64,000 nt of DNA from Sphingopyxis sp. H115. GTDB lineage: Bacteria; Pseudomonadota; Alphaproteobacteria; Sphingomonadales; Sphingomonadaceae. The DNA lies in contig NZ_LNSA01000012.1 in NCBI RefSeq assembly GCF_001468465.1, forward strand, positions 1 through 64,000, read 5' to 3'. A program made the translations under genes and the position numbers. Below the pieces are notes generated by a model. The model made no database searches, was not told where the DNA came from, and worked only from the letters and a program-made list of their open reading frames with translations. Positions 1-64,000 of this stretch are shown piece after piece. The stretch's first letter is position 1. Every line of letters starts with the position of its first letter.

Positions 1-199
1 CACTCCAGTTTTTACCCCATCAAGGCAATTGACGCCATCTTTGAGGGATTTGATTTTGTGATGTCAGCTTGGAGTATAGCCTAACCGGACGTCAGGGCGG
101 TGCTTCCAATTCTGTCAGATTAGAGTTGGTGAACGCATTTGTTGACGTCTGTTGCGCGGTGTCATAGATTTCAACCTGACAAATTGACCGGAGGCGGCG
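1..199 (+). promoter_or_regulatory. Region upstream of serine recombinase, possible res site
   Basis: No gene is visible here. The region holds short inverted motifs: AATTCTGTCAG near 111-121 faces CTGACAAATT near 176-185, and GACGTC occurs at about 90 and 144. Tn3-type recombinases usually act on such arrays directly upstream of their own gene, so this may be the resolution site. That is inference from position and symmetry only. Confidence 0.3.
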
Positions 200-760
200 A
201 TGAAAGGCCAGAGGATCGGTTACGTCCGGGTGAGCACATTCGATCAGAATGTCGATCGCCAGTTGGAAGGTCAGTCGCTCGACCGGATCTTTACCGACAA
301 AGCATCGGGCAAGGACGTCAATCGGCCCCAGCTCGACGCCATGCTCGCCTTCGCCCGCGAGGGCGATACCGTCGTGGTGCACAGCATGGATCGACTGGCG
401 CGCAATCTCGACGATCTGCGCAAGCTGGTCCAGTCTCTCACGAAGAGAGACATCCGCATCGAGTTCATGAAGGAGAGCCTTGCCTTTTCCGGCGAGGATT
501 CCCCCATGGCCAATCTGATGCTTTCGGTCATGGGCGCGTTCGCCGAATTTGAGCGTGCCTTGATCCGGGAACGGCAGCGCGAAGGAATTGCGCTTGCCAG
601 GCAACGCGGCGCTTATCGCGGACGGAAACGGTCCCTCTCTGACGATAAGGTCGCCGAGCTGCTCCGCCGCATTGCCGCCGGCGAGCGTAAGGCCACAATC
701 GCCCGCGACCTGGGGATCAGCCGTGAAACCCTATACCAGTATCTCCGCGTCGCCGCCTGA
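200..760 (+). CDS. Serine recombinase (resolvase/invertase family)
   Basis: A 186-residue site-specific serine recombinase, expected to resolve plasmid or transposon multimers. The catalytic N-terminal domain starts with GYVRVSTFDQN, whose Ser is the predicted nucleophile. It continues with VVHSMDRLARN and the GAFAEFERALIRERQREG helix typical of the Tn3/Hin family. The last 45 residues form a helix-turn-helix (AELLRRIAAGERKATIARDLGISRETLY). The ATG follows a strong GGAGG at about 190-194. No transposase accompanies it, so it is more likely a plasmid resolution system or the remnant of a transposon than an active element. Length is normal for the family. Confidence 0.93.
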   Translation: MKGQRIGYVRVSTFDQNVDRQLEGQSLDRIFTDKASGKDVNRPQLDAMLAFAREGDTVVVHSMDRLARNLDDLRKLVQSLTKRDIRIEFMKESLAFSGEDSPMANLMLSVMGAFAEFERALIRERQREGIALARQRGAYRGRKRSLSDDKVAELLRRIAAGERKATIARDLGISRETLYQYLRVAA

Positions 761-825
761 CGCCTATGTTCCCACAATGTCCGGCAAATCGTTGTCTGGC
801 GCACAAACCTTGAGGTGACGCCAAG

Positions 826-921
826 GTGGCAAAAAGCACGTCGCTTCACGACGTCCAGAAGGCGTCGTTCGAACTGGCCGAACGCATGCTTGTCGAAGCC
901 AAATCGAGGACCGGCAAATGA
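826..921 (+). CDS. Small ORF translationally coupled to the pre-relaxase gene
   Basis: A 31-codon reading frame starting at GTG, with GAGGTG about 8 bases upstream. It ends in ATGA, so its stop overlaps the start of the next gene. The product (MAKSTSLHDVQKASFELAERMLVEAKSRTGK) is a charged amphipathic helix with no family I recognise. It may be a real leader peptide or the 3' end of a decayed gene. The coupling and the ribosome-binding site are the only support. Confidence 0.3.
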   Translation: MAKSTSLHDVQKASFELAERMLVEAKSRTGK

Positions 922-1727
922 GCACAATCGACTTCCGGCCAAGGCTGTCCGCTGACCTGCGAAATGACATCGAGCGCGCGGCAAAAATGCGCGGAATTTC
1001 GGCTTCCGAATGGATCGAAGCGGCGGTCCGAAAAGAGCTGAAAACCAACATCGGACGCGCGGAGCGGGCGGTGGGATTGAAGGCTGATCGCACGCTCGAC
1101 CGGATCGATAATTTTTTCGGCGAGCTCGACCGCTTCATCGGTCAGTTCAATCATCTGCTGAACACCACCGCGCAGGCGATTCCGAGGCAGCTCAAGAAGG
1201 AGTTCGACGGCCTCAAAACCACGATCACGAATACTGGCGGCACGGCCCATTTGCGCGACCTTCTGAAGCAGCTGATCGCTGACTTCGAGACACGTCAGAA
1301 TGCGCGTTTTTCCAAGCTTGAAAGCGCCGTCGATCAGGGCGCGGAGCATCGTGTTACGCGGGCAGCGATCGGTCAATTGCAACGCGGCAAATTGCGCGAC
1401 CGCTGGATGGTTGGAGCGGGTGCGTTGGGCTGCTTTTTGACCCTTGCTGCCTTGGCATTCCTGTTTGCGGATACCGCGCCTTCGCGCTGGGTCGCGACGC
1501 GACTGGTGGGCGAAAGCTCGGCGCTGCCCGCCGGGATCAAGTTGTCTTCTGAATACGAGGTCGTTCGGCGCCCGCTTTTGCAGACCAGAATCCTGTTAGG
1601 ATCGAGCGAAGAATTCACTCGGAACTTCAGCGCATGTGTCGACCGTCTGGCGCGCGCCAGCGAGCCTGCGAGCTGCCGGCTGACCTATGATCCGGCCGCA
1701 ATAAGCGCGGCGAATTCAGCGCAATGA
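918..1727 (+). CDS. Uncharacterised membrane protein coupled to the relaxase
   Basis: A 269-residue protein whose stop overlaps the traI start as ATGA, so the two are probably translated together. The N-terminus (LSADLRNDIERAAKMRGISASEWIEAAVRKEL, about residues 9-40) resembles a ribbon-helix-helix or other helical DNA-binding segment. A long helical region follows, then one transmembrane helix at about 173-192 (GAGALGCFLTLAALAFLFA) and a C-terminal domain with two Cys. Similar proteins of unknown function sit just upstream of MobF relaxases in sphingomonad plasmids (DUF6118-like, from memory). A role as relaxosome accessory or membrane anchor is inference from context. Confidence 0.7.
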   Translation: MSTIDFRPRLSADLRNDIERAAKMRGISASEWIEAAVRKELKTNIGRAERAVGLKADRTLDRIDNFFGELDRFIGQFNHLLNTTAQAIPRQLKKEFDGLKTTITNTGGTAHLRDLLKQLIADFETRQNARFSKLESAVDQGAEHRVTRAAIGQLQRGKLRDRWMVGAGALGCFLTLAALAFLFADTAPSRWVATRLVGESSALPAGIKLSSEYEVVRRPLLQTRILLGSSEEFTRNFSACVDRLARASEPASCRLTYDPAAISAANSAQ

Positions 1728-4678
1728 CCGTCTCACCCGCCGCGATCTCCAGCGCCGAATATTACGCCCAGGATAACTACTATACGCAGGACGAAGGCCC
1801 CTCCGAATGGGGCGGCAAAGGCGCTGGCACGCTTGGTCTTGCGGGTGCCGTCGAGGCAGGGACATTCGCGCGGGTCGTGGACGGCATCTTGCCCAATGGC
1901 GATGTGCTTGCACGCGGAGCCGACGGGGCGCGCAACATGGGTACCGATCTCACTTTCAGCGCGCCGAAATCGGTTTCCCTTGTAGCACTTGTCGGCGGCG
2001 ACGAGCGCGTCATTGAGGCGCATCGAAACGCGGTTCGCGACACCATGAACTGGGCGGAGGAACGATTCGCTCTCGCCCGCGCGGGAAGGGGCGGCGCGGA
2101 GCAGATTGCGACTGGCAATCTTGTCCATGCAAGCTTCCACCATGACCTCAGCCGCAGCCTTGATCCGCAGCTGCACAGTCACGTCGCAGTCGCCAATATG
2201 ACGCAGCGCGCGGACGGTGAATGGCGGGCATTGCACAATGTGAAACTGTGGCAGCACGCACCGGTGATCGGGGCGGCTTATCACGCCCAGTTGAGGGCAA
2301 ATCTGGCGCAACTGGGATACGAAACGCGCATCACAGGCAAGCACGGATCGTTCGAAATTGCCGGCATTTCGCGCGCGGCCATTGAGGCATTCAGCGAACG
2401 CAGGGCCCACATCCAGGCAAAGGCGGACGAACTCGGCGTAACCTCGCCGAAGGCGATGGAGGCCATCGCTGTTCGCACCCGCGATGCCAAGCAACACGGC
2501 TCTGGTGATGCAGCCCGACAGAAGTGGGCGGAGAAGGAGGGTCCGTTTCGTGCAGAGATTGCCGATGTCATCAAGGAGGCCATGGAACGGACGCAACCTC
2601 GCTCCATCCTCGCAGCCGTGCGCGAATGGGGTGAGGCGCTTATCGAGCGCATCACCCGCGCCTTAGGACCCCGGCCCGAACCGTTGATGGTCGGCGCTTC
2701 CGGGCAACGGACTGGAGCCAACCTGGCTGCTGCCTACTCGACAGCTGCTGGAGTGCGGCATCTGGCCGAGCGGTCGGCCAGTTTTGAGCGGATGGATGTC
2801 CTCAAGGCGGCGCTCGGGTTCGCGGAAAAAGGGGCTACCGTTCGTGAGATCGAAAGGCGGGTCGATACGCTGGTTGGGGAAGGCGTGCTGATTGGGGGCC
2901 GTTCCGGTACCGAGCATGCCGACCGGCTGACCACCCGAGATCTCCTCAAGACCGAACAAACAATCATCCGGGCAGCTCGAGAAGGAGCTGGAAACGGCGT
3001 GGCGCTTCTCGATAGGACCATGGCAACAGAGGCGATTGTCGCACTGGAACAGCAGCGCGGTTTCGCGCTTAGTGACGAGCAGAAGGGCGCGATCCTGGCT
3101 CTGGTATCCGGTAATAATGCTATTCAGGTCATTCAGGGCGATGCAGGTACCGGCAAGTCGACCCTGTTCAGCTTTGCGGCCGCGATCACGGCACAAGTTG
3201 GTCGCGCGCCCTTGTTCCTTACGTCGCAGGCCTCGCTCGTCGCCGAAATGCGCGAAAGCGGCCTCGATGCGCATACGCTTGCCTCGGTGCTGGTCGCGCA
3301 TGCCGACAGGGCGGGGCGCATGTCGCCAGGCGAGCGGGGAAGGGCGCTTTTTGAGGACCGCCTCGTCATCGTCGAGGAGGCGTCCATGGTCTCGACCCGC
3401 GAGGCAGCACTGTTGATCGAGCTGGCCGACAAGGCAGGCGCGCTGAAGCTTGCCTTTGTAGGGGACGAAAGGCAGATCGACCCGGTCCAGGCAGGACGCG
3501 CATTCAGCCTGATGCAACAGCACGGCGTGCCGACCGAGACCTTGACCGAAAATCGCCGTCAGCTCGATCCTGCGCTACGCGAAGCAGTAGAACATGCGCG
3601 GAAAGGGGATCTCGGCAAGACCTTCGATGTGCTGGGCGAGCGCGTTATCGAACGGGCAGACCCGGCTGCAGCGGCGGCCGCCTTGTACCTGTCCCTGTCG
3701 CCACATGAACGGGACCGGACGGCGTTGCTGACATCGGGGCATGTGCTGCGGGAAGCCGTGCTCGACCATGTCCGCGACGGCTTGCTAGCGCGCGGCGAAC
3801 TCGGCTCGCAGGTGCTTTCCATCGAAACGCTGGACCGGCTGAACCTCACGCGGGAGGAATTGCGCAACATCCGCAGTTGGGCCGAAGGCATGAGGCTGGA
3901 GGTGTATCGGGATCAGGCGGGCCTCAATCGCGGTTCGTACAAGATCGGCATCGTCTCGCCTGAAGACAATCTTGTGCAGCTGACGTCGGGAGGCGAAGAA
4001 TATTGGCTCGATCCGCGCGGGCTTCCTCCATCTGGCTCAGGTGTCAGCCTGGCTGTACCCGGGCGGACGGAGGTGAGCGAAGGGGACCGGCTGATGTTCA
4101 CCACGCCCGACAAGGATCTCGGTGTCGTCAACGGGACGCGGGCAGTGGTGACTGCGATCGAAGGAGAGACGCTTCACCTGGCGAATGGCGAGCGGCAATA
4201 TGCTCTTGGCCCGGACGATCCGGCGCGGGAGCACATTGGTCATGCGGCGGTGCTCAACATGCACCGTGCTCAGGGGATCACGGTCGATCGCGCTATCGCG
4301 GTGATGTCGAGCGGTGACCGGCTCCTCAACAGCGAAAGCCTCCACTATGTTCTGGAGACGCGGGCGCGAGAGGAGCTTACTCTTGTGACCGACGACAAGG
4401 CCGCGCTTCGAGACAGCATCGAGGGCCACCGCGGCAGTGTCCCGCACGCGATGGATCTCGCGCCCGAACTGAGTGACGCTGACGGGGAGGCGTTCGACCC
4501 TAAAACAGGCGAGTTGCTGGAGAACCCGGTCCGCGATGCGCCAAGCCCGGCCGAACTGTTCGAAAAGGCGATGGCGAGGGAATTTCCCGCTCCTGAAAAG
4601 GAACGTGAGCCCCAGCGGGAGAATGAGGTGGAACGCGAGGAGCCCGACATCGGCGACGACTTCGAGATGGAGATGTGA
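1724..4678 (+). CDS. traI: MobF-family conjugative relaxase/helicase TraI (TrwC-like)
   Basis: A 984-residue relaxase that nicks one plasmid strand at oriT and unwinds it for transfer. The N-terminal relaxase domain has two Tyr pairs (Y13-Y14 and Y19-Y20) as nicking residues. The metal-binding histidines lie in FHHDLSRSLDPQLHSH (H140, H151, H153). An AAA-type helicase domain follows, with Walker A GDAGTGKST near residue 472 and Walker B VIVEEASMV near 548. The C-terminal tail is acidic and charged (EREPQREN...), probably for contact with the coupling protein. The length suits the shorter alphaproteobacterial MobF enzymes rather than the 1750-residue F TraI. The gene is about 31 kb from the mating-pair genes, and no TraD coupling protein is in the window. 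Confidence 0.95.
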   Translation: MTVSPAAISSAEYYAQDNYYTQDEGPSEWGGKGAGTLGLAGAVEAGTFARVVDGILPNGDVLARGADGARNMGTDLTFSAPKSVSLVALVGGDERVIEAHRNAVRDTMNWAEERFALARAGRGGAEQIATGNLVHASFHHDLSRSLDPQLHSHVAVANMTQRADGEWRALHNVKLWQHAPVIGAAYHAQLRANLAQLGYETRITGKHGSFEIAGISRAAIEAFSERRAHIQAKADELGVTSPKAMEAIAVRTRDAKQHGSGDAARQKWAEKEGPFRAEIADVIKEAMERTQPRSILAAVREWGEALIERITRALGPRPEPLMVGASGQRTGANLAAAYSTAAGVRHLAERSASFERMDVLKAALGFAEKGATVREIERRVDTLVGEGVLIGGRSGTEHADRLTTRDLLKTEQTIIRAAREGAGNGVALLDRTMATEAIVALEQQRGFALSDEQKGAILALVSGNNAIQVIQGDAGTGKSTLFSFAAAITAQVGRAPLFLTSQASLVAEMRESGLDAHTLASVLVAHADRAGRMSPGERGRALFEDRLVIVEEASMVSTREAALLIELADKAGALKLAFVGDERQIDPVQAGRAFSLMQQHGVPTETLTENRRQLDPALREAVEHARKGDLGKTFDVLGERVIERADPAAAAAALYLSLSPHERDRTALLTSGHVLREAVLDHVRDGLLARGELGSQVLSIETLDRLNLTREELRNIRSWAEGMRLEVYRDQAGLNRGSYKIGIVSPEDNLVQLTSGGEEYWLDPRGLPPSGSGVSLAVPGRTEVSEGDRLMFTTPDKDLGVVNGTRAVVTAIEGETLHLANGERQYALGPDDPAREHIGHAAVLNMHRAQGITVDRAIAVMSSGDRLLNSESLHYVLETRAREELTLVTDDKAALRDSIEGHRGSVPHAMDLAPELSDADGEAFDPKTGELLENPVRDAPSPAELFEKAMAREFPAPEKEREPQRENEVEREEPDIGDDFEMEM

Positions 4679-4879
4679 AAGTGCAGCCTTGCTCTATGCG
4701 TTGACCAGCGGGAACATCACTCGTCGACAAGACAGGCATGTTCGGACCAACTTTTTCCCCAGCGTTCCAGGGGCTCCGATCATGAATAGCGGGGTCGAGG
4801 TCTGAATGTCCCATGATGGTTCTCCGATGGCCGGAATGGCCAGCGCGAGTATAGACCCATCGCCTCTCACCTTTGACAT

Positions 4880-4893
4880 GTGTCGCGCGACAC
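4880..4893. promoter_or_regulatory. 14-bp palindrome upstream of higBA, probable HigA operator
   Basis: GTGTCGCGCGACAC is a perfect palindrome flanked on both sides by TTGACA (4873-4878 and 4894-4899). It lies 33 bases before the higB start. HigA-type antitoxins repress their own operon by binding such sites, so it is a likely operator. The rest of 4679-4872 contains nothing I can identify. Confidence 0.55.
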
Positions 4894-4925
4894 TTGACAG
4901 TCCTGCGGCACCGGGCTAAGCCCGC

Positions 4926-5219
4926 ATGATGGAAATAGAGAGCATCAGGCACAAGGGCCTGCGCCGCTTCTTCGAGACGGGTAACGCCAAAGGCCTGGTT
5001 GGAGATGCGGGGCGACTGCGCAAGATGCTCGCCTTCATCGACGCTGCGGAAAGCTTCGAGGAGCTGTCGGTGCCTCCGAACTTCGGATTGCATGAGCTGA
5101 CAGGCGATCGGAAGGGGATCTGGTCGATGACGGTTACGAGAAACTGGCGGATGACCTTCGGTTTGAATGACGAAGGCGCGCTGATCGATATGGATCTGGA
5201 GGATTATCATGGCGCTTAA
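4926..5219 (+). CDS. higB: HigB-type mRNA-interferase toxin (RelE/ParE superfamily)
   Basis: A 97-residue toxin that would cleave mRNA on the ribosome when its antitoxin is lost, stabilising the plasmid. The sequence has the HigB pattern: IRHKGLRRFFETG at the N-terminus, the central L-HELTGDRKGIWSMTVTRNWRMTF strand block with basic and aromatic residues, and a C-terminal acidic D-EDYH. Toxin precedes antitoxin, the usual higBA order. The stop lies inside the higA start region (11-base overlap). ATG codons at 4926 and 4929 are both possible starts. Confidence 0.93.
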   Translation: MMEIESIRHKGLRRFFETGNAKGLVGDAGRLRKMLAFIDAAESFEELSVPPNFGLHELTGDRKGIWSMTVTRNWRMTFGLNDEGALIDMDLEDYHGA

Positions 5220-5511
5220 GATGCACCCGTCGCTCGCGGTCCACGTGGGGGACTGGCTGAAGACGGAAATCGTGGAGCCCGCGCAGGTCAGCGTGACGGC
5301 TTTGGCCGAGCATTTTGGTGTATCGAGGCAGGCATTGAGCACCTTGCTGAATGGCAATTCGAACCTGTCTGCCGATATGGCTATCCGGTTTGAGAAGGCC
5401 TTTGGCATCAAGGCCGACACGCTGTTGCGGATGCAGACGACCTATGAACTGGCCCAGGCTCGCAAGCACGAGCAGGATATAAAGGTCGAGAAACTCGCAA
5501 CAGCTGCCTGA
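5209..5511 (+). CDS. higA: HigA-type antitoxin, XRE-family HTH
   Basis: A 100-residue antitoxin that should neutralise HigB and repress the operon. The Xre helix-turn-helix is clear at about residues 25-65 (VSVTALAEHFGVSRQALSTLLNG, then LSADMAIRFEKAFG), as in the VapI/HigA family. It overlaps higB by 11 bases. The C-terminal helix (YELAQARKHEQDIKVEKLA) is standard for the family. The palindrome at 4880-4893 is its likely binding site. Confidence 0.94.
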   Translation: MALKMHPSLAVHVGDWLKTEIVEPAQVSVTALAEHFGVSRQALSTLLNGNSNLSADMAIRFEKAFGIKADTLLRMQTTYELAQARKHEQDIKVEKLATAA

Positions 5512-5814
5512 CATCGCCAACATAACCGACATTCAATGGCAATTACCTGCCCCCTGAAACCCTCCGTTCGTTCATCAAACTACAACATCGGCACCAACAA
5601 CCGATCTTGGGGACGAAGCCGTTATTCCTCCCCGCATCGCCAAAACGTCGGTTTTCGACAAGAGCCGACTTACGCGCACCGGGCCAACCTCGTCGATTGG
5701 CATGGCCGTACGTAGGTGATGCAGTGCATCCCGCGGCGAGGACGAGTCATCAGGACTTACGCAATGCCCAGTGCCTTCGCCCTAGGGGCGGACCCAGCCC
5801 AACCATCTCGCGCT
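5512..5814. other. Gap between higBA and the hydrolase gene
   Basis: About 300 bases between convergent genes. I see no supported gene, RNA or clear terminator. The reading frames in it have no ribosome-binding site and no family resemblance. Confidence 0.4.
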
Positions 5815-6714
5815 TCATCGTGCTAGACTGCGAACAAGATAGGTCTCGAGCTTCTTACGAAACGCAGGGTCATTAGCGCGAACCACTTCATCGTGTCCCA
5901 AGCCCTCCAGTATCCACCACTCGCTTCCTGGCGGTGCTGCCCGGTACATGGCTTCAATCTCAGCGGGAGGAGTGTATGCGTCGAGCTCTCCCCCAACCAC
6001 CATGACCGGAACGCGAACCTTGTTCATGGCTGCGAGGGGAGACAATTTATCCGGTCCAACTCCATAGCGTGGAATGGACTGATAGCTCAGCATCGGTTCG
6101 ATTGCCACTGCCGGCAGGGTCCTGACGGCGGCTTCGATGCGATTGAAAATGGCCGTGCGAATGTCAGGGTAGACCGACATCATCACAAGAGCGTCGACGT
6201 CGAGAGGGCCTCTGTCGCCAAGAACGCTGGCCGCACCGCCCAGAGAGAAACCGATTGCCCCCAGCTTGCTCGCGGGGTGCTGCTGCCTGAGCCACGCGAG
6301 TGCGGCATGGGCATCACGGGCTTCAAGATAGCCGAAACTTTTGCTTTGTGGACTGGATTGGCCATGTCCGCGCATATCGATGGACAGCACGGAATAGCCT
6401 TCGCCTGCCAACCACGTTGCCATATCGAGCATATCTCGCCGATTGCCGCCGTTGCCGTGCAACAAGAGAATGGCCGGGGCGGTGGAATCGTCAGCCTTCC
6501 AGTAACTCGCAGCGATCTCGACCTGATCCGATGTCGTCAACCGGATTTCGGTGGCGGGCGCGGGGGCAGGTTCAACCGACGCGTTGGTCGCGCCAGTCAT
6601 TGCCGAACCAACAACCCAGATGCCGGTAAGTCCGGCAATCAAAGCCAGCATCCCCATACAGCCCAATCGTGTTCGCCACGTTAGGAATGATCGCCTTCTT
6701 GCCTTTGAGGACAT
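5815..6714 (-). CDS. Alpha/beta hydrolase, membrane-anchored or secreted
   Basis: A 299-residue serine hydrolase. After a basic start and a hydrophobic segment (about residues 15-40, GMLALIAGLTGIWVVGSAM) comes the alpha/beta-hydrolase fold. It shows the oxyanion-hole motif LLHGNGGNRRD, then DMRGHGQS, the nucleophile elbow GFSLGG, an Asp in VVGGELDAYTPP, and the catalytic His in GLGHDEV. The substrate is unknown; family members include esterases and lipases. I chose the ATG at 6714 because the upstream extension begins only with TTG. It follows the hyp genes on the same strand after a 330-base gap and is probably not part of that operon. Confidence 0.85.
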   Translation of the reverse strand: MSSKARRRSFLTWRTRLGCMGMLALIAGLTGIWVVGSAMTGATNASVEPAPAPATEIRLTTSDQVEIAASYWKADDSTAPAILLLHGNGGNRRDMLDMATWLAGEGYSVLSIDMRGHGQSSPQSKSFGYLEARDAHAALAWLRQQHPASKLGAIGFSLGGAASVLGDRGPLDVDALVMMSVYPDIRTAIFNRIEAAVRTLPAVAIEPMLSYQSIPRYGVGPDKLSPLAAMNKVRVPVMVVGGELDAYTPPAEIEAMYRAAPPGSEWWILEGLGHDEVVRANDPAFRKKLETYLVRSLAR

Positions 6715-7047
6715 TTCAACCTTCGCCAAGGCTGGAATTTTCGAGGGTCTATCACAATATAATTCAAAGCTATGTTAATGTGACCGCTTTTGGCTTGTGT
6801 CCGGAAAATCCGGTTCCGGGATGCCAATTGCAATAGCTGCGGTTAGGGTTTGGCAGGCTGCTGCCGCCAACAGAGCCGTCGTTCCCGGTCTCAGAACCAA
6901 CCGTTGAAACCGGACATAGATTCACGCGGCGGATCATGGGTGAAACAGGGCCGGTTTCGGACCGTCCGGTCTGGGCTCTAAAACTAAAGAAAGCCGCCAT
7001 TCCTCGATAGGGCAAGATGACGATCTTAGTCCCGTGGGCAGTCCCGC
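6715..7047. other. Gap between hypB and the hydrolase gene
   Basis: About 330 bases without a supported gene. It contains several short hairpins rich in CCGG, for example CCGGAAAATCCGG near 6800-6812 and CGGACCGTCCG near 6957-6967. One of these may end the hyp transcript, but none has a clear U-tract. Confidence 0.4.
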
Positions 7048-7941
7048 CTAAATGAGGCACCCGCCATCCGCGGCTGCTGACGCCATTGCTCGCAGAAAAT
7101 CGTACCACGCGTCCATCCCTTCACCGGTGCGGGCGGAAACCAGCAAGACGCGCGCATTGGGGTTTACTGAGGAGATGTTTGAGCGGCATGCGGCCTCGTC
7201 GAATCCAACATGCGGGGCGAGGTCGATCTTGTTGATCAGCACCACCTCTGCTGCGCGGAACATGTGCGGATATTTGAGTGGCTTGTCCTCGCCCTCCGGG
7301 GTGGAGATAACGGCGACCTTCATCCGCTCACCCAGATCGAACATCGCCGGACAAACAAGATTGCCGACATTCTCGATCAGCAGCAACGAGCCGGATTTCG
7401 GTGCGAGTTCTTCAACAGCGCGGGCAACCATATCGGCTTCGAGGTGACAGCCGGCCCCTGTGTTGATCTGGATTGCACGGGCCCCCGCTTCGCGAATGCG
7501 CGTGGCATCATTGGCCGTCTGTTGATCACCTTCGATAACGGCAATCGGCAGACTTCCTTCCAGCGCCCGGATCGTGGTTTCGAGCAAGGTCGTCTTGCCA
7601 GCCCCAGGCGAACTGACGAGATTGAGCGCGACAACACCGCGCCCTTCGAACCAGCCCCGGTTGCGAGCCGCCTGGCGATCATTCCGGTCAAGCACGGCGG
7701 TTTCCAGCGATACACGCGCCGCTTGTTCACCGTGGTGGTGATGGTCATGCCCGTGATCATGATGATGGTGATGATGGTGCCCGTGTGAATGATCATGATC
7801 GTGTGAATGATTGTGATCGTGGGTGTGGTCATGATCGTGGGAATGGTCATCGCCGCCGCGAAGCAGCACTCGCTTTCCGGTTTCCGGGTCGATCATCGCG
7901 ATCTCGTTGTCAGGATCGGTGCATCCGCAGGTGCCGCACAT
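7048..7941 (-). CDS. hypB: HypB, GTPase for nickel delivery to hydrogenase
   Basis: A 297-residue GTPase that inserts nickel into the hydrogenase large subunit together with HypA. The N-terminus carries the high-affinity metal motif MCGTCGC. A histidine-rich stretch at about residues 33-75 (repeated HDHDH/HSHDH) is thought to store nickel. The G domain follows with P-loop SSPGAGKTTL, IEGDQQT, VGNLVCPA and the guanine-specificity motif INKIDLAPH. All functional motifs are intact. It is the last gene of the hydrogenase operon and is coupled to hypA through a TGATG overlap. Confidence 0.97.
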   Translation of the reverse strand: MCGTCGCTDPDNEIAMIDPETGKRVLLRGGDDHSHDHDHTHDHNHSHDHDHSHGHHHHHHHDHGHDHHHHGEQAARVSLETAVLDRNDRQAARNRGWFEGRGVVALNLVSSPGAGKTTLLETTIRALEGSLPIAVIEGDQQTANDATRIREAGARAIQINTGAGCHLEADMVARAVEELAPKSGSLLLIENVGNLVCPAMFDLGERMKVAVISTPEGEDKPLKYPHMFRAAEVVLINKIDLAPHVGFDEAACRSNISSVNPNARVLLVSARTGEGMDAWYDFLRAMASAAADGGCLI

Positions 7942-8183
7942 CAGGCCATTTCCTCCATATCGAAATCCTTGATGATGAACTGGTCGGTCTCGCCTTCCAG
8001 AAATTCGAGTGCAGCCTTCTCGAGCAGCGTACCTTCGCTCGCCACCTCGAATGAAAATCGGATCGCCTCGCGCTCTACGCAGGCATAGGGGCCGACTGCC
8101 AGGCGAACACGCGACACCCGCCGACCCTGCGCGTGATCACCAACAATGGCGACAATATTCCGGGCAAGAGACAGCTCGTGCAT
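7941..8183 (-). CDS. hypA: HypA-like nickel chaperone lacking the zinc domain
   Basis: An 80-residue HypA. The N-terminus is classic (MHELSLARNIVAIV; His2 and Glu3 bind nickel), followed by VSRVRLAVGPYACVEREAIRFSFEVASEGTLLEKAALEFLE. In ordinary HypA of about 113 residues, a zinc loop with two CxxC motifs comes next. Here the chain passes directly to the C-terminal strand (QFIIKDFDMEEMA), so about 35 residues including all four zinc cysteines are absent. The gene is not frameshifted: both ends stay in one frame and couple cleanly to nicO and hypB by TGATG overlaps. It may work with a separate zinc protein or rely on HypB alone. Confidence 0.88.
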   Translation of the reverse strand: MHELSLARNIVAIVGDHAQGRRVSRVRLAVGPYACVEREAIRFSFEVASEGTLLEKAALEFLEGETDQFIIKDFDMEEMA

Positions 8184-8902
8184 CAGGCCGCCCCCAACAC
8201 GCCAGGCAGGTTGGCGTAGATCGTGTGCAATCCCAGGCCAAGTGCCAGCACAGCCAACGACAGATTCAGCGCTCGATGAAGTCGCAAGGCAACACGCTCT
8301 GCATAGCCAAGCGGCCAGGAGGCGACAAAGCTGAGCGCAGCCATTCCTGCAATTGAGCCAACTCCGAACAGCAGGACATAGATAACCGCCAGCAGAGGAT
8401 CACCAACCGAAGCGACTGCCAGGGTAAGCAGGGCAGCCGATCCTGCCGCGCCATGCACCAGCCCGACAGCCAGCGCTTTCAAGGGAAATTTGTGGGGGTG
8501 AGAGTGTTCGTGGCGGCTCGCATCATGGGGCGCCCGTTCGCCAAGATGGCTGTGAGCATGAAAATGACGTTCGCCATCGGAATGATCGTGCAGATGGAAA
8601 TGCACCCGTGCCTTGCGCATCCGCCAAAGTACATCGCCCCCCAGCAGAATCAGCATGAAGCCAACGGCGCTCTCCAGAAGGGCTGCCGTACGGCCTGTCA
8701 ATGCCATGCCCAGCAGGATCACTGCAGAACAGATCGCGAGCAGGGTGAGCGTATGCCCTAGCCCCCACGCAGCACCCCGCAGCACCATCGACCGGCGCGA
8801 ATTCCGTCCCGTGGCCATGGCACCGACTGCGGCGAGGTGATCGGGTTCGAGCGCATGGCCCATTCCGGCAAGGAAACCCAGGGCGATCAACGAGAGTTGC
8901 AT
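8183..8902 (-). CDS. NicO/UreH-type nickel permease
   Basis: A 239-residue polytopic membrane protein expected to import nickel for the hydrogenase. The signature HALEPDH at residues 16-22 corresponds to the metal-binding HX4DH motif of NiCoT/NicO transporters. GLVHGAAGSAALL in the second half is typical of the UreH/HupE-like branch. A histidine-rich cytoplasmic loop (about 100-140, HFHLHDHSDGERHFHAHSH) separates the two membrane halves of three helices each. It sits between hypE and hypA and is coupled to hypA by a TGATG overlap, which supports nickel rather than cobalt as substrate. Confidence 0.88.
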   Translation of the reverse strand: MQLSLIALGFLAGMGHALEPDHLAAVGAMATGRNSRRSMVLRGAAWGLGHTLTLLAICSAVILLGMALTGRTAALLESAVGFMLILLGGDVLWRMRKARVHFHLHDHSDGERHFHAHSHLGERAPHDASRHEHSHPHKFPLKALAVGLVHGAAGSAALLTLAVASVGDPLLAVIYVLLFGVGSIAGMAALSFVASWPLGYAERVALRLHRALNLSLAVLALGLGLHTIYANLPGVLGAA

Positions 8903-8917
8903 GGCAGGTCTTCTCCC

Positions 8918-9967
8918 TCAGCAGATACGCGGCAGTTGCTCGCCGACCAGCATGTCGACGATCCGGCTTCCGCCGAACAGGCTATGCATGACCACGCGCG
9001 GGCTGCGCATCTCTGCCGCGCGCCCGATAATGGCTGCATCGCGCCCTGCCTCGGTTGAGCGCATGGCTGCCAGCGCAGCTTCCGCCTGCTCCTCTGGAAC
9101 GAACAGCACCAGCGCCCCTTCATTGGCGAGATAGAGTGGATCAAGCCCGAGCAGTTCGCACACGCCCTTGACCTCGGCCCTCATTGGCAATCTGGCCTCG
9201 TCGATCTCGATCCCGATGGCCGAGGCTTGCGATATTTCGTTGAGTGCGCTGGCCAGGCCTCCTCTGGTGGCATCCCGCGCACAGCGCACACCCGGTGCGG
9301 CTTCGATCACCGCTTCCATCAGGTGATTGAGCGGGCGGCAATCCGAACGAATATCCGCCTCGAAAACCATGTCTCCGCGCGCGGCCAGAATGGCGGCGCC
9401 ATGATCACCCAGTACGCCGTTGACCAGCGCGACATCGCCCGCGCGAACTTTCTCCGCGGCAAGTTCGCGTCCCGCAGGGATGACTCCCACTCCGGAAGTG
9501 GTGACGAACAGCGTATCGGCGGCACCGCGCTCAACCACCTTGGTATCGCCGGTCACGATCCGCACACCGGCCTGGTCGGCCGCCCTACGCATGGCCGCTG
9601 CCACGCGGCGTAGCAAGGCGACTTCGGTGCCTTCCTCAATGATAAAGGCCGCCGACAGCCACAGCGGTTGCGCGCCGCCGACGGTAAGGTCGTTAACTGT
9701 GCCGCAAACCGCAATCTTGCCGATATCGCCACCGGGGAACTCGAGCGGCTGCACTACGAAACTGTCCGTGGTGAAGGCCAGCCGGGCACCCTCCACGGCC
9801 AACATTTCGTGGCTCAACCGCGCCTGGTCTTCCAACCCGTCGGGTTCGAAAACCGAGGTAAACACATCCTCGATCAGATCCCGCATGGCCTTGCCGCCAC
9901 CGCCATGCGCCAGCGTGACCCGCTCCGCTCGCAGCCGTCCGTTGCCAGTGGGAGTTACAGCGTTCAT
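8918..9967 (-). CDS. hypE: HypE, carbamoyl-phosphate-derived cyanide ligand synthesis
   Basis: A 349-residue AIR-synthase-fold enzyme. It dehydrates the thiocarbamate on its C-terminal Cys, delivered by HypF, to thiocyanate and donates CN to the HypCD-bound iron. The N-terminus LAHGGGGKAMRDLI and the ATP-site segments GDTKVVERG and DATRGGLA are typical. The protein ends in the invariant PRIC with Cys as last residue. The ATG at 9967 overlaps the hypD stop as ATGA, which fixes the start. Confidence 0.97.
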   Translation of the reverse strand: MNAVTPTGNGRLRAERVTLAHGGGGKAMRDLIEDVFTSVFEPDGLEDQARLSHEMLAVEGARLAFTTDSFVVQPLEFPGGDIGKIAVCGTVNDLTVGGAQPLWLSAAFIIEEGTEVALLRRVAAAMRRAADQAGVRIVTGDTKVVERGAADTLFVTTSGVGVIPAGRELAAEKVRAGDVALVNGVLGDHGAAILAARGDMVFEADIRSDCRPLNHLMEAVIEAAPGVRCARDATRGGLASALNEISQASAIGIEIDEARLPMRAEVKGVCELLGLDPLYLANEGALVLFVPEEQAEAALAAMRSTEAGRDAAIIGRAAEMRSPRVVMHSLFGGSRIVDMLVGEQLPRIC

Positions 9968-11097
9968 TGCGCTGGCTCCGGCACCGCATCGATCCCGCCA
10001 TACTGATAATAGGCGGCACATGCTCCTTCAGACGAAACCATCAGGGCACCCATCGGTGTTTCCGGTGTGCACGACCGACCGAACAGCTTGCACTGCCATG
10101 GCTTGATCGCGCCTTTCAGCACTTCGCCGCACTGGCAAGCCTTGGGATCCGGAATGCTAGGCGATGCAACGGCAAATTTTCGCTCAGCATCCCAGGCCGC
10201 ATAGGCCTCGCGAATCTGGACGCCAGAATGGTCGATCGAGCCCAGCCCGCGCCATTCGAAGAATTCCCGCAGTTCGAATACTTCCGTAACCGCAGCCAGC
10301 GAAGCTTCATTGCCATAGCGTGGCACAATCCGGGCATACTGGTTTTCGATCTCCGCCCGGCCTTCGGCCATTTGCCGAAGCACCATCCAAACCGAATGCA
10401 ATACGTCGAGCGGTTCGAAGCCGGCGACCACCAGCGGACGGTGATAGTCGCGTGCGATGAAGTCATAGGGATCAGTGCCGATGACCATCGAGACATGGCC
10501 CGGCCCGAGAAAGCCATCGATCCCCATATCGGGTGAATCGAGGATCGCCTTGATCGTGGGGATGATGGTGATGTGGTTGCAGAACAGCGAGAAATTGCCG
10601 ATCCCTTCTGCCTGGGCCTGCAGGATTGTCAGGGCTGTGGAGGGCATCGTCGTCTCGAAGCCGAGGCCGAAGAAAACCACTTCGCGGTCCGGGTTCGCAC
10701 GGGCCAGCGCGAGGGCATCGAGTGGTGAATAGACCATCCGCACATCGGCCCCTTCGGCCTTTGCGCCTAGCAGGCTGAGCCGCGATCCCGGCACGCGCAT
10801 GGCATCGCCAAACGTAGTGAAGATCACCTCCGGCTTCATAGCCAGTTCCACGCAATCATCGACCCGGCCCATCGGCAACACGCAAACCGGACAGCCCGGC
10901 CCATGGGCAAACTCGATTTCCGGCGGAAGCATCTTCTCGATGCCGTATCGGAAGATCGAATGCGTGTGGCCGCCGCACACTTCCATGATGACGACTGGGC
11001 GATCGCGCCCGGCCATGATCTGTGCAGTCAGGGCCTCGATTTCCTTGAGCAGGACACCGGCGCGAACCGGATCGCGGAATTCGTCGACATACTTCAT
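9964..11097 (-). CDS. hypD: HypD, Fe-S scaffold for Fe(CN)2CO assembly
   Basis: A 377-residue [4Fe-4S] protein that, with HypC, holds the iron while CN and CO ligands are attached. Characteristic segments are MEVCGGHTHSIFRYGI, GPGCPVCVLPMG, GFETTMPSTA, GPGHVSMVIG and the C-terminal cluster cysteines in CQCGEVLKGAIKPWQCKLFG. Length is normal. Both ends overlap neighbouring genes by ATGA (SIS isomerase upstream, hypE downstream), so expression is tightly coupled. Confidence 0.97.
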   Translation of the reverse strand: MKYVDEFRDPVRAGVLLKEIEALTAQIMAGRDRPVVIMEVCGGHTHSIFRYGIEKMLPPEIEFAHGPGCPVCVLPMGRVDDCVELAMKPEVIFTTFGDAMRVPGSRLSLLGAKAEGADVRMVYSPLDALALARANPDREVVFFGLGFETTMPSTALTILQAQAEGIGNFSLFCNHITIIPTIKAILDSPDMGIDGFLGPGHVSMVIGTDPYDFIARDYHRPLVVAGFEPLDVLHSVWMVLRQMAEGRAEIENQYARIVPRYGNEASLAAVTEVFELREFFEWRGLGSIDHSGVQIREAYAAWDAERKFAVASPSIPDPKACQCGEVLKGAIKPWQCKLFGRSCTPETPMGALMVSSEGACAAYYQYGGIDAVPEPAQ

Positions 11098-11780
11098 GCG
11101 CCTGCCTCCAGCGGTGCGGCCCGGTCATTGGCTAGCAGCGTGTGGGTCAGGTCCCAGAGGATGTGATAGGCCGCGAGGTGGCATTCCTGCACCCGGTGGA
11201 TCGAGCCTGTTGGGACCACCAGCAGATGATCCAGTCCGGCGCGGGCCATCTCGCCCCCGTCACCACCCGCCAGGCCGATCGTGGCAATGCCCATCTCCCG
11301 TGCCTTGGCAAAAGCCCGGATGAGGTTTGCGGAATTGCCGCTGGTCGAAAAGCCGATCAGGCAATCACCGTGCCGCCCGTGGGCAATCAGCGGACGCACG
11401 AACACATGGTCCTGTCCGACATCATTACCGACTGCCGTCAGCATCGCGACATCGGCCGCGAGGTTGATCGCACCCAGCGCCGGCCTTCCGGCGGTCACTG
11501 GATGGAGAAACTCCACCGCGACATGCGCGGCATCACAGCTCGATCCGCCATTGCCCATGGCCAGCAGGCGCCCGCCCTGGCGATAGCTTGCGGCCAGCGT
11601 GGTCGCGGCGGCGACCAGCTCGTCTGCCTGTTCTGCAAAAAACTTGCCGAACACCTCAGTGTGGTCCCGAGCCTTGCTCTCAACCGAATGGCGCAGGCTT
11701 TGCGCCGAGGCACGGAGCTGTTCGCCACGTCTGCGCATATGCGGATAAAGCGCATTCAAGGCAGGGCCAGTGGTCACCAC
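11094..11780 (-). CDS. SIS-domain sugar-phosphate isomerase, GmhA-like
   Basis: A 228-residue protein resembling phosphoheptose isomerase GmhA. The sugar-phosphate-binding loops are present: LAMGNGGSSCDAAHVAVEF, IGFSTSGNSANLIRAF and TIGLAGGDGGEMA, followed by PTGSIHRVQECHL as in GmhA. It lies between hypC and hypD and overlaps both (GTG start at 11780 or 11777 inside the hypC stop; ATGA into hypD). A job in hydrogenase biogenesis is therefore likely but not established. Similar genes occur in hyp clusters of actinobacteria and other group 2a carriers (from memory). An alternative is a lipopolysaccharide heptose gene caught in the operon. Confidence 0.85.
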   Translation of the reverse strand: MVTTGPALNALYPHMRRRGEQLRASAQSLRHSVESKARDHTEVFGKFFAEQADELVAAATTLAASYRQGGRLLAMGNGGSSCDAAHVAVEFLHPVTAGRPALGAINLAADVAMLTAVGNDVGQDHVFVRPLIAHGRHGDCLIGFSTSGNSANLIRAFAKAREMGIATIGLAGGDGGEMARAGLDHLLVVPTGSIHRVQECHLAAYHILWDLTHTLLANDRAAPLEAGA

Positions 11781-12070
11781 TGCGCGTCTCCCAACGCGCG
11801 ATCGCCGTCGCGCATGGCTGCAAGTTCCTGCTGCGCCTCTCCCAGCTCGGTCAGGATGCGCAGTGTTTCGGCCGCCTGATCCTCGTCAATCTTGCTCATG
11901 GCAAATCCGACATGGATCAGCACCCATGTGCCGATCAGGTCTTCGACACTGCCTTCGCCAATAACGCAGGCGAGGTTGACCGGGCGCCGCACGCCCGAGA
12001 CATTGGCCACGCCCAGCTTGCGCCCGGCATCGGTGATCTCCACGATCTGTCCCGGAATACCTAAGCACAT
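11774..12070 (-). CDS. hypC: HypC, hydrogenase assembly chaperone
   Basis: A 98-residue chaperone of the HypC/HybG family. The invariant MCLGIPGQIVEI start places Cys2 for iron binding. DLIGTWVLIHVGFAMSKIDEDQAAETL matches the family core. It carries Fe(CN)2CO with HypD and hands it to the HupL precursor. Its start overlaps the hypF stop and its end overlaps the SIS gene. Confidence 0.97.
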   Translation of the reverse strand: MCLGIPGQIVEITDAGRKLGVANVSGVRRPVNLACVIGEGSVEDLIGTWVLIHVGFAMSKIDEDQAAETLRILTELGEAQQELAAMRDGDRALGDAQW

Positions 12071-14442
12071 ACTTCTCTCCCATTTTCGGTTTCCGCGGTC
12101 GCTTCGTGCAAATGGGCCATGGCCACAGCGGCCTGCCCCAAAGCCAGACCGCCATCATTGGCGGGCACTCTCGAGTGGCTGAGGACGTTGAGCCCCAGTT
12201 GTTCCAATCCTTCATGGACCAGGCGGAACAGCGTGGCGTTCTGGAAACAGCCGCCAGACAGGGCCACAGTATCAGGGCCATCGTCTGCGGTCAGGCGCTG
12301 CGCCATGGCCACAACAGACCGTGCGAGGCCGCGATGGAACCGCGCGGACATCACCCCAACAGGCGTATTCAGCAGCAGGTCACCCAGCATCGCCCGCCAC
12401 ACGGCGAGCGGTTCAACATAGGGAAGCCCACGCCCGCCCAGCAACGGAATGGAAAAAGGATAGGCCAGATCGTCCGGCTCATTCAGCGCCGCCGGATCGA
12501 TTGCTGCTTCCAGCAACATGGCTGCCTGCCCTTCATATTCCTGCCGATCCCAGGCGAGACCGCAGATCGCCGCAGCGGCATCGAACAACCGCCCGCATGA
12601 GGAAGAAAGTGGGCTATTGGTGCCGCTGGCGATCATCGCATCGATCGTGGATCGCGGCATGGCGGAAAGGCGGGCAAACAATGGCAGGTCAGCGAAATTC
12701 ATCGCGAATTCGGCCCAGCCCATCTGCGCCATCAAATGGGCATAGGCATTGCGCCAGGGTTCGCGGATCGCCGCAGTCCCACCCGGTAGTGCGACCGGCT
12801 TGAGCATCCCGGCACGACGGTATCCGCGATAATCGCAGATCAGGAACTCACCGCCCCAGATCGTGCCGTCATCACCCAGACCCAGACCGTCAAGCGCGAT
12901 TCCCAGTACAGGGGCGGCATCGAGCGAGCGGCCGTTTTCTGCCAGACAGGCGGCGATATGGGCGTGGTGATGCTGTACCGCGATCACCGGTCGTCCATCC
13001 GCGATTTCGCGCCCATGCTTGGTCGAAAGATATTCAGGATGCGCGTCCACCGCGATTGCCGCTGGCTGATGGTCGTAGAGCTGGGTATAAAGATCGAGGT
13101 TGCGGCGCACATCATCTTCGGTGGCCGCATCTTCCAGATCGCCCATGTGCTGGCTCAGCACAGCTTCGCCATCGCGCACCAGACAGAAGCTGTTCTTGAG
13201 CTCCGCGCCCATGGCCAGTATTGAAATGTCACGCGGAAAGCCGGTGGGCAGGTCGATAGCTCTGGGGGCATAGCCGCGTGCGCGGCGCAGCAGCCGGACC
13301 CGGCCCAGATCGACCCGCGCAACGCTGTCGTCGATCCGGTTGGCAATGTGCCGGTCGTGCATCAGCGCGAATTCGGCAATGCCTTCCAGTTCGGCGCGGG
13401 CCTGCTCGTTAGTCGTGCATTGCGGGCGGCCTGAGAGATTGCCTGAAGTCATCACCACCGGGCGCTTCATCCGCCGCAACAGCAGGTGATGTAGCGGGGT
13501 GTGCGGCAGCATGAAGCCGATACGGTCCAGCCCCGGCGCAACCGCTTCGGGCAGCGGTTCCCCCGATGCGCGCAGCAACACGATCGGCGCTTCAGGCGAT
13601 GCCAGCAGTTCGGCTTCCTGTTCCGAGAATTCGGCATAACGGCAGATAACGTCCAGATCGCGCGCCATCAGGGCAAAGGCCTTGCCCCTGCGCCGTTTGC
13701 GCATACGCAGATCGGCCACCACCTCCGCGCGGGTGGCATCACAGGCGAGATGAAAGCCGCCAAGCCCCTTGATGGCGACGATATGCCCGTTCATCAGCAT
13801 GCCGCCTGCGGCATCCACGTCGTCCATCATCGAAAAGGCTTCGTGATTAACAGTACCGGGGCCAAGGCGCTCGATCCATGCGCGTGGTCCGCAAACATGG
13901 CACGCGATAGGTTGGGCATGGAAGCGCCGGTCTGTCGGATCGGAATATTGCTCTCCGCATTCCGGGCACATCGCGAAACCCCTCATGGTCGTGCGGGCAC
14001 GATCATAGGGGCCGGTCTCGATAATCGAGAAACGCGGCCCGCATTCGGTACAATTGGTAAAGGGGTAGCGATAGCGACGCTCGAAAGGGTCGCGCACTTC
14101 TTCAAGGCAGGCGGAGCAGATTGCCGCATCGGGCGTTACAGCCCCGCGCATGCCATCACCTTCCGATGCACCGATAACGAAGCTCTCGGGCCGCACAGCA
14201 TCAATTGCCACGCGTTCTATCGCATCAATCCGCGCCAATGCAGGCAGAGCCGCGCGCAGTTCGCTTTCAAAGCGCGACACCGCTTCGCCCCAAAGGCGAA
14301 TTTCAACCCCGCTGCTGGTGTTGCGCACATCACCGGTTAGCTCAAGCTCGCGTGCAACCCGCCATACAGTGGGCCGGAAGCCTACGCCCTGCACCTGGCC
14401 GCGTACCAGAAGGCGTTCGCCGGTCACCGCGCCAGATTCCAC
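12061..14442 (-). CDS. hypF: HypF, carbamoyltransferase for cyanide ligand formation
   Basis: A 793-residue multidomain enzyme that turns carbamoyl phosphate into carbamoyl-AMP and transfers the carbamoyl group to HypE. Domains in order: acylphosphatase-like (VRGQVQGVGFRPTVWRVA), two zinc fingers with CxxC pairs (CSACLEEVRDPFERR...NCTECGPRFS and CPECGEQ...HACQ-like CHVCGPR), a YrdC-like domain (IVAIKGLGGFHLACDA, KRRRGKAFALM) and a C-terminal Kae1-like domain (QHHHAHIAACLAE, ALDGLGLGDDGTIWGGEF, LSGGCFQNATL). All are intact. Translation starts at GTG 14442, overlapping the NHL gene by about 19 bases. Confidence 0.96.
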   Translation of the reverse strand: MESGAVTGERLLVRGQVQGVGFRPTVWRVARELELTGDVRNTSSGVEIRLWGEAVSRFESELRAALPALARIDAIERVAIDAVRPESFVIGASEGDGMRGAVTPDAAICSACLEEVRDPFERRYRYPFTNCTECGPRFSIIETGPYDRARTTMRGFAMCPECGEQYSDPTDRRFHAQPIACHVCGPRAWIERLGPGTVNHEAFSMMDDVDAAGGMLMNGHIVAIKGLGGFHLACDATRAEVVADLRMRKRRRGKAFALMARDLDVICRYAEFSEQEAELLASPEAPIVLLRASGEPLPEAVAPGLDRIGFMLPHTPLHHLLLRRMKRPVVMTSGNLSGRPQCTTNEQARAELEGIAEFALMHDRHIANRIDDSVARVDLGRVRLLRRARGYAPRAIDLPTGFPRDISILAMGAELKNSFCLVRDGEAVLSQHMGDLEDAATEDDVRRNLDLYTQLYDHQPAAIAVDAHPEYLSTKHGREIADGRPVIAVQHHHAHIAACLAENGRSLDAAPVLGIALDGLGLGDDGTIWGGEFLICDYRGYRRAGMLKPVALPGGTAAIREPWRNAYAHLMAQMGWAEFAMNFADLPLFARLSAMPRSTIDAMIASGTNSPLSSSCGRLFDAAAAICGLAWDRQEYEGQAAMLLEAAIDPAALNEPDDLAYPFSIPLLGGRGLPYVEPLAVWRAMLGDLLLNTPVGVMSARFHRGLARSVVAMAQRLTADDGPDTVALSGGCFQNATLFRLVHEGLEQLGLNVLSHSRVPANDGGLALGQAAVAMAHLHEATAETENGREVCA

Positions 14443-15602
14443 AAAAGGACGCGATTGTTGCCGCTATCGGCAACCGCCACCAGATCACCCAGCGCTGACA
14501 GGCCATAGGGCCAGCACAGGCTGTCTCGTTCGGGCATGCCCCAGCGATTGTCGCCTTTGCTGGCGAAGTCCGGCTGACCACAAAGCCGGTTCGCCGCAAT
14601 GCCGGTGGCGCTGTCTGCCCAGCCGAGCAGACGCGAGTTCGCGGTATCGGCCACAATCAGCTGGCCACCGGCTTCAACCGTCGCATAGGGCATGTTCACA
14701 CTGGCCGCGCTGGGATAGTAGGAGGACATATTGTGATCGCAATGCGCGGCGTCCCGCTGTCCCAGGATTGCGTCGCAAGGCGCGCCATTGTGCTCTGGAA
14801 ATCCGCGCCACAGCATTACACGATTGTTGCCGCTATCTGCCAGCGCGAGATGGCCATTCCACCAGCAGGCTCCATGCGGCCACCGCATCGACATCGCCGT
14901 GACTTCGCCGCCCGCGTTCTCGTCGCGCGTAGAGAAGTCGTGCTGGCCCAGCACCAGATCGGCTGGCTGGCCGGTTTCTGAAGGATCGCTCCAAACCAGC
15001 AGGCGGCGGTTGCCGCTGTCGCATACGACCAGTCTGCCGGCCACTTCGGCCACGCCATAGGGCCAGTGCAGGCTGGCCGAGGTTGGACGGTCAGCGCCGC
15101 GATTGGCCAGAACGGATTCACTATCCTCCTGACCCAGCACCAGATCGGCTGGCTGGCCATTGCCTGTTGGCACTTCGCGCCAGATCAGCACGCGGTGGTT
15201 CCAGGCATCAGCCACGGCTAATCCGCCGCGCCATGAGCACAGGCCAGTTGGCACATTGAGCGTAGCAGGACCGGGAGGCCCCTTGGCGTTGCGGCCTTCG
15301 CGTGAGAAACTCGGCTGGCCGATCAGAATGTCGGCAGGCTCATTGTCCGATTGTGGAATTTTTCGCCATCCCAGCAGCCGATGATGCCCGGTATCCGCGA
15401 CCCACAATGTTCCATCAGGATGCAGGCAGACACCGCGCGGCCCGAACAGGCTTGCAGCGGCGGGAGACAGCGGCGTTGCAATGTCGCCGGGCGACCACCC
15501 GAGCACAACGCGCGGCCCGCCTTCTTCCAGCAGCGGTGCCCCCGCGATTTGCGTCCCTTCGGCTTTGACCGGACGGAAGGAGGGCGCGAGCGATACTTTC
15601 AT
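14424..15602 (-). CDS. Six-bladed NHL-repeat protein of the group 2a hydrogenase cluster
   Basis: A 392-residue beta-propeller. Six NHL strands are readable: VADTGHHRLLGWR, VADAWNHRVLIWR, VCDSGNRRLLVWS, LADSGNNRVMLWR, VADTANSRLLGWA and VADSGNNRVLLWN, separated by repeats such as LVLGQ and SLHWPYGVA. No signal peptide is seen, so it is probably cytoplasmic. The same gene type stands between the NifU-like gene and hypF in the extended hyp operon of Nostoc and in mycobacterial huc clusters. A role in assembly or in docking partners is suggested but unproven. The start at 15602 overlaps the Rieske gene stop as ATGA. Confidence 0.9.
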   Translation of the reverse strand: MKVSLAPSFRPVKAEGTQIAGAPLLEEGGPRVVLGWSPGDIATPLSPAAASLFGPRGVCLHPDGTLWVADTGHHRLLGWRKIPQSDNEPADILIGQPSFSREGRNAKGPPGPATLNVPTGLCSWRGGLAVADAWNHRVLIWREVPTGNGQPADLVLGQEDSESVLANRGADRPTSASLHWPYGVAEVAGRLVVCDSGNRRLLVWSDPSETGQPADLVLGQHDFSTRDENAGGEVTAMSMRWPHGACWWNGHLALADSGNNRVMLWRGFPEHNGAPCDAILGQRDAAHCDHNMSSYYPSAASVNMPYATVEAGGQLIVADTANSRLLGWADSATGIAANRLCGQPDFASKGDNRWGMPERDSLCWPYGLSALGDLVAVADSGNNRVLLWNLAR

Positions 15603-16465
15603 CGCGTCAGCCTCAGTTCGATGGCGTCCCCTCGGACGCGTACGGCATGAGGTTGCAATTGCACTTCCGGTGCCGTCAGGCATTCACCGCTTTCGAGCGC
15701 ATAACGGAAACCATGGTGCGGACAGGTGATGAAGCCATCGGTAATTTCCGCCTGGTCCATCGGCATGCCAAGATGCGCACAGGCGTTCTCGAAACAGGTA
15801 ACCTTGTCCCCGAAGCGCGAAAGAAGCAGCGAACGCCCTTCCAGCTCCAGGACAGAAGTCGTCCCGTCGGGCAATTCAGTCAGTTGCAGCGCGTGGAGCC
15901 AGCCTTCATGCTCATGCGCGGCGAAGGGAGAGGTGAAATGCACCGTGTCACCGCCGCCGCCACCCAGCCCCTTGGCCTGTTTGACTTCGCGGATTTCGGG
16001 CACTTGCTCAGTGATCGCTTTCTTTACCCCGGCATAGAAAGTCAGCGCCGAAGCGGGACATCCATCACAGGCCCCCAGAAAACGGACCACTGCCTTGTCG
16101 CCAGATACTTCGACCAGTTCGGCATCGCCGCCATGGCCGGCCAGCGTCGGGCGCACCGTGGCAAGCGCGGCATCGACCCGCTCGAACAGGCTGGCCTTGA
16201 GGATGCCATGGCGGCGGAGCACGCAATAGACCACCTCGTCCGCCGCCGCCTGACGCAAAGCCTCGGCTGCGCCGGGCAGCTCACGCAGCGACCGGATCAG
16301 GCGACGGAAGGCTTCGGCATTGAGCGCGTCAAGCGCCGCTGCCCGTGCCTGCGCACCATTGCGTGCACCTTCTTCCCAGTTCTCTGCCAGCGCTTCCAGC
16401 GCGGTCAGATCCCCCAGCAGGCGGGAAAGCGTTGGCTCGGGCCGCTGGGGATCCGCCTCTGACAT
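15599..16465 (-). CDS. NifU-C / Rieske fusion Fe-S protein, HucE-like
   Basis: A 288-residue protein in three parts: a helical N-terminus (about 1-85), a NifU C-terminal-like domain with LGACDGCPAS (CxxC for an Fe-S cluster, about residues 125-135), and a Rieske ferredoxin domain with CAHLGMPM and CPHHGF for a [2Fe-2S] cluster. A glycine-rich linker (GLGGGGGD) joins the last two. Equivalent proteins occur in group 2a clusters (HucE in mycobacteria, a NifU-like protein in Nostoc). They have been proposed as electron relays from the hydrogenase to the respiratory chain or as cluster donors for the small subunit. I chose ATG 16465 because it lies just after the upstream gene and matches the domain start. 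Confidence 0.9.
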   Translation of the reverse strand: MSEADPQRPEPTLSRLLGDLTALEALAENWEEGARNGAQARAAALDALNAEAFRRLIRSLRELPGAAEALRQAAADEVVYCVLRRHGILKASLFERVDAALATVRPTLAGHGGDAELVEVSGDKAVVRFLGACDGCPASALTFYAGVKKAITEQVPEIREVKQAKGLGGGGGDTVHFTSPFAAHEHEGWLHALQLTELPDGTTSVLELEGRSLLLSRFGDKVTCFENACAHLGMPMDQAEITDGFITCPHHGFRYALESGECLTAPEVQLQPHAVRVRGDAIELRLTR

Positions 16466-16469
16466 CGGA

Positions 16470-16691
16470 TCAGGCGTACTTGATGTTCCGGTAGAGGTAA
16501 GGCTGAAGCAAGCCGCCCACCAGGCCCCCGGCAATCGCCGCTCCCCATAGTGGTGCAACCATGCCAACCAATACAGTTGCAACGGTAGCTGCGGCAGCCC
16601 CGGTCACAAGTAGACGGATGGCGAGGGCCGTATCCTGGAACAGCTTGCCCTGAAAAAACAACTTGGTTGAACTGAAAACCATATCAAACAT
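16470..16691 (-). CDS. Small membrane protein of the hydrogenase operon (a)
   Basis: A 73-residue protein with one or two membrane helices (RLLVTGAAAATVATVLVGMV and APLWGAAIAGGLVGGLLQPYLY). It lies 4 bases before the NifU-Rieske gene. Small genes occupy the same position in the extended hyp operon of Nostoc. It could help anchor or orient the hydrogenase or its electron relay at the membrane, since HupS and HupL lack export signals. This is inference from context. Confidence 0.8.
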   Translation of the reverse strand: MFDMVFSSTKLFFQGKLFQDTALAIRLLVTGAAAATVATVLVGMVAPLWGAAIAGGLVGGLLQPYLYRNIKYA

Positions 16692-16702
16692 GGTAGTCTC
16701 CC

Positions 16703-16915
16703 TCAGGCCGATTGCATGAAAAACAGCACGGCGAGTCCCATGACTACACCGGGAACTCCGGCGAGCAGGCCGTATAGCCCGCCCAGTTGGGCTGCCAGTT
16801 GCTTGCCCAGCGCAGCCCCGCCAATCTTCAGGCCCGAGAGCGCGCCGCCGACAAGAGCCCCTGCTATTCCGGCCACTAGGGCCAGCAGTAAAATTACGAG
16901 CAAATTCACCTCCAT
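16703..16915 (-). CDS. Small glycine-rich membrane protein of the hydrogenase operon (b)
   Basis: A 70-residue protein made almost wholly of two membrane helices (LLVILLLALVAGIAGALVGGAL and LYGLLAGVPGVVMGLAVLFFM) joined by a short amphipathic loop (LKIGGAALGKQLAAQLGG). Glycine and alanine zipper patterns suggest helix packing or oligomerisation, perhaps with the neighbouring 73-residue protein. Function unknown. Confidence 0.8.
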   Translation of the reverse strand: MEVNLLVILLLALVAGIAGALVGGALSGLKIGGAALGKQLAAQLGGLYGLLAGVPGVVMGLAVLFFMQSA

Positions 16916-16921
16916 TGTTCT

Positions 16922-17920
16922 CTAAAATCCGCCGTTGGCGCGCGAGGGTTCGCCGCGCACTGCCATTTCAAGTTCGATGATCGTTTGCGCCGCGCTCTCG
17001 GCCCGGTCCTGCGCTCCGGAAGCGGCAAATATTTCGCGCGCTTCGCGCAGCAGCTTGATCGCCTGCGCGATGTTGCGTGGATTGCCTGCTTCTCCGTCTT
17101 CCGGATCGTCAGGGAGGTTGCAAAGGCAATTGGCCTTGTTCGCTATGGTGTTGGCATATTCAAGCGGAGTGTTGTCCCGCTGGCGCACCTTCAACGCCTC
17201 GTCATAGGCCTCCAGCGCACGGAAACCGTTCTCGACCCGGTGGCTCGATGATGCATATTGCAGCGCATTGCCCAGATTGTTCTGCAGCATTGCATATTCC
17301 ATCGGCTGATCGATCAGATTGACCGCCGAAAGTCCTTCTTCAAATGATTGCACCGCCAGCGCTTCGCTGATCTTGCCGCTTTCGCTCGTAATCGGAACGG
17401 AGAGGAAGGCGGTCGCCAGATTGTTGTTCAGAATGGCATATTCGCGTGGATGACGCAGCTTGTTGAACGTCCGCAGCGATCGCTGATAGGCGGATATTGC
17501 ATCTGTAATTCGTGCCATGCCTGCGCCTGCAAGAGTCTGCAGGGCGAGGCCAAGGTTCATTTCCGCTTCAGCCACCTCTTCGCCGCTGCCTCCCTCCGCC
17601 AGGACCGGTGTTGCCTGTTTCAGCAAGTCACGAGCCTGTTCGATCGGTGCGGCAATTTCGGAAGGAATTGCCATGAGCGCCGTGGCCATTCGCGCACGAA
17701 TCCGGGCAGTCAGCAGTGCATCCTGGTCTCCGCACTGATGGATTGCCTGTTCATAGAGTTCGATGGCTGCCAGCAGGTCGTCGGCTTCCTTCGGCCGCTG
17801 TTGCAGACCCATGGCAATTTCCATGAGCATTTCGGCTTTCTCGATAACCGAAGCGTCACTTTCCTCCACCACCTTCAAGGCGGCCGCCAGCTGATCCTCT
17901 GTGCGACTGAGCGCAACCAT
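16922..17920 (-). CDS. Tetratricopeptide-repeat protein of the hydrogenase operon
   Basis: A 332-residue all-helical protein with TPR-like units, for example EAEMNLGLALQTLAG, AILNNNLATAFLSVP, AMLQNNLGNALQYASS and EYANTIANKANCLCNLP, each about 45-50 residues apart. No signal peptide or membrane segment. TPR proteins hold protein complexes together, and one stands at the same place in the extended hyp operon of cyanobacteria. A scaffold role in HupSL maturation or complex formation is plausible. The start is preceded by a purine-rich GGGGAGG region. The 96-base gap upstream is AT-richer than its surroundings and could hold an internal promoter. Confidence 0.85.
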   Translation of the reverse strand: MVALSRTEDQLAAALKVVEESDASVIEKAEMLMEIAMGLQQRPKEADDLLAAIELYEQAIHQCGDQDALLTARIRARMATALMAIPSEIAAPIEQARDLLKQATPVLAEGGSGEEVAEAEMNLGLALQTLAGAGMARITDAISAYQRSLRTFNKLRHPREYAILNNNLATAFLSVPITSESGKISEALAVQSFEEGLSAVNLIDQPMEYAMLQNNLGNALQYASSSHRVENGFRALEAYDEALKVRQRDNTPLEYANTIANKANCLCNLPDDPEDGEAGNPRNIAQAIKLLREAREIFAASGAQDRAESAAQTIIELEMAVRGEPSRANGGF

Positions 17921-18016
17921 CCCGACTCTCCCCGGCCTCCCCTTGATCGGATTCGGGCCTGCAGCCCTTAAAACGAGCGCCGGGTAAATTGTCTACCAGT
18001 TTTTCGTTATGTAAAC

Positions 18017-18328
18017 TTAGTTATCAGTTACGGGGAGGTCCGCAAGAAGCGCCGCATCTCCGCTTGACCACCTTACGGGGACGTCCTGCGCCTCGAAGTC
18101 GGCCAGGCCGTGCGCCTCGAACACATCGAAAGCGCCAACTACCCGATCACCCTGAGCATTGCGTTGTTTCAACAGCGCTCCTCCGGCCGCCGCGTGAAAC
18201 ACCGGCAAAATCCGCAAGGTCGCGCCATCGATCAGCACCGCAACTGCATCGATGCCCGAGAAATAGGTAGCGACCAGGCCTGCGGGAAACCGGATCGTCC
18301 CGCGCGCGACCGAGATGGTCTGCTCCAT
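18017..18328 (-). CDS. Unknown protein of the hydrogenase operon
   Basis: A 103-residue soluble protein (GTIRFPAGLVATYFSGIDAVAVLIDG, then KQRNAQGDRVVGAFDVFEAHGL) predicted to be mostly beta strands. I do not recognise the family. It starts 3 bases after the endopeptidase gene stop, so it is co-translated with it. Position suggests a part in large-subunit processing or assembly. Confidence 0.7.
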   Translation of the reverse strand: MEQTISVARGTIRFPAGLVATYFSGIDAVAVLIDGATLRILPVFHAAAGGALLKQRNAQGDRVVGAFDVFEAHGLADFEAQDVPVRWSSGDAALLADLPVTDN

Positions 18329-18331
18329 GAC

Positions 18332-18817
18332 TTAAGCCTCGGGGGCGATGACGAGCCGCGCCGCGATCTTGGCCGCCACCTTCTCGACCGCTGCAACTAC
18401 CGGCCCGGAAAGCTCGGTGGCATAGTCCAGCGTCTGCGCTTCGATCAGATAGACTTGCACATCAGAAGGGAAGTCATCGCCAAAGATCTTGCGTCCCACA
18501 AACAGGGCGTTGTCCCAACGGAACGCGTGAAGACCCACGCCATGGACCGGTTCTGCCGCCAGCACATCGCCGGGAACCTCGTAGATAGCCCCCGGCTTGC
18601 CTTCGGGCTCCCTTGCATCGATCACGATAAGCTGCTGCGCCCCGCGCGCACGGTACATCACTGCCATCCCATCAGTGCCGGCATCCAGCAGCGCTACATC
18701 AGACGGCAAATCTTCAGCAGCAAGCCGGGCGATGACGGCCGGACCAGCCCCGTCATCACCGCGATTGATATTGCCGCAGCCAATGATCGCAGTGGCAGGT
18801 GCGTCTAAATTCGCCAC
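18332..18817 (-). CDS. Hydrogenase maturation endopeptidase (HupW/HyaD family)
   Basis: A nickel-dependent protease of about 161 residues that removes the C-terminal extension of the HupL precursor after metal insertion. The family motif IIGCGNINRGDDGAGPAV is present (Asp in GDD binds nickel). So are LLDAGTDGMAVMY with the second metal-ligand Asp, IVIDAREPEGKPG, and GVGLHAFRW with the third ligand His. Starts at GTG 18817, 18826 or 18832 are all possible. Each overlaps the end of the upstream Cys protein gene, and I prefer 18817 from the family's usual N-terminus. Confidence 0.92.
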   Translation of the reverse strand: MANLDAPATAIIGCGNINRGDDGAGPAVIARLAAEDLPSDVALLDAGTDGMAVMYRARGAQQLIVIDAREPEGKPGAIYEVPGDVLAAEPVHGVGLHAFRWDNALFVGRKIFGDDFPSDVQVYLIEAQTLDYATELSGPVVAAVEKVAAKIAARLVIAPEA

Positions 18818-19122
18818 AGGCGGCACGACCACTCGGGTTCAACCGGCAGCATAAGTTCAGGCAGATCACAGAAACGGCGCTTGATAAGGTAATACATGCA
18901 GGTTTCGCAGGGCTGTTCCAGTTCATCAGCCGTGATGGTGTGATCTGTAAACCCGGCAATCACAAGTTTGGAAGCAAGGTCCTTGCCTTCCGATTGCAGG
19001 CGGGACACGATCGCGTTGACCTGCGCGGAGTCTTCGGCTCTGGGGAAGACTTCGGTTTCAAGGCCGCCAGCCAGAAGACCCGCGATCTCCCGCCGTAGGG
19101 TTTCGTCTGCATCAGTGGCCAT
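18805..19122 (-). CDS. Small five-Cys protein of the hydrogenase operon, paralogue 2
   Basis: A 105-residue protein. Its C-terminal 35 residues contain C-x2-C-MYYL-x2-RR-x-C-DLPEL, then EPEW-x-CRLWRI at the very end, with four Cys in that block. The upstream neighbour ends almost identically, so the two arose by tandem duplication. The N-terminal halves are weakly similar (GLETEV-F/P shared). Clustered Cys and Trp suggest a metal or Fe-S site, or a docking peptide. The gene lies between hupL and the endopeptidase gene and overlaps the latter. Function unknown; a chaperone for HupS or HupL is a reasonable guess. Confidence 0.8.
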   Translation of the reverse strand: MATDADETLRREIAGLLAGGLETEVFPRAEDSAQVNAIVSRLQSEGKDLASKLVIAGFTDHTITADELEQPCETCMYYLIKRRFCDLPELMLPVEPEWSCRLWRI

Positions 19123-19133
19123 GCGCAACTCCT

Positions 19134-19514
19134 TCAAATGCGCCAGAGGCGACACCACCATTCGGGCTCGGCGGGCAAGCTTAGCTCCGGCAGGTCACAC
19201 CAGCGCCTGTGGACCAGATAATACATGCATTCCTGACAGCGCATCTCGTCTGCCCCGTACGGGCGAAGCAACCAGCCGGAAATGTCGAGCTTGGCCCTTA
19301 GATCATCCGGGTCGAGCGCCCTTAACTCGTCAAGAATGCCTGAAAACTCGCGGTCGGTTTCGGGAAATGGCTCAACCTGCGTTTCCAGCCCTTCGTTGAG
19401 ATAATCCTCGATCATGCGCAGAAGTGTCGCATGATCGGCCTCTGAAGGCACCACGCCATACCGGGACAGGAGCCATTCGCGCTGGCGCTGCAATTCGGTG
19501 TTGTCGCCAGTCAT
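19134..19514 (-). CDS. Small Cys-rich protein of the hydrogenase operon, paralogue 1
   Basis: A 126-residue protein, first gene after hupL. The conserved C-terminal block reads C-x2-C-MYYL-x2-RR-x-C-DLPEL-x-LP-x-EPEW-x-CRLWRI, the same as the next gene's. The N-terminal half is helical and acidic (MIEDYLNEGLETQVEPF). I start at ATG 19514 (MTGDNTELQ), with the longer form at 19532 as an alternative. Spacing to the paralogue is 11 bases. The retention of two copies with near-identical C-termini and different N-termini suggests each handles a different partner, for example one per subunit. That is inference. Confidence 0.8.
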   Translation of the reverse strand: MTGDNTELQRQREWLLSRYGVVPSEADHATLLRMIEDYLNEGLETQVEPFPETDREFSGILDELRALDPDDLRAKLDISGWLLRPYGADEMRCQECMYYLVHRRWCDLPELSLPAEPEWWCRLWRI

Positions 19515-19557
19515 TCCGGCGCATTCTCCCAACGGGTTGTTATTCTATTCGCAGCCT

Positions 19558-19592
19558 CGGGTGGGAGACACCTCACAGCGTCCTCCCACCCG
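19558..19592 (-). promoter_or_regulatory. Stem-loop directly downstream of hupL
   Basis: GGGTGGGAG (19559-19567) pairs perfectly with CTCCCACCC (19583-19591), extended by one C-G pair, around a 15-base loop. It begins 12 bases after the hupL stop on the transcript and has no U-tract behind it. It therefore looks like an mRNA-stabilising or partial-termination hairpin that would favour HupSL over the downstream accessory proteins. Confidence 0.55.
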
Positions 19593-19603
19593 GCGGCCCG
19601 ATA

Positions 19604-21199
19604 TCAAGCTGTGCGGAAGCGCGCCAGTTCCTCGCCCGTTTTCGCATCGTGTGCGTGGACCGTACAAACCAGGCAGCTGTCGTAGGAACGGCAGACATGT
19701 CCGACTTCAACCGGATCGGCAGTATTTGTAATCGGGGTGCCGATGAGTGCCTCCTCGATCGGTCCCAACTCGCCATTGCTCGCACGCGGGCCGACATTCC
19801 ATGTGGTCGGAGCGATGATCTGGTAATTGTGGATCTTGCCATCGCGCACGTCGATCCAGTGGCACAAGGCGCCACGCGCAGCCTCGGTCGCGCCCCATCC
19901 CTGGCCATCGCGCTCAGTAGGCTTGATGTACCATTCATCGTTGAGACGGAACTCGCGCAGGATGCGTTCGGCTTCGCGGTATAGCTTGCACAGCTCATGC
20001 AGGCGGGCGAAGTGGCGCAGGTAGGTCGAAGCGCCGCCAAGCTTGCGATACATGTCGAGCACCAGTCCATCACTGTGTTGCCAGGCCTCGCCATGATCGC
20101 CACCAGCGATCAGCTGCCGCGCGAGCGGGCCGGCCTCAAGACGACCATGTTCGGCGTGGCGAACGGCAGTCGACCAGCTGTATTTGCCATCAGTATCGAT
20201 GTCGTTTTTCGCGATTGGCATCGTCGTCCGGTCGAATGGGTGGATATCGTCCCCTTCGTTGTACCACGCGCGCTGCATGTCCTCGCGGACATTGCCCTGA
20301 TCCATCAGCTTGAACGCGCCGCTGGCACCGTCGAACGTCCCCGATTTCATGATCACGGCGCTGTTGCGGCCTTCAATCGTGGGGTTGTTGTAACGGTCTT
20401 CATGCGGGAGATAGCCCCACGAGATGAACTTGCCGTGGCCAGTGCCATATTTCTCCAGTCCGATGTCGAGCGACATGCGGATAAACATGCCGAGATCGGA
20501 ATTCGCGTGTTCCGGCCGCTCATCAAGCCACGCCATCAGTTGATCGTACGTGGTGATTTCCTCATAGCGCTCCATCGAGCAACCAAGGAACAACGGTTCG
20601 ATCCAGTTGCGGCGGAAGTGCTCCAGGATCGACCAGGCGCGGGTCACGTCGGTCAGGGTCGGGGCGCACATCACGCCGCCAGGAACCATGAAGGAAGAAT
20701 GCGGCCACTGCCCGCCAAGCAGGGCATAGATTTCTACCGGGCGGCCCGAAATGGTCACACCCGCTTCATAGGAGGTCCCTGTGAAGGGCGCATAGCGCTT
20801 CACCGCTTCTTCGTAGAACTTGGACTTCGCATAGTTCTGGTTGGTGTAGTCGATCATGAACAGACCATAGTGATGTCGCGGGATTGACTGGAGTGTTTCG
20901 ACGATTTGCCCGAGATTGCGGGCAAGGATCGCGTTACGCGGAACGGTGGTACCCCAGGCGGAATCGAGTGCCCAGGCAGCACAGGACAGGTGCGAGGCAC
21001 CGCAGATGCCGCAAGCACGAGGCGTAACGACAAGCCCGGCCTGTGGATCCTTGTTCTTGAGGATGACTTCGAAGCCGCGGAACATTTCCGCTTGCGTCCA
21101 TGCATTGGTGACGATCCCGTTCTCGATGTCGACGCGGACATCAAGGTCGCCCTCCACCCGGCCAACGGGCGAAATGTCGAGGGTTTGTGTAGCTGCCAT
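19604..21199 (-). CDS. hupL: [NiFe] hydrogenase large subunit, group 2a
   Basis: A 531-residue catalytic subunit that splits H2 at the NiFe(CN)2CO centre. The N-terminal ligand motif is RACGICGASH (about residues 60-69) and the C-terminal one is SYDSCLVCTVH (about 507-517). The 14 residues after that His (AHDAKTGEELARFRTA region) are the extension removed by the endopeptidase. Close resemblance to cyanobacterial HupL and mycobacterial HucL places it in group 2a. The residue before the third Cys is Ser, where many hydrogenases have Pro. The ATG at 21199 follows CGGGAG; the longer upstream frame lacks similarity. It has no signal sequence, as expected for a cytoplasm-facing enzyme. Confidence 0.97.
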   Translation of the reverse strand: MAATQTLDISPVGRVEGDLDVRVDIENGIVTNAWTQAEMFRGFEVILKNKDPQAGLVVTPRACGICGASHLSCAAWALDSAWGTTVPRNAILARNLGQIVETLQSIPRHHYGLFMIDYTNQNYAKSKFYEEAVKRYAPFTGTSYEAGVTISGRPVEIYALLGGQWPHSSFMVPGGVMCAPTLTDVTRAWSILEHFRRNWIEPLFLGCSMERYEEITTYDQLMAWLDERPEHANSDLGMFIRMSLDIGLEKYGTGHGKFISWGYLPHEDRYNNPTIEGRNSAVIMKSGTFDGASGAFKLMDQGNVREDMQRAWYNEGDDIHPFDRTTMPIAKNDIDTDGKYSWSTAVRHAEHGRLEAGPLARQLIAGGDHGEAWQHSDGLVLDMYRKLGGASTYLRHFARLHELCKLYREAERILREFRLNDEWYIKPTERDGQGWGATEAARGALCHWIDVRDGKIHNYQIIAPTTWNVGPRASNGELGPIEEALIGTPITNTADPVEVGHVCRSYDSCLVCTVHAHDAKTGEELARFRTA

Positions 21200-21225
21200 T
21201 GTAATTCTCCCGAAATTCTGTGTGC

Positions 21226-21245
21226 GGCGCGCTTCGCTGCGCGCC
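21226..21245 (-). promoter_or_regulatory. Stem-loop in the hupS-hupL spacer
   Basis: GGCGCGC (21226-21232) pairs perfectly with GCGCGCC (21239-21245) around the loop TTCGCT, inside the 61-base spacer between hupS and hupL. A hairpin in the same spacer is described for cyanobacterial hupSL, where it affects transcript stability or translation. Confidence 0.5.
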
Positions 21246-21260
21246 ATGAACCCTCATGAA

Positions 21261-22223
21261 TCAGACGACGAAGATATCCTCTTCGGCCCACGCCGGAGCC
21301 GCACCCTTGGCGGCAGCTGTGAGCTTGACGTAGCCGGTACGATCAACCCCTAGCGGCAGATCCTTCGGCACGCCCATCACAGTCTGGGTCTTGAAGACAG
21401 TTCCTGGGGCGAGATCGAAGAAGGGGAATTCCGGTTCCGTACAGCCAAGGCAGGGCATGCCAGCACGGGTCTTGGACGAAACGCGGTTCCACAGAATGCG
21501 GTTGCAGGGGCTGTGAGTCATCGGGCCGCGGCACCCCAGATCGTAATAGAGGCAGCCCTTGCGCTGACCGAAGGCCGTGGTCGAGACCTTGTAGGCGAAG
21601 TGCATGTTGCGGGTGCAGCCCGTCTGCGTGAAGCTGGAGAAGAAGGTCTTTGGCCGATGGAATTCGTCCAGCGTCAGGTCGCCCGCGCGGCCCGTGGCAA
21701 CGGCGACAAGGATCTGCGTTACCCAGTCAGGGTGAGCGGGGCAGCCGGGAATATTGATGACCGGAAGGCCAGCCTGAGACGTGAAGCCTTCGCCCAGCGC
21801 TCCACCCTTGGCCCGCTTGAGGAACTGCAAGCCTTCGCTTTCAGACGGGTTCGGCGCCGTTGCCGGGATGCCGCCCCAGGTGGCGCAATCGCCGATTGCC
21901 ACAACAAATTGCGCCTTGGCAGAAAGATCTGCCACCCAGTCTTTCATCGGGCGGCCACAGAAGCGATTCCATTCGCCGGTACCGTTGGGCGCATTGATGA
22001 CGCTGCCTTCGAACACGAAAATGTCGAGCGGGATTTCGCCGGAAAGGCACTTTTCCATCATGACTTTGACATTCTCACCCAGCTCGAGGCCAAGCGAGGG
22101 ATGCCAAAGGACATTGATGCCAAAATCCGTCACCAGATCGCATGCGCTGGGCTCCTCGGCATTAAGGAAGGACATGGTGTTGCCAGAGCACGCACCGCCT
22201 TGAAGCCACAACAGATTCGCCAT
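21261..22223 (-). CDS. hupS: [NiFe] hydrogenase small subunit, group 2a
   Basis: A 320-residue electron-transfer subunit with three Fe-S clusters. It begins MANLLWLQGGACSGNTMSF without a Tat signal, the hallmark of group 2 enzymes. The proximal-site motif has a single Cys (C12) where group 1 enzymes have CxxC. In mycobacterial Huc the clusters are of the [3Fe-4S] type. Further ligands lie in GDCATWGGIPA, NIPGCPAHPDW, CTRNMHFAY, GCLYYDLGCRGP, CNRILWNR and GMPCLGCTEPEFPFFD. The protein is very similar throughout to HupS of heterocystous cyanobacteria. It is the first gene after a sigma-54-type promoter. Confidence 0.97.
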   Translation of the reverse strand: MANLLWLQGGACSGNTMSFLNAEEPSACDLVTDFGINVLWHPSLGLELGENVKVMMEKCLSGEIPLDIFVFEGSVINAPNGTGEWNRFCGRPMKDWVADLSAKAQFVVAIGDCATWGGIPATAPNPSESEGLQFLKRAKGGALGEGFTSQAGLPVINIPGCPAHPDWVTQILVAVATGRAGDLTLDEFHRPKTFFSSFTQTGCTRNMHFAYKVSTTAFGQRKGCLYYDLGCRGPMTHSPCNRILWNRVSSKTRAGMPCLGCTEPEFPFFDLAPGTVFKTQTVMGVPKDLPLGVDRTGYVKLTAAAKGAAPAWAEEDIFVV

Positions 22224-22294
22224 TTCTCAGTCTCCCAACTTCCCGGCGGAGTGCCCGACCGGCCAAATGCCCCTGCGGGCTATGGGAGGACATT

Positions 22295-22312
22295 AAGCAT
22301 GATTCGTGCCAG
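22295..22312 (-). promoter_or_regulatory. Sigma-54 (-24/-12) promoter for hupSL
   Basis: On the minus strand CTGGCACGAATCATGCTT matches the consensus YTGGCACG-N4-TTGCW with one change (A for T at the start of the -12 box) and exact GG-GC spacing. It lies about 70 bases before the hupS start. Transcription would begin near 22285. The regulator two genes upstream is of the sigma-54-dependent class, which fits. Confidence 0.8.
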
Positions 22313-22371
22313 AAAAATAATAAAGCATTTTCAGTATTTTATGATGAAGCTCATATTTTCGGCGAAGAAAA

Positions 22372-22388
22372 TGCAAAGAAACTTTGCA
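22372..22388. promoter_or_regulatory. Palindromic activator site upstream of hupS
   Basis: TGCAAAGAAACTTTGCA is a perfect 7-3-7 inverted repeat about 75 bases upstream of the -24 box, the usual position of an NtrC-type enhancer. A further half-site CTTTGCA lies at 22407-22413. The same pattern recurs before the regulator gene at 24213-24229. It is the likely binding site of the NtrC-type regulator encoded nearby. Confidence 0.75.
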
Positions 22389-22451
22389 CGCACTCCTTGA
22401 AACATTCTTTGCAGTCGGAGCCGCAGGAGGTGCGTATGCCAACCGTTCAGG

Positions 22452-22667
22452 CTAGCCGTGCCGGTTGCCGCAGACCGGGCATTCAACTTCGCCGAACGCC
22501 GAATACCAGATGCCTTTGCAGCGCCCGCACCAATGGCCATGCGCACCAGAAAGTCCTGCACCCGCTGTTCGCGTCAGTTTTGTCGAGCCGAGGTCTTGTG
22601 GCGCCTCTTGCCCCGGATAGGGCATGCGGGAAAAACGCAAGCGAACAACATTGTCCCGGTCTGCCAT
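22452..22667 (-). CDS. Small zinc-ribbon protein preceding hupS
   Basis: A 71-residue protein with a basic N-terminus (MADRDNVVRLRFSRMPYPG) and a C-terminal zinc ribbon, HWCGRCKGIWYSAFGEVECPVCGNRHG, holding two CxxC pairs. It lies between the regulator gene and the hupS promoter, 47 bases after the regulator stop and preceded by GGGAG. It is therefore co-transcribed with the regulator rather than with hupSL. I do not know the family. It stands where mycobacterial clusters carry hucM, but no similarity to HucM is claimed. It could also supply the zinc-ribbon function missing from this cluster's HypA. Confidence 0.75.
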   Translation of the reverse strand: MADRDNVVRLRFSRMPYPGQEAPQDLGSTKLTRTAGAGLSGAHGHWCGRCKGIWYSAFGEVECPVCGNRHG

Positions 22668-22714
22668 TTCACTGCCACTCCCGTTCCTGCTCCTGCTCCT
22701 GCATGAGACCAACG

Positions 22715-24157
22715 TCAGCCATCATGCAGACCGTAGCGCTTGATCTTGTTGGCCAGGCCCACGCGGGATAGCCCCAGCGCGTCGGCAGTCTTGCTCTGGT
22801 TCCAGCGAAAACGGGTGAGTGCACCTACCACGACCCGTTGCTCCAGACGCTCGACCATCTCCTTGAGTGTGCCGCCTTCCATTTCCGCCTGCTGGCCGAC
22901 ATCCGGGGCAACAACGAGATTATCAAACACGGCCGAAAGGTTACGCTCTGTAATGTAACCACCATTTTCAGCCAGCGCCACCGCGCGCCTGATCTCGCTT
23001 TCCAGTTCCCGGACATTGCCTGGATATTGATGAGCCTGCAGCCTGTCGAGCGCACTCTGCGTAATGCCAATTACCCTGCGGCCGACTACTCCGGCATATT
23101 TCTCGATGAAGAAATCTGTAAGAACAGGAATATCCTCCCGCCTGTCTCGCAGCGCCGGGATGCTCAGCGAAAAGCCTTTGAGACGATAATACAGGTCACG
23201 CCGAAATTCGCCTTTTTCGACCATTTCCAGAAGCGGCCGGTTCGACGCCGCAATGATCCGGACATTGGCATGCAACAACTTGTCCGACCCTAGCGGTTTA
23301 ACCTCGCCATTCTGAAGGAAGCGCAGCAGGCTGACCTGGAAACTCGGCGAAACATCTGAAATTTCGTCAAGGAACACCGTTCCGCCATCTGCGGCACGGA
23401 ACAGCCCAAGCCGGTCTGCGGTGGCTCCGGTGTAAGCCCCCCGCACATGTCCGAACAATTCGGAATGGAGCGTGGAATCCAGCATACCGCCGCAATTCTG
23501 TACATGGATCGGAGAATCGACACGTGTAGAGTTGAAATGGATCGCTCGCGCCAGCAGTTCCTTGCCCGTCCCGGTGTCGCCCTCGATGAGGACTGGCAGA
23601 TCGGTAACCGCCGCCTTGCGCGCTTCAACGATCAAATCAGCCATCTTGGCGCTGGCATAAACGAGCTTCTCGAATTGCGAGTAACCGCCCTTGACTGACA
23701 TATCCACGCGTTCCTCGAAGATCTGGTCATCGACCGAAATCTTCAGTTCACGCGAAAGAAGGCGATGGCGTCGCGAAAGTTCGTTCATTTCCAGGCTGCG
23801 CTTTACCATGAGCGCAATCTGATGAGGTGTTAGCGGCTTGAACAGATAGAGATAGGCGGCAGAGCGACGGACTGCCTCGCTGTCAGCTTCGTCGCGATTC
23901 TGCGAAGAGACCGCAATTCGACAAACCCCCGGATGTGACACGCGCGCGCGTGTCAGTATGTTGTCCTGGGCATCGTCCACCGTGTCGAGATCGCAAAGCA
24001 AGAGGTGTACTTCGATGTCGTTGAGCCGCTCCTGCGCGGCCTTGCCGTCCTCAGCTATGACCAGCCGGTAATCTGCTCGCTCCTTCAGCCCAGCTCGCGC
24101 CGCGCTGATCAGCGCATCGTCGCGCGAAACAACAAGGATCGTCAATTCCCCGGCCAA
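22715..24157 (-). CDS. NtrC-family sigma-54-dependent regulator (HoxA/HupR type)
   Basis: A response regulator of about 480 residues. The N-terminal receiver-like domain (TILVVSRDDALISAA...LLLCDLDTVDDAQDN...YLFKPLTPHQI) keeps the switch Lys and a candidate phosphoacceptor Asp, but its acidic pocket is poor. The AAA+ domain has Walker A GDTGTGKE (about 194), the sigma-54 contact loop GAYTGAT (about 239), GGTVFLDEISD and FRRDLYYRL. The C-terminus is a Fis-type HTH (WNQSKTADALGLSRVGLANKIKRYGL). No histidine kinase is nearby; HoxA and HupR are active unphosphorylated. Start is uncertain: TTG 24157 follows GGGAGG, and an upstream TTG at 24187 is also possible. Confidence 0.93.
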   Translation of the reverse strand: MAGELTILVVSRDDALISAARAGLKERADYRLVIAEDGKAAQERLNDIEVHLLLCDLDTVDDAQDNILTRARVSHPGVCRIAVSSQNRDEADSEAVRRSAAYLYLFKPLTPHQIALMVKRSLEMNELSRRHRLLSRELKISVDDQIFEERVDMSVKGGYSQFEKLVYASAKMADLIVEARKAAVTDLPVLIEGDTGTGKELLARAIHFNSTRVDSPIHVQNCGGMLDSTLHSELFGHVRGAYTGATADRLGLFRAADGGTVFLDEISDVSPSFQVSLLRFLQNGEVKPLGSDKLLHANVRIIAASNRPLLEMVEKGEFRRDLYYRLKGFSLSIPALRDRREDIPVLTDFFIEKYAGVVGRRVIGITQSALDRLQAHQYPGNVRELESEIRRAVALAENGGYITERNLSAVFDNLVVAPDVGQQAEMEGGTLKEMVERLEQRVVVGALTRFRWNQSKTADALGLSRVGLANKIKRYGLHDG

Positions 24158-24212
24158 ATGCACCTCCCAACATGCAGCGGACCGCAACTGCTACTGCCAG
24201 TCGCGACCGATG

Positions 24213-24229
24213 TGCAAGGAAAGTTTGCA
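24213..24229. promoter_or_regulatory. Palindromic activator site upstream of the regulator gene
   Basis: TGCAAGGAAAGTTTGCA differs from the hupS-upstream site at only two inner positions (TGCAARGAAASTTTGCA as a joint pattern). It sits 56 bases before the regulator start, so the regulator may control its own synthesis. Confidence 0.7.
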
Positions 24230-24312
24230 TTTCGCCTGCTAACTTAACAATGAAATGTGCTTGGAGGCTGGTAACAGGCGCTGTCGCTTGCGCAATTTCC
24301 GCGTGGATGCAG

Positions 24313-25578
24313 TTAATGGCCGCCCAGAACCCGCTTCTTGAGCGAATGGAGCGCAAACCACACGGATCCCAGGACCGGCAGCACCAGCAAAGCGATCGCA
24401 ACTTCCGGATCAACCCAGTCAAAGTGATGGGACGCACCCTTTATGGCATACCCTAGCAGGCCGATGGCATAATAACTCACGGCCACTACTGAGAGGCCCT
24501 CGACGATCTGCTGCAAGCGCACTTGCATCGTCGTGCTGCGCTCCATCGATCGAAGCAGCTTCGCGTTCTGGTTCTCGATTCGCGTCTCGATGCGGGCGCG
24601 CAGCAGTTCGGAGATTTGGCGCGCACGCCGTGTCAGCTGGCGTTCGCGCTCAGTCAAGGCGGCGCAGGTGCGCGCTGCTGGCAGGAAGCGGCGTTCAGTG
24701 AAGTCGACGAGCGAAGCGAACCCACGGATCGGTTCCGGAGCAAGTTGTGCGAGCCTCTCTTCCACCAGACGCGAATAGGCTGCGGTAGCGTTCATGCGAT
24801 AGCCGATTGACGTGGCAATGGTCGAAAGTTCCAGGCTGAGGTCAGACAATTGCGCCAGCAAATCATCGTCAGAGGCCACCGAGGACGTTACGGCCTTGGC
24901 AAGTGCGGCCAATTCGCGTTCGGCCGCGTCCAGCCTTGGCCAGGCCTCTTGTGCCACCGGCAGCCCCAAGAGCGCCTTGTTGCGGTAATTCCCAAGCTCC
25001 TGCAATTGCTGCAGTTGCCGGGTGAGATCACTCCGGTCGACTTCCCCGGCTGACACCACAAGGCGCCCCCGGCCATCGGGGTGAATGCGAAAATCCGACC
25101 AGATACGCACTCCCCCGGAGAGGCCGCATGACACAAGCTCGCTGCGATTGAAATCAACCGCCGGCAATGCCCTCTCGACTTCGGCTTCGTCGCCACCAAC
25201 CCAGATCGATGTCGCGCGAATGATTGCGCCCGGCAGGGTTTCCGCCCAGTCAATGGCCTCGCCCACCGAAGAGTCCAGTCCGGGGTCGAGCAAAACTTCG
25301 ATGGCGCGTTCCGGACAAAACACTGTCAGCGTCGAACCTTCGCTCTGTCGCTCCCATGTAAAGGAGACGTCGCCAAAGAGTGCACCTGACAGGTGGCGCG
25401 GATTCTCTTCATCCGATTGGCTTCCGCACAGAGCGGACAAGACTGAGCGCTCCGCCTCACGCTCGCCAGGCCCAACCTCAAGCACCCACTGGAACACTGC
25501 GACCGGCAGTTGCAACAGCGGCCAGCGACGCAAATGCATTTCGCTGACAACTTGCCGCCGCAACTCATGTTCTCGCAT
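24313..25578 (-). CDS. DUF3422-family membrane-anchored protein
   Basis: A 421-residue protein matching the uncharacterised DUF3422 family: N-terminal HELRRQVVSEMHLRRWPLLQLP, a mixed alpha/beta region to about 190, then a long helical coiled region (about 190-345). Two C-terminal membrane helices follow (VVAVSYYAIGLLGYAI and VAIALLVLPVLGSVWFAL). The soluble part should face the cytoplasm. Family members in proteobacteria have no established function. Here it lies upstream of the hydrogenase regulator on the same strand, separated by a 155-base regulatory gap. It could sense or anchor something for the hydrogenase, or be an unrelated neighbour. Confidence 0.85.
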   Translation of the reverse strand: MREHELRRQVVSEMHLRRWPLLQLPVAVFQWVLEVGPGEREAERSVLSALCGSQSDEENPRHLSGALFGDVSFTWERQSEGSTLTVFCPERAIEVLLDPGLDSSVGEAIDWAETLPGAIIRATSIWVGGDEAEVERALPAVDFNRSELVSCGLSGGVRIWSDFRIHPDGRGRLVVSAGEVDRSDLTRQLQQLQELGNYRNKALLGLPVAQEAWPRLDAAERELAALAKAVTSSVASDDDLLAQLSDLSLELSTIATSIGYRMNATAAYSRLVEERLAQLAPEPIRGFASLVDFTERRFLPAARTCAALTERERQLTRRARQISELLRARIETRIENQNAKLLRSMERSTTMQVRLQQIVEGLSVVAVSYYAIGLLGYAIKGASHHFDWVDPEVAIALLVLPVLGSVWFALHSLKKRVLGGH

Positions 25579-25755
25579 AGCCTCATTCCCCGCCAGTGGA
25601 TTCCGGGCCAGACCTATTCAAACAAGCGCGAAGCCGCAATGCCGGTAAAATCGATCTCGGCTAGCTGCCATCGGACATGGCCGCAACAATGGGCAGCTAT
25701 CCCTCGTTCACTCCCCAAAACCTGCCGTTCCGGACCGTCCAACAAAGTTGCCGCT

Positions 25756-26253
25756 TCAATCTTTGATCGGCCCATATGTCAACGGGTCCCTGGTCCAGGA
25801 TGGACCGAGGTGGAAATCTTCGCTTGCCGACGGTACCGGGCCATCAGGTTGGGAGGCGACATAAGGAGGGCAGGGCGGCTCCACCTCTGCCTTCGTTCGC
25901 AGGACTTCGCCCATTGCACCCGCCCTTCCGCGGAGAATGCGGACCAGCCACGACAGGGACAGGAGCATAACGCCAGCTCCTCGCCCAGCGAGGCAGTAAT
26001 AGAGGCAACGCTGGTAATCGTCGCAGTCCGCCGAAAGAATGCCTGCCAGCCTTACCTTTGCCCCGGGTGTCTTTCTCTGGACCGCCTCCAGCACCTCGAG
26101 CAGTTCCTGCGCCGCGTAGTAGGCGTCGAAGGGCTCGACGCCCAGGCTGGCATTTGCCACCATTCGCATGGTCGGCAAGATCTCCTCTTCGACGGCGGCA
26201 TCCATCAAGGTGACCTCGGGATCGAATTTGCCAAGATCGAATGAGGTACGCAT
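25756..26253 (-). CDS. Uncharacterised protein
   Basis: A 165-residue protein I do not recognise. It begins MRTSFDLGKFDPEVTLMDAAVEEEILPTM, has a hydrophobic segment near residues 95-115 (GRGAGVMLLSLSWLVRIL) and a proline-rich C-terminus. AAGGAG 6 bases before ATG 26253 fixes the start. It follows the ParA-like gene on the same strand, after a spacer with a 7-4-7 hairpin. Confidence 0.65.
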   Translation of the reverse strand: MRTSFDLGKFDPEVTLMDAAVEEEILPTMRMVANASLGVEPFDAYYAAQELLEVLEAVQRKTPGAKVRLAGILSADCDDYQRCLYYCLAGRGAGVMLLSLSWLVRILRGRAGAMGEVLRTKAEVEPPCPPYVASQPDGPVPSASEDFHLGPSWTRDPLTYGPIKD

Positions 26254-26308
26254 CGCTTTCTCCTTCGACACTCCGACTGCGTATGTGCCGGACCAAGGTC
26301 AATGAGCG

Positions 26309-26326
26309 ATCGAAGGGGTCTTCGAT
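26309..26326. repeat. 7-4-7 perfect inverted repeat between plasmid genes
   Basis: ATCGAAG-GGGT-CTTCGAT lies in the spacer between the ParA-like gene and the next gene. It has no U-tract, so it is more likely an operator or an mRNA hairpin than a terminator. Confidence 0.35.
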
Positions 26327-26407
26327 GCAGTCCGAAGCGAGGGGAGGGCGGCCCTTTGGTGGACACCGTTTGCTCGACCTCCCGCCGCAGCGCACGCCGA
26401 TGAAGGA

Positions 26408-27037
26408 TCAGGCATCGACAAGCCGCATTCCCGGGCAGTCCTCGATCACCTGCGGCCGCCATTCGCCGCGATCGGGGTGCTTGATCCAGATCTGGTCGGG
26501 CTTGTACTCCTCGCCATCGAGGAATTTCTCGCGGAAGGCCTCCCAGGTCTGCGATTCTGACATCAGGCGTTCGCAGAAATGCACCTCGTCGCTGACGGCG
26601 ATGAACAGGCGCCTGAGCAGGTCGGGCGCCTGGGACAGGTCCACCACGCAGCTGTCGAAGCGGGTGGCGAAACTGGCCATCTGGTCGCGCAACCTGTCGA
26701 GAATATCGCCGACGCTGTCATAGCAGGTGAGCGCCAGCAGCACCTCTTCTTCGCATGCATCATAGGGGTGCCGCTGTTCCCGCAGGTCCAACAGGCAGAG
26801 TCGCGGAAGGGCTTCCTGCCGTAGCCATACTCCAGCGGGCCATGCGCCGAAGATCAGCGATGCGTCACCCAGCGTCTCGAAACCACGACCGAGATTCTTG
26901 CGGCCGAGCATTTGGGTGTTGCCCAGATCGATGGCCAGAATTGCCTCCTTTGCACGCAGCTTGTCGGCGATGATTTCGGTGGCAACGCTGGTAACACCGG
27001 TGCCGCCGGCAATGCTCTGGACTGAGATTATGCGCAT
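26408..27037 (-). CDS. ParA/MinD-like protein with a degenerate P-loop
   Basis: A 209-residue protein whose start (MRIISVQSIAGGTGVTSVATEIIADKLRAKEAILAIDLGN) follows the deviant Walker A layout of ParA/MinD ATPases. However, both lysines are lost: KGGxGKT has become AGGTGVTS. The Asp-rich second strand (AILAIDLGN) and a later strand ending in VVDLSQAP are kept. ATP hydrolysis is therefore unlikely, and it may be a structural or regulatory relative. GAGGAGG precedes the start. The neighbours are plasmid-type unknowns; no ParB or centromere was seen. Confidence 0.7.
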   Translation of the reverse strand: MRIISVQSIAGGTGVTSVATEIIADKLRAKEAILAIDLGNTQMLGRKNLGRGFETLGDASLIFGAWPAGVWLRQEALPRLCLLDLREQRHPYDACEEEVLLALTCYDSVGDILDRLRDQMASFATRFDSCVVDLSQAPDLLRRLFIAVSDEVHFCERLMSESQTWEAFREKFLDGEEYKPDQIWIKHPDRGEWRPQVIEDCPGMRLVDA

Positions 27038-27097
27038 TTGTTGATCCTCCTCGTGAATGTGGACTTGTGGGGATGTGTAATTGTGGGTCTGTGGGCG

Positions 27098-27712
27098 TCA
27101 GAGGCCGAAAGTGCAGATCGCGTAGCCGGGCGGCGCGAGGCGCTCGATCCGCGACCAGAAGGTGCTTTCCCCATTGGGCGCACGCCGGTTGGTCGGCACC
27201 GCAATCTCTGCCATGGGGCCGCGAACCTCGATCACCGTGCCGCAGTTGCTTTCGTCGCCGATCGCCAGGTTCCGCTGGAACTCCGCGATCCGCTCGCTCG
27301 CTGCCTCGAACCGCTCTTCGACCGCGGCAATCCGGCGCTCTTCCTCGTCGACGACCGCAGCGGCATCGGCAACGGTCGGCAGTCGATCCGGGTGAAACAG
27401 GTAAATCGCCGTGGTGTTGGACAGGCCGCCGAACAAACGCCCCATCACCTGGCTCCCGATATCGCCGGACCGTGAAATCTCCGAATTATCCATCAGGAGA
27501 GACACGAACCCCACCAGCGGCTCGCCTCCGCTGCCGTCGCAGATCGCCACTTCACCGCGCCATTGATGACGATACCCGGTGGGTCGGGTCAGGTGGGCAA
27601 TGACGCGGTTGCGGAACATCCCGGTCCGCAGGTCATCGGCCGGGACGATGGTGCCACCGTGAGCCTCGCAACTTTCTGAGAAGACCTGCTGGCTACGGCG
27701 CGTGACAATCAT
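27098..27712 (-). CDS. Uncharacterised protein, probably 5'-truncated by the transposon
   Basis: Open reading frame of 204 residues from ATG 27712. The frame stays open a further 18 codons to a TTG that lies inside the transposon's left terminal repeat, which begins at 27740. The natural start has therefore probably been cut away, though the ATG at 27712 may also be original (an AAGGAG lies 18 bases upstream). The product has a long charged helix (about 115-150, VVDEEERRIAAVEERFEAASERIAEF) and ends APPGYAICTFGL. Family unknown. It follows the strand of the two genes after it and may belong with them. Confidence 0.6.
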   Translation of the reverse strand: MIVTRRSQQVFSESCEAHGGTIVPADDLRTGMFRNRVIAHLTRPTGYRHQWRGEVAICDGSGGEPLVGFVSLLMDNSEISRSGDIGSQVMGRLFGGLSNTTAIYLFHPDRLPTVADAAAVVDEEERRIAAVEERFEAASERIAEFQRNLAIGDESNCGTVIEVRGPMAEIAVPTNRRAPNGESTFWSRIERLAPPGYAICTFGL

Positions 27713-27739
27713 GGCGTCGGTATTGCCGCGCTCCTTGAA

Positions 27740-27777
27740 GAGGGCATAGCGTGGGAGGTACGCCAAGCAACGCTAAG
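27740..27777 (+). repeat. Left 38-bp terminal inverted repeat of the Tn3 element
   Basis: Starts GAGGGCATAGCGTGG and ends CAACGCTAAG. It matches the reverse complement of 32884-32921 at 34 of 38 positions. Confidence 0.92.
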
Positions 27778-27809
27778 GACGAACAATACCGGAACGGCGT
27801 GCAAGGGCA

Positions 27810-29183
27810 TCACCTGCGGAGGCCGATGATGCCCAGCTCTTGCCACATCCACGTAAAATCATAGGTAGCCATTGGCTCGCCGACCCCGGATTTTGCTGCG
27901 CCATTCTCTATATATTTGAGCCAGTCGGCCACTTTCGCCCGGCCAGCCTTCGTGCGGGCCAGAGCGCGCGGCGTCTTGTTGCCAAGGGCAGGCACCGCTT
28001 CATCAAGCGTTTTGGTATATTCGCGTGTCAGCATATCATGAACGATGCGCTCCATTTCGTCCGGCGGGATATCGAGCGGCTCTTCCTGCGGAGCGCGGGC
28101 GGCGTCATCAGCCATGAACTGGGCCAGAGTCCGGATTTCGGTCATAGGTGTGCTCACGCAATCACCAAGCCATTCGCCCATTTGCGCAATCGCTTTCTCC
28201 GCACGGGCGGCACTATTGACCTCAACGATCAGTTTGCGTCCCGCCAACTCGACATTGGCGAAGACGGGTGTGCCGTCCTCCATGGTCGTCACAAAAGCCT
28301 GCCCGCCTTTGGCCGTTCGTGGTTTTCTCTCCTTCGTCACCGGCACCAGCCAGTTCCAGAATGTGTCGCTGGCAGGCTCCAGCCATTGTGCCGCGTTCAG
28401 CCTGCGAACCACGCTCTTGCCGATCACGCCCTTGGCCAGGGGGAAGACGATGCGGTGGAACACAAGATCATCGCCATCGGCGTTGACCATATCCGGCATG
28501 GTGCCAGGCATGGCTTTGCCCAGACAATCGAGCAGCCACATGTTCGTGAACATCGGGCCTGATGCCCGTAAAATAGCATCCCGGTCGGTCTGGTTTAGTT
28601 CGGAGGTGTCCTTTGCATCGTCCGCAAGCCGGCCAAACGCGTCGATCAGTTGTAGGGCGCCATCAGCGCTGAACGGCAACAGCGCGCCCGAGATGCCATG
28701 GCGACCGTTCACATCGACAACCCGTGCAGCGATCTTGTCCCAGTTGACGAGGGTCTGTGTCGCGCCGTGTTCGCGGACCGTGACTGGCGCAACATCCCGC
28801 AACAGATCACGCAAGGTCATCGACTGACCGGGGACGACCTCGCTAACCTCATAGAGCGACATCATCGTATCCCGCAGCGCGCGCATATAGGCCTTGTTCG
28901 GCGCCTTCTCGTTCCAGCCTCGGCGCTTGAGATAGTCATCGACCAGATTGCGACCGTCAGGTTCCAGTTCCTGTGTCAGCAGATCTTCAAAGGCGCAGCC
29001 CCATAGCGGCCCTTGCCAATGATCACCGATGATCTCGAATATGGCGTCGGGTTCGAGGCCGGTCGCTTCACATGCCGGACCGAGATGCGCGGACAGCATT
29101 TCATCCATCGCCTCGTCCCACGGAGCACGATCCGCATATTTCATCAGCCCGGACAGATCGTGAGCAGATTTCAATCTGGACAT
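27810..29183 (-). CDS. Tn3 passenger protein with an antitoxin-like C-terminus
   Basis: A 457-residue protein whose ATG directly follows the resolvase stop (TGA-ATG), so it is expressed with tnpR. Most of it is of unknown fold, with a basic strand region near 260-300 (KGGQAFVTTMEDGTPVFANVELAG). The segment NKTPRALARTKAGRAKVADWLKYIENG at about 405-431 resembles the toxin-binding domain of Xre/MbcA/ParS antitoxins, which also appears in SEC-C-type proteins. No toxin is adjacent. Passenger genes next to tnpR are common in Tn3 elements, but the role of this one is unknown. Confidence 0.7.
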   Translation of the reverse strand: MSRLKSAHDLSGLMKYADRAPWDEAMDEMLSAHLGPACEATGLEPDAIFEIIGDHWQGPLWGCAFEDLLTQELEPDGRNLVDDYLKRRGWNEKAPNKAYMRALRDTMMSLYEVSEVVPGQSMTLRDLLRDVAPVTVREHGATQTLVNWDKIAARVVDVNGRHGISGALLPFSADGALQLIDAFGRLADDAKDTSELNQTDRDAILRASGPMFTNMWLLDCLGKAMPGTMPDMVNADGDDLVFHRIVFPLAKGVIGKSVVRRLNAAQWLEPASDTFWNWLVPVTKERKPRTAKGGQAFVTTMEDGTPVFANVELAGRKLIVEVNSAARAEKAIAQMGEWLGDCVSTPMTEIRTLAQFMADDAARAPQEEPLDIPPDEMERIVHDMLTREYTKTLDEAVPALGNKTPRALARTKAGRAKVADWLKYIENGAAKSGVGEPMATYDFTWMWQELGIIGLRR

Positions 29184-29753
29184 TCAGGCAGGCCTTTCCA
29201 CGCCAAGGCGGCGCATTTCGCGATAGATGGTGGATCTGCCGATGCCGAGTTGCCGTGCTGCCTCTGTCGGCGAGATACGGGCTTCGACCAGTTTGATGGC
29301 CGCATCCACCTTGGACATGTCGAGCGGCTGACGGCCAGGCTGCTTGCCCTTGGCGCGTGCAGCGGCGATCCCATCGCGGGTCCGCTCAGAGATTAGCCGC
29401 CGCTCGAAATGGGCGATAGCTCCGAACACATGGAAGATGAGTTCGCCGGCGGCCGACGAGGTGTCGATTTTTTCCTCAAGACTCAGGAGGGCGATGCCTT
29501 GGCTGCGCAAAGTTTCGACTGTGGCGAGCAGTTCAGTCAGCGAACGCCCAAGCCGATCGAGGCGGACCACGGCGAGCGTGTCACCCTTGCGGGCATAGGC
29601 GATCAGTTCGGCCAGTCCAGGCCGCTCCATGCTTTTTCCCGATATTACATCGGTGAACACCTTGATGGCGCCGGCATTCTCCAGTCGCATGGTCTGGCCC
29701 GCCACATCCTGATCGCCGGTGCTGACGCGGGCGTAGCCCAGAATGCCGCCCAT
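29184..29753 (-). CDS. tnpR: Tn3 resolvase (serine recombinase)
   Basis: A 189-residue resolvase that would break down cointegrates at the adjacent res site. Catalytic motifs: YARVSTGDQDVAGQ (nucleophile Ser), VVRLDRLGRSLTELL and the FGAIAHFERRLISERTRDG helix. The C-terminal HTH reads ISPTEAARQLGIGRSTIYREMRRLG. It is divergent from tnpA across a 140-base spacer, the standard Tn3 arrangement. Confidence 0.96.
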   Translation of the reverse strand: MGGILGYARVSTGDQDVAGQTMRLENAGAIKVFTDVISGKSMERPGLAELIAYARKGDTLAVVRLDRLGRSLTELLATVETLRSQGIALLSLEEKIDTSSAAGELIFHVFGAIAHFERRLISERTRDGIAAARAKGKQPGRQPLDMSKVDAAIKLVEARISPTEAARQLGIGRSTIYREMRRLGVERPA

Positions 29754-29893
29754 CTATCGTGTCTCCCAAACGGTCGTTCTGTGGACGCTCTGAAGGGCGA
29801 CCGCTTCACCCCGCCCATAGCCGTCCACATACTATGTCTCTTTACTCATGGCTGTCCATAGGCGCAGTTGACCTTTTGTGGACGGGAATCGGC
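29754..29893. promoter_or_regulatory. tnpR-tnpA divergent spacer, putative res site
   Basis: The motif TGTGGAC and its complement GTCCACA or GTCCATA occur four times in alternating orientation (near 29780, 29823, 29852 and 29877). This fits resolvase subsites and divergent promoters for tnpR and tnpA. Confidence 0.6.
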
Positions 29894-32863
29894 ATGACGA
29901 AGCGCAAGCATCAACTCCTGACCGAGAGCGAGCGCAATCAGATCCTTGCCATCCCGACCGATCGCGACCACTTGGCTCGGCTCTACACCTTCGAGCCTGC
30001 GGACATCGAGATCATCGGCGCGCGACGGGAACGACGGAACCAGTTGGGCGTCGCGCTGCAACTCGCGCTCTTGCGCCACCCGGGCATCACACTGGCGCAG
30101 TTGATACAGAACAGGGGAGCGATGCCCCATGATCTCGCCGCCTTCGTCGCAGAACAGCTTGGCCTGCGCGTCACGGATCTGGCTGACTATGCGGCGAGGG
30201 ACCAGACCATGACGGACCATGCTCGCGAGCTAGCCGCGCGCTTGGGACTGCGAGGGCCGACGCGTGCCGATATTCCGTTCATGATCGAAGCGGCCACGAA
30301 AACGGCATGGGCGACCGACAAGGGGATGACGATAGCGACCGGTGTTGTCACCGCCCTTCGTGAGGCCCGGATTCTGCTGCCGTCCATCTCCACCATCGAG
30401 CGTGCCAGCAGCGCGGGGCGCGCGCGTGCCCGCAAGCAAGCCGCCTATGCCCTGATCGACGATCTCAGCGCTGAACAGGTCCACGCCCTCGACCAGCTCT
30501 TTGACGACGCCGGGGGCATGAGCCAGCTCGCTTCGCTCAAGACCATTCCCATCGCGGCAAGGCCCGATCATATCCGCCAGATTCTCGACCGCCTGCGGCA
30601 AGTGCGGAAGATCGGCATCTCCCCGGACGTGGCTGGCCGCATCCACGCGGACCGCTTCCGGCAATATGTCCGGGAAGGCCGTGCATCGCCTGCCTATATG
30701 ATCGAGCGATACGTTCCCTCCCGGCGGCGCGCCACGCTGGTTGCCTTCCTGCTCGATCTTGAAGAGCAGCTGACCGACAGCGCTCTGGAGATGGCGGACA
30801 AGCTGATCGGCAGCATCTTCACCCGCGCGAAGAATGCCCAGGCGCGTAGCTATGCCGCCACATCGAAGAACGTGGCGCGGCTGATGCTGATCTTTCGCAG
30901 AACGATCGATGCGCTGACCGATGCGGTCGATACTGGCGAAGATCCAATTGAGGTCCTGGACGCATCGGTCGGGTGGAACACCCTGATGAAGGCGAGGCCG
31001 GAAGTGGCGAGCATCGCGGAAACCGCCAACCTCGATCCGCTGACGGTCGCGGCCGACCGCTATGCGACGTTACGCAAGTTCGCCCCCGACCTGCTTGAGA
31101 CGCTCCAGTTCAGGGCCGGAAAGGGCAGTGCGAAAACGATCGCTGCCATCGAAATGCTGCGCGACCTCAACAGGTCGGGCAAACGCGATCTTCCTACCGA
31201 CGCTCCGATGCCCTTCCGTAAAGAATGGCGAAAAATCGTCGTTGGCGATAACGGCAAGATCAACCGGCGGCTCTGGGAAATCGCAACGATCGCGCATCTG
31301 CGCAACAAGTTGCGTTCGGGGGATGTCTGGGTGGAGCGATCGGCGGGATACCGCCAGTTCGACAGCTACCTGCTCAGCGAACCGAAGGCGAAGCCAATCG
31401 TGTCGGCTCTTGGTCTGCCACCCACAGCCAGCGAATGGCTCGAACAACGGGGCCGCGAACTGGACTGGCGACTGAAGAAATTTGCCCAGCGCCTGAAGCG
31501 CGACGCTCTGGAGGGTGTGCGGTTCCGCGACGGCCGCCTCCAGATATCCCCGGTTCGCACGATCGCGATGCCCGATGCCGAAGCGCTGGCTGACCGGCTC
31601 GATGCGATGATGCCCCGCATCCGCATCACCGAGCTGCTGCATGAAGTGGCGCAGGAAACCGGCTTTCTTGCTGCATTCACGAACCTGCGCACCGGCGAAG
31701 CGTGCCCCAACGAAAACGCGCTGCTCGCCACCATCCTTGCGGATGCCACCAATCTCGGCCTGTCGCGCATGGCTGCCGCGAGCCAGGGCGTGACGCGCGA
31801 CCAGCTCCTGTGGACCCATGACGCCTATATCCGCGACGACAGCTACTGCGCGGCGCTGGCCGTGCTCATCAACGCGCATCACCGCCTGCCATTCTCGCGC
31901 GTATGGGGCGACGGCACAACGTCCAGTTCCGATGGCCAGTTCTTCAGGGGCGCGAAGCGCGGTGCATCGGGCGGCGATATCAACGCCCGCTATGGCGTCG
32001 ATCATGGCTTCAGCTTCTACACTCATGTTTCCGACCAGCGTGCGCCTTACCACGTCAACGTGATCTCTGCCGCGACGCATGAGGCACCCTATGTTCTCGA
32101 CGGCCTCACCAGCCACGGCACCGATCTGAAAATCGTCGAGCATTACACCGACACTGGCGGGGCGACCGATCATGTCTTCGCCCTGTGCGCGATGCTGGGA
32201 TTTCGCTTCTGCCCGCGCCTGCGCGACTTTCCAGACCGGCGCCTCGCGCCGATCGCGCCGGTTAAGGCCTATCCGGCCATCGCCCCGCTAATGGGCAAGC
32301 GTATCCGCACCGACATCATCGCTGAACAATGGGATGACGTGCTGCGCCTCGTCGGCTCGATCAAGGCCGGCCATGTCGCGCCATCGGTCATGCTGCGAAA
32401 GCTCGCCGCGTACGAACGGCAGAACCAACTCGACGTCGCGCTACAGGAAATCGGCAAGATCGAGCGAACCCTGTTCATGCTGGACTGGCTGGAAAATCCC
32501 GATCTGCGCCAGCGATGCCATGCTGGTCTCAACAACAGCGAACAACGCCATGCCCTGACGCAGGCAATCTACACCTTCCGCCAAGGCCGGATCATCGACC
32601 GCAGCCATGAGGCGCAACAATATCGGGCATCCGGCCTCAATCTAGTCATCGCCGCGATCGTCTACTGGAACACGATCTACATGGATGCTGCCGCCCAGCA
32701 TCTACGATCAACCTCGGTCGCGGTGCCTGATTATCTGCTCGCCCATACGTCCCCCGTGGGTTGGGAGCATATTGCCTTCTCCGGCGATTTCCTCTGGGAT
32801 CGCGCAGCCGCTTCCGCTGGCCGCAAGGCCCTCAATCTCCCGCCGGATAGCCGCGTCGCATAA
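29894..32863 (+). CDS. tnpA: Tn3-family transposase
   Basis: A 989-residue replicative transposase (DDE type). The N-terminus MTKRKHQLLTESERNQILAIPTD is the usual Tn3 TnpA start; an upstream extension of 45 codons crosses the res spacer and is rejected. The DDE region contains VWGDGTTSSSDGQFF (first Asp), THVSDQRAPYHVNVI (second Asp) and the downstream LGFRFCPRLRDF block. The C-terminal NLVIAAIVYWNT...LAHTSPVGWEHIAFSGDFLW is strongly conserved. The gene is intact and probably active. Confidence 0.97.
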   Translation: MTKRKHQLLTESERNQILAIPTDRDHLARLYTFEPADIEIIGARRERRNQLGVALQLALLRHPGITLAQLIQNRGAMPHDLAAFVAEQLGLRVTDLADYAARDQTMTDHARELAARLGLRGPTRADIPFMIEAATKTAWATDKGMTIATGVVTALREARILLPSISTIERASSAGRARARKQAAYALIDDLSAEQVHALDQLFDDAGGMSQLASLKTIPIAARPDHIRQILDRLRQVRKIGISPDVAGRIHADRFRQYVREGRASPAYMIERYVPSRRRATLVAFLLDLEEQLTDSALEMADKLIGSIFTRAKNAQARSYAATSKNVARLMLIFRRTIDALTDAVDTGEDPIEVLDASVGWNTLMKARPEVASIAETANLDPLTVAADRYATLRKFAPDLLETLQFRAGKGSAKTIAAIEMLRDLNRSGKRDLPTDAPMPFRKEWRKIVVGDNGKINRRLWEIATIAHLRNKLRSGDVWVERSAGYRQFDSYLLSEPKAKPIVSALGLPPTASEWLEQRGRELDWRLKKFAQRLKRDALEGVRFRDGRLQISPVRTIAMPDAEALADRLDAMMPRIRITELLHEVAQETGFLAAFTNLRTGEACPNENALLATILADATNLGLSRMAAASQGVTRDQLLWTHDAYIRDDSYCAALAVLINAHHRLPFSRVWGDGTTSSSDGQFFRGAKRGASGGDINARYGVDHGFSFYTHVSDQRAPYHVNVISAATHEAPYVLDGLTSHGTDLKIVEHYTDTGGATDHVFALCAMLGFRFCPRLRDFPDRRLAPIAPVKAYPAIAPLMGKRIRTDIIAEQWDDVLRLVGSIKAGHVAPSVMLRKLAAYERQNQLDVALQEIGKIERTLFMLDWLENPDLRQRCHAGLNNSEQRHALTQAIYTFRQGRIIDRSHEAQQYRASGLNLVIAAIVYWNTIYMDAAAQHLRSTSVAVPDYLLAHTSPVGWEHIAFSGDFLWDRAAASAGRKALNLPPDSRVA

Positions 32864-32883
32864 GCGTTCGCTGATTGTTCGCC

Positions 32884-32921
32884 CTTAGCGTTGTTTAGCG
32901 TACCATCCACGCTATGCCCTC
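32884..32921 (-). repeat. Right 38-bp terminal inverted repeat of the Tn3 element
   Basis: The reverse complement starts GAGGGCATAGCGTGG and ends CAACGCTAAG, with four mismatches to the left repeat. It begins 21 bases after the tnpA stop, as usual for the family. Confidence 0.92.
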
Positions 32922-33070
32922 AACTGAAGCTGATCAAGATCGGGGCACGTGTCGTCCGCCATGCCCGCGCCATCACCTTCCAGCTGGCCGAGGTGGCCGT
33001 CACCGGTCCGATGGTCCGCGCCATCCTCGCCGCCATCCGCCGATTGCGAGCGCCTCCGCTATGCGCATGA
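32922..33070 (+). pseudogene. 3' remnant of an IS1380-family transposase
   Basis: Read in frame from 32924, the sequence gives KLIKIGARVVRHARAITF, continues QLAEVAVTGPMVRAIL and ends RLRAPPLCA before a TGA at 33068. That is the C-terminus of alphaproteobacterial IS1380-type transposases. The upstream part of the gene is missing: the Tn3 right end replaces it. Confidence 0.75.
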
Positions 33071-33532
33071 CCGCCATCCACGCCCAAACTGAACGAAAAC
33101 GGCAGGATGGGTCTGTCCGCTGCGCTGAAAAACACCGCCACCAGGGCACAACACGGCGGCTTCGCGGGCCGATCTGCCCTGTCTCAGCGCCTTGCGCGCC
33201 CGACGACGCCGCTCGGGACGGAAAATGATTGTCCTGCGGTCGGATTCAGGCGAAGCTCACGTCAGACGGCATGCCACTTGGGGAATGTATGGTCATAAGA
33301 TTTGCGGCGGTCCGCCTCGCAGAGGAGCGCCATACCGACTCAAGGGTTTTGATGCTGAGCGCGACCCAACGCAGCGCAGTCTAACGCTTTCACGCGACAG
33401 GCTTGCCTCGACGCCAATGCAACCGGCAATGCGCCCAATCGAACAACCGGCAAACCCTTGATAGTTAGTGATACAGTCTTGACATACGGTCCACAGCAAT
33501 GCGACCGATCACAGGGTCGAAACGAGCACCGA
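33071..33532. other. Gap after the IS1380 remnant
   Basis: About 460 bases with no supported intact gene. The first part probably still belongs to the decayed insertion sequence. The last 70 bases before the next gene are AT-richer (CTTGATAGTTAGTGATACAG) and may hold its promoter. Confidence 0.4.
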
Positions 33533-33742
33533 ATGGCAAACTACGACGACGCTCTGAAAGTAATGGACGCGGTCGCAAAGTACCGTGAGGACGAGAGCTT
33601 GCCTAACGACCCGCACGAAATCGACCGCCTGTGCGAACGCTTGTTCTCGAACGATGGATTTGACGAAATCGCCATCGCATGGAAGCGTATTTCGAAATAC
33701 GAGCGTGAGGTACACGGAGGCGATTGGCCAAAGGCCGATTGA
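33533..33742 (+). CDS. Small uncharacterised protein
   Basis: A 69-residue acidic, helical protein (MANYDDALKVMDAVAKYRED, then FDEIAIAWKRISKYEREVHGGDWPKAD). Family not recognised. I start at ATG 33533. The longer frame from 33458 begins in non-conserved sequence. It stands alone between IS debris and a GntR-like gene. Confidence 0.5.
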   Translation: MANYDDALKVMDAVAKYREDESLPNDPHEIDRLCERLFSNDGFDEIAIAWKRISKYEREVHGGDWPKAD

Positions 33743-33772
33743 TGAGAATTGCCGTCATGCTACTATTGCCGC

Positions 33773-34432
33773 ATGGCGAAACGGATTGAGCTCTACCAGG
33801 AAGCTGCCAAGCGGATGGCGATCAGCCCTGACGCGTGCATGGAGCAAATTCGGCGCTGCAGCATCAGTTCCAAGTTCGGATATGAGGGCACTGACCCAGC
33901 TTCGCTTGCCGCGATCGTGGGAATGGACGCAGACTGGGGTGCCGCCGCATTTGCGGAACTGCGGAGCACCGGTTTCATTAAGACGGACTGGGCCCGTTTC
34001 AAATGGTACCAGCCCAGCGGCAAGCAACTCGATGATAAGATAGCCGAACTAGCGGCAATCGAAGCCGCGGCAATCATCAGGCTGTCGTCCATGGACTGCG
34101 CGCCGGCACTACCTGTTATCCGCGCCTTGGCTGAGAACTTCCTCGAAGAAGCGGATGGCGGGGACACGATTGGGACGAGCCTTGCTCATAACAGGATGAT
34201 GCTGGCGATCGTCAGCGCCACCGGCGAGCTTCGCCTCATGGAAGATTACGTCAAACACGCCAGTTTGGCGGTCGCCTATGCAGTTGCGGCTCGACTTGAG
34301 GCTGCCGACCTCGAGGGCATGAAACGTTCAGCTAATGTCATTGTGGACCTCATCGGGACGCCCGAACCGCGGGACTGTGCAGCCGAAGCTGTCGCCATGC
34401 GGCTCCACCCGAGAGAGCCCGTGATCGCGTAG
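33773..34432 (+). CDS. GntR/FCD-like transcription regulator
   Basis: A 219-residue protein. An N-terminal winged-helix-like region (MEQIRRCSISSKFGYEGTDPASLAAIVGMDADWGAAAFAELRSTGFIK) lines up with the GntR HTH of the convergent gene that follows. A helical effector domain follows, as in FCD-type GntR proteins (LDDKIAELAAIEAAAIIRL, ALPVIRALAENFLEEADGGD, HNRMMLAIVSATGELRLMEDYV). The match is weak, and the metal-binding residues of FCD domains are not all obvious. Start is ATG 33773. It could regulate itself, its neighbour or transfer genes. Confidence 0.55.
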   Translation: MAKRIELYQEAAKRMAISPDACMEQIRRCSISSKFGYEGTDPASLAAIVGMDADWGAAAFAELRSTGFIKTDWARFKWYQPSGKQLDDKIAELAAIEAAAIIRLSSMDCAPALPVIRALAENFLEEADGGDTIGTSLAHNRMMLAIVSATGELRLMEDYVKHASLAVAYAVAARLEAADLEGMKRSANVIVDLIGTPEPRDCAAEAVAMRLHPREPVIA

Positions 34433-34442
34433 GAGGCCTCAC

Positions 34443-35228
34443 TCAGCAAAGCGGCAGGGCTACCTGACCGACCTCTTCCAAAGGCTCTATAATCGGCGTG
34501 AATGTGCGGGAGCTGCCCGCATAGGTTGGATACCCGGCTATGTTGTCCTCGATCGTCTGAAACCCATCCTGGCGGTCGTTGACCGGATAGATGCCCTCGC
34601 CCATCTTTTCGATGAGCGTCTGGAGCGAAGGGGCGATGCCATCGAAGAAGATCCGGCTAGCTGCGCGAACGCCCGCAAGGTCGCCTGACCTGGCAGATCC
34701 AAGAAACTGGTCGCTCGCCTCCACTAGAAATCCTGTGCGGACAGCATAAGAATCTGCCATCCAAAGGAGGCGGAAAAACGCCTGGGGGATGAATTGCGAG
34801 ACAAGGTTGGCAAGGGTGCTTTCCTTGCCACCCAGGACGATATGCGTCAGCCCCATGGCACCAAGAAAAAAATCCTCGTGTTTCACAGGGACGTTTCGAA
34901 TGCGTTCGTCGATGAATGCCGCAAGCGGGCCAAGAGTTCCACCCCCGGACTGCGCCAACCGTACTGCTCCGATCTCGACGATTGCGCCCAACGAAAGGCG
35001 CCATTCCTCAACTTGGCTCTGCGAGAATGTTGAGATGACATAGGACGTGCCCGAGCGGGTAAGATAGCCGCCGACCTTCAAGGCGACCAGCAGCCTGCGC
35101 GCCATATTGATATGAAGCCCGTAGTAGGCAGCCATGTCCTGGGCAGAGTACGGTGCTCCAGCCTTGAGCTCGCCAAATAGAATGCGCTCTCGAAGATCGA
35201 GATAGGTCGCGTCAGTCTTCGATAACAT
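34443..35228 (-). CDS. GntR-family regulator, FadR/FCD type
   Basis: A 261-residue regulator with an N-terminal winged HTH (YLDLRERILFGELKAGAPYSAQDMAAYYGLHINMARRLLVALKVGGYLTR). A helical ligand-binding domain follows (EEWRLSLGAIVEIGAVRLAQ, HEDFFLGAMGLTHIVLGG, DQFLGSARSGDLAGVRAASRIFFD). ATG 35228 starts the conserved part; a 27-codon extension upstream lacks similarity. It converges with the other GntR-like gene, 10 bases between stops. Ligand and targets are unknown. Confidence 0.7.
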   Translation of the reverse strand: MLSKTDATYLDLRERILFGELKAGAPYSAQDMAAYYGLHINMARRLLVALKVGGYLTRSGTSYVISTFSQSQVEEWRLSLGAIVEIGAVRLAQSGGGTLGPLAAFIDERIRNVPVKHEDFFLGAMGLTHIVLGGKESTLANLVSQFIPQAFFRLLWMADSYAVRTGFLVEASDQFLGSARSGDLAGVRAASRIFFDGIAPSLQTLIEKMGEGIYPVNDRQDGFQTIEDNIAGYPTYAGSSRTFTPIIEPLEEVGQVALPLC

Positions 35229-35404
35229 GCTCTCAACGGCTCGCTTGAATTCAGCGCAACCGCTCCCCTTCTGGTATGATTCTGGCACCCCACGCAATCG
35301 CTGATACAAATCGAATCGGCAATCGACTCCTAACCCCTCGCAGCGTTGATCCTATGATTGTCTTTTTGGCGTAAAAACGCTACGGAAAGGCTAGGAGAAC
35401 CCCG

Positions 35405-35629
35405 ATGGACGATTTCAACAACAGATCGAACATGGATCCGATCACTTATGCTGTCGTCACTGGCGATATCTCACGCGGCGCATCCCCAACTGATCTCCCT
35501 GGCCGTTTCGGCAACCCTAAGAGCCCGGAAGAGTATCTCACCTACGGAGGGAAGCCTTCGAAGGGTGGTTCGCTGATTGCACTGGCTCTTTCGATTGCCT
35601 TCCTCATCGTGGCCGTCCTTAGCTGGTAG
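35405..35629 (+). CDS. Small single-span membrane protein
   Basis: A 74-residue protein, soluble for about 50 residues (RGASPTDLPGRFGNPKSPEEYLTYGGKPSKG) with one C-terminal membrane helix (SLIALALSIAFLIVAVLSW). AGGAGA precedes the ATG. It is convergent with traG. Function unknown. Entry exclusion or pilus-related roles are possible given the neighbours, but nothing in the sequence shows this. Confidence 0.6.
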   Translation: MDDFNNRSNMDPITYAVVTGDISRGASPTDLPGRFGNPKSPEEYLTYGGKPSKGGSLIALALSIAFLIVAVLSW

Positions 35630-35660
35630 CCTTTCCGGAATAGCGGTTGGGTTTAAAAGG

Positions 35661-38447
35661 TCACCGCTGATCACGATCATAGAAGCGCTCATTGAAGCGA
35701 TCGTCGGCACCGTCCTCGCCTTTGCGATCCTGCTGAAAATCCTGACGGCGCTGGCCGGATCGCGTGACATTGGTCTCATAACGCTGTCCGAGAGACTGAC
35801 CGCCTTCCTCAATTCGATTGCCGATCGCGCTGTCTGACGCCCCCTCGACAAGATTGCGCGGTGACCCGGCTGAACGACGGGGACCCTGTCCGCGTAAGTC
35901 TGCTTCGGTAAATGAGCCCGGACCTGAGACATTGCCCACAAGCGAACCAGATTCTGGTATCAGATCGCTGAACGGCGCCACCCGCTGATCGTAATAGTCG
36001 GAGATTATCGCCCGAGCGACCACTTCAGCAGTCGCCTGCTCCTGGGGGCTAAGATCAGTACGGGCCAGACTCGGTGCCGTCAGACCCAGTTCACCAGCCT
36101 TTTCCTGGTACCGGCTTGCGATAATCTGGCTGAGGTCAAAGGAGAGATTGGACCCATAGCCATCCCTACTTGAGGTGTTGCTGCTGAGGGATTTCGAGAC
36201 CTCGTCGATCGCCGCAATGCGCTTATCAATCCGCCGAACGTCCTCAAGAGCCTGTTCACGGGAAAAGGCCTTTTCCGAGTACCCTTCGCTCCGGCTGAAG
36301 CTGCCGCTCTGCGAATAGCTGCCGCTGTCCTGCGTTGCGTTGGATCCATTTGAACGATTTTCAGATGTCGATGAGTCGAAGCCTTGGCTCTGGTTGGCTT
36401 CAGTTCCTCGGGTGACCGAATCTAGCCGCGAACGGCCGCCACTAATTCCCGCTTGAACGTTGCCGCCAATGGCACCATTCGCCCCGCTTCCGCCCTCGCC
36501 ATTTGCAGCGCGATTACCGCCGCGGCCCGCTGAACCACCAACGCTCAGCGAGCCACCCTTGGTTGTTTCGAGACGATCCGTATTGCTTTGCTGGGCTCCC
36601 TGCGAGGAACTCACACGATCGCTCTCCGAGACCGTGTCGCGTGCATCAAGCGACTGGTTGTCAAACCGCTGAAGGTTCTCGCCCGACCGGAACCCTGCAG
36701 AACTCTCGGAGCCGCTGGAATTGCGGGTGCCGGTTGTTTGCCGGCTCGAAGTTCGATCAGCCAACGATAGCGCGCGGGAGCGCTCTTCGCTCAGCGTATT
36801 GCGCGCAGTCTCCAGCTCGGACAGCGTCTGCTGACGCTCAGCATTCGCGAATTGGCTGACAGAAGATGCAAACGCGAGGCGGCTCATCGCAGGTGAGGTA
36901 TCGTAAATCGTCGACCCATCTGATGTTGTTCGGGTTATCGCGGCATTCGCACCTACGCTCGACATGATCGGCGCGCCCCCGGAGAACGACGGCGCCGTAT
37001 TCCACTGGTCAGACTGCCGGTTGGAGCTCGAGAGGTTCATGTAGCTCTCGTTGCCGTAAGCGTAGTTTCCGGTCGTGCGCTCCACCGCTGCGGCCTCGGC
37101 CGCAGACTGGGCAGGTGCCAACATCGAAGTTGCCTGAGACGACACCGCCATCGCGCCTTTGGCCATGCCTGCAGCCAGAAACGGAATCGACATCATCAGG
37201 AAGCCAGCAATCGTTGCCGTATCCGTGTTGACGGCATCGATTCCTGCCATCCCGGCCATCGTCACCCCGCCCGGCGAGGTCGCGTTCATCGCATCAGCCG
37301 TCCGGTCCATGATGAACATGTGCAGGACCACGTAGAGCGGTCCCCAGGCGGCAAGGTAGAAGAAGCCGGTAAAGTATCCCTTCAGCGCAGGCGTCCCACT
37401 GCGCGGGATGAGAAAGAGCGGGAAGATCACCGGGAACATCGCATAGAAGACGACCGTCAGCACGATGTTGAGGAGCGGGACCCATGTCATGGCCTGCTCC
37501 GCTATCGACGTATAGGTATTGCGCGCCTGCTCCTCGGCACGCAGGACCGCGAAGGTGTCACCATCGGCCGCACCAAGGTTGGCGCGCGCCTGAAGGAAAG
37601 CGTTGACGAGCGAGCGCTGTTGGAAAATCTGCTGCGCGGACTGCGAACTGCCATGGAAATGGTTGGCGACAATCGGAAGGTCCGCAATCAGCTTCGAGCG
37701 CGCGAGCGCTGGGGTTAACCCCGGGAAAATCTTGCGACCTTCTTCCTCCAGTGCCGTGTCGGAATAGGTCGTAACGCCGGTGGCGATCGCCGTATAACCG
37801 GCCTGACACGTGACGATGGTAGGAGGGCCGCTTTCGGGCACGAACTTCATCCCTCGCGCGGGCGATCCCGGCCCCATCTCCGTCAGGATATCGTTGGAGT
37901 TCGCGATCGTATCGAAAGATTTGAAGCCGAGCAGAATGTCGTAGAAGAGGCACTGCTTCATGTACTCTTCAAGATTGGCGCTGATGCGGGGATCGCGGAT
38001 CCGGAAGTCCTGGGTGCGGTCCCACAGGCGCGCGCCGTAGATCATGCCGTTGCTCGACATTTGGAGCGAACCTGGCATCACGAAAACCGTCTCAGCCGTG
38101 CGCGTGAGCCAATCACCAGCAGTCGAACTGACCGAGGCTATCATTGCCAGTCCCAGAGGGACGTTTGCGACCGTAGCGGGTGCCAGGGATGGATTGAGGC
38201 GGTCGGTAACCCTCACCGTCATCGTGGGTACGATGAGGGCACCGTACATGAGCGTGGCCCCCAGAAACCAGTTGAACCAGGCACGCCAGTTGAGGCTGAA
38301 CGCCACCACTAGCAGCGTGTAAATCAAGCCCATGACCATCACGACGCGCAGCAGCGAGCGAAAGCCCCCTCCCCCTGTCCAAGCGGATACCGCGTTGAAG
38401 ACATTGACGATGTATTCGCCCCCGCCGATCGTGAATATCTCCATCAT
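35661..38447 (-). CDS. traG: TraG, mating-pair stabilisation and pilus assembly
   Basis: A 928-residue inner-membrane protein, close in length to F TraG (938). The N-terminal half has membrane helices (VVMVMGLIYTLLVVAFSL, WFLGATLMYGALIVPTMTV, VLTVVFYAMFPVIFPLFLIP, FFYLAAWGPLYVVLHMFI) and is needed for pilus formation. The C-terminal half (about 480-928) is low-complexity, Ser/Gly/Arg-rich and periplasmic; in F it stabilises the mating pair and mediates exclusion. It is the last gene of the tra operon, 12 bases after traH. Confidence 0.94.
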   Translation of the reverse strand: MMEIFTIGGGEYIVNVFNAVSAWTGGGGFRSLLRVVMVMGLIYTLLVVAFSLNWRAWFNWFLGATLMYGALIVPTMTVRVTDRLNPSLAPATVANVPLGLAMIASVSSTAGDWLTRTAETVFVMPGSLQMSSNGMIYGARLWDRTQDFRIRDPRISANLEEYMKQCLFYDILLGFKSFDTIANSNDILTEMGPGSPARGMKFVPESGPPTIVTCQAGYTAIATGVTTYSDTALEEEGRKIFPGLTPALARSKLIADLPIVANHFHGSSQSAQQIFQQRSLVNAFLQARANLGAADGDTFAVLRAEEQARNTYTSIAEQAMTWVPLLNIVLTVVFYAMFPVIFPLFLIPRSGTPALKGYFTGFFYLAAWGPLYVVLHMFIMDRTADAMNATSPGGVTMAGMAGIDAVNTDTATIAGFLMMSIPFLAAGMAKGAMAVSSQATSMLAPAQSAAEAAAVERTTGNYAYGNESYMNLSSSNRQSDQWNTAPSFSGGAPIMSSVGANAAITRTTSDGSTIYDTSPAMSRLAFASSVSQFANAERQQTLSELETARNTLSEERSRALSLADRTSSRQTTGTRNSSGSESSAGFRSGENLQRFDNQSLDARDTVSESDRVSSSQGAQQSNTDRLETTKGGSLSVGGSAGRGGNRAANGEGGSGANGAIGGNVQAGISGGRSRLDSVTRGTEANQSQGFDSSTSENRSNGSNATQDSGSYSQSGSFSRSEGYSEKAFSREQALEDVRRIDKRIAAIDEVSKSLSSNTSSRDGYGSNLSFDLSQIIASRYQEKAGELGLTAPSLARTDLSPQEQATAEVVARAIISDYYDQRVAPFSDLIPESGSLVGNVSGPGSFTEADLRGQGPRRSAGSPRNLVEGASDSAIGNRIEEGGQSLGQRYETNVTRSGQRRQDFQQDRKGEDGADDRFNERFYDRDQR

Positions 38448-38459
38448 GGCACGCGGTCC

Positions 38460-39902
38460 CTACTGGATGCCCTGGCGCGAAAGCGACGTGCTGAATGACA
38501 GCGCGGCCGACATCTGCGGCGACAGATTGTTCCTGAGCGTGCCCTCGAGGAACACCGCGCGCTGAACGACATGCTGGGTCCGGTCGAGGCGCAGCTTCAT
38601 GCCTTGCGAGTATGTGTCGAGCACCTGTCGGACCGAATTGATCTGATCGCGCCACTGCGAAAGAGCTTCCTCATTGGCATTCTGGAAGGTCCCTACCCCG
38701 CGCGAGGCATAGCCATAATATTGCTGCGCAAGCGCATCGAGCAGATCCATCGCCACGATTTCGGCGAGGTCATTCATGTCGTTGCTGGTCATGCCCCCGA
38801 GGGTTGCGGCAGCGTTGACCGTCATGATCTTGTAGAGTGGAATGGTGGTCGCCCCGAGCAAGCCGATTTCGTCACTGGTGAGCGCGGCATTGCTGCGAAC
38901 CTTCGCGTTCATGCTCTCGATCATCGCCCGGACCCTGGGTTTCAACGCCTGTGACGCCGAAATCGACATGGCCTGCGTGGTCGGGTTGAGGCACTTGTCG
39001 TTGGTATCGCAATTCAGCATCGTGACCGAGCTGGTACCGTCCAGAAGCGCGGTCAGAAGGGCGCGGTCGCCCTGCCCCACGAACTGGAACCCGCGTTTGC
39101 CACTGGCATCGCCATCCTGGTAGAAGATCACCGTTCCGACGAAGGTCATGAGGTACTCACGAAACTCGGTCGAGAAACTGGGGTAGCTTTGCTTGAGCAT
39201 CTCCCACGTGAAGTTGTAACTCTGTGCAGGAATGTCGGGATCGCTGTTGGCCGCGATCGTCGAGGCACGCTGCCCCCCTGTCCCGCATTCATGGCGGCTC
39301 TTGGCCCAATCGGAGAACAACCCCTGGCTGTTGCCGACCGACTTGCAAATCTCCGAGGACATCCGATCGGACTTGCCCCACAAGCCGCCGACGAGGTTCT
39401 GCGCCACTTCGCAGCTGTTCATGTTGAATTGGTTCATCTGCTGAACCTTCTGTGCCATTTCCTCGATGGTCGAGGCGATCTGCGGGCTGATTGACTTGAT
39501 TGCGAGCTGGAAGGCAAAGCCCAGCGCGTTGTTGGCAGTCGCTTTCAGCATGGCCACTATTTCGTCGGTGTTGATGAAGGAGAAGCTGCCGGAGAAGACG
39601 TCGATGCCCCCGCATCCAGCTTTGACCCCCGGCAGCTGCAGATTGACCGGGTTCACGTTCTTTTGCGGAAAACGGGTCCAGATGTTGCCACCCGAGTAAT
39701 AGCCTGCCGACTGGCCCTGATAGGCGACGGGGCCGGTGGCATTGGCGGCAGCGCCCATGTCGTCAAAGAAGCTATTGAGCTCCGACCCGACATTGGCACT
39801 GACCGGGGCTGCCGCAAAACTCGCAGCGGCAAGCACGGCAAGGGCCGTCCCCGAAGAGCGGAAGAGGCGGGCGGCAAAGCCGCGCTTGGTCTGGCGTGCC
39901 AT
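38460..39902 (-). CDS. traH: TraH, F-type pilus assembly protein
   Basis: A 480-residue exported protein with a long signal sequence (RLFRSSGTALAVLAAASFAAAPVSA). It carries the TraH signature GCGGIDVFSGSFSFINTDEIVAMLKATANNALGFAFQLAIKSISPQI. Predicted coiled-coil segments near the C-terminus fit its known periplasmic/outer-membrane role with TraF and TraW in pilus extension and retraction. It overlaps traF by ATGA. Confidence 0.95.
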   Translation of the reverse strand: MARQTKRGFAARLFRSSGTALAVLAAASFAAAPVSANVGSELNSFFDDMGAAANATGPVAYQGQSAGYYSGGNIWTRFPQKNVNPVNLQLPGVKAGCGGIDVFSGSFSFINTDEIVAMLKATANNALGFAFQLAIKSISPQIASTIEEMAQKVQQMNQFNMNSCEVAQNLVGGLWGKSDRMSSEICKSVGNSQGLFSDWAKSRHECGTGGQRASTIAANSDPDIPAQSYNFTWEMLKQSYPSFSTEFREYLMTFVGTVIFYQDGDASGKRGFQFVGQGDRALLTALLDGTSSVTMLNCDTNDKCLNPTTQAMSISASQALKPRVRAMIESMNAKVRSNAALTSDEIGLLGATTIPLYKIMTVNAAATLGGMTSNDMNDLAEIVAMDLLDALAQQYYGYASRGVGTFQNANEEALSQWRDQINSVRQVLDTYSQGMKLRLDRTQHVVQRAVFLEGTLRNNLSPQMSAALSFSTSLSRQGIQ

Positions 39903-40711
39903 CAGTAGTCACTCCCGGGCTCAATCTGGGTGAGGTAGAAAATGCGCTGCATCACATCGTCGGCCGCCATCACGCCGTAGCCGATCGGAATCGGCTTGCG
40001 TGTCTGGGTGTCGAAAAGGACCAGCGCCGGCACAGCTCCGCCCTGCAGACCCATGCGCTGGTACTGGCCGCTATCGACGACATAATTGGGGAACGCTTCG
40101 TTGGGTCCGCCATCCATCGAGACCGCGAGAACCTCGAGCCCATAGGTGTCGGACAGCGCCCGCATTACCGGCGAAAAGGTTCGGCAAGCCGAGCAGGATG
40201 AGGAGTAGAAATAGAAGACCCCGTAGCGCTCGGTAAGCGCCGCCATCGAGCCCTCACGCTGGGCTTTGCGATCCTCCGCCCAAGTCTGCTTTGCGAGGGT
40301 CGAGACGGGTCGTTCGAGCGTATAGTCGAGATCGGGGTTCTGCCAGATCGAGCGGCCCCACACATCCGCGAATGTCGAAGCACGGTCGAGCTGCTCACGC
40401 TGAAACCGGATATAGCTGACGATGTTTTCGGACGTTGGCTCGAGAATGGCACGTGCCTTGAGCTCATCGAGCTTCGCCGTAATCTGGGCCATGCGCTCAG
40501 TCGCAGGAATGGCAGGCGATGCAGGCATTGCCTGCTCGCGTGCCCTGCGCTTGGCCTCCTCGGAGTTGCAGTAAAACCAGCTCCCAAGCTTGCGCTCGTC
40601 GCAGTAGAACGCATCGCGATTGGCATCAGCCGGTGGCTGGGCCAGCAAGGGAACAGCCGCGGCCCCGAGGGCCGCCGCAAGGCTCAGGAGCGCTAGTCTC
40701 GTCATGGGCAT
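39902..40711 (-). CDS. traF: TraF, thioredoxin-like pilus assembly protein
   Basis: A 269-residue periplasmic protein. A signal peptide (LALLSLAAALGAAAVPLLA) is followed by a helical region and a thioredoxin fold with the redox pair in SSSCSACRTFSPVM. The usual cis-Pro is in GGAVPALVLFD. F TraF lost the CxxC while many relatives keep it, so this one may be an active disulfide enzyme for TraN, TraU and TraH. The start is ATG 40711 or 40705. Confidence 0.93.
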   Translation of the reverse strand: MPMTRLALLSLAAALGAAAVPLLAQPPADANRDAFYCDERKLGSWFYCNSEEAKRRAREQAMPASPAIPATERMAQITAKLDELKARAILEPTSENIVSYIRFQREQLDRASTFADVWGRSIWQNPDLDYTLERPVSTLAKQTWAEDRKAQREGSMAALTERYGVFYFYSSSCSACRTFSPVMRALSDTYGLEVLAVSMDGGPNEAFPNYVVDSGQYQRMGLQGGAVPALVLFDTQTRKPIPIGYGVMAADDVMQRIFYLTQIEPGSDY

Positions 40712-41079
40712 TTTCCTTTTTCAAGGTCGAGCATCTGCAAGAGGAAGGCGGTCTTGAAGTAACCGCGGCCCCGGTCGATCATCCGGATCATTCCCCCCGA
40801 CAGGGTGGTGGTCGCCTCCACACCTGCCGGCGTGAGGCAAAAGTCGAACTCGCCATCGCTCACCCGAGTGATCGAGCCGCAATCAAGAAGACGCTTGATC
40901 GATGCTGCGAGCTCACCGACCGTCGCAGGCCGCAAGAACCAGTCTTTGATGAGCGCGAACATCTCGGTCTCGCTGCGCGCCAGATCGCGGCCGATGGCGA
41001 CGCTGACCGCGAGATCGAGCACCTGCGCTGGCGGAAACGGCTCGCTATGCGGGAAGGCAAGAATATCGGCGCTGCTCAT
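40702..41079 (-). CDS. Unknown protein between traN and traF
   Basis: A 125-residue soluble protein without signal peptide. It contains AEMFALIKDWFLRPATVGELAASIKRLLDCGSITRVSDGEFDFCLTPAGVEA-type helices and strands resembling a winged helix, followed by a basic C-terminus. It overlaps traF by 10 bases and is 3 bases from traN, so it is translated with the operon. Function unknown. Confidence 0.65.
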   Translation of the reverse strand: MSSADILAFPHSEPFPPAQVLDLAVSVAIGRDLARSETEMFALIKDWFLRPATVGELAASIKRLLDCGSITRVSDGEFDFCLTPAGVEATTTLSGGMIRMIDRGRGYFKTAFLLQMLDLEKGKCP

Positions 41080-41082
41080 GGG

Positions 41083-42819
41083 TCAGGTCCCACCGTTCGT
41101 GTTGTAGTAGTTCTGAATTTTCTGCTGGATCTGGATCGACATATCGATCTCGTCAGGCAGCTTTGCCGCATCAACGAACTCGGCATAAACTTCCCGGAAA
41201 TCCATGCGGCTCAAGTCAAGCTGCTGGAATTGGGCAATCAGGAAACCTTCGCAGTCAGGGCGCTGCGGCGTCCCCCACCGCATCCCAAGTTGCGCCTTGC
41301 CCTGTTCATTGAGAATACGGACGAGCTTACTGCCATAGCAGCAGTACGACTGCTTGCGGGTCACGCAGACGCCGAGCACGCGGGCTGAGCAATAGGTCCC
41401 GATAAAGCGGCACAGACCTTCGTCATCCCGCTTGTCTACCTCACGGTCCTCGCGGTCGCACAGGAACGGCGTGAGAAGCGGCACGCCCTTGCCGCTGCAG
41501 CAGTTCGACAACCCGAAAACCTTTCGGGTGCAGCGCAAATGCTCGCCACTGAAGATCTTCAACCGGTCAGGATCAAACCCGTCCCGCAGCTCGCCCATGA
41601 CGTTCATGGCCACCATGGCGTCCTTGAACTCAGGTGATGCCTCGCGCTCGACCTGAGTGCATTCCCCATTGATGCAATAGAGATCGCCTGCACAGACATA
41701 GGCGGGCGGCGGCGGCGATCCCGCGCCGGGAATGGCGCACTGGTACCAGCGATCATGGACGTTGCAGGTCACACCATCCGCGTCAAAACTCAGGCACTCA
41801 TCATGGCTGAACCTGCAATCCCCACGCGCCTCAAGGGCACCACAGTCATTGGCAGGAGCCACCCCTTCACACTGATAGGTGCGCTGCCACTCCCAGCAGC
41901 TGCGCGTCACCGAAAGACCATTGATGACCCGCGTCTCTCCAGGCGCAGTGCAGACCTCGCTCGCTAGCGTGCAGGTGGCACCATTCGTGGCGCTCTGGCA
42001 GGCGGCCTCGTCAATGGTCTCGCCGACGATCCGCGAGGTATTGCGTTCAATCCCGCCGGGTACGCCGCTTAGCCGAGAGGGGCATTGCCAGAACTGGCGG
42101 AAGAACGGCTCACCCGGCTCAGCACACCACCTGCGACCAAATTCCTCTTCCACCCACTGCAGGCACCTTTGCCCTACCCGAACGGTGCGCTCGAGAGTGC
42201 AAGAGCTGGAGTCCGGTGCTTGCGCAAGCATCGGACACATCTCATTGCGATCAGCAAACGCTTCGGTTTCGCAGACGTACTCCCAGGTGCGTCGTCCCTC
42301 GGTCTGGATCTGCAGCGGCGCATTGCAGTTGCGCGCCTCCGCAAAGGGCTGCGAGCCGGCGTTGCAGCTTTCAAGATAAGTCGTGGTGCCAGTGCCTCCC
42401 GGAGGTAAGGGGTTGCAGGCTCCCGCTGCTCCTCCAGGCCCACCACCAGCGCCGAGATAGGCGTCGGGGTCAGCTTCAATCAGGCGACCGGCAGACAGGT
42501 CGACAGTCCCCGGATCGAAACGGGTCCTGTAGGGATCGACGATCACACGGTACTCATTCTGATACCGCTGCGCTTCACCCGCCGCTGTCAATCCGACAGG
42601 ATCGTCGACATAATCACGCGCTGGAATATCCGTACCCTGGAAGCCGGGCACGTTTGCCGCCGAACCATTGCCAAGGATGTCCGAAGACGTGGTGTCACGG
42701 ACACCCTTTGCGATTGCTTCGCCTTCTACCCTAGCATCACTGGCCGCCATCTGAGCGTGAGCAAGATGACCGCAAGCCGCAAGCGCAAGGGAGACCGCAA
42801 GGATGCGCAGGCCATTCAC
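41083..42819 (-). CDS. traN: TraN, outer-membrane mating-pair stabilisation adhesin
   Basis: A 578-residue exported protein with a signal peptide (LRILAVSLALAACGHLAHA) and a very high Cys content, with over 30 Cys arranged as in TraN. Typical segments are CWEWQRTYQCEG, CNVHDRWYQCAI, CSGKGVPLLTPFLCDRED and GTYCSARVLGVCVTRKQSYCCYGSKLVRILNEQGK. TraN sits in the donor outer membrane and contacts a recipient receptor. Its many disulfides explain the TraF and DsbC-like proteins in the operon. Confidence 0.94.
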   Translation of the reverse strand: MNGLRILAVSLALAACGHLAHAQMAASDARVEGEAIAKGVRDTTSSDILGNGSAANVPGFQGTDIPARDYVDDPVGLTAAGEAQRYQNEYRVIVDPYRTRFDPGTVDLSAGRLIEADPDAYLGAGGGPGGAAGACNPLPPGGTGTTTYLESCNAGSQPFAEARNCNAPLQIQTEGRRTWEYVCETEAFADRNEMCPMLAQAPDSSSCTLERTVRVGQRCLQWVEEEFGRRWCAEPGEPFFRQFWQCPSRLSGVPGGIERNTSRIVGETIDEAACQSATNGATCTLASEVCTAPGETRVINGLSVTRSCWEWQRTYQCEGVAPANDCGALEARGDCRFSHDECLSFDADGVTCNVHDRWYQCAIPGAGSPPPPAYVCAGDLYCINGECTQVEREASPEFKDAMVAMNVMGELRDGFDPDRLKIFSGEHLRCTRKVFGLSNCCSGKGVPLLTPFLCDREDREVDKRDDEGLCRFIGTYCSARVLGVCVTRKQSYCCYGSKLVRILNEQGKAQLGMRWGTPQRPDCEGFLIAQFQQLDLSRMDFREVYAEFVDAAKLPDEIDMSIQIQQKIQNYYNTNGGT

Positions 42820-43553
42820 CTCTTCCCCCTCAGATTGGCAAGGGCGAGACGGGCAACCGGCGCGCCCGGACCGTTGGCCCCGGCGAAGGTCTCGAGCACA
42901 TAAGCCACACTGGTATTGCCTGAGATGCGATCATGCGGCGGCGGCGCGGTCACACAATCGAGCTGATCGCAGGGCTCGAAATCGGTCGCTAGAGCCACAT
43001 AGGTAGGCACCCGGTCGACGCCGAAGGATCGAAACAGCCGGGGATCGATTGCCACGTTGCTTGCGCCAGACTGGTCTGTAACCTTGCGGATACCGCTGAT
43101 GAAGGTCTGCGGATTACCGGTGGAGAAGCCGCGGAAAACGACAACGCCGCCTGCTCTGGTCGTGTCGGCGATCATCTGTGCGAGCGCCTCTTCTGGCATC
43201 GACAGGCTGGCGAATGCCACGAACAGCGGCGCACCCTTGGGGCGGGCCATGCCGGCCCTGGCGCCAGCCACCATTTCGTCGAAGTCGACCGGGCCATCCT
43301 TGCCGGCGATCTGCGACACATCGAGGCCTTCAACTGCCTCATAGCCTTGCGCGACAACCGTCTGCGCCTCTTCGCCTTGGGTTTGCGCGTTAGCGGTAGC
43401 ATAGTCGAAGAGCGCCTGGGCGTCGGCCTTGAATGTATCGGCCCGCGCCTCGATCGCTTTCGGGTCGAAGTCCGTCAAATCCTGGGCAACGACGGCTGTA
43501 ACACCAAGCAGCAGGCTGGCGGCGAGAGCGGGGAAGAGTCCTCTGCGGTTCAT
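42816..43553 (-). CDS. trbC: TrbC, periplasmic F-type pilus assembly protein
   Basis: A 245-residue exported protein (signal LFPALAASLLLGVTAVVA). The C-terminal TrbC domain has a thioredoxin-like layout without CxxC: PLFVAFASLSMPEEALAQMIADTTRAGGVVVFRG, then VAIDPRLFRSFGVDRVPTYVAL. In some plasmids TraW and TrbC are fused; here they are separate. ATG 43553 gives the signal peptide, so the 46-codon upstream extension is rejected. It overlaps traN by ATGA. Confidence 0.92.
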   Translation of the reverse strand: MNRRGLFPALAASLLLGVTAVVAQDLTDFDPKAIEARADTFKADAQALFDYATANAQTQGEEAQTVVAQGYEAVEGLDVSQIAGKDGPVDFDEMVAGARAGMARPKGAPLFVAFASLSMPEEALAQMIADTTRAGGVVVFRGFSTGNPQTFISGIRKVTDQSGASNVAIDPRLFRSFGVDRVPTYVALATDFEPCDQLDCVTAPPPHDRISGNTSVAYVLETFAGANGPGAPVARLALANLRGKR

Positions 43554-43563
43554 TGGCGCGACC

Positions 43564-44604
43564 TCACAACATGCAGCAATTGCGTTTGCGCCAGAGGAGG
43601 AAGCCGACATCCTCGCCTTTGACGGGATAGACCTGCCCAGATTTGGGCAAGATCGTGGTCGCTCCAATCGGAGAACAGGCTTCGCGGCCACTCACCATGG
43701 GCGTCGGATTTACCTGCTGCATCCGGTACTGGCTCTTCTTGAGGATCGGCATGATGTACTTGGAACACAGCGCTTTCGATCCGCTGGTGCCCCAGGCGAG
43801 ACCCTGACGGTGGAGCTTGTAGACCATGCGCTCGGCCGCGAGCCGCGCTGACTGCTTGATGCCGATATTGGCACCAACATTGCCGTTCATCGGATACATC
43901 GAACCTTGGCAACCAGAGCACCAGAACAGCTCGTCCATTGGCAATCTTGCGCTGGCCGAGATGCAATCGGCCGAGCAGGCGGCCTGCGCGATGACTGAGG
44001 TGAAAAGGGCGGCCTCGGGATTGAGCAGAGATGCCAGCTCGTCGTCCTGCCAAAGCGGATCGATCTCGCTCATATAGGCAACGTCGAACGAGCTCGCCTC
44101 GAGACAGAGGAAATCGGTCACCACCTCGAGCCAGTAGAGAAGCGGGTAGATGTAATAGTGCACGTGGTATTTGGCGGTGCGCTGGGACTGGCCCCCTAGC
44201 TGCGCGCCATCCGAGGCATAACCGTTACCGATCGAAAAACCGGGGTCGAGCTTGATGCCGCCAAGGTTCGGAAAGCACCACGGCTTGGTCGAGACATCAA
44301 TCAGCCGGACCGGCTCCCAGAACCCGATTGCAAGGCCGATGCGCGGCACCGGCGTGCCGCAGGCGCAGATCGGAAGATCCGGATTGTCGGTGTCAGTACG
44401 CGATGATGGCCAAATCTTGAGCGACCCCAGCGACAAGGGGAACATGCAGCCCCAGCACACATCGGTCACCGGATTGACGAAACTGCCTGAGCACCGGCCA
44501 GGCCCGCTCGGAAGACCCTGAGCCAGAACCGGAGGGGCCAGCACGGTTGCCGCCATAAACAGGGACGCAAAGCCCAGGAGGAGCGCAAGGAGCCTAGAGC
44601 GCAT
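43564..44604 (-). CDS. traU: TraU, periplasmic mating protein
   Basis: A 346-residue exported protein with signal LLALLLGFASLFMAATVLAPPVLA and the Cys-rich TraU pattern (DVCWGCMFPLSLG, PICACGTPVPRIGLAIGFWEPVR, LFWCSGCQGSMYPMNG). F TraU has 330 residues and is needed for DNA transfer more than for pili. It overlaps the small gene upstream by 11 bases. Confidence 0.95.
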   Translation of the reverse strand: MRSRLLALLLGFASLFMAATVLAPPVLAQGLPSGPGRCSGSFVNPVTDVCWGCMFPLSLGSLKIWPSSRTDTDNPDLPICACGTPVPRIGLAIGFWEPVRLIDVSTKPWCFPNLGGIKLDPGFSIGNGYASDGAQLGGQSQRTAKYHVHYYIYPLLYWLEVVTDFLCLEASSFDVAYMSEIDPLWQDDELASLLNPEAALFTSVIAQAACSADCISASARLPMDELFWCSGCQGSMYPMNGNVGANIGIKQSARLAAERMVYKLHRQGLAWGTSGSKALCSKYIMPILKKSQYRMQQVNPTPMVSGREACSPIGATTILPKSGQVYPVKGEDVGFLLWRKRNCCML

Positions 44605-44866
44605 CGTCTCTCTCCCTCATCAGCCAGGCATCATCCGCCGCGTTCTTGGCCCGGACCCAAAGGAACCCCTGAAGCAGAGCGAAGGTCGTAGCGCCTGCGA
44701 ACATTGCGAGAGCAAAGATGCCGGTTAGCGCCCGAAGTGCCCCGAACGAGACGACGAGGGCAGCGACCAGAAAGAGCCCGGTCATCGTGCGCAAACGTGC
44801 CGCCTTGAGCGCGCGCGTTTCGGGCGCAGCAAGAGGCGCCGGAACCAGATTGCGCCAGGAGTTCAT
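44594..44866 (-). CDS. Small two-helix membrane protein between traW and traU
   Basis: A 90-residue protein with two membrane helices (MTGLFLVAALVVSFGALRAL and IFALAMFAGATTFALLQGFLWV) and charged ends. It overlaps both neighbours, so it is part of the operon. Its size and position suggest a small accessory inner-membrane Tra protein; no family recognised. Confidence 0.65.
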   Translation of the reverse strand: MNSWRNLVPAPLAAPETRALKAARLRTMTGLFLVAALVVSFGALRALTGIFALAMFAGATTFALLQGFLWVRAKNAADDAWLMRERDDAL

Positions 44867-45525
44867 GCCCCCCTCCCCTTGCGCGCAATGGCTTGCTCAG
44901 TGACTATGAGGACGTCGCCCCGCTGCTCGACCAGCGCCGGGGTCCGGCGTATCCCGAAATAGCTGGTAAGACGGCCGTCCTGATCAAAGTAGAACCGGCG
45001 CTGGTGAGCCTTCATGAGCTCGAAGGGAGAGCCATCAACGAAGATGATCTTGGCGCGCGCATCACCCCCGTGCTTAATCGCCCATTCGACTTCTGCCGGG
45101 TCGTCTCCATCAACAAAGAGGAGCTTCTTGCTAAGCCCAGCAGCGGCAAGCGGGTTGACGCGCTGACCGGCCACAGCAATCGGGTTTCCTTTGTGATCGC
45201 GGATGTCCTTGTCGATCCGGATCGAGGGATCGAACTCCCAGCTCCGGGTCTCTTCCGCAGGCGAAATCCCGGAGACCGGGACCGGTCGCATCACCCTCGC
45301 CTTCACCTTTTCGGCGAACTGGCGATTCATCTGATCGAGTTTTCCGGTCGCAGCCGCATGGTCGAGCCGCGCCTTGATAACGCTCAGGAGATCTGGCTCA
45401 GCAATGGGCCAGGTCTGGCCCATCTGCCCGTGGTCGACGCTTTGCCCAGACACTGCCCCGCCGCTCGAAGCCGTCGCTGACACCGCAAGTCCGCCAGCAA
45501 CGAGGAAGGAGAAAGCGACCCTCAC
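44863..45525 (-). CDS. traW: TraW, F-type pilus assembly protein
   Basis: A 220-residue exported protein. GTG 45525 overlaps the stop of the peptidase gene (GTGA) and yields a proper signal peptide (VRVAFSFLVAGGLAVSATASS). The TraW core is present: WPIAEPDLLSVIKARL, RSWEFDPSIRIDKDIRDHKGNPIAVAGQRVNPL, LLFVDGDDPAEVEWA, and FYFDQDGRLTSYFGIRRTPALVEQ. It works with TrbC, TraH and TraF in the periplasm. Confidence 0.93.
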   Translation of the reverse strand: MRVAFSFLVAGGLAVSATASSGGAVSGQSVDHGQMGQTWPIAEPDLLSVIKARLDHAAATGKLDQMNRQFAEKVKARVMRPVPVSGISPAEETRSWEFDPSIRIDKDIRDHKGNPIAVAGQRVNPLAAAGLSKKLLFVDGDDPAEVEWAIKHGGDARAKIIFVDGSPFELMKAHQRRFYFDQDGRLTSYFGIRRTPALVEQRGDVLIVTEQAIARKGRGA

Positions 45526-46121
45526 AGGATTGGCTGCCCGGTGCCGACAAGCCGGTCGCGGCACACAAAACCGATGTGGGCATAGCGGCTGTCGAACCCG
45601 TCCTTGTGCGGTGTGCCTGCAAAAATGCAGCCTTCCGGCACAACCCCGAGCGGGCCAGCGGCAAGACGATCGCCGCGCTTCGTCATCGGTTTGATGGTCG
45701 CCACACGCTTGCCGTTGACGTGCACATCATTCCCGATGCGCGTCACCATGTCGCCCGGCAGACCAAGAGCGATCTTGGTGAAAGCCGCCGGCTTCGCCCC
45801 AAAATACTTGACCGTAATGGGATCATGACCGGGATGGAAAACCACATAGTCCCCGCGCACCGGAAAACGCCTGGCCTCGACCACGAACGCCCAGTTCGGG
45901 AGCGAGTCCGTCACGTTGATCATCAACGCGTGGTTCTCGCTCCACTTCGAAGCTGCGCTGAGGGCACCTGCAACGAGACAGACAGCAGCGATCGCCACAA
46001 GCCTGCCACCGGTCGAAAGGCGTCTGGTCGCACCTGTCTTCACAGGGGGCTCACTGTCCGACAAAAGCCGAGCAAACCCCTTGCGTTGAGCCGAACGAGG
46101 GAGCGGATCAGGGTTTGCCAT
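45522..46121 (-). CDS. S26-family signal peptidase of the transfer operon (TraF/TrhF type)
   Basis: A 199-residue inner-membrane serine protease with one N-terminal membrane helix (LVAIAAVCLVAGALSA). The catalytic Ser is in NVTDSLPNWAFVV and the Lys in FTKIALGLPGDMVT. C-terminal GVVPEGCIFAGTPHKDGFDSRYAHIGFV is the S26 box for substrate positioning. It probably processes the TraA propilin or other exported Tra proteins. It overlaps trbI by 14 bases. Confidence 0.9.
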   Translation of the reverse strand: MANPDPLPRSAQRKGFARLLSDSEPPVKTGATRRLSTGGRLVAIAAVCLVAGALSAASKWSENHALMINVTDSLPNWAFVVEARRFPVRGDYVVFHPGHDPITVKYFGAKPAAFTKIALGLPGDMVTRIGNDVHVNGKRVATIKPMTKRGDRLAAGPLGVVPEGCIFAGTPHKDGFDSRYAHIGFVCRDRLVGTGQPIL

Positions 46122-46659
46122 CGCGCTGACGCCCCTGATTGGCAGCCATGAAGGCCTGCATCTCTTGTTCAACGCGGGCCGCCTGACCCTGGGGAGCGGC
46201 GCCAAGCGCTTGGGCGGGTTGGGGACGCGGAACCTTTGCGTAAACGGCAGTCTTCACGCTCTGCGTGACGTCGGGAACCTCGCCGCCCACGATCGCCTCA
46301 TGAACGAGCACGACTTTCCCGGACTTCGACAGGCCAGATACAGTCTCATCAAGCGCTGCCATGAAGACAGCGGTCTGCCGCGCAGCAGTCTGCTCGTCGG
46401 CATTCGAGCGTGCCTGTGCCTGGAGATAATCCCCGATGATGCCCTGCAGCTGAAGCTGGACGAATTCCTGCTGCCCTGCCCCCTGTGCGGCAACACTCTT
46501 GGTCACCCAGGCCCCCCAGACAAAGGTCGCCGCAGCGCCCGCGAACAGGAGGATTTCACGAGCCGACAGCGCGGCAAAGCGACTGCGACGTCTGACCTGT
46601 GAGGCCTTTGCCGAAGCGGGTGTGGCAGGCGCCGCCATATGGTCGAAAAGGTCAGTCAT
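46108..46659 (-). CDS. trbI: TrbI-like pilus retraction/assembly protein
   Basis: A 183-residue inner-membrane protein of the F TrbI type. There is one membrane helix after a basic cytoplasmic head (EILLFAGAAATFVWGAWVT), then a periplasmic helical part with MAALDETVSGLSKSGKVVLVHEAIVGGEVPDVTQSV. F TrbI is 128 residues and affects pilus retraction; this one has a longer, Gln-rich tail. It overlaps the genes on either side. Confidence 0.85.
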   Translation of the reverse strand: MTDLFDHMAAPATPASAKASQVRRRSRFAALSAREILLFAGAAATFVWGAWVTKSVAAQGAGQQEFVQLQLQGIIGDYLQAQARSNADEQTAARQTAVFMAALDETVSGLSKSGKVVLVHEAIVGGEVPDVTQSVKTAVYAKVPRPQPAQALGAAPQGQAARVEQEMQAFMAANQGRQRDGKP

Positions 46660-47033
46660 TGGTCATCTCCGGCAATAGAAAAGGCTGAAATCAGGCTCGC
46701 GCGGCGGAAGAAGGCGATCAGCACAAAGCCCGTGAGCATGACGCCGAAGCTGATGGCCGCGAACTGGCCGCGTCTCGAAGCGTCGGCGGCAACGAAGCGC
46801 GACGCGAGATTGTCCAGATGAAGCATCAGGCCATCGAGAGTGAAGCCGCCAAGCACGAGGAAGAACAGCGTGGCGATGCCCAGGGTCGCAAGCGCGCTGG
46901 TGGCAAGCCAACCGCTGAACCGAAGGGCAATAACGACAAGATCCTGAGCGGCCTTCTTGCGGCGCGCAATGGCCGAGTGACGCATCGGGGAACGGCCAAG
47001 GGGACGTGCCAAGGGACGAGAAGGCGTGCTCAT
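46656..47033 (-). CDS. Small membrane protein between traC and trbI
   Basis: A 125-residue protein with a basic N-terminus and two or three membrane helices (LATSALATLGIATLFFLVLGGFTLDGLML and FAAISFGVMLTGFVLIAFF). It overlaps traC and trbI by ATGA-type junctions. No known Tra family recognised. Confidence 0.65.
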   Translation of the reverse strand: MSTPSRPLARPLGRSPMRHSAIARRKKAAQDLVVIALRFSGWLATSALATLGIATLFFLVLGGFTLDGLMLHLDNLASRFVAADASRRGQFAAISFGVMLTGFVLIAFFRRASLISAFSIAGDDQ

Positions 47034-49603
47034 TCTGCAGCCTCCCTCATCGGAAGATATTCAGGCACCTGATGCTCTTCAGGGAATGCGACTGCCTCGA
47101 TGGCATCGGGCATCCGGTAGCCACGCTGCACATAGTCCTCAATCTGAGCGAAGACGTGCGGGCTCGATGAATAGAGCGTGCCCGAAAACCGGTCGAGGAC
47201 CAGGCGAGCGACGCATTCAGTCTCTGGGCCGCGGATGAAAATGTCCGAGTAGTCGGTGCCGTTTCGCTTCAGCGACCGGAGCAAAGCCTCGGTCATGTTG
47301 TCCATCTCGAACCGGTCCGAATTGCGAAAATCCGAGATGGTTTCGCCCTTCTGCTGGAGGATGAGGAACCAGTCGGAGTTTTCGAGGGCGGCCCGCGAGC
47401 CTTCGGATTTGTAGTAATCGTGGATCGACTGCGTGGCAGTGATCAGCGCGCCGCCATATTTGCGGCAGGTGCGCGAATAGGTCTCGACGAAGTCGGCCAT
47501 CGCCCCGCCCTTCAGCATCTGCCAGGCCTCATCGATGATCAGCGGTTTCGGGATCGCGCGGTCCATCCGGCGCATGACCTGCGAGGCAATGAACATGATC
47601 GAGGTCAGAACGACGCCGCGCAGCTCCACCCGGGTCGCAAGGTCCGAGAGCTCGAACACGGTAAGATCGGCCGACAGATCAAGGTTGGCATCGCCAAGGA
47701 AGAACTTCCCGTATGTTCCCTTGGCCGCGAACGGCAGCAGCGAGGTCGCCAGATCATAAGCGAAGGGATGCTCGTGGCCCTTGAGGGCCTGCATCACGTG
47801 ATCGATGGTGCCGTCCCGCCCATGGGTGTCCCACACAAGATTGACCGCCTGGTCGATAAGCCCGCGCTCCGTGTCATTGAGCCGGGTCTCGTTGCGCGCC
47901 ATCTGCGACACGATGGATTTGAGCATCGCAAGGCAATCGACCAGATAGTCGTCGTCACCTTCGGCAAGGGCCTCGTCGATCATGCGAAACGGGTTGATCG
48001 AAATGCCCGAAGACAGCTTGAACTCGGTGAAGGTCCCGCCCAGCGCCTTGGCCATATGCTCGAAACTGCGGCCGTCATCGATCACGATGGTCTTGGCCCC
48101 GACCCCTGCAAAGCTTGCCGTGAGGTCCTGCAGCAGCACCGACTTGCCCGAGCCGGACTTGCCGGAGATCGCGACATTGTGGTTGCCGGCACTGTTCTGG
48201 AAGGGGGACCAGAATTGCGGCTGCCCCCGGCGACCTACGAAGAGCAGGTGCGGGATGTTGCCACCGATGTATTCGCCCTGGATCGGCGCAATCGCGGCAA
48301 GGTTCGCCGACCGCATGGTGCGCATGCGCTTCATCCGCTTGAGGTCGCTGTCGAGCCCGTCAGCCAGCAGCAGCGGAAAGTGCGCCATGAAGGCGGGAAG
48401 CTGGATATGGGTCTCGTCAATCAGATCCCACCCGCTCGCCTTGTAGAGAGCCTTCAGCGTGCGCTCGCAGGGCTCGCCCCGGCCCTTCGGCGCGATGATC
48501 GTAACAGCATAGTAGCAGGACACGAGCTTCTCGCCCTGCTTGACCCGGTCGGCAACGAACTGCCACTCAGCCGCTTCGGTACGCAGCTTGGGCACAAGCT
48601 TCACGCCCTTGCCTTCCGCAAGCGAGCTGGTGCGCACGAACTTGTAGCCGGCCTTCGCTTCGGAAGACTCCTGATTGGGGATCACTCCACAAGCCGTCTG
48701 CAAGACAGGACAAGGCAGCGAGAGCTTGGGGTTGAAGATGTCCCCAATCACCTTCTGGCTGTCCCAGGGTGCCCAACGATCCGGAAAATTGCGCACCGCC
48801 ATGGTGCGCACATCGAAGCGCTCAGGCACGAAGTCCTTTAACTCGGGCACGCCATCGACTGATGAGCCCGTTGGCCGCAACGACTGTGCCTCAAGCACAA
48901 GGCGGTCACGACCGACATGGGTGACGAGATCGCGCCTGATGCACTGCTCATTGATAGGATCGAACCGGTTGTATCCCGGCACTTCGTCGCCAGCGCCAGT
49001 GGACGGGGCGAGGATCTCATCGAAGAAGCGGATCAGGTCGGTTGGCGCGAATTCCTTGACCGGCACATCGATGGAATCGAGCGCGGATATGATCCCCTCG
49101 CGCATGGTAAGGAGGTCATCGGTCGAAAGGCCCGAACCGTCACTTATCCCGACCGCGAGCAGCACGCGAAAGCTCCGCACAAAGAACGGGCCATCGCTCG
49201 CAAGAGTGGACCATGCTCCATTGCGCAACTTGTCGACGCGGTGACGGGCGAGCGTCTGGAAAACCCCCGAAGCCTTGTAGCGCGGCAACGCCCAGGCCTG
49301 AAGTTTCTCAGCAACGCGCGGACTCGAATAGTTCGTGACCGAGAACTTGGTGCCGGGCAGAAGAATGTCGGAGAACAGCGACCCGATCACATCATTGACC
49401 CGGTCGTTTGCACCGACAAGCGGCGCGAGCTCGATGATGAAACCCTTCGAGCGGACCTGATGAAAGATACGCTTCTCCTCATCGAACGAGCGATACCCGA
49501 GGAAATGGGAGAGCATTGGCACGCTGGCAGGCCGAGCGTTCTGCTCAGGCTTGCGAGCGTCGCCGGTTACCAGATCGATGATGTTGGTGAAGGCCTGCAG
49601 CAT
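47030..49603 (-). CDS. traC: TraC, VirB4-like ATPase of the type IV secretion system
   Basis: An 857-residue ATPase that powers pilus assembly at the inner membrane. The N-terminal TraC domain (FLGYRSFDEEKRIFHQVRSKGFIIELAPLVGANDRV) is followed by the VirB4-type motor. Walker A is SGKSGSGKSVLLQDL near residue 480, and Walker B is PKPLIIDEAWQML with the adjacent YGGALITATQSIHDYY motif. Length is normal (F TraC has 875). Confidence 0.96.
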   Translation of the reverse strand: MLQAFTNIIDLVTGDARKPEQNARPASVPMLSHFLGYRSFDEEKRIFHQVRSKGFIIELAPLVGANDRVNDVIGSLFSDILLPGTKFSVTNYSSPRVAEKLQAWALPRYKASGVFQTLARHRVDKLRNGAWSTLASDGPFFVRSFRVLLAVGISDGSGLSTDDLLTMREGIISALDSIDVPVKEFAPTDLIRFFDEILAPSTGAGDEVPGYNRFDPINEQCIRRDLVTHVGRDRLVLEAQSLRPTGSSVDGVPELKDFVPERFDVRTMAVRNFPDRWAPWDSQKVIGDIFNPKLSLPCPVLQTACGVIPNQESSEAKAGYKFVRTSSLAEGKGVKLVPKLRTEAAEWQFVADRVKQGEKLVSCYYAVTIIAPKGRGEPCERTLKALYKASGWDLIDETHIQLPAFMAHFPLLLADGLDSDLKRMKRMRTMRSANLAAIAPIQGEYIGGNIPHLLFVGRRGQPQFWSPFQNSAGNHNVAISGKSGSGKSVLLQDLTASFAGVGAKTIVIDDGRSFEHMAKALGGTFTEFKLSSGISINPFRMIDEALAEGDDDYLVDCLAMLKSIVSQMARNETRLNDTERGLIDQAVNLVWDTHGRDGTIDHVMQALKGHEHPFAYDLATSLLPFAAKGTYGKFFLGDANLDLSADLTVFELSDLATRVELRGVVLTSIMFIASQVMRRMDRAIPKPLIIDEAWQMLKGGAMADFVETYSRTCRKYGGALITATQSIHDYYKSEGSRAALENSDWFLILQQKGETISDFRNSDRFEMDNMTEALLRSLKRNGTDYSDIFIRGPETECVARLVLDRFSGTLYSSSPHVFAQIEDYVQRGYRMPDAIEAVAFPEEHQVPEYLPMREAAE

Positions 49604-49609
49604 GGCGCG

Positions 49610-50344
49610 TTACTCCGGCGTTGCAGGGGGCGTTGCAGGGGGCGTTGCAGGGAATGAGGCGGCCTCGCGCCTCGGCAATCGCTGCTGTGATGCGAGGCGC
49701 TCGGAGACCTTCGCCTCGATCTCAGCGATCGGGTTGGCAGGCTGAGAAGCCGCTTGCTGGGCTGGGGCCTGCTGGATCGGCGCTGGGGTCTTTGGAAGAT
49801 TGGACGCCATGGCAGTCTCAGCGCCCACGGAACCTGGCTGACCGTCATCCAAGATGCCAGGGGCAATCGCCATGAATTGCGGTGCGCTCTCGGCGGCCGC
49901 CAACAGCCCCTGAGCACGCGCAGGCTTTGCACCTCGTAGCGCAATTGTCTCGAGAGCATCGCCCCGGCCCGGGAGCATCGCCTTAACTGGCACCGCGATG
50001 CGGGCATGGGCTGTGCCTGCGGCATCCGTGTAGCCCGGAAACACGACAGACAGCTCGTAACTCGGCGACGAACGCGCAACGAGGGCTTCGAAACCGAGCG
50101 ACTGGCCTCGCACAGGCGCGGAGATCCCGTCGTCCATCCGGAATGGACCTGCAGGGTTCAGAAGATCCGCCGAGGTCGTTTCCTCGATCCGCGCAATTGC
50201 GCTGTCATCGATCACCAGAGAAGGCGCGCAGATACCGTCTGCAGCCTCGCAGCGAAACTTGCCGCTGACGTTGGTACCGAGCGTCGTACAGGCCGACAGC
50301 CCGAACGTCACAGCCGCGATTGCCAATGCGCCTTTGGTGTTCAT
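49610..50344 (-). CDS. traV: TraV, outer-membrane core lipoprotein
   Basis: A 244-residue lipoprotein with lipobox GLSACTT (lipidated Cys at residue 19). Conserved TraV cysteines follow in FRCEAADGICAPS. The C-terminal third is Pro/Ala/Gln-rich, ending in a short PATPPATPE repeat. It forms the outer-membrane core with TraK and TraB. It overlaps the DsbC-like gene. Confidence 0.9.
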   Translation of the reverse strand: MNTKGALAIAAVTFGLSACTTLGTNVSGKFRCEAADGICAPSLVIDDSAIARIEETTSADLLNPAGPFRMDDGISAPVRGQSLGFEALVARSSPSYELSVVFPGYTDAAGTAHARIAVPVKAMLPGRGDALETIALRGAKPARAQGLLAAAESAPQFMAIAPGILDDGQPGSVGAETAMASNLPKTPAPIQQAPAQQAASQPANPIAEIEAKVSERLASQQRLPRREAASFPATPPATPPATPE

Positions 50345-51183
50345 GACACCTTCTCCTTCAGCCAGGTTTCGAGGAATTCGCGAGGGCGGAAGCCGTGAAG
50401 GACAGCGCCATCGTCGCGCACAATGACCGGGGTGCCGGTGAACCCATGTTGCCTCGCAAAGGCCTCATTGGCATCAAGGCCCGAGGTGTCGCAGCGCCGA
50501 CCGCTCGTGATCGCGCCTCCATCATAGGCTTCGTTCACCGCGCGGCGCTTGTCGGTCGCACAGATGACCGCCTCGGAGATTGGACGGGTGCCGAGCACCG
50601 AAATCGGGCGCTCAACGACCTTGACGTCGAGCGTCGCGAGGGTTTCGTGGAGGCGTTTGCAATACCCGCACCGGAAATCGCTGAAGACGGTGAGCGTCCG
50701 GCCACCCTTGCCCATCACGACGCTGCCGCTCGAGGGCAGAGCTGCCAGCGCTGCGGGATCGATACGTGGCAGTGGCTGCGCGCCGCCCGCACCTGCCTGC
50801 CGTGCCGGTGTCGGCTCGGCAGCGTCCTCTTGCTCCCCAGCGCCCCCCGCGCCGACCAGCATGTCCGGGTTCATCTCGAGCAACCGGGCGGCTGTGAGAT
50901 CCTGCTTGGTCTCCATGTCGTAGACACGGCCAATGATGAGATAGCGCGCCGAGCGGTCGATGTAGAAGAGGTTCTGGCGTGCCTGAACTTCGCAAACGCC
51001 CTCGATCTTGTCGCAGTCGATCGTGGTGATCTCGGTCTTGGGGAGACGTTTGACCAGCGCTGCCTTGATCGTCGCAGCGTCGTCTGCCGCCGCGGCATGA
51101 GCGGCGGCTGCAATTGCGGCGAGGGAGCCAGTGAGCGCAAGGGCGGCCCCTGCGACCTTCCATGTGGTCCATTTGAATTCCAT
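50341..51183 (-). CDS. DsbC-like disulfide isomerase of the transfer operon
   Basis: A 280-residue periplasmic protein. The signal peptide GAALALTGSLAAIAAAAHA is followed by a DsbC-type dimerisation region (LVKRLPKTEITTIDCDKIEGVCEV) and a thioredoxin fold with active site FSDFRCGYCKRLHE; the cis-Pro is in GFTGTPVIVRDDG. It would correct disulfides in Cys-rich TraN, TraU and TraV. ATG 51183 follows TGAGG; the longer version uses TTG overlapping traB. Confidence 0.93.
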   Translation of the reverse strand: MEFKWTTWKVAGAALALTGSLAAIAAAAHAAAADDAATIKAALVKRLPKTEITTIDCDKIEGVCEVQARQNLFYIDRSARYLIIGRVYDMETKQDLTAARLLEMNPDMLVGAGGAGEQEDAAEPTPARQAGAGGAQPLPRIDPAALAALPSSGSVVMGKGGRTLTVFSDFRCGYCKRLHETLATLDVKVVERPISVLGTRPISEAVICATDKRRAVNEAYDGGAITSGRRCDTSGLDANEAFARQHGFTGTPVIVRDDGAVLHGFRPREFLETWLKEKVS

Positions 51184-51191
51184 GACGGGCC

Positions 51192-52481
51192 TCAATTCCT
51201 GATGAAGGTGCCGTCGAGGAACACGACCTCGACCGCAGCACCGGTGGGCATCTCGACGACCGGCTGATATTGCTCGGCCCGTTCGATCAGATAATCGGAG
51301 AGAGTGTTCCCGGCGTTGGCCGCGCCGCCGCCAATCGCCTGAATGCCGACATCGGAAGCTGACGGGAGCACGGGATCTTGGGAAATCCGGGGGATCTGGT
51401 TGGCACCCTGGAAGGCGTTGCCTACCCCGCTCACCAGCCCTGCAAGAAAGGCTTGCGTGGTCAGCGAGCCTTCACGGCTGACAACCCGTCCGCGAACGCC
51501 GACTTTGCCGCCAAAGGCAATGAAGCCCTTGACCTCTGACACCGCAAAGCGCCCGCCGGGCTGCGCGCAGGTCATGCGCTGTAGCTTCACATAGACCTTT
51601 TCGCTGGAGAGATCGCCGTAAGCCGCACCATTGACCATGCAGCCCTGCACGCGGGTCGCGAGCAGCTTGCCGTCACCATAGACCGAGCGCGCCGGGCCCG
51701 TGATGCGCAGAAGAACCGGCAGAGGGTCACTCTGGCTGCGGGTATTGGTCGTCGCATCAACGCCGACCACCACGGTGGCATTCGCGATTGAATTGGGCGG
51801 AAGGTAGTTCGGGGAGTCGGTGTAAACCGCAGGGGCCTTGGCGGGATCAATGCGCGAGCCCGTCCCGCCTGCTTGCGCGAAGGACACCATCTGCACGTCG
51901 CTGCCGCGGCGGGGGATTGCGGCGGAAGGTGCGCCGGATGCAGCTGGCGAAGACACGCCCATATCACGGGCAGCCGCAACAGGTCCGGGCGCAGTCGGGC
52001 GGGCATTGCCCCTGGTGACCTGCTGGCGCAGTTGCTGGTTCTCACGCTCATAGGCCTCGAGTACCTGCTGCCCGTCGCGCGCCATCGCGGCATTTTCACC
52101 GCGCAGAGCCTGAATCTCGCTTTGCAACTGCGCAACCTGGCCAGCCTGCGCTTCGACGCCCTTGAGACGCTGATCCTGGGAGTTAACCTGACCCTCGTAG
52201 ATGGCCATCCATTCCTGATCGACGCGCTGTCGGTTCATCAGGGCATCAGTCGAAACCTCGGTCTCGTGCCCAGGCTTGGTTGCCTCTTCAACCACGGTTT
52301 CCGTCCGCAAGACATACATGGTCGAAGCCACGACCGCGACACCACCCAGCCCAAAAAACAGCATTCTCTGCCGCTTCTGTGCCTTGTCATTGTCGATGAT
52401 CGAGCCCGTTTCATCGACCGCATCGCGGCCATCGGCCTCGGCGCCATCCAGATCCTTGGGCTTGCGCTTGAGAAAATCCAT
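51192..52481 (-). CDS. traB: TraB, VirB10-like envelope-spanning protein
   Basis: A 429-residue protein with a cytoplasmic head, one membrane helix (MLFFGLGGVAVVASTMYVL) and a coiled coil (EAQAGQVAQLQSEIQALRGENAAMARDGQQ). The C-terminal VirB10/TraB beta-barrel domain includes NSIANATVVVGVDATTN, LLATRVQGCMVNGAAYGDLSSEKVYVKL and FIAFGGKVGVRGRVV. It links inner and outer membranes with TraK and TraV. Confidence 0.95.
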   Translation of the reverse strand: MDFLKRKPKDLDGAEADGRDAVDETGSIIDNDKAQKRQRMLFFGLGGVAVVASTMYVLRTETVVEEATKPGHETEVSTDALMNRQRVDQEWMAIYEGQVNSQDQRLKGVEAQAGQVAQLQSEIQALRGENAAMARDGQQVLEAYERENQQLRQQVTRGNARPTAPGPVAAARDMGVSSPAASGAPSAAIPRRGSDVQMVSFAQAGGTGSRIDPAKAPAVYTDSPNYLPPNSIANATVVVGVDATTNTRSQSDPLPVLLRITGPARSVYGDGKLLATRVQGCMVNGAAYGDLSSEKVYVKLQRMTCAQPGGRFAVSEVKGFIAFGGKVGVRGRVVSREGSLTTQAFLAGLVSGVGNAFQGANQIPRISQDPVLPSASDVGIQAIGGGAANAGNTLSDYLIERAEQYQPVVEMPTGAAVEVVFLDGTFIRN

Positions 52482-52486
52482 GAGGC

Positions 52487-53287
52487 TTACCTTCCTGCAG
52501 GCACGACCACGTAAGCAGCAGTCGCCTGCCCGCTTGCGAGGTTGGGGTTGGAAATTGTGACGGCGATTGCACCGTCCCCGGCGATGAGTTCTTCGCGAAG
52601 CGCGATCGGTGAGGAGCTGGCATTCTCGATGCGCAGGACCTTCCCGGTCATCGTCGGGCTGCGATACTCGGTGAGGAGCTGAACCTTCATATCGCCGACG
52701 TTGACCGGGGCACGGGCCGCATCGCGGATCTCGAAGCCGGTCACCGGGCGCTGTTCGAACATCGCCCTGACGAGCCCGACAGCGCGATCCTGCAACGAAC
52801 CCGATGCTGTAAGGACCTCAGGCTTGGCGGAAGGATTTTCGATATCGGCATTCGCCACAAAAACCTGCACCGCACTGTCACCGCCAATCTGGCAGTCGAA
52901 CTTGTAGACAAGGCCCTTTTGCGTCGTCCCGAAGAAGGAGATGTTCGGCTTTGCATAGGCTTCGGGAACCGAGATGTAGATATCGCCGCGGGTGGGTTCG
53001 TGGACGATCGAGAAGTCTTGACCCTCGACGCCAGTTTGCACTCGGGACACCGACACAAACCGGTCATCCTTCAGCGAAATGCGCGTCAGGTCGGCCTTGG
53101 ATGCCCGGCAGCGAACCTCTCCATTGTCGACGGCGAGGATGTTTTCGTCAGCAAAGGCTGGCGTGGCCGCCATGACGAAGCCGACCGAGAAAAGCGCAGC
53201 GCCAAGCCCACGAAGAAAATGGCTGTCGATGCGGAAAAGCAACGGCGCGCCTGAGGCAAGGCAGAGCGTCGAGACAGAGAAGGTCAT
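52487..53287 (-). CDS. traK: TraK, VirB9-like outer-membrane core protein
   Basis: A 266-residue exported protein. The signal peptide ends near VMAATPAFADENIL. The mature part is beta-rich with TraK segments (ISVPEAYAKPNISFFGTTQKGLVYKFDCQIGGDSAVQVFVANADIE and LTEYRSPTMTGKVLRIEN). It forms the outer ring with TraV and TraB. ATG 53287 overlaps traE by ATGA; internal starts closer to the signal hydrophobic core are possible. Confidence 0.92.
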   Translation of the reverse strand: MTFSVSTLCLASGAPLLFRIDSHFLRGLGAALFSVGFVMAATPAFADENILAVDNGEVRCRASKADLTRISLKDDRFVSVSRVQTGVEGQDFSIVHEPTRGDIYISVPEAYAKPNISFFGTTQKGLVYKFDCQIGGDSAVQVFVANADIENPSAKPEVLTASGSLQDRAVGLVRAMFEQRPVTGFEIRDAARAPVNVGDMKVQLLTEYRSPTMTGKVLRIENASSSPIALREELIAGDGAIAVTISNPNLASGQATAAYVVVPAGR

Positions 53288-53850
53288 TGGTTCGCTCCTT
53301 CCTTCTTAACGACGACACCAAACCCCTTCAGGCGCAGCGACACGCCGGTGTAGGTCCAGTGAAATTCGAAGATCTTGTGCTCGCGGCGCACGTCCTTGGA
53401 TCCGACGATGGTATGAAGGACGCCGCCGACCTGGCTGGTGAGGTTTTCCGGATCGGTACGGATCCAGTTGATCGTGACAAACTGGGTCACCTGCGACCCC
53501 TCCTGTTCAGCCACGATCCGCAGGAGCTTGGCCTTGAGAGCCCCGCGCGCCTCCGGCGCGGAAATGGACACGATGCCATCAAGCCAGTACTGGAGTGTTT
53601 CGGGCGAGCGGTTGAGCGCGAGCTGCGCGGTGTCGCGCGTCACGGCCTCAAGATATTCGGGCGTGAGCGCCGCAGAGCTCAGCGTCATCTGGCTGGGCAG
53701 GATGGGCTGCAGCACGACCTCGCGGTCCCGCGTCGATGCCGCGGTGAACATGACCACCACGAGAATGCCGAGCACGACACAGATGAGCGCAAGCAGGTTG
53801 CGTTGCTTGAGGGTCCGCTGCGACGCCTCATGAGCAAAAGAGATTTCCAT
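53284..53850 (-). CDS. traE: TraE, VirB8-like inner-membrane protein
   Basis: A 188-residue protein with one membrane helix (LLALICVVLGILVVVMFTAAS) near the N-terminus and a periplasmic domain typical of TraE (LTPEYLEAVTRDTAQLALNRSPETLQYWLDGIVSI, FVTINWIRTDPENLTSQVGGVLHTIVGSKDVRREHKIFEFHWTYTGVSLRLKGFGV). Length equals that of F TraE (188). Confidence 0.95.
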   Translation of the reverse strand: MEISFAHEASQRTLKQRNLLALICVVLGILVVVMFTAASTRDREVVLQPILPSQMTLSSAALTPEYLEAVTRDTAQLALNRSPETLQYWLDGIVSISAPEARGALKAKLLRIVAEQEGSQVTQFVTINWIRTDPENLTSQVGGVLHTIVGSKDVRREHKIFEFHWTYTGVSLRLKGFGVVVKKEGANQ

Positions 53851-53851
53851 A

Positions 53852-54136
53852 TCAGCCCGCCATCACACGAAGATGAGATGGCGGAGCGACCTTCAGACCG
53901 AAGAATTCTCCCGGCAAATGCCAATAGGCAAAATGCAGGACCCAATGCATCGAACGCCCAGCTTTGACTTTGCGATAGCCGAACCACGCAGCCAGGGCCA
54001 AAAGAAGCCCGATGACAACGTGCTGAGCGAGGATGCCCCAGGTGAAGGGTATGACCATCACCAGGAATTCATCCAGGGTCCAGAACCCGATCAGTTCTGG
54101 ATCGTCGAGATGTTTTGGGATCGAATACTGGTCCAA
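53852..54136 (-). CDS. traL: TraL, VirB3-like inner-membrane protein
   Basis: A 94-residue membrane protein with the TraL pattern IPKHLDDPELIGFWTLDEFLVMVIPF at the N-terminus and two hydrophobic segments, ending in YWHLPGEFFGLKVAPPSHLRVMAG. It is 1 base from traE. Confidence 0.94.
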   Translation of the reverse strand: MDQYSIPKHLDDPELIGFWTLDEFLVMVIPFTWGILAQHVVIGLLLALAAWFGYRKVKAGRSMHWVLHFAYWHLPGEFFGLKVAPPSHLRVMAG

Positions 54137-54225
54137 GGATCAACTCCGCCAGAGGGAGGACAAGTAGCGGCAGCCCAAAGGGTGAACTGCGGTACCCTTG
54201 CCATCATGAAGCGAGGGCGCAGCGT

Positions 54226-54543
54226 TCAGACCGTGCCGGTAACCGAGGCGGTGACGATCGGAATGCCGGTCCCGGCGCCGACGCCGACGCCCACAGGGAT
54301 TGCGACCTGACCGAGCGAGAAGCGGCCCGACGCCAGCGCCACGATCCCGCCGGCGAGCGAGAGCACGGTGATGATCCGGCCCCCGGAGCCTTCAAGGAAG
54401 CCGGTGAACTGGGCGAGAGCGGTGTTGAAGGTCGTGTCGGCCCCCGCCATTGCGGCATCAGCGCCGAACACGCTGGCGGCCGCGAGCGCCGCAACCGCAA
54501 CAGCAAGCGTGCCGCTGCGATTCTTCAGATCGAGACTTGTCAT
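54226..54543 (-). CDS. traA: TraA-like F-type propilin
   Basis: A 105-residue pilin precursor. The long signal (TLAVAVAALAAASVFGADAAMA) ends near residue 33 and mature pilin of about 70 residues follows. That has two hydrophobic helices (IITVLSLAGGIVALASG and VAIPVGVGVGAGTGIPIVTASV) separated by a basic turn (RFSLGQ). The ATG at 54543 follows AAAGGGAAA. It is first in the tra operon and lies next to the 22-bp repeat array. Confidence 0.9.
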   Translation of the reverse strand: MTSLDLKNRSGTLAVAVAALAAASVFGADAAMAGADTTFNTALAQFTGFLEGSGGRIITVLSLAGGIVALASGRFSLGQVAIPVGVGVGAGTGIPIVTASVTGTV

Positions 54544-54659
54544 TGAGTTTTCCCTTTCGGTTGGATGCTGGCGTCTGCCGCCACAGCCAAAATCCGACCG
54601 AGGAGAACCTTTTCTCAACAGCGAAGTGTCAGGATTTCTAAGGAAATGAGAGATTGGGG

Positions 54660-54813
54660 CAGAATTGAACCCCACCCAGGATTCGATTCGCTCCCAGCCT
54701 GGGAATGAGTATTTCCCACCGTGGTCCAATTTGCGACCCACACCGGGGATATTTGTGCCCCACAGCGGGCGAAAATCAGCCCCAAGGTGGAGAGGAATCC
54801 GCCCCACGGGTAA
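54660..54813. repeat. Seven 22-bp direct repeats (iteron-like array)
   Basis: A CCCAC-type core (CCCAC, CCCAG or CCCAA) recurs exactly every 22 bases, starting at 54671, 54693, 54715, 54737, 54759, 54781 and 54803. The consensus is roughly AATTTGCGCCCCACNNNGG. The period is two helix turns, so all copies face one side of the DNA. The array fills the spacer between divergent traA and the 129-residue protein gene, which suggests cooperative binding for transfer control, an origin, or partition. The rest of 54544-54888 holds only leader sequences. Confidence 0.85.
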
Positions 54814-54888
54814 AAGGATGACCCGGAAACCGCGCAGTTGCAGGATGACAAGTTCAGACGCTGCCACATCGAGAGAAAGGAGATCGAA

Positions 54889-55278
54889 TTGAGCAAAAGC
54901 ACGCATGTAGCCCACGAGATTTCCATCAGCGCACACGCCTTCGAAGATATCGTCAGGGCCATCGCAGCACTCAGCCTTGAGCAGACGCGCTTTGTTACGT
55001 TCAAAGACGTCATTCTCCATGCGCTGGAGCGGTATCCAGCCCTCAAAGATGGACATTCCGCAGCGCTGGAGACCCTGCTTCCGGTGGACGGACCCGTTCG
55101 GATCTACGTCCGTCTCAATTCTACGGACAATGCGGCGGTCGAGCGGCTGAAAGGCGAGCTGAACGCCGCTACCAAGGCTCATTGCGGGGTGCGCGAAACA
55201 CTGATTTTCTGCGCAATGTTGGTAGCGGAAGGCGAATTTTCCGCTTGCAAAATGCAAATCGACAAAGTCAAACTATGA
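54889..55278 (+). CDS. Small protein divergent from the tra operon
   Basis: A 129-residue protein starting at TTG 54889, with AAAGGAG at 54876-54882. It is mainly helical (AFEDIVRAIAALSLEQTRFVTFKDVILHALERYPAL, then AAVERLKGELNAATKAHCGVRETLIFCAMLVA). It may be a DNA-binding regulator that acts on the 22-bp array beside it, since it is transcribed away from the array. That is inference; the family is not recognised. Confidence 0.65.
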   Translation: MSKSTHVAHEISISAHAFEDIVRAIAALSLEQTRFVTFKDVILHALERYPALKDGHSAALETLLPVDGPVRIYVRLNSTDNAAVERLKGELNAATKAHCGVRETLIFCAMLVAEGEFSACKMQIDKVKL

Positions 55279-55318
55279 AACTGCATGGAGTGGAATACAT
55301 GGGATCGTGGAGGCACGC

Positions 55319-55810
55319 ATGTGCGAAGGGACGGAAGATGGAGTCGCCAGCAGAGCTCACAGCGTAAACCAACTGTATGCAGCGCTCATCAAGGAACAGA
55401 TGAGGCTGCAGAACACAAGCTTGCGCAAATTGACCGATGAAGGCGTGATCAAAGAAAGTCGGCGTAAAAAGTTCTTCGACAAGGTCGAAGATGGAAACCT
55501 GACGATCGACGAATTCCAACGCGTCCTGCTCCATCTGAAAATCGACCCTATCCGAGCAGGCCTCGTTCTGCTGTGCTATGAAAGCGCTAGCTCCTACGAA
55601 GACCCATGCTGCGAGACGACGGCATTGGTTGCGGTCGCACTGGCGGCCCGGCTACCAAGCGAACTCGCAGCCTGCGAAGGGCAGTTCGAGACCATTCGTC
55701 AAAGCCTGTGTGACACGATCGCCCGCAAGACATCGTCGGCCATCGCCAAACACCATATGTCGCTCGAAAGCCGGCATAACGGCGGCGGTTTTGAACATGC
55801 CTACGCTTGA
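55319..55810 (+). CDS. Uncharacterised HTH-like protein
   Basis: A 163-residue protein. GGAGG 5 bases before ATG 55319 sets the start. The N-terminal half (VNQLYAALIKEQMRLQNTSLRKLTDEGVIKESRRKKFFDKVEDGNLTIDEFQRVLLHLKID) has the helix spacing of a small XRE-like fold. The C-terminal half is helical with two adjacent Cys (EDPCCETT). Co-oriented with the neighbouring small genes; probably a plasmid regulator. Confidence 0.6.
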   Translation: MCEGTEDGVASRAHSVNQLYAALIKEQMRLQNTSLRKLTDEGVIKESRRKKFFDKVEDGNLTIDEFQRVLLHLKIDPIRAGLVLLCYESASSYEDPCCETTALVAVALAARLPSELAACEGQFETIRQSLCDTIARKTSSAIAKHHMSLESRHNGGGFEHAYA

Positions 55811-55900
55811 GCCTTGTACGGCGGAACGAGCCCGCGCTGCATGACGAACCGCGTGACTGGTCACGGGCAAACGCCCTGCACCGCACAGCGAAGCGCAAAT

Positions 55901-56116
55901 ATGGCGCAGCACCGGAAAGCGGAGCAAAGACGCAAACGCCGTCAGGATGGTTTGCGCCCCCTCGAAATCTGGCTGCCAGCAGCCATGATTGCGATGATTG
56001 ACGAGCTCAAAAGGGATAATCTGTCGTCCCGAGAGGCGATCATCACGGCAATCGTGGCGAAAACGCTGAGCGTCAGGCCACCTGAAACATCTGAAGGACA
56101 ACCGATGATGCTCTGA
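55901..56116 (+). CDS. Ribbon-helix-helix-like small protein
   Basis: A 71-residue protein with a very basic N-terminus (MAQHRKAEQRRKRRQDG) and a ribbon-helix-helix pattern (LRPLEIWLPAAMIAMIDELKRDNLSSREAIITAIVAKTL). Such proteins act as plasmid repressors or relaxosome factors. Starts further upstream (55841 or TTG 55814) are possible. A strong hairpin follows the stop. Confidence 0.6.
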   Translation: MAQHRKAEQRRKRRQDGLRPLEIWLPAAMIAMIDELKRDNLSSREAIITAIVAKTLSVRPPETSEGQPMML

Positions 56117-56121
56117 AATTG

Positions 56122-56153
56122 AAAGGGGGCCCCGCGCCAACGGGACCCCCTTT
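56122..56153 (+). terminator. Rho-independent terminator after the RHH gene
   Basis: AAAGGGGGCCCC pairs with GGGACCCCCTTT with one mismatch around a short loop, flanked by A and T runs so that it may work in both directions. It ends the plus-strand group of small genes. Confidence 0.75.
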
Positions 56154-56312
56154 AACGCATCCTGTTGCCAGAGCGCCAAGTTCACCTCGCTTTCTAGCAA
56201 CAGACCGAATGGCAAACAAGCGCTTCTGCGCGCGATGAAACGCGCCCGAACGCTGCCAAGAATCGCCGCACCAGCTGGTGCATATGAAAGGGAGGTCAGC
56301 GACGCAGACATG

Positions 56313-56382
56313 AAAAACCCGGGCAGCGCCCGGGCCTTTCGAAGGAAGCTGTAATTTGCCGCGCCAAAGCGTGGCGAGAGAC
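56313..56382 (-). ncRNA. Candidate antisense RNA upstream of repC
   Basis: The minus strand has a textbook terminator at 56313-56334 (CCCGGGC-AGC-GCCCGGG hairpin followed by TTTTT), but no minus-strand protein gene lies upstream of it. A weak promoter (TTGCAA at 56411-56416, TAGCTT at 56389-56394, 16-base spacer) would give an RNA of about 70 bases. RepABC-type plasmids use such a counter-transcribed RNA before repC to limit copy number. Promoter assignment is tentative. The rest of 56154-56486 contains a 5-3-5 palindrome (CGCAACGTTTGCG at 56425) and no gene. Confidence 0.4.
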
Positions 56383-56486
56383 ACCGGCAAGCTACCTGCT
56401 CCCTCACAACTTGCAAGCATTTTTCGCAACGTTTGCGGGCAATGTTTTTTGTCTGTGCCGCACCTCAGGACTGAGGAAGCGAAGGG

Positions 56487-57965
56487 ATGACTATTGTCCA
56501 GAATCAGGCAGCCTGGGAGGTGGATAGCCGCCGCCGGGGAGGGCCAGCAGCGATCGGCGCCTGTCTGCCAAAACTGGGGATGCTCGAGACCGAACAGCTG
56601 ACCAAGATCGCCTTCATGGAAGACCCGGCAGATCGGGCAAGACATGCTGCGCGCGTCAGCAAGATGATGCGAGGGTTCGGACATACCGGGACCGAAAGTG
56701 CAGGCAGACAGCGGCGGCGCAAACTGCTCGATATCATCGAGACCTTCGTGAGAATGCCGCCCGTGACTATCGATGTTCCGAGGATCGTCTGGCGCGATCT
56801 TTACGATGCCGCCGCGAGCATCGCCGCCATGAATATCGACTGGGACAGCCGCTGCGGCCCCCTCATCGCCGCCTCGAACGACCATCTCAAATGCCGGATA
56901 GGATGGACCGCCGCGCGCAAGAACATCAGGCGCCTTGCCGAATACGGCCTGATCATCCCCTATTGCCTCGCGGGCAACGGCAAACGATTTCTTGGATCAC
57001 GAGACAGCCTGGATCGCTCTGACGCCTCAGGATGGTCGCTAGCCCCGCTGCTCCTCCTCGAAGATTACCTCACACAGCTCGCCGCCACCGAAAAGGCCCT
57101 GGCCGAGCAGAACCTGATCCTGCCCAAGGAGATTCGAAAGGCAACAAGCAGCGCCTACCGGCTGCTGCGGCCGTTCGAGCAGGGCCACCCCTGGGCTGAC
57201 AAGGCCAGAAAGAAGCTCGATGCGATCGCTGCGGCGCGGCGCATATACCAGAGGCGGAAAGGATCCATGGACGCGATCGGCGTGCTCGGCCGCCTCGCCG
57301 AGGTCGCAACGCGGCTGCTTGATCGGTTGTCAGAGCGCATATCGCTCGGCGAGATTGCGTCGCTGACACCTTCCGGGGACACTAGGGTGCGCCGGGATGG
57401 CCACCATCAATACAGTCCTGAAGAAGCTCTTGAATCTGTATCCGGCTTGGCGGAGGGCGCTTGCCGACGGGAACCTGATGACGTTCGAACCACGCCTGAT
57501 GCCGACAGGGTGAAGCAAGAAACAGCCGATGCTTGTCAGAACGCGCTGGTCTCTGCCGACACGAATGATGTCTACGGCATCCAGCGATCGGGGTTCGTTT
57601 GGGCCGAAGCCTCTGCCCTCTTCCCTTTCATCGACGGTATGGTCGAAATCGCGAGACGGCCCGGCCTGACCGAGCTTCACGCGGTCGCTCGCGTCTGCCA
57701 GATAGGTCAGGCTACAGCCGCTCGGGCAAGCGCCATGCTAGGGACAGAGATCGCACTCCTCTGCGCGCTAATCACCGGGCATCACCTGGCCAACGGACAA
57801 ATCCGCAAGACCCCCGATGCATACATGCAAGCACTGGTGCGGCGCGCCCGCAGCGGTGAGCTCAATCTCGGCCACACGCTGCTCGGCCGCAGAAAGGCAG
57901 TATTCGGCCAGGGGGATACAAGGGCTTCGAATATGCGTATCTCTGTTCGATCATCGATGCACTAG
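56487..57965 (+). CDS. repC: RepC-like plasmid replication initiator
   Basis: A 492-residue protein with the two-domain layout of RepC. The N-terminal winged-helix region includes the hallmark GWSLAPLLLLEDYL. A variable linker (about 310-360) follows, then the RepC C-terminal domain (HAVARVCQIGQATAARASAMLGTEIALLCALITGHHLANGQIRKTPDAYMQALVRRARSGELNLGHTLLG region). RepC normally initiates replication at an origin within its own gene. No repA or repB precedes it here, so it is a solo repC, unlike classical repABC. The window's other partition-like protein lacks an active P-loop. The start is preceded by GAAGCGAAGGG. Confidence 0.85.
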   Translation: MTIVQNQAAWEVDSRRRGGPAAIGACLPKLGMLETEQLTKIAFMEDPADRARHAARVSKMMRGFGHTGTESAGRQRRRKLLDIIETFVRMPPVTIDVPRIVWRDLYDAAASIAAMNIDWDSRCGPLIAASNDHLKCRIGWTAARKNIRRLAEYGLIIPYCLAGNGKRFLGSRDSLDRSDASGWSLAPLLLLEDYLTQLAATEKALAEQNLILPKEIRKATSSAYRLLRPFEQGHPWADKARKKLDAIAAARRIYQRRKGSMDAIGVLGRLAEVATRLLDRLSERISLGEIASLTPSGDTRVRRDGHHQYSPEEALESVSGLAEGACRREPDDVRTTPDADRVKQETADACQNALVSADTNDVYGIQRSGFVWAEASALFPFIDGMVEIARRPGLTELHAVARVCQIGQATAARASAMLGTEIALLCALITGHHLANGQIRKTPDAYMQALVRRARSGELNLGHTLLGRRKAVFGQGDTRASNMRISVRSSMH

Positions 57966-57974
57966 GTCCGACTC

Positions 57975-58250
57975 ATGAAGCAGGAAGCCCTTATCGCTTG
58001 GACATCGCTCTACATCGGCGTGGGAATGATGGCGCTGATCTGCGCAGTGCTCTCAGTTGTCGTCACGGCTGACGACTGGCGGAGTGGCAGGTGGCGACCC
58101 ACGCACCAAACGGGGCTCCAGAAAGCTCTGGTCATCCCGAAGCTCTGGCTGCGCTGGCAGCTCAACTACCTCAAGGGCGCGCCAGTCATCCTGGCAATCA
58201 GCGTGTACTATGCTCGGCACGTCGGTTTCTCAGTGTTCTGGGACGTCTGA
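57975..58250 (+). CDS. Small membrane protein downstream of repC
   Basis: A 91-residue protein with two membrane helices (LIAWTSLYIGVGMMALICAVLSVVV and APVILAISVYYARHVGFSVFW). A basic cytoplasmic loop (RSGRWRPTHQTGLQKALVIPKLWLRW) joins them. It is 9 bases after repC and converges with the transglycosylase gene, overlapping it by 21 bases. Family not recognised. Confidence 0.6.
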   Translation: MKQEALIAWTSLYIGVGMMALICAVLSVVVTADDWRSGRWRPTHQTGLQKALVIPKLWLRWQLNYLKGAPVILAISVYYARHVGFSVFWDV

Positions 58251-59111
58251 TCGTCCATCGAATGAGGCAAGCATTACCCTGCGAAACGGATTGGGCGCGG
58301 GAAGTGCTGCCGAAGTCAGCGACACGCCGCCGGTCGAATTCGGAATGCCAATTGAGCCCATGATCGTACGCACATAGTTGCGGGTCTCACGAAACGGCGG
58401 GATACCGCCAAATTGGTCCACGCGTCCCGGGCCTGCATTATAGGCAGCCAGTGCAAGCTCCCATGTCCCGAAGCGATCCAACTGCTCGCGCAGATACCGC
58501 GCGCCGCCGACAAGGTTTTGCCGCACATCCCAAGGGTCGGTGACACGCAGATATTGGGCCGTACCGGGCATAAGCTGAGCCATGCCCATCGCACCGGCAC
58601 TGCTTCGGGCGAAGGGACGATATCTGCTTTCCTGCGCCAGCAAGGCGTCAAATAGAACAACGGGCACGCCGGCATCGCAAGCGACGTCGACGATCAGGTT
58701 GAAATAGGCGGTCCGGCGAGCCTGAGCATCGCCGCTGATACCATATCGCGGGAAGAAGCTGCGGGACTGGCAGAGTGGGTCATCCTGCGAAGGGCGGAAT
58801 GGTGAAGAAGCAGGGCTCATGAATGATGCACCTGCCCGCATCCACGAAGGAACAGCGGGACGCGCGGCATAGGGATTGATCGTGAAGCTGTGAGGGACCA
58901 ACTCAAAGTCGCCGTGCAACTCTGGTGAAAACGCATCCACTGGAGCCGGAGGCACTTCCACTGATTGCTCGAGATCGACCGCCCCGCGCAACTGTGGGCG
59001 GAGCACAGCAAAATCCGGTTTTGCCTCTGGCACAAACACGTCGAGCATGGCTTCGCGCGCCGATGATGGCGTCGGCGTCAAAGCGACCAGCAAAAATAGA
59101 AGATTTTTCAT
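58230..59111 (-). CDS. Lytic transglycosylase of the transfer region (SLT domain)
   Basis: A 293-residue exported enzyme that opens peptidoglycan for the transfer apparatus. ATG 59111 follows AAAGGTG and gives a signal peptide (MKNLLFLLVALTPTPSSA). The C-terminal SLT domain has the catalytic Glu in LLAQESRYRPFARSSAGAMGMAQLMPGTAQYL, then GGARYLREQLDRFGTWELALAAYNAGPGRV. The middle part is unlike other domains. It is the P19/VirB1-like enzyme of this plasmid, though it lies outside the main tra operon. Confidence 0.92.
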   Translation of the reverse strand: MKNLLFLLVALTPTPSSAREAMLDVFVPEAKPDFAVLRPQLRGAVDLEQSVEVPPAPVDAFSPELHGDFELVPHSFTINPYAARPAVPSWMRAGASFMSPASSPFRPSQDDPLCQSRSFFPRYGISGDAQARRTAYFNLIVDVACDAGVPVVLFDALLAQESRYRPFARSSAGAMGMAQLMPGTAQYLRVTDPWDVRQNLVGGARYLREQLDRFGTWELALAAYNAGPGRVDQFGGIPPFRETRNYVRTIMGSIGIPNSTGGVSLTSAALPAPNPFRRVMLASFDGRSDVPEH

Positions 59112-59298
59112 GACCACACCTTTCGGCGTGGTTCGGATATCGCCCCACTTTTCTAAATGAACAGGCGGGGCATGGCAATCGCCCAGAATCTGGCATCGCA
59201 CAGACGAAAGCGGCGTTGGCCATCGCGAGCCGTGCCGGAGAAGGTCGGGTCGATCCAGAGGGGAAAGATGGTGAGGCTGAGCTGAGAGGAGCGAGTTT

Positions 59299-60135
59299 AT
59301 GCTAGTTGCGCTCAAACCCACCCAGGAGACCATCGACATCGTTGCTGCGCTGAAGGGCCGTTGGCACGGTTCCTACGCGATGTGCATCTGCCCTGCGCAT
59401 GCAGACCGAACGCCGTCACTTTCAGTCCGGCAGGGCGAGCGGGGTATTCTGGTCCACTGTTTTGCGGGATGCCGCAGCGAGGATGTCCTGCGCGAAATCG
59501 GTCGGACCAAACCGATCCTGAATTCCTCTGCCCCAAGCTATCAGCCAGAACGAACTGCGCCAAACGTCAGAAGGATATGGGATCAGGCCACGGAGATCCG
59601 CGGAACGCTCGGTGAAGTCTACCTTCGGTCGCGGCGGCTGCCAATCGACCTCCCCGACTTACGCTTCCATCCGCGGTGCCCATTCGGCCGCAAGCCTAAG
59701 ACCACCTTCCGGCCCGCGATACTGGTCGGTGTCAGAACCGGGCACCGGATGACGGCCATCCAGCGGATCAGGCTGACCAACGACGGAACATGGCATGATG
59801 GCAAATTCATGCTCGGAAAGCCTGAACGGGGCGCGTGGGCACCGCAGTTCGAGGGCGACGTGCTCGCCATTGCTGAGGGCATGGAGGATGCGGCGAGCTA
59901 TACTCAGATCAAAGGAGTCCCTTGCTGGGCAGCACTCGGGAATAAGCGTCTCGCGCTAATCAACGTTCCGGACCAAGTTGGCACCCTTTACATCGCCGCG
60001 GACAACGATGGTCCAGGCCGATACGCTGCAATGGCGGCAGTTGGATCACATAACATACCAGAAAGGCAGCTCTTGCGTGATCCGCCGCCAAGGCCTTTCC
60101 ACGATTGGGCAGAAGCTCAGAGCCATATCCGTTAA
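59299..60135 (+). CDS. CHC2 zinc-finger / Toprim primase-like protein
   Basis: A 278-residue protein. It has an N-terminal CHC2-type zinc finger (CPAHADRTPSLSV...VHCFAGC), then a helical region and a C-terminal Toprim domain (VLAIAEGMEDAASY with the catalytic Glu, LYIAADNDGPGR with the Asp pair). This layout belongs to DNA primases and plasmid Toprim proteins. It may prime the transferred strand or plasmid replication. GAGAGGAG precedes the ATG. Confidence 0.9.
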   Translation: MLVALKPTQETIDIVAALKGRWHGSYAMCICPAHADRTPSLSVRQGERGILVHCFAGCRSEDVLREIGRTKPILNSSAPSYQPERTAPNVRRIWDQATEIRGTLGEVYLRSRRLPIDLPDLRFHPRCPFGRKPKTTFRPAILVGVRTGHRMTAIQRIRLTNDGTWHDGKFMLGKPERGAWAPQFEGDVLAIAEGMEDAASYTQIKGVPCWAALGNKRLALINVPDQVGTLYIAADNDGPGRYAAMAAVGSHNIPERQLLRDPPPRPFHDWAEAQSHIR

Positions 60136-60447
60136 ATGAACATCAGGCTGAGTGTCGGCGATGAAGATCGGGCGCGAGGCACCGACAAACGCTGTAAGCT
60201 GTTGAACGAGCCATTCGGAAACATACCGCAAACTTGCCGGTCGAATTTCAGCATCGATATGCAGTTCCGACTTCCGCCGTCGAAGTTCATAGGCCACACC
60301 ATCATAGAAAACGGATCGGTCCATTGAGGAACCCGTTTCAAGCAGTGCAGCGAAACTACGCAGACCGATTACTTGCATCTTTCCCACTACAAAGCTTGCG
60401 GGATTATCAATCGCGTCAATTCGATTTATGGCGAACCATTTGCCCAT
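60046..60447 (-). CDS. Uncharacterised protein overlapping the primase-like gene
   Basis: A 133-residue soluble protein (FAINRIDAIDNPASFVVGKMQVIGLRSFAALLE, RRKSELHIDAEIRPASLRYVSEWLVQQLTAFV). Family unknown. Its 3' end overlaps the convergent primase-like gene by 90 bases, which lowers confidence. The amino-acid composition is nevertheless ordinary for a real protein. The ATG at 60447 is preferred over a TTG at 60477. Confidence 0.45.
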   Translation of the reverse strand: MGKWFAINRIDAIDNPASFVVGKMQVIGLRSFAALLETGSSMDRSVFYDGVAYELRRRKSELHIDAEIRPASLRYVSEWLVQQLTAFVGASRPIFIADTQPDVHLTDMALSFCPIVERPWRRITQELPFWYVM

Positions 60448-60556
60448 GAAATCTCGGATTTTCGGTGATGGGGCCAAAGGAAAACGCTATCACTTCAAGA
60501 CACAGCTTGGTTTTATCCTGTATGTCAATTATACTGCCGCTGACTTCGGTTAAAAT

Positions 60557-60855
60557 CCGTTGTCAACAGATCGCGCCGGTGCCCGAGAGGGTTTAATTCG
60601 GGAACACGGTGAGGAGCGGCTTTTGCTGATCCGAGTCCGAGGCTGTCCCTGCAACTGTAAGCGGCGAGCGCGATGCACATCGCTTCCACCTTCGGGCGGG
60701 AGCAGCCACTGGGCCGGACGCTAAGTCATGCGGGGCCTGGGAAGGCCGTGCATCAAGCTGTGACCCGCGAGCCAGGAGACCTGCCGGCGCTTGGTCGCTC
60801 TTGCTGCGGTCCAGGGGATGGCCATGGCACGGTAAACCTCCGTCTGAGCGACGAA
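60557..60855 (+). repeat. Direct repeat copy 1 containing a cobalamin riboswitch
   Basis: About 299 bases nearly identical to 61536-61833. Differences are single substitutions and a short indel near 60722-60735. Similarity begins at CCGTTGTCAACAG and ends at GAGCGACGAA; flanks are unrelated. Confidence 0.9.
60575..60789 (+). promoter_or_regulatory. Cobalamin riboswitch, copy 1
   Basis: Shows the conserved B12 riboswitch blocks in order: CCGGTGCCCGAGAGG, GGGAACACGGTGAGG, GGCTGTCCCTGCAACTGTAAGCGG, GCCACTGG, TGGGAAGGCC and GCGAGCCAGGAGACCTGCCGG. A later GGTCGCTC...GAGCGAC pairing (about 60792-60852) may be the expression platform. The gene downstream (61005) has no evident B12 role. Confidence 0.93.
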
Positions 60856-61004
60856 TCGATGTGACTGGGTCTTTCAGCGGCCCCGGCGCTGCGGGCGCGC
60901 GCCAGGAGAAAGCTGCTGACCACCTCACGTGGCGACTTGGTCTTGGTTCGTGGCGTCCGGACCGGAGACACCTGCAATGCAAATGTCATATAGTGCCTGA
61001 CGTT

Positions 61005-61481
61005 ATGGCAATCCGCCGCTTGGTCACCCTCAAGAAAGACAATGACCATTTGGTCGTAGAGGTAGACCTCGATGGGCCGATGCCGATTGGCCTTGTGGTC
61101 CATAAGGGCGAGCGCGACGCTACCATGCGGCTACTCATGGCGAAGAGTGGCAGCGCAATCGACAAACCCGGAAGAGTTTGCAGATTTCAACCCGATCAGT
61201 TGGGCTCTGCTGAAATGCTTGTCGATGAGCTTCGCGACAGGCTCCGCCGGATCGCTTCGAAACCCCTTAGTCTCAAGCAGATTGAGAAGCTGTTGTCGCT
61301 CACCCCCGCCGAACGCAACCGGTGGTCGAAAGATGGCCGACTGCAAATTTCCGGGACATCCAAAATACGCCGAGGGGACAACCTCATTTCGCTCGCGACC
61401 TATAATGTGGATGCGGTGGAACGGTTGCTTGAAAATCCTGCCATCGTTGAGGCTTGGCGTCGTTCCGATGCCAGTCGTTAA
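61005..61481 (+). CDS. Uncharacterised protein between two riboswitches
   Basis: A 158-residue basic protein (MAIRRLVTLKKDNDHLVVEVDLDGP, MPIGLVVHKGERDATMRLL, LVDELRDRLRRIASKPLSLKQIEKLLSLTPAERNRWSKDGRLQ, NVDAVERLLENPAIVEAWRR). The end of the middle part may be a helix-turn-helix. It is unlike any cobalamin gene I know. ATG 61005 is chosen; the frame is open further upstream but through riboswitch-flank sequence. It lies between the two direct repeats, so it could be lost or amplified by recombination. Confidence 0.6.
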   Translation: MAIRRLVTLKKDNDHLVVEVDLDGPMPIGLVVHKGERDATMRLLMAKSGSAIDKPGRVCRFQPDQLGSAEMLVDELRDRLRRIASKPLSLKQIEKLLSLTPAERNRWSKDGRLQISGTSKIRRGDNLISLATYNVDAVERLLENPAIVEAWRRSDASR

Positions 61482-61535
61482 GGGATTGGCTTTCGGGCGA
61501 CTTTCGACTAGTGGATCAACGTCAACGGTTTAAGA

Positions 61536-61833
61536 CCGTTGTCAACAGATCGCGCCGGTGCCCGAGAGGGCTTAATTCGGGAACACGGTGAGGAGCGGCC
61601 TTGGCTGATCCGAATCCGAGGCTGTCCCTGCAACTGTAAGCGGCGAGCGCGATGCACATCGCTTCCACCTTCGGGCGGAAGCAGCCACTGGGCCTTACGC
61701 TTGTCCAAGCGCGGCCTGGGAAGGCCGTGCATCAAGCTATGACCCGCGAGCCAGGAGACCTGCCGGCGTTTGGTCGCTCTTGCTGCGGTCCAGGGGATGG
61801 CCATGGCACGGTAACCTCCGTCTGAGCGACGAA
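61536..61833 (+). repeat. Direct repeat copy 2 containing a cobalamin riboswitch
   Basis: Second copy of the repeat at 60557-60855, 979 bases downstream in the same orientation. Confidence 0.9.
61554..61768 (+). promoter_or_regulatory. Cobalamin riboswitch, copy 2, controlling btuB
   Basis: All conserved B12-aptamer blocks are present as in copy 1. The leader continues to the TonB-receptor start at 61997 and contains GGTCGCTC/GAGCGAC and GC-rich hairpins near 61838-61862 that could close the ribosome-binding region when B12 is bound. Expected effect: less receptor when cobalamin is plentiful. Confidence 0.95.
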
Positions 61834-61996
61834 CCATTGCGGCTGGGGCCGCAGGGTTAGTCCTGCGCGGGTGAATTGTGCCCACTCGCGTTGGCCTGGC
61901 CGACCGTTCGTGCGCTCTCCCGACTCGCCTTGGGAGTTGATGGATCCGGTTGCCCCTTTTCGTCGCGCAGTTGCTCGGCACCAAGGGGGTATCCCG

Positions 61997-63940
61997 ATGA
62001 AGAAACCTGTTCTCGTATCCACGTTTGCGCTGGCGCTAGCCAGCTGCCCGGCCTTCGCGCAGTCGAACCCGGGACAGCCTACAACCAATGACAGCGGAGA
62101 AACCATTGTCGTGACGGCGTCACGGTCCGGTGAGGCCGTGGCCGTAAACAAGCTCGGTGCGTCGGTGACGGTACTGGACAGCGAAGCGTTGGAGCAGCGC
62201 CAGACCCGGATTGTTTCGGACATTCTGCGCGATGTGCCGGGCGTTGCCGTGAGCCGCACCGGCGCTGCTGGCGGCCTCACCCAGCTCCGGCTTCGCGGCT
62301 CCGAGGGCAACCACGTCCTCGTTCTGATTGACGGTATAGAAGCTTCGGACCCGTATTTTGGCGAGTTCGATTTCGCCACTCTCATTGCCGATCCCGAAGC
62401 CCGCGTTGAAGTCCTGCGAGGGCAGCAGTCCTCGCTTTACGGTTCGGACGCGATCGGCGGCGTTATCCAGTATCTGACATTGACCGGGAAGGAGGCTCCG
62501 GGGGTCAGCTTGCGCGCAGAGGGAGGCAGCTTCAACACCTTCACCGGAAGCGCGCGTGCTGGCGGAGTGTCTGGCGATCTCGATTATGCTGTGTCTGGCG
62601 CTTACTATCACACCGGCGGCTATCCCACGGCACGAAATGGCAGCAGGGATGTCGGCTCCGACATCGCAGGCCTTTCGGCCAAGCTCATCTGGTCGCCGTC
62701 CGAAACCTTCAAACTGACCGGCGTTGCCCGCTACAGCTTCACGGAAGCCGATACCAACAACAGCGAGAACAATCCGGCGAGCCCGCTATTCGGATTCACC
62801 GTCGACAGCCCCGGCGTGTTCTTCAGAAACAAGGCCTTCTATGGTCTTGTGAGAGCTGAACTGATCGGGCTCGACGGCCGCTGGACGAACGCAGTGACAG
62901 GGCAAGTCGCGTTGAGCGAGCGCAAGGGCTTCGACGCTGCGGGCTTCGATTACGGCAACAAGGGTAACCGCTACAAAGGCTCGTTCGAATCGAGCCTGCG
63001 GCTGGGCACCGACGCCATCCGGCATCGCCTGACCGCCGCAATCGACGTCGAGCGCGAAGAATTCCAGAACACCACACCGTCATCCTTCGCGTTTCAGGGA
63101 AAAAGATCGACCGACAATGTCGGGATTGTCGGGCAGTATGAACTGCTGATCAACGACGCATTCTCTTTTGGTGCATCGATCCGCCATGACGAAAATGATC
63201 GCTTTGATGACCCCACAACTTGGCGGGTTCAAGGCAGTTATTCGCTCCCGACTGGTACCCGTGTTCGCGGTGCCTATGGAACGGGGGTCAAGAATCCGGG
63301 CTATTTCGAGCTCTATGGATTTTCCGATGGCCGCTATATTGGCAACCCTAACCTGAGGCCCGAGAAGTCGGAAGGGTGGGAAGCCGGCATCGAGCAAAGC
63401 TTCAGCGATGGCAAGGCCACCATAAGCGCGACCTATTTCGATAGCCGCCTGAAGGACGAAATTTTCACGACCTTCCCCGCTCCGACCTTCATAGCGACGC
63501 CATCAAACCGTGCAACTTTGTCGAAACAGCATGGCATTGAGGTGGCCCTTGCCGCCCGTCCAATTCCCCAGATCAGGCTGGACGCCGCCTACACATGGCT
63601 TCATGCGCGAGAAAACGGCACAGTCGAGGTGCGTCGCCCCAAGCATATCGGCAGTTTCAACGCGACAGTGTTCAGCAAGGATGAGCGCTTTTCGGGTACG
63701 TTGACAGTGCGCTACAACGGGCGTCAGACCGATGTCGCGTTTACAAATCCAAGCTTCATTCCGGTGCGCGTGTCCCTGAGGGAATATGTACTGGTTAACC
63801 TGAATGCCGAATACAAGTTGCGCCCCAACATTTCGTTGTTTGCGCGCGTAGAAAACCTCATCAACGAGCAATACGAAGAGGTGTTCAGTTTCGCCACTCC
63901 GGGCCGCGCAGGCTATGGTGGCGTTCGCGTCCGCTTCTGA
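61997..63940 (+). CDS. btuB: BtuB-like TonB-dependent cobalamin receptor
   Basis: A 647-residue outer-membrane receptor. Signal peptide (LVSTFALALASCPAFA) is followed by the TonB box (ETIVVTASRSGE). The plug domain has ASVTVLDSEALEQRQ, ILRDVPGVAVSRTG and RVEVLRGQQSSLYGSDAIGGVI. A 22-strand barrel ends NLINEQYEEVFSFATPGRAGYGGVRVRF, with the terminal Phe needed for membrane insertion. The B12 riboswitch directly upstream supports cobalamin as substrate. ATG 61997 follows AAGGGGG. The next gene starts inside its stop codon. Confidence 0.94.
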   Translation: MKKPVLVSTFALALASCPAFAQSNPGQPTTNDSGETIVVTASRSGEAVAVNKLGASVTVLDSEALEQRQTRIVSDILRDVPGVAVSRTGAAGGLTQLRLRGSEGNHVLVLIDGIEASDPYFGEFDFATLIADPEARVEVLRGQQSSLYGSDAIGGVIQYLTLTGKEAPGVSLRAEGGSFNTFTGSARAGGVSGDLDYAVSGAYYHTGGYPTARNGSRDVGSDIAGLSAKLIWSPSETFKLTGVARYSFTEADTNNSENNPASPLFGFTVDSPGVFFRNKAFYGLVRAELIGLDGRWTNAVTGQVALSERKGFDAAGFDYGNKGNRYKGSFESSLRLGTDAIRHRLTAAIDVEREEFQNTTPSSFAFQGKRSTDNVGIVGQYELLINDAFSFGASIRHDENDRFDDPTTWRVQGSYSLPTGTRVRGAYGTGVKNPGYFELYGFSDGRYIGNPNLRPEKSEGWEAGIEQSFSDGKATISATYFDSRLKDEIFTTFPAPTFIATPSNRATLSKQHGIEVALAARPIPQIRLDAAYTWLHARENGTVEVRRPKHIGSFNATVFSKDERFSGTLTVRYNGRQTDVAFTNPSFIPVRVSLREYVLVNLNAEYKLRPNISLFARVENLINEQYEEVFSFATPGRAGYGGVRVRF

Positions 63941-64000
63941 TGTTCCGCAAGGCGCTCTGCCTCCTTTGGATGATCTCCGTGCTTCCGGCTCTGGCCGGTT
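63940..64000 (+). CDS. Start of a secreted protein, partial, co-operonic with btuB
   Basis: The ATG overlaps the btuB stop (TGATG). The visible 20 codons encode a signal peptide (MFRKALCLLWMISVLPALAG), and the window ends there. A periplasmic B12-binding protein (BtuF-like) is the usual neighbour, but the visible part cannot show that. Confidence 0.6.
   Translation, partial: MFRKALCLLWMISVLPALAG

Follow-up and report, generated by a model that had tools for sequence, protein, structure and literature searches.

Gene X, which lies between two near-identical cobalamin riboswitches in the window (the whole 64-kb stretch of DNA that was analysed), rather likely encodes a small protein that binds DNA, regulates the B12 regulon and is made when B12 is scarce. 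A transcription regulator is the likeliest reading because the protein has a predicted winged helix, because relatives of X stand divergent from cobU in nine genomes, and because B12 genes keep these relatives company. Judged from gene neighbourhoods, the link of X to B12 is well supported; we infer DNA binding, the targets, the activator or repressor sign and control by the upstream riboswitch (copy 1).

The riboswitch pair and gene X

An Rfam scan of the window returned two matches to RF00174, both full-length and on the + strand, as the sole structured RNAs above the gathering score (31.5 for RF00174): aptamer 1 at 60560–60802 (90.3 bits, E 4.9e-21) and aptamer 2 at 61539–61781 (94.1 bits, E 4e-22), each covering model positions 1–189 of 189. 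By score and length both are members of RF00174, and cobalamin binding is predicted for both. Self-comparison placed them in a direct repeat on the + strand, with copy 1 at 60547–60869 (riboswitch 1 plus the beginning of its expression platform) and copy 2 at 61526–61847 (riboswitch 2); the repeat runs for 289 nt at 94% identity with a spacing of 979, continues after one indel for 35 nt more at 86%, and shows no similarity outside these bounds, in agreement with the two whole-aptamer repeats in the same orientation, 979 bases apart, that the earlier note had described. Of the 243 aptamer positions, 15 differ between the copies; none of these changes disrupts an additional consensus pair, since identical non-standard pairs are marked in both RF00174 alignments. 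Among 23 riboswitches compared, copy 1 shared 93.8% identity with copy 2 and 79.5% with its next best match, so that on identity the two are a duplication or gene-conversion pair and not a chance resemblance. Loss or amplification of X by recombination between the repeats, also proposed in the earlier note, is possible in principle, but the four copies of the locus examined (window, L019, L020, L021) retain both repeats.

X occupies 60993–61481 on the + strand, in a reading frame open from 60630. The 158-residue ORF between the repeats, starting at ATG 61005 (61005–61481), is real as claimed, but the protein probably starts at GTG 60993, which would give 162 aa, because the relatives of X in G012 and G268 begin with V/L-P-D. 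No good ribosome site was seen upstream of GTG 60993, which counts against the regulator reading. A possible promoter, TTGGTT-17-TATACT, was picked by eye with its spacing checked at 60507–60535 (+ strand) before copy 1; its first hexamer matches at only 3 of 6 positions, so that it falls below the threshold of the promoter scan and is unlisted there. The one site that the scan did list, 60965–60994, was discarded as a promoter, since it overlaps the start codon of X and the count is at chance level (1 found against 0.7 expected). Over positions 60300–62100 of the + strand the scan found no terminator-like site, and a transcript from copy 1 may therefore read through X. Folding of the two leaders gave z values of −1.46 and −1.10. 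The copy-1 leader is like other B12 leaders up to ~60869 and unlike them thereafter, and their later hairpins are missing from it, a second point counted against a regulator. Comparison with L016 and L033 found no remnants of the TonB or hupN genes between copy 1 and X. Copy 1 may control X.

After copy 2 comes a gene for a btuB-like TonB-dependent receptor at 61998–63940 on the + strand (frame open from GTG 61871; start set by eye from a signal-peptide-like N-terminus), followed beyond the window by btuF, btuC, btuD, a DUF6925 gene, a third riboswitch at contig position 67674, cobW, cobN and more cob genes. If riboswitch 2 and btuB were the working unit, X might have been trapped by the duplication, with copy 1 a by-product exerting no control over it. 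The end of leader similarity at ~60869 would fit this, as would nine btuB loci of the same genus, from all of which X was absent by tblastn; blastn found a full single riboswitch before btuB in seven of them, a partial match in one and none in one. Against it, every consensus pair kept in copy 2 is also kept in copy 1.

Gene neighbourhoods of the relatives of X

Relatives of X form two groups, a nearer and a sister group, which are homologous at hhalign E 1.7e-21 and come out as separate branches (100/100 support) when 15 nearer and 14 sister rows are placed in one tree (G664, G348, G1152, G1239, G241, L010, L050, L051, L079, L080, L102–L104 and further copies of the window element are absent from it). 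We examined 28 distinct nearer-group loci: the window, G012, G268, G241, G664, two Azospirillum, Novosphingobium P6W, five Bradyrhizobium (L047, L051, L102, L103, L104), Komagataeibacter nataicola (L048), K. saccharivorans (L080), Novacetimonas (L079), Acetobacter (L050), nine cobU-type genomes, a MAG (L022) and Novispirillum (L023). Genes for B12 uptake, B12 synthesis or isozymes, or else riboswitches on the flanks, occurred at 22 of these 28 loci, the plasmid loci among them having been hand-picked from longer lists (two of three Azospirillum, three of four Komagataeibacter/Novacetimonas and five of 17 Bradyrhizobium records with a match). At 21 loci the stretch holds genes for B12 uptake, B12 synthesis or ribonucleotide reductase, or else metE or core metE; at the 22nd, L080, X and a partner gene are all that lies in 6 kb, yet a riboswitch stands on either side. 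The partners vary (btuBFCD, cobW-cobN, cobU-cobC-cbiB, metE or core metE, nrdAB, nrdDG), and the B12-associated relatives span Sphingomonadales, Azospirillum, Bradyrhizobium and acetic acid bacteria, lineages that are not all independent, several having a common partner (btuB or cobW). The description of X in the earlier note as a gene without B12 function thus does not hold.

The link is weaker at L022 and L023, which carry methylcitrate-cycle genes only. Four loci on Bradyrhizobium plasmids (L051, L102, L103, L104) have neither a B12 gene nor a riboswitch on the record, which counts against the regulator reading and slightly raises the probability that X was trapped; two of them are truncated frames and two reach only 51–52 bits against the nearer-group profile. 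Two points weigh against trapping here, namely that relatives of X accompany B12 genes in other settings and that the riboswitch–X order is found again in acetic acid bacteria, and we regard it as improbable. The earlier note had offered entrapment as one option and a new member of the B12 regulon as the other; the recurrence of X relatives beside B12 genes in several lineages speaks against the former and, together with the riboswitch before X in Komagataeibacter and Novacetimonas, supports the latter.

The search for relatives of X beside riboswitches in other genomes, which the earlier note had suggested, was positive: 12 of the 28 nearer-group loci have an RF00174 match no more than about 450 nt from X (window, G012, G268, G241, G664, both Azospirillum, P6W, L047, L048, L079, L080). 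In the sister-group control, RF00174 occurred at 0 of 11 loci of 10–14 kb (L012, L013, L024, L049, L052, L053, L055, L068–L071), nor was it found at three short sister loci (L043, L045, L046), and a B12 gene panel applied to the 11 loci and L105–L107 returned nothing except a generic ABC ATPase in two. On three plasmids of acetic acid bacteria, from Komagataeibacter and Novacetimonas (L048, L079, L080), a riboswitch stands directly upstream of X in the order riboswitch, X, one gene, riboswitch, which is an arrangement independent of the window locus. The distance from the upstream riboswitch to X is 190 nt in the window and 235 nt in L048; in G012 and G268, X is the third gene of a run riboswitch-TonB-hupN-X. 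No RF00174 match was present in the stretches of the nine cobU-type loci, each of whose genomes has two or three elsewhere; one of those in G270 is 8.8 kb away from X, at the opposite end of the same gene cluster. L022 has two RF00174 matches ~5.5 kb from X, L023 none in 12 kb, and L050, L051 and L102–L104 none on the whole record.

The gap between X and the riboswitch downstream of it is 57 nt in the window and 28, 28, 113, 113, 164 and 57 nt elsewhere. This position directly downstream of X, in most riboswitch-bearing loci and at gaps of 28–164 nt, would also fit a B12-linked protein that is not a transcription factor, its winged helix binding RNA, for example the adjacent riboswitch leaders, or making protein contacts in corrinoid or cobalt handling; the cobU-type loci, which carry X without a neighbouring riboswitch, speak against such a role.

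X is divergent from cobU in nine genomes, in L034 with a DUF1289 gene between them. Alignment of these nine genomes revealed a conserved motif, TTTGCCAGCNNNGSCAR, in the X-cobU intergenic region, and nine of its 12 genome-wide matches fall in X's own promoter, one per genome (backward control, 5). As an operator of a regulon the motif was rejected: it was not seen at other B12 promoters, which counts against the regulator reading.

Several further features of these neighbourhoods were recorded. The cobU-cobC-cbiB cluster is 95–99% identical at the protein level across four genera (L034, L072, L073, L074, from G270, G1217, G1141, G1191), which suggests that this B12 island was recently transferred between genera. 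A gene or gene fragment for a short-chain fatty acyl-CoA regulator repeatedly adjoins X (L010, L022, L023, L047, L051, L054, L104), a neighbour that may tie X to propionate use. This ScfRs regulator (PF09856) is found next to X in two Azospirillum, in Novispirillum and in the MAG, with only a fragment in Bradyrhizobium; at 477 aa, with HTH_3 and ScfRs domains, it is a neighbour of X and no relative. The plasmids of acetic acid bacteria are rich in RF00174, with seven matches above cut-off on NZ_CP094849.1 and five on NZ_CP023038.1. A possible promoter of the form TTGGCA-about 15-TCTAGR was noted by eye just before the cobW riboswitch (L014:7600-7673, L016:11330-11384), and in G012 the same element overlaps the final codons of X.

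Predicted fold and comparison with known systems

An AlphaFold2 model of X built from five sequences had a mean pLDDT of 89.8 and a pTM of 0.79. In this model residues 85–146 of 158 form a winged helix, after which the protein ends with one further helix; predicted alone, the domain reached a pLDDT of 83.7. Its best 19 structural rows are BmrR, BldC, TipAL, MtaN, CvkR, CadR, Xis, CarH, SoxR, GlnR and other MerR types, with TniQ as the single exception, and the C-terminus of X is accordingly predicted to be a MerR/BldC/Xis-like winged helix. All 54 of 54 residues could be aligned both with BldC (residues 85–146; Z 6.3, rmsd 2.4) and with the phage Xis 4j2n (residues 84–146; Z 5.5). The fold scores are middling (Z 5–6), and the domain also aligns with ribosome-assembly proteins at Z 5.0, which counts against the regulator reading. 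In Foldseek, where the best E values were 0.02–0.1, Arp2/3 chains came top for the whole model and BldC for the domain. X matched no Pfam or NCBIfam family above cut-off, HTH_17 (Pfam) appeared in four of 12 members, weakly and below cut-off, and a search of solved structures with the X sequence gave nothing credible. A match to YiiM_3-alpha (Pfam; E 0.0035, 17.6 bits against a cut-off of 22.7) in one of 12 members was set aside. No B12-binding Pfam domain was found in X, and the model holds no further domain.

These results also bear on a role in RNA binding or protein contacts. The N-terminal part of X has an alpha/beta fold that matched many unrelated structures at about Z 6, and this leaves room for such a role; the MerR, BldC or Xis DNA-binding type of the winged helix's best 19 rows, TniQ excepted, opposes it, and we consider it unlikely.

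Cobalamin regulon genes comprise B12 biosynthesis, B12 transport, cobalt transport and isozymes (PMC3766115). The window resembles such regulons in that both repeats are full RF00174 members and copy 2 precedes the btuB operon, and differs from them in X, since a DNA-binding-type protein of this kind is not among the four gene classes given in that source. In Listeria, the AspocR/PocR and Rli55/EutV systems let a B12 riboswitch act on a protein regulator via an antisense or sequestering RNA (PMC8079631). They share with X, as described there, the linkage of a B12 riboswitch to a protein regulator, but the link runs through antisense or sequestering RNA, whereas X is preceded by a sense-strand leader; no relationship between X and the PocR and EutV systems emerged from any search made. 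B12-sensing MerR proteins such as CarH are described as having a B12-binding domain. The predicted winged helix of X is similar to that of CarH (Z 5.3, rmsd 4.0, 64 residues aligned), but the model of X, a protein of 162 aa, shows no B12-binding domain, and MerR-family proteins have an N-terminal winged helix, a dimerisation helix and an effector domain, whereas the predicted winged helix of X is C-terminal and the protein ends after it. BldC and phage Xis are small winged-helix proteins resembling the predicted domain of X, to which X adds the N-terminal alpha/beta domain and its B12 setting. A literature search, with subscription journals largely outside its scope, found no account of X.

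For Proteobacteria, most descriptions of B12 control have riboswitches acting in cis, and cobalamin riboswitches normally shut off their operon upon B12 binding. For this reason X, where it is riboswitch-led, would be made at low B12, in the window from behind its own riboswitch (copy 1); the transcript may continue from X into riboswitch 2 and btuB. The winged helix would then bind DNA at promoters of genes for B12 uptake, B12 synthesis or B12-independent isozymes, and X would pass on the cis signal of an RNA as a protein signal that acts in trans. More tentatively, and with less confidence than in the role of X itself, X may found a new family of trans-acting regulators of B12 shortage, whose synthesis is riboswitch-gated in some lineages, which carry the B12 signal to riboswitch-less genes (cobU, core metE, prpC), replacing or overlaying riboswitch control, and which spread on B12 islands. 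If so, X would add a trans-acting layer able to tune B12 genes that lack a riboswitch, and a protein that carries no annotation beyond 'hypothetical' on plasmids of Azospirillum, Komagataeibacter, Bradyrhizobium and Novosphingobium would gain a function.

Distribution, selection and mobility

Profile searches with alignments A2–A4 matched 10 of 397 genomes of the family, seven of 396 of the order, two of 385 of the class and eight of 299 of the phylum, counts that include the genome itself each time and, for the phylum, seven matches of the sister type; tblastn found more relatives on plasmids. A match in G054 (L009, L017; E 0.0016, residues 12–104 only) was left out of both the members and the controls. 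Among the more distant pairs dN/dS was 0.16 (G012–G268), 0.41 (window–G268) and 0.30 (G438–L076), from which we conclude that, on codon comparison, X is maintained by selection as a protein; very close pairs gave 0.13 to 0.71 with few changes each, and the window–G012 pair was saturated. X is broken in some genomes, being split over two frames in G241 and carrying a stop inside the match in G664, G1152 and G1239; the broken or short copies in G241, G664, L050, L051 and L104 count against the regulator reading. Its rarity in the family and these several broken or short copies indicate that X is dispensable.

The 115-kb contig carries a TraC gene, a Tn3-type transposase and a RepC-like gene below Pfam cut-offs. 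The X locus recurs at 99.94–99.96% identity over 6.7–8.0 kb in Novosphingobium subterraneum DSM 12447, with two copies on a single contig at a distance of about 225 kb, and in Blastomonas natatoria DSM 3183; the X-bearing stretch therefore moves between genera. Such mobility, with the locus at 99.9% identity across genera, would also suit an excisionase-like or plasmid-maintenance protein of a mobile element that travels with B12 islands by happenstance, as would the fold match to phage Xis 4j2n, weak matches to PHROGs excisionase families in two of 12 members (best E 0.0031) and the abundance of sister-group genes on rhizobial plasmids. The nearer group is, however, also found on large contigs of the cobU-type genomes, and its annotated stretches name no integrase except an 'integrase catalytic subunit' 3 kb off in L103, so we judge this origin very improbable. 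No relatives of X were found in phage records by tblastn or in viral contigs by scan.

The sister-group proteins are ~200–240 aa long, with a conserved stretch that ends in TFHVFDP in most members; their genes are frequent on rhizobial plasmids, with Ku, DNA ligase or transfer genes nearby in some (L012, L013, L024, L049, L052, L053, L055, L068–L071, L105–L107). In the window itself, positions 56006–64000, the B12 end, are near-identical in L019, L020 and L021, and in L019 and L020 the end of a Tn3-type transposon (window 31906–32923) directly abuts window position 56006. Window positions 7048–22223 hold hydrogenase maturation genes, HypD being assigned by Pfam and the others by eye from the ORF list.
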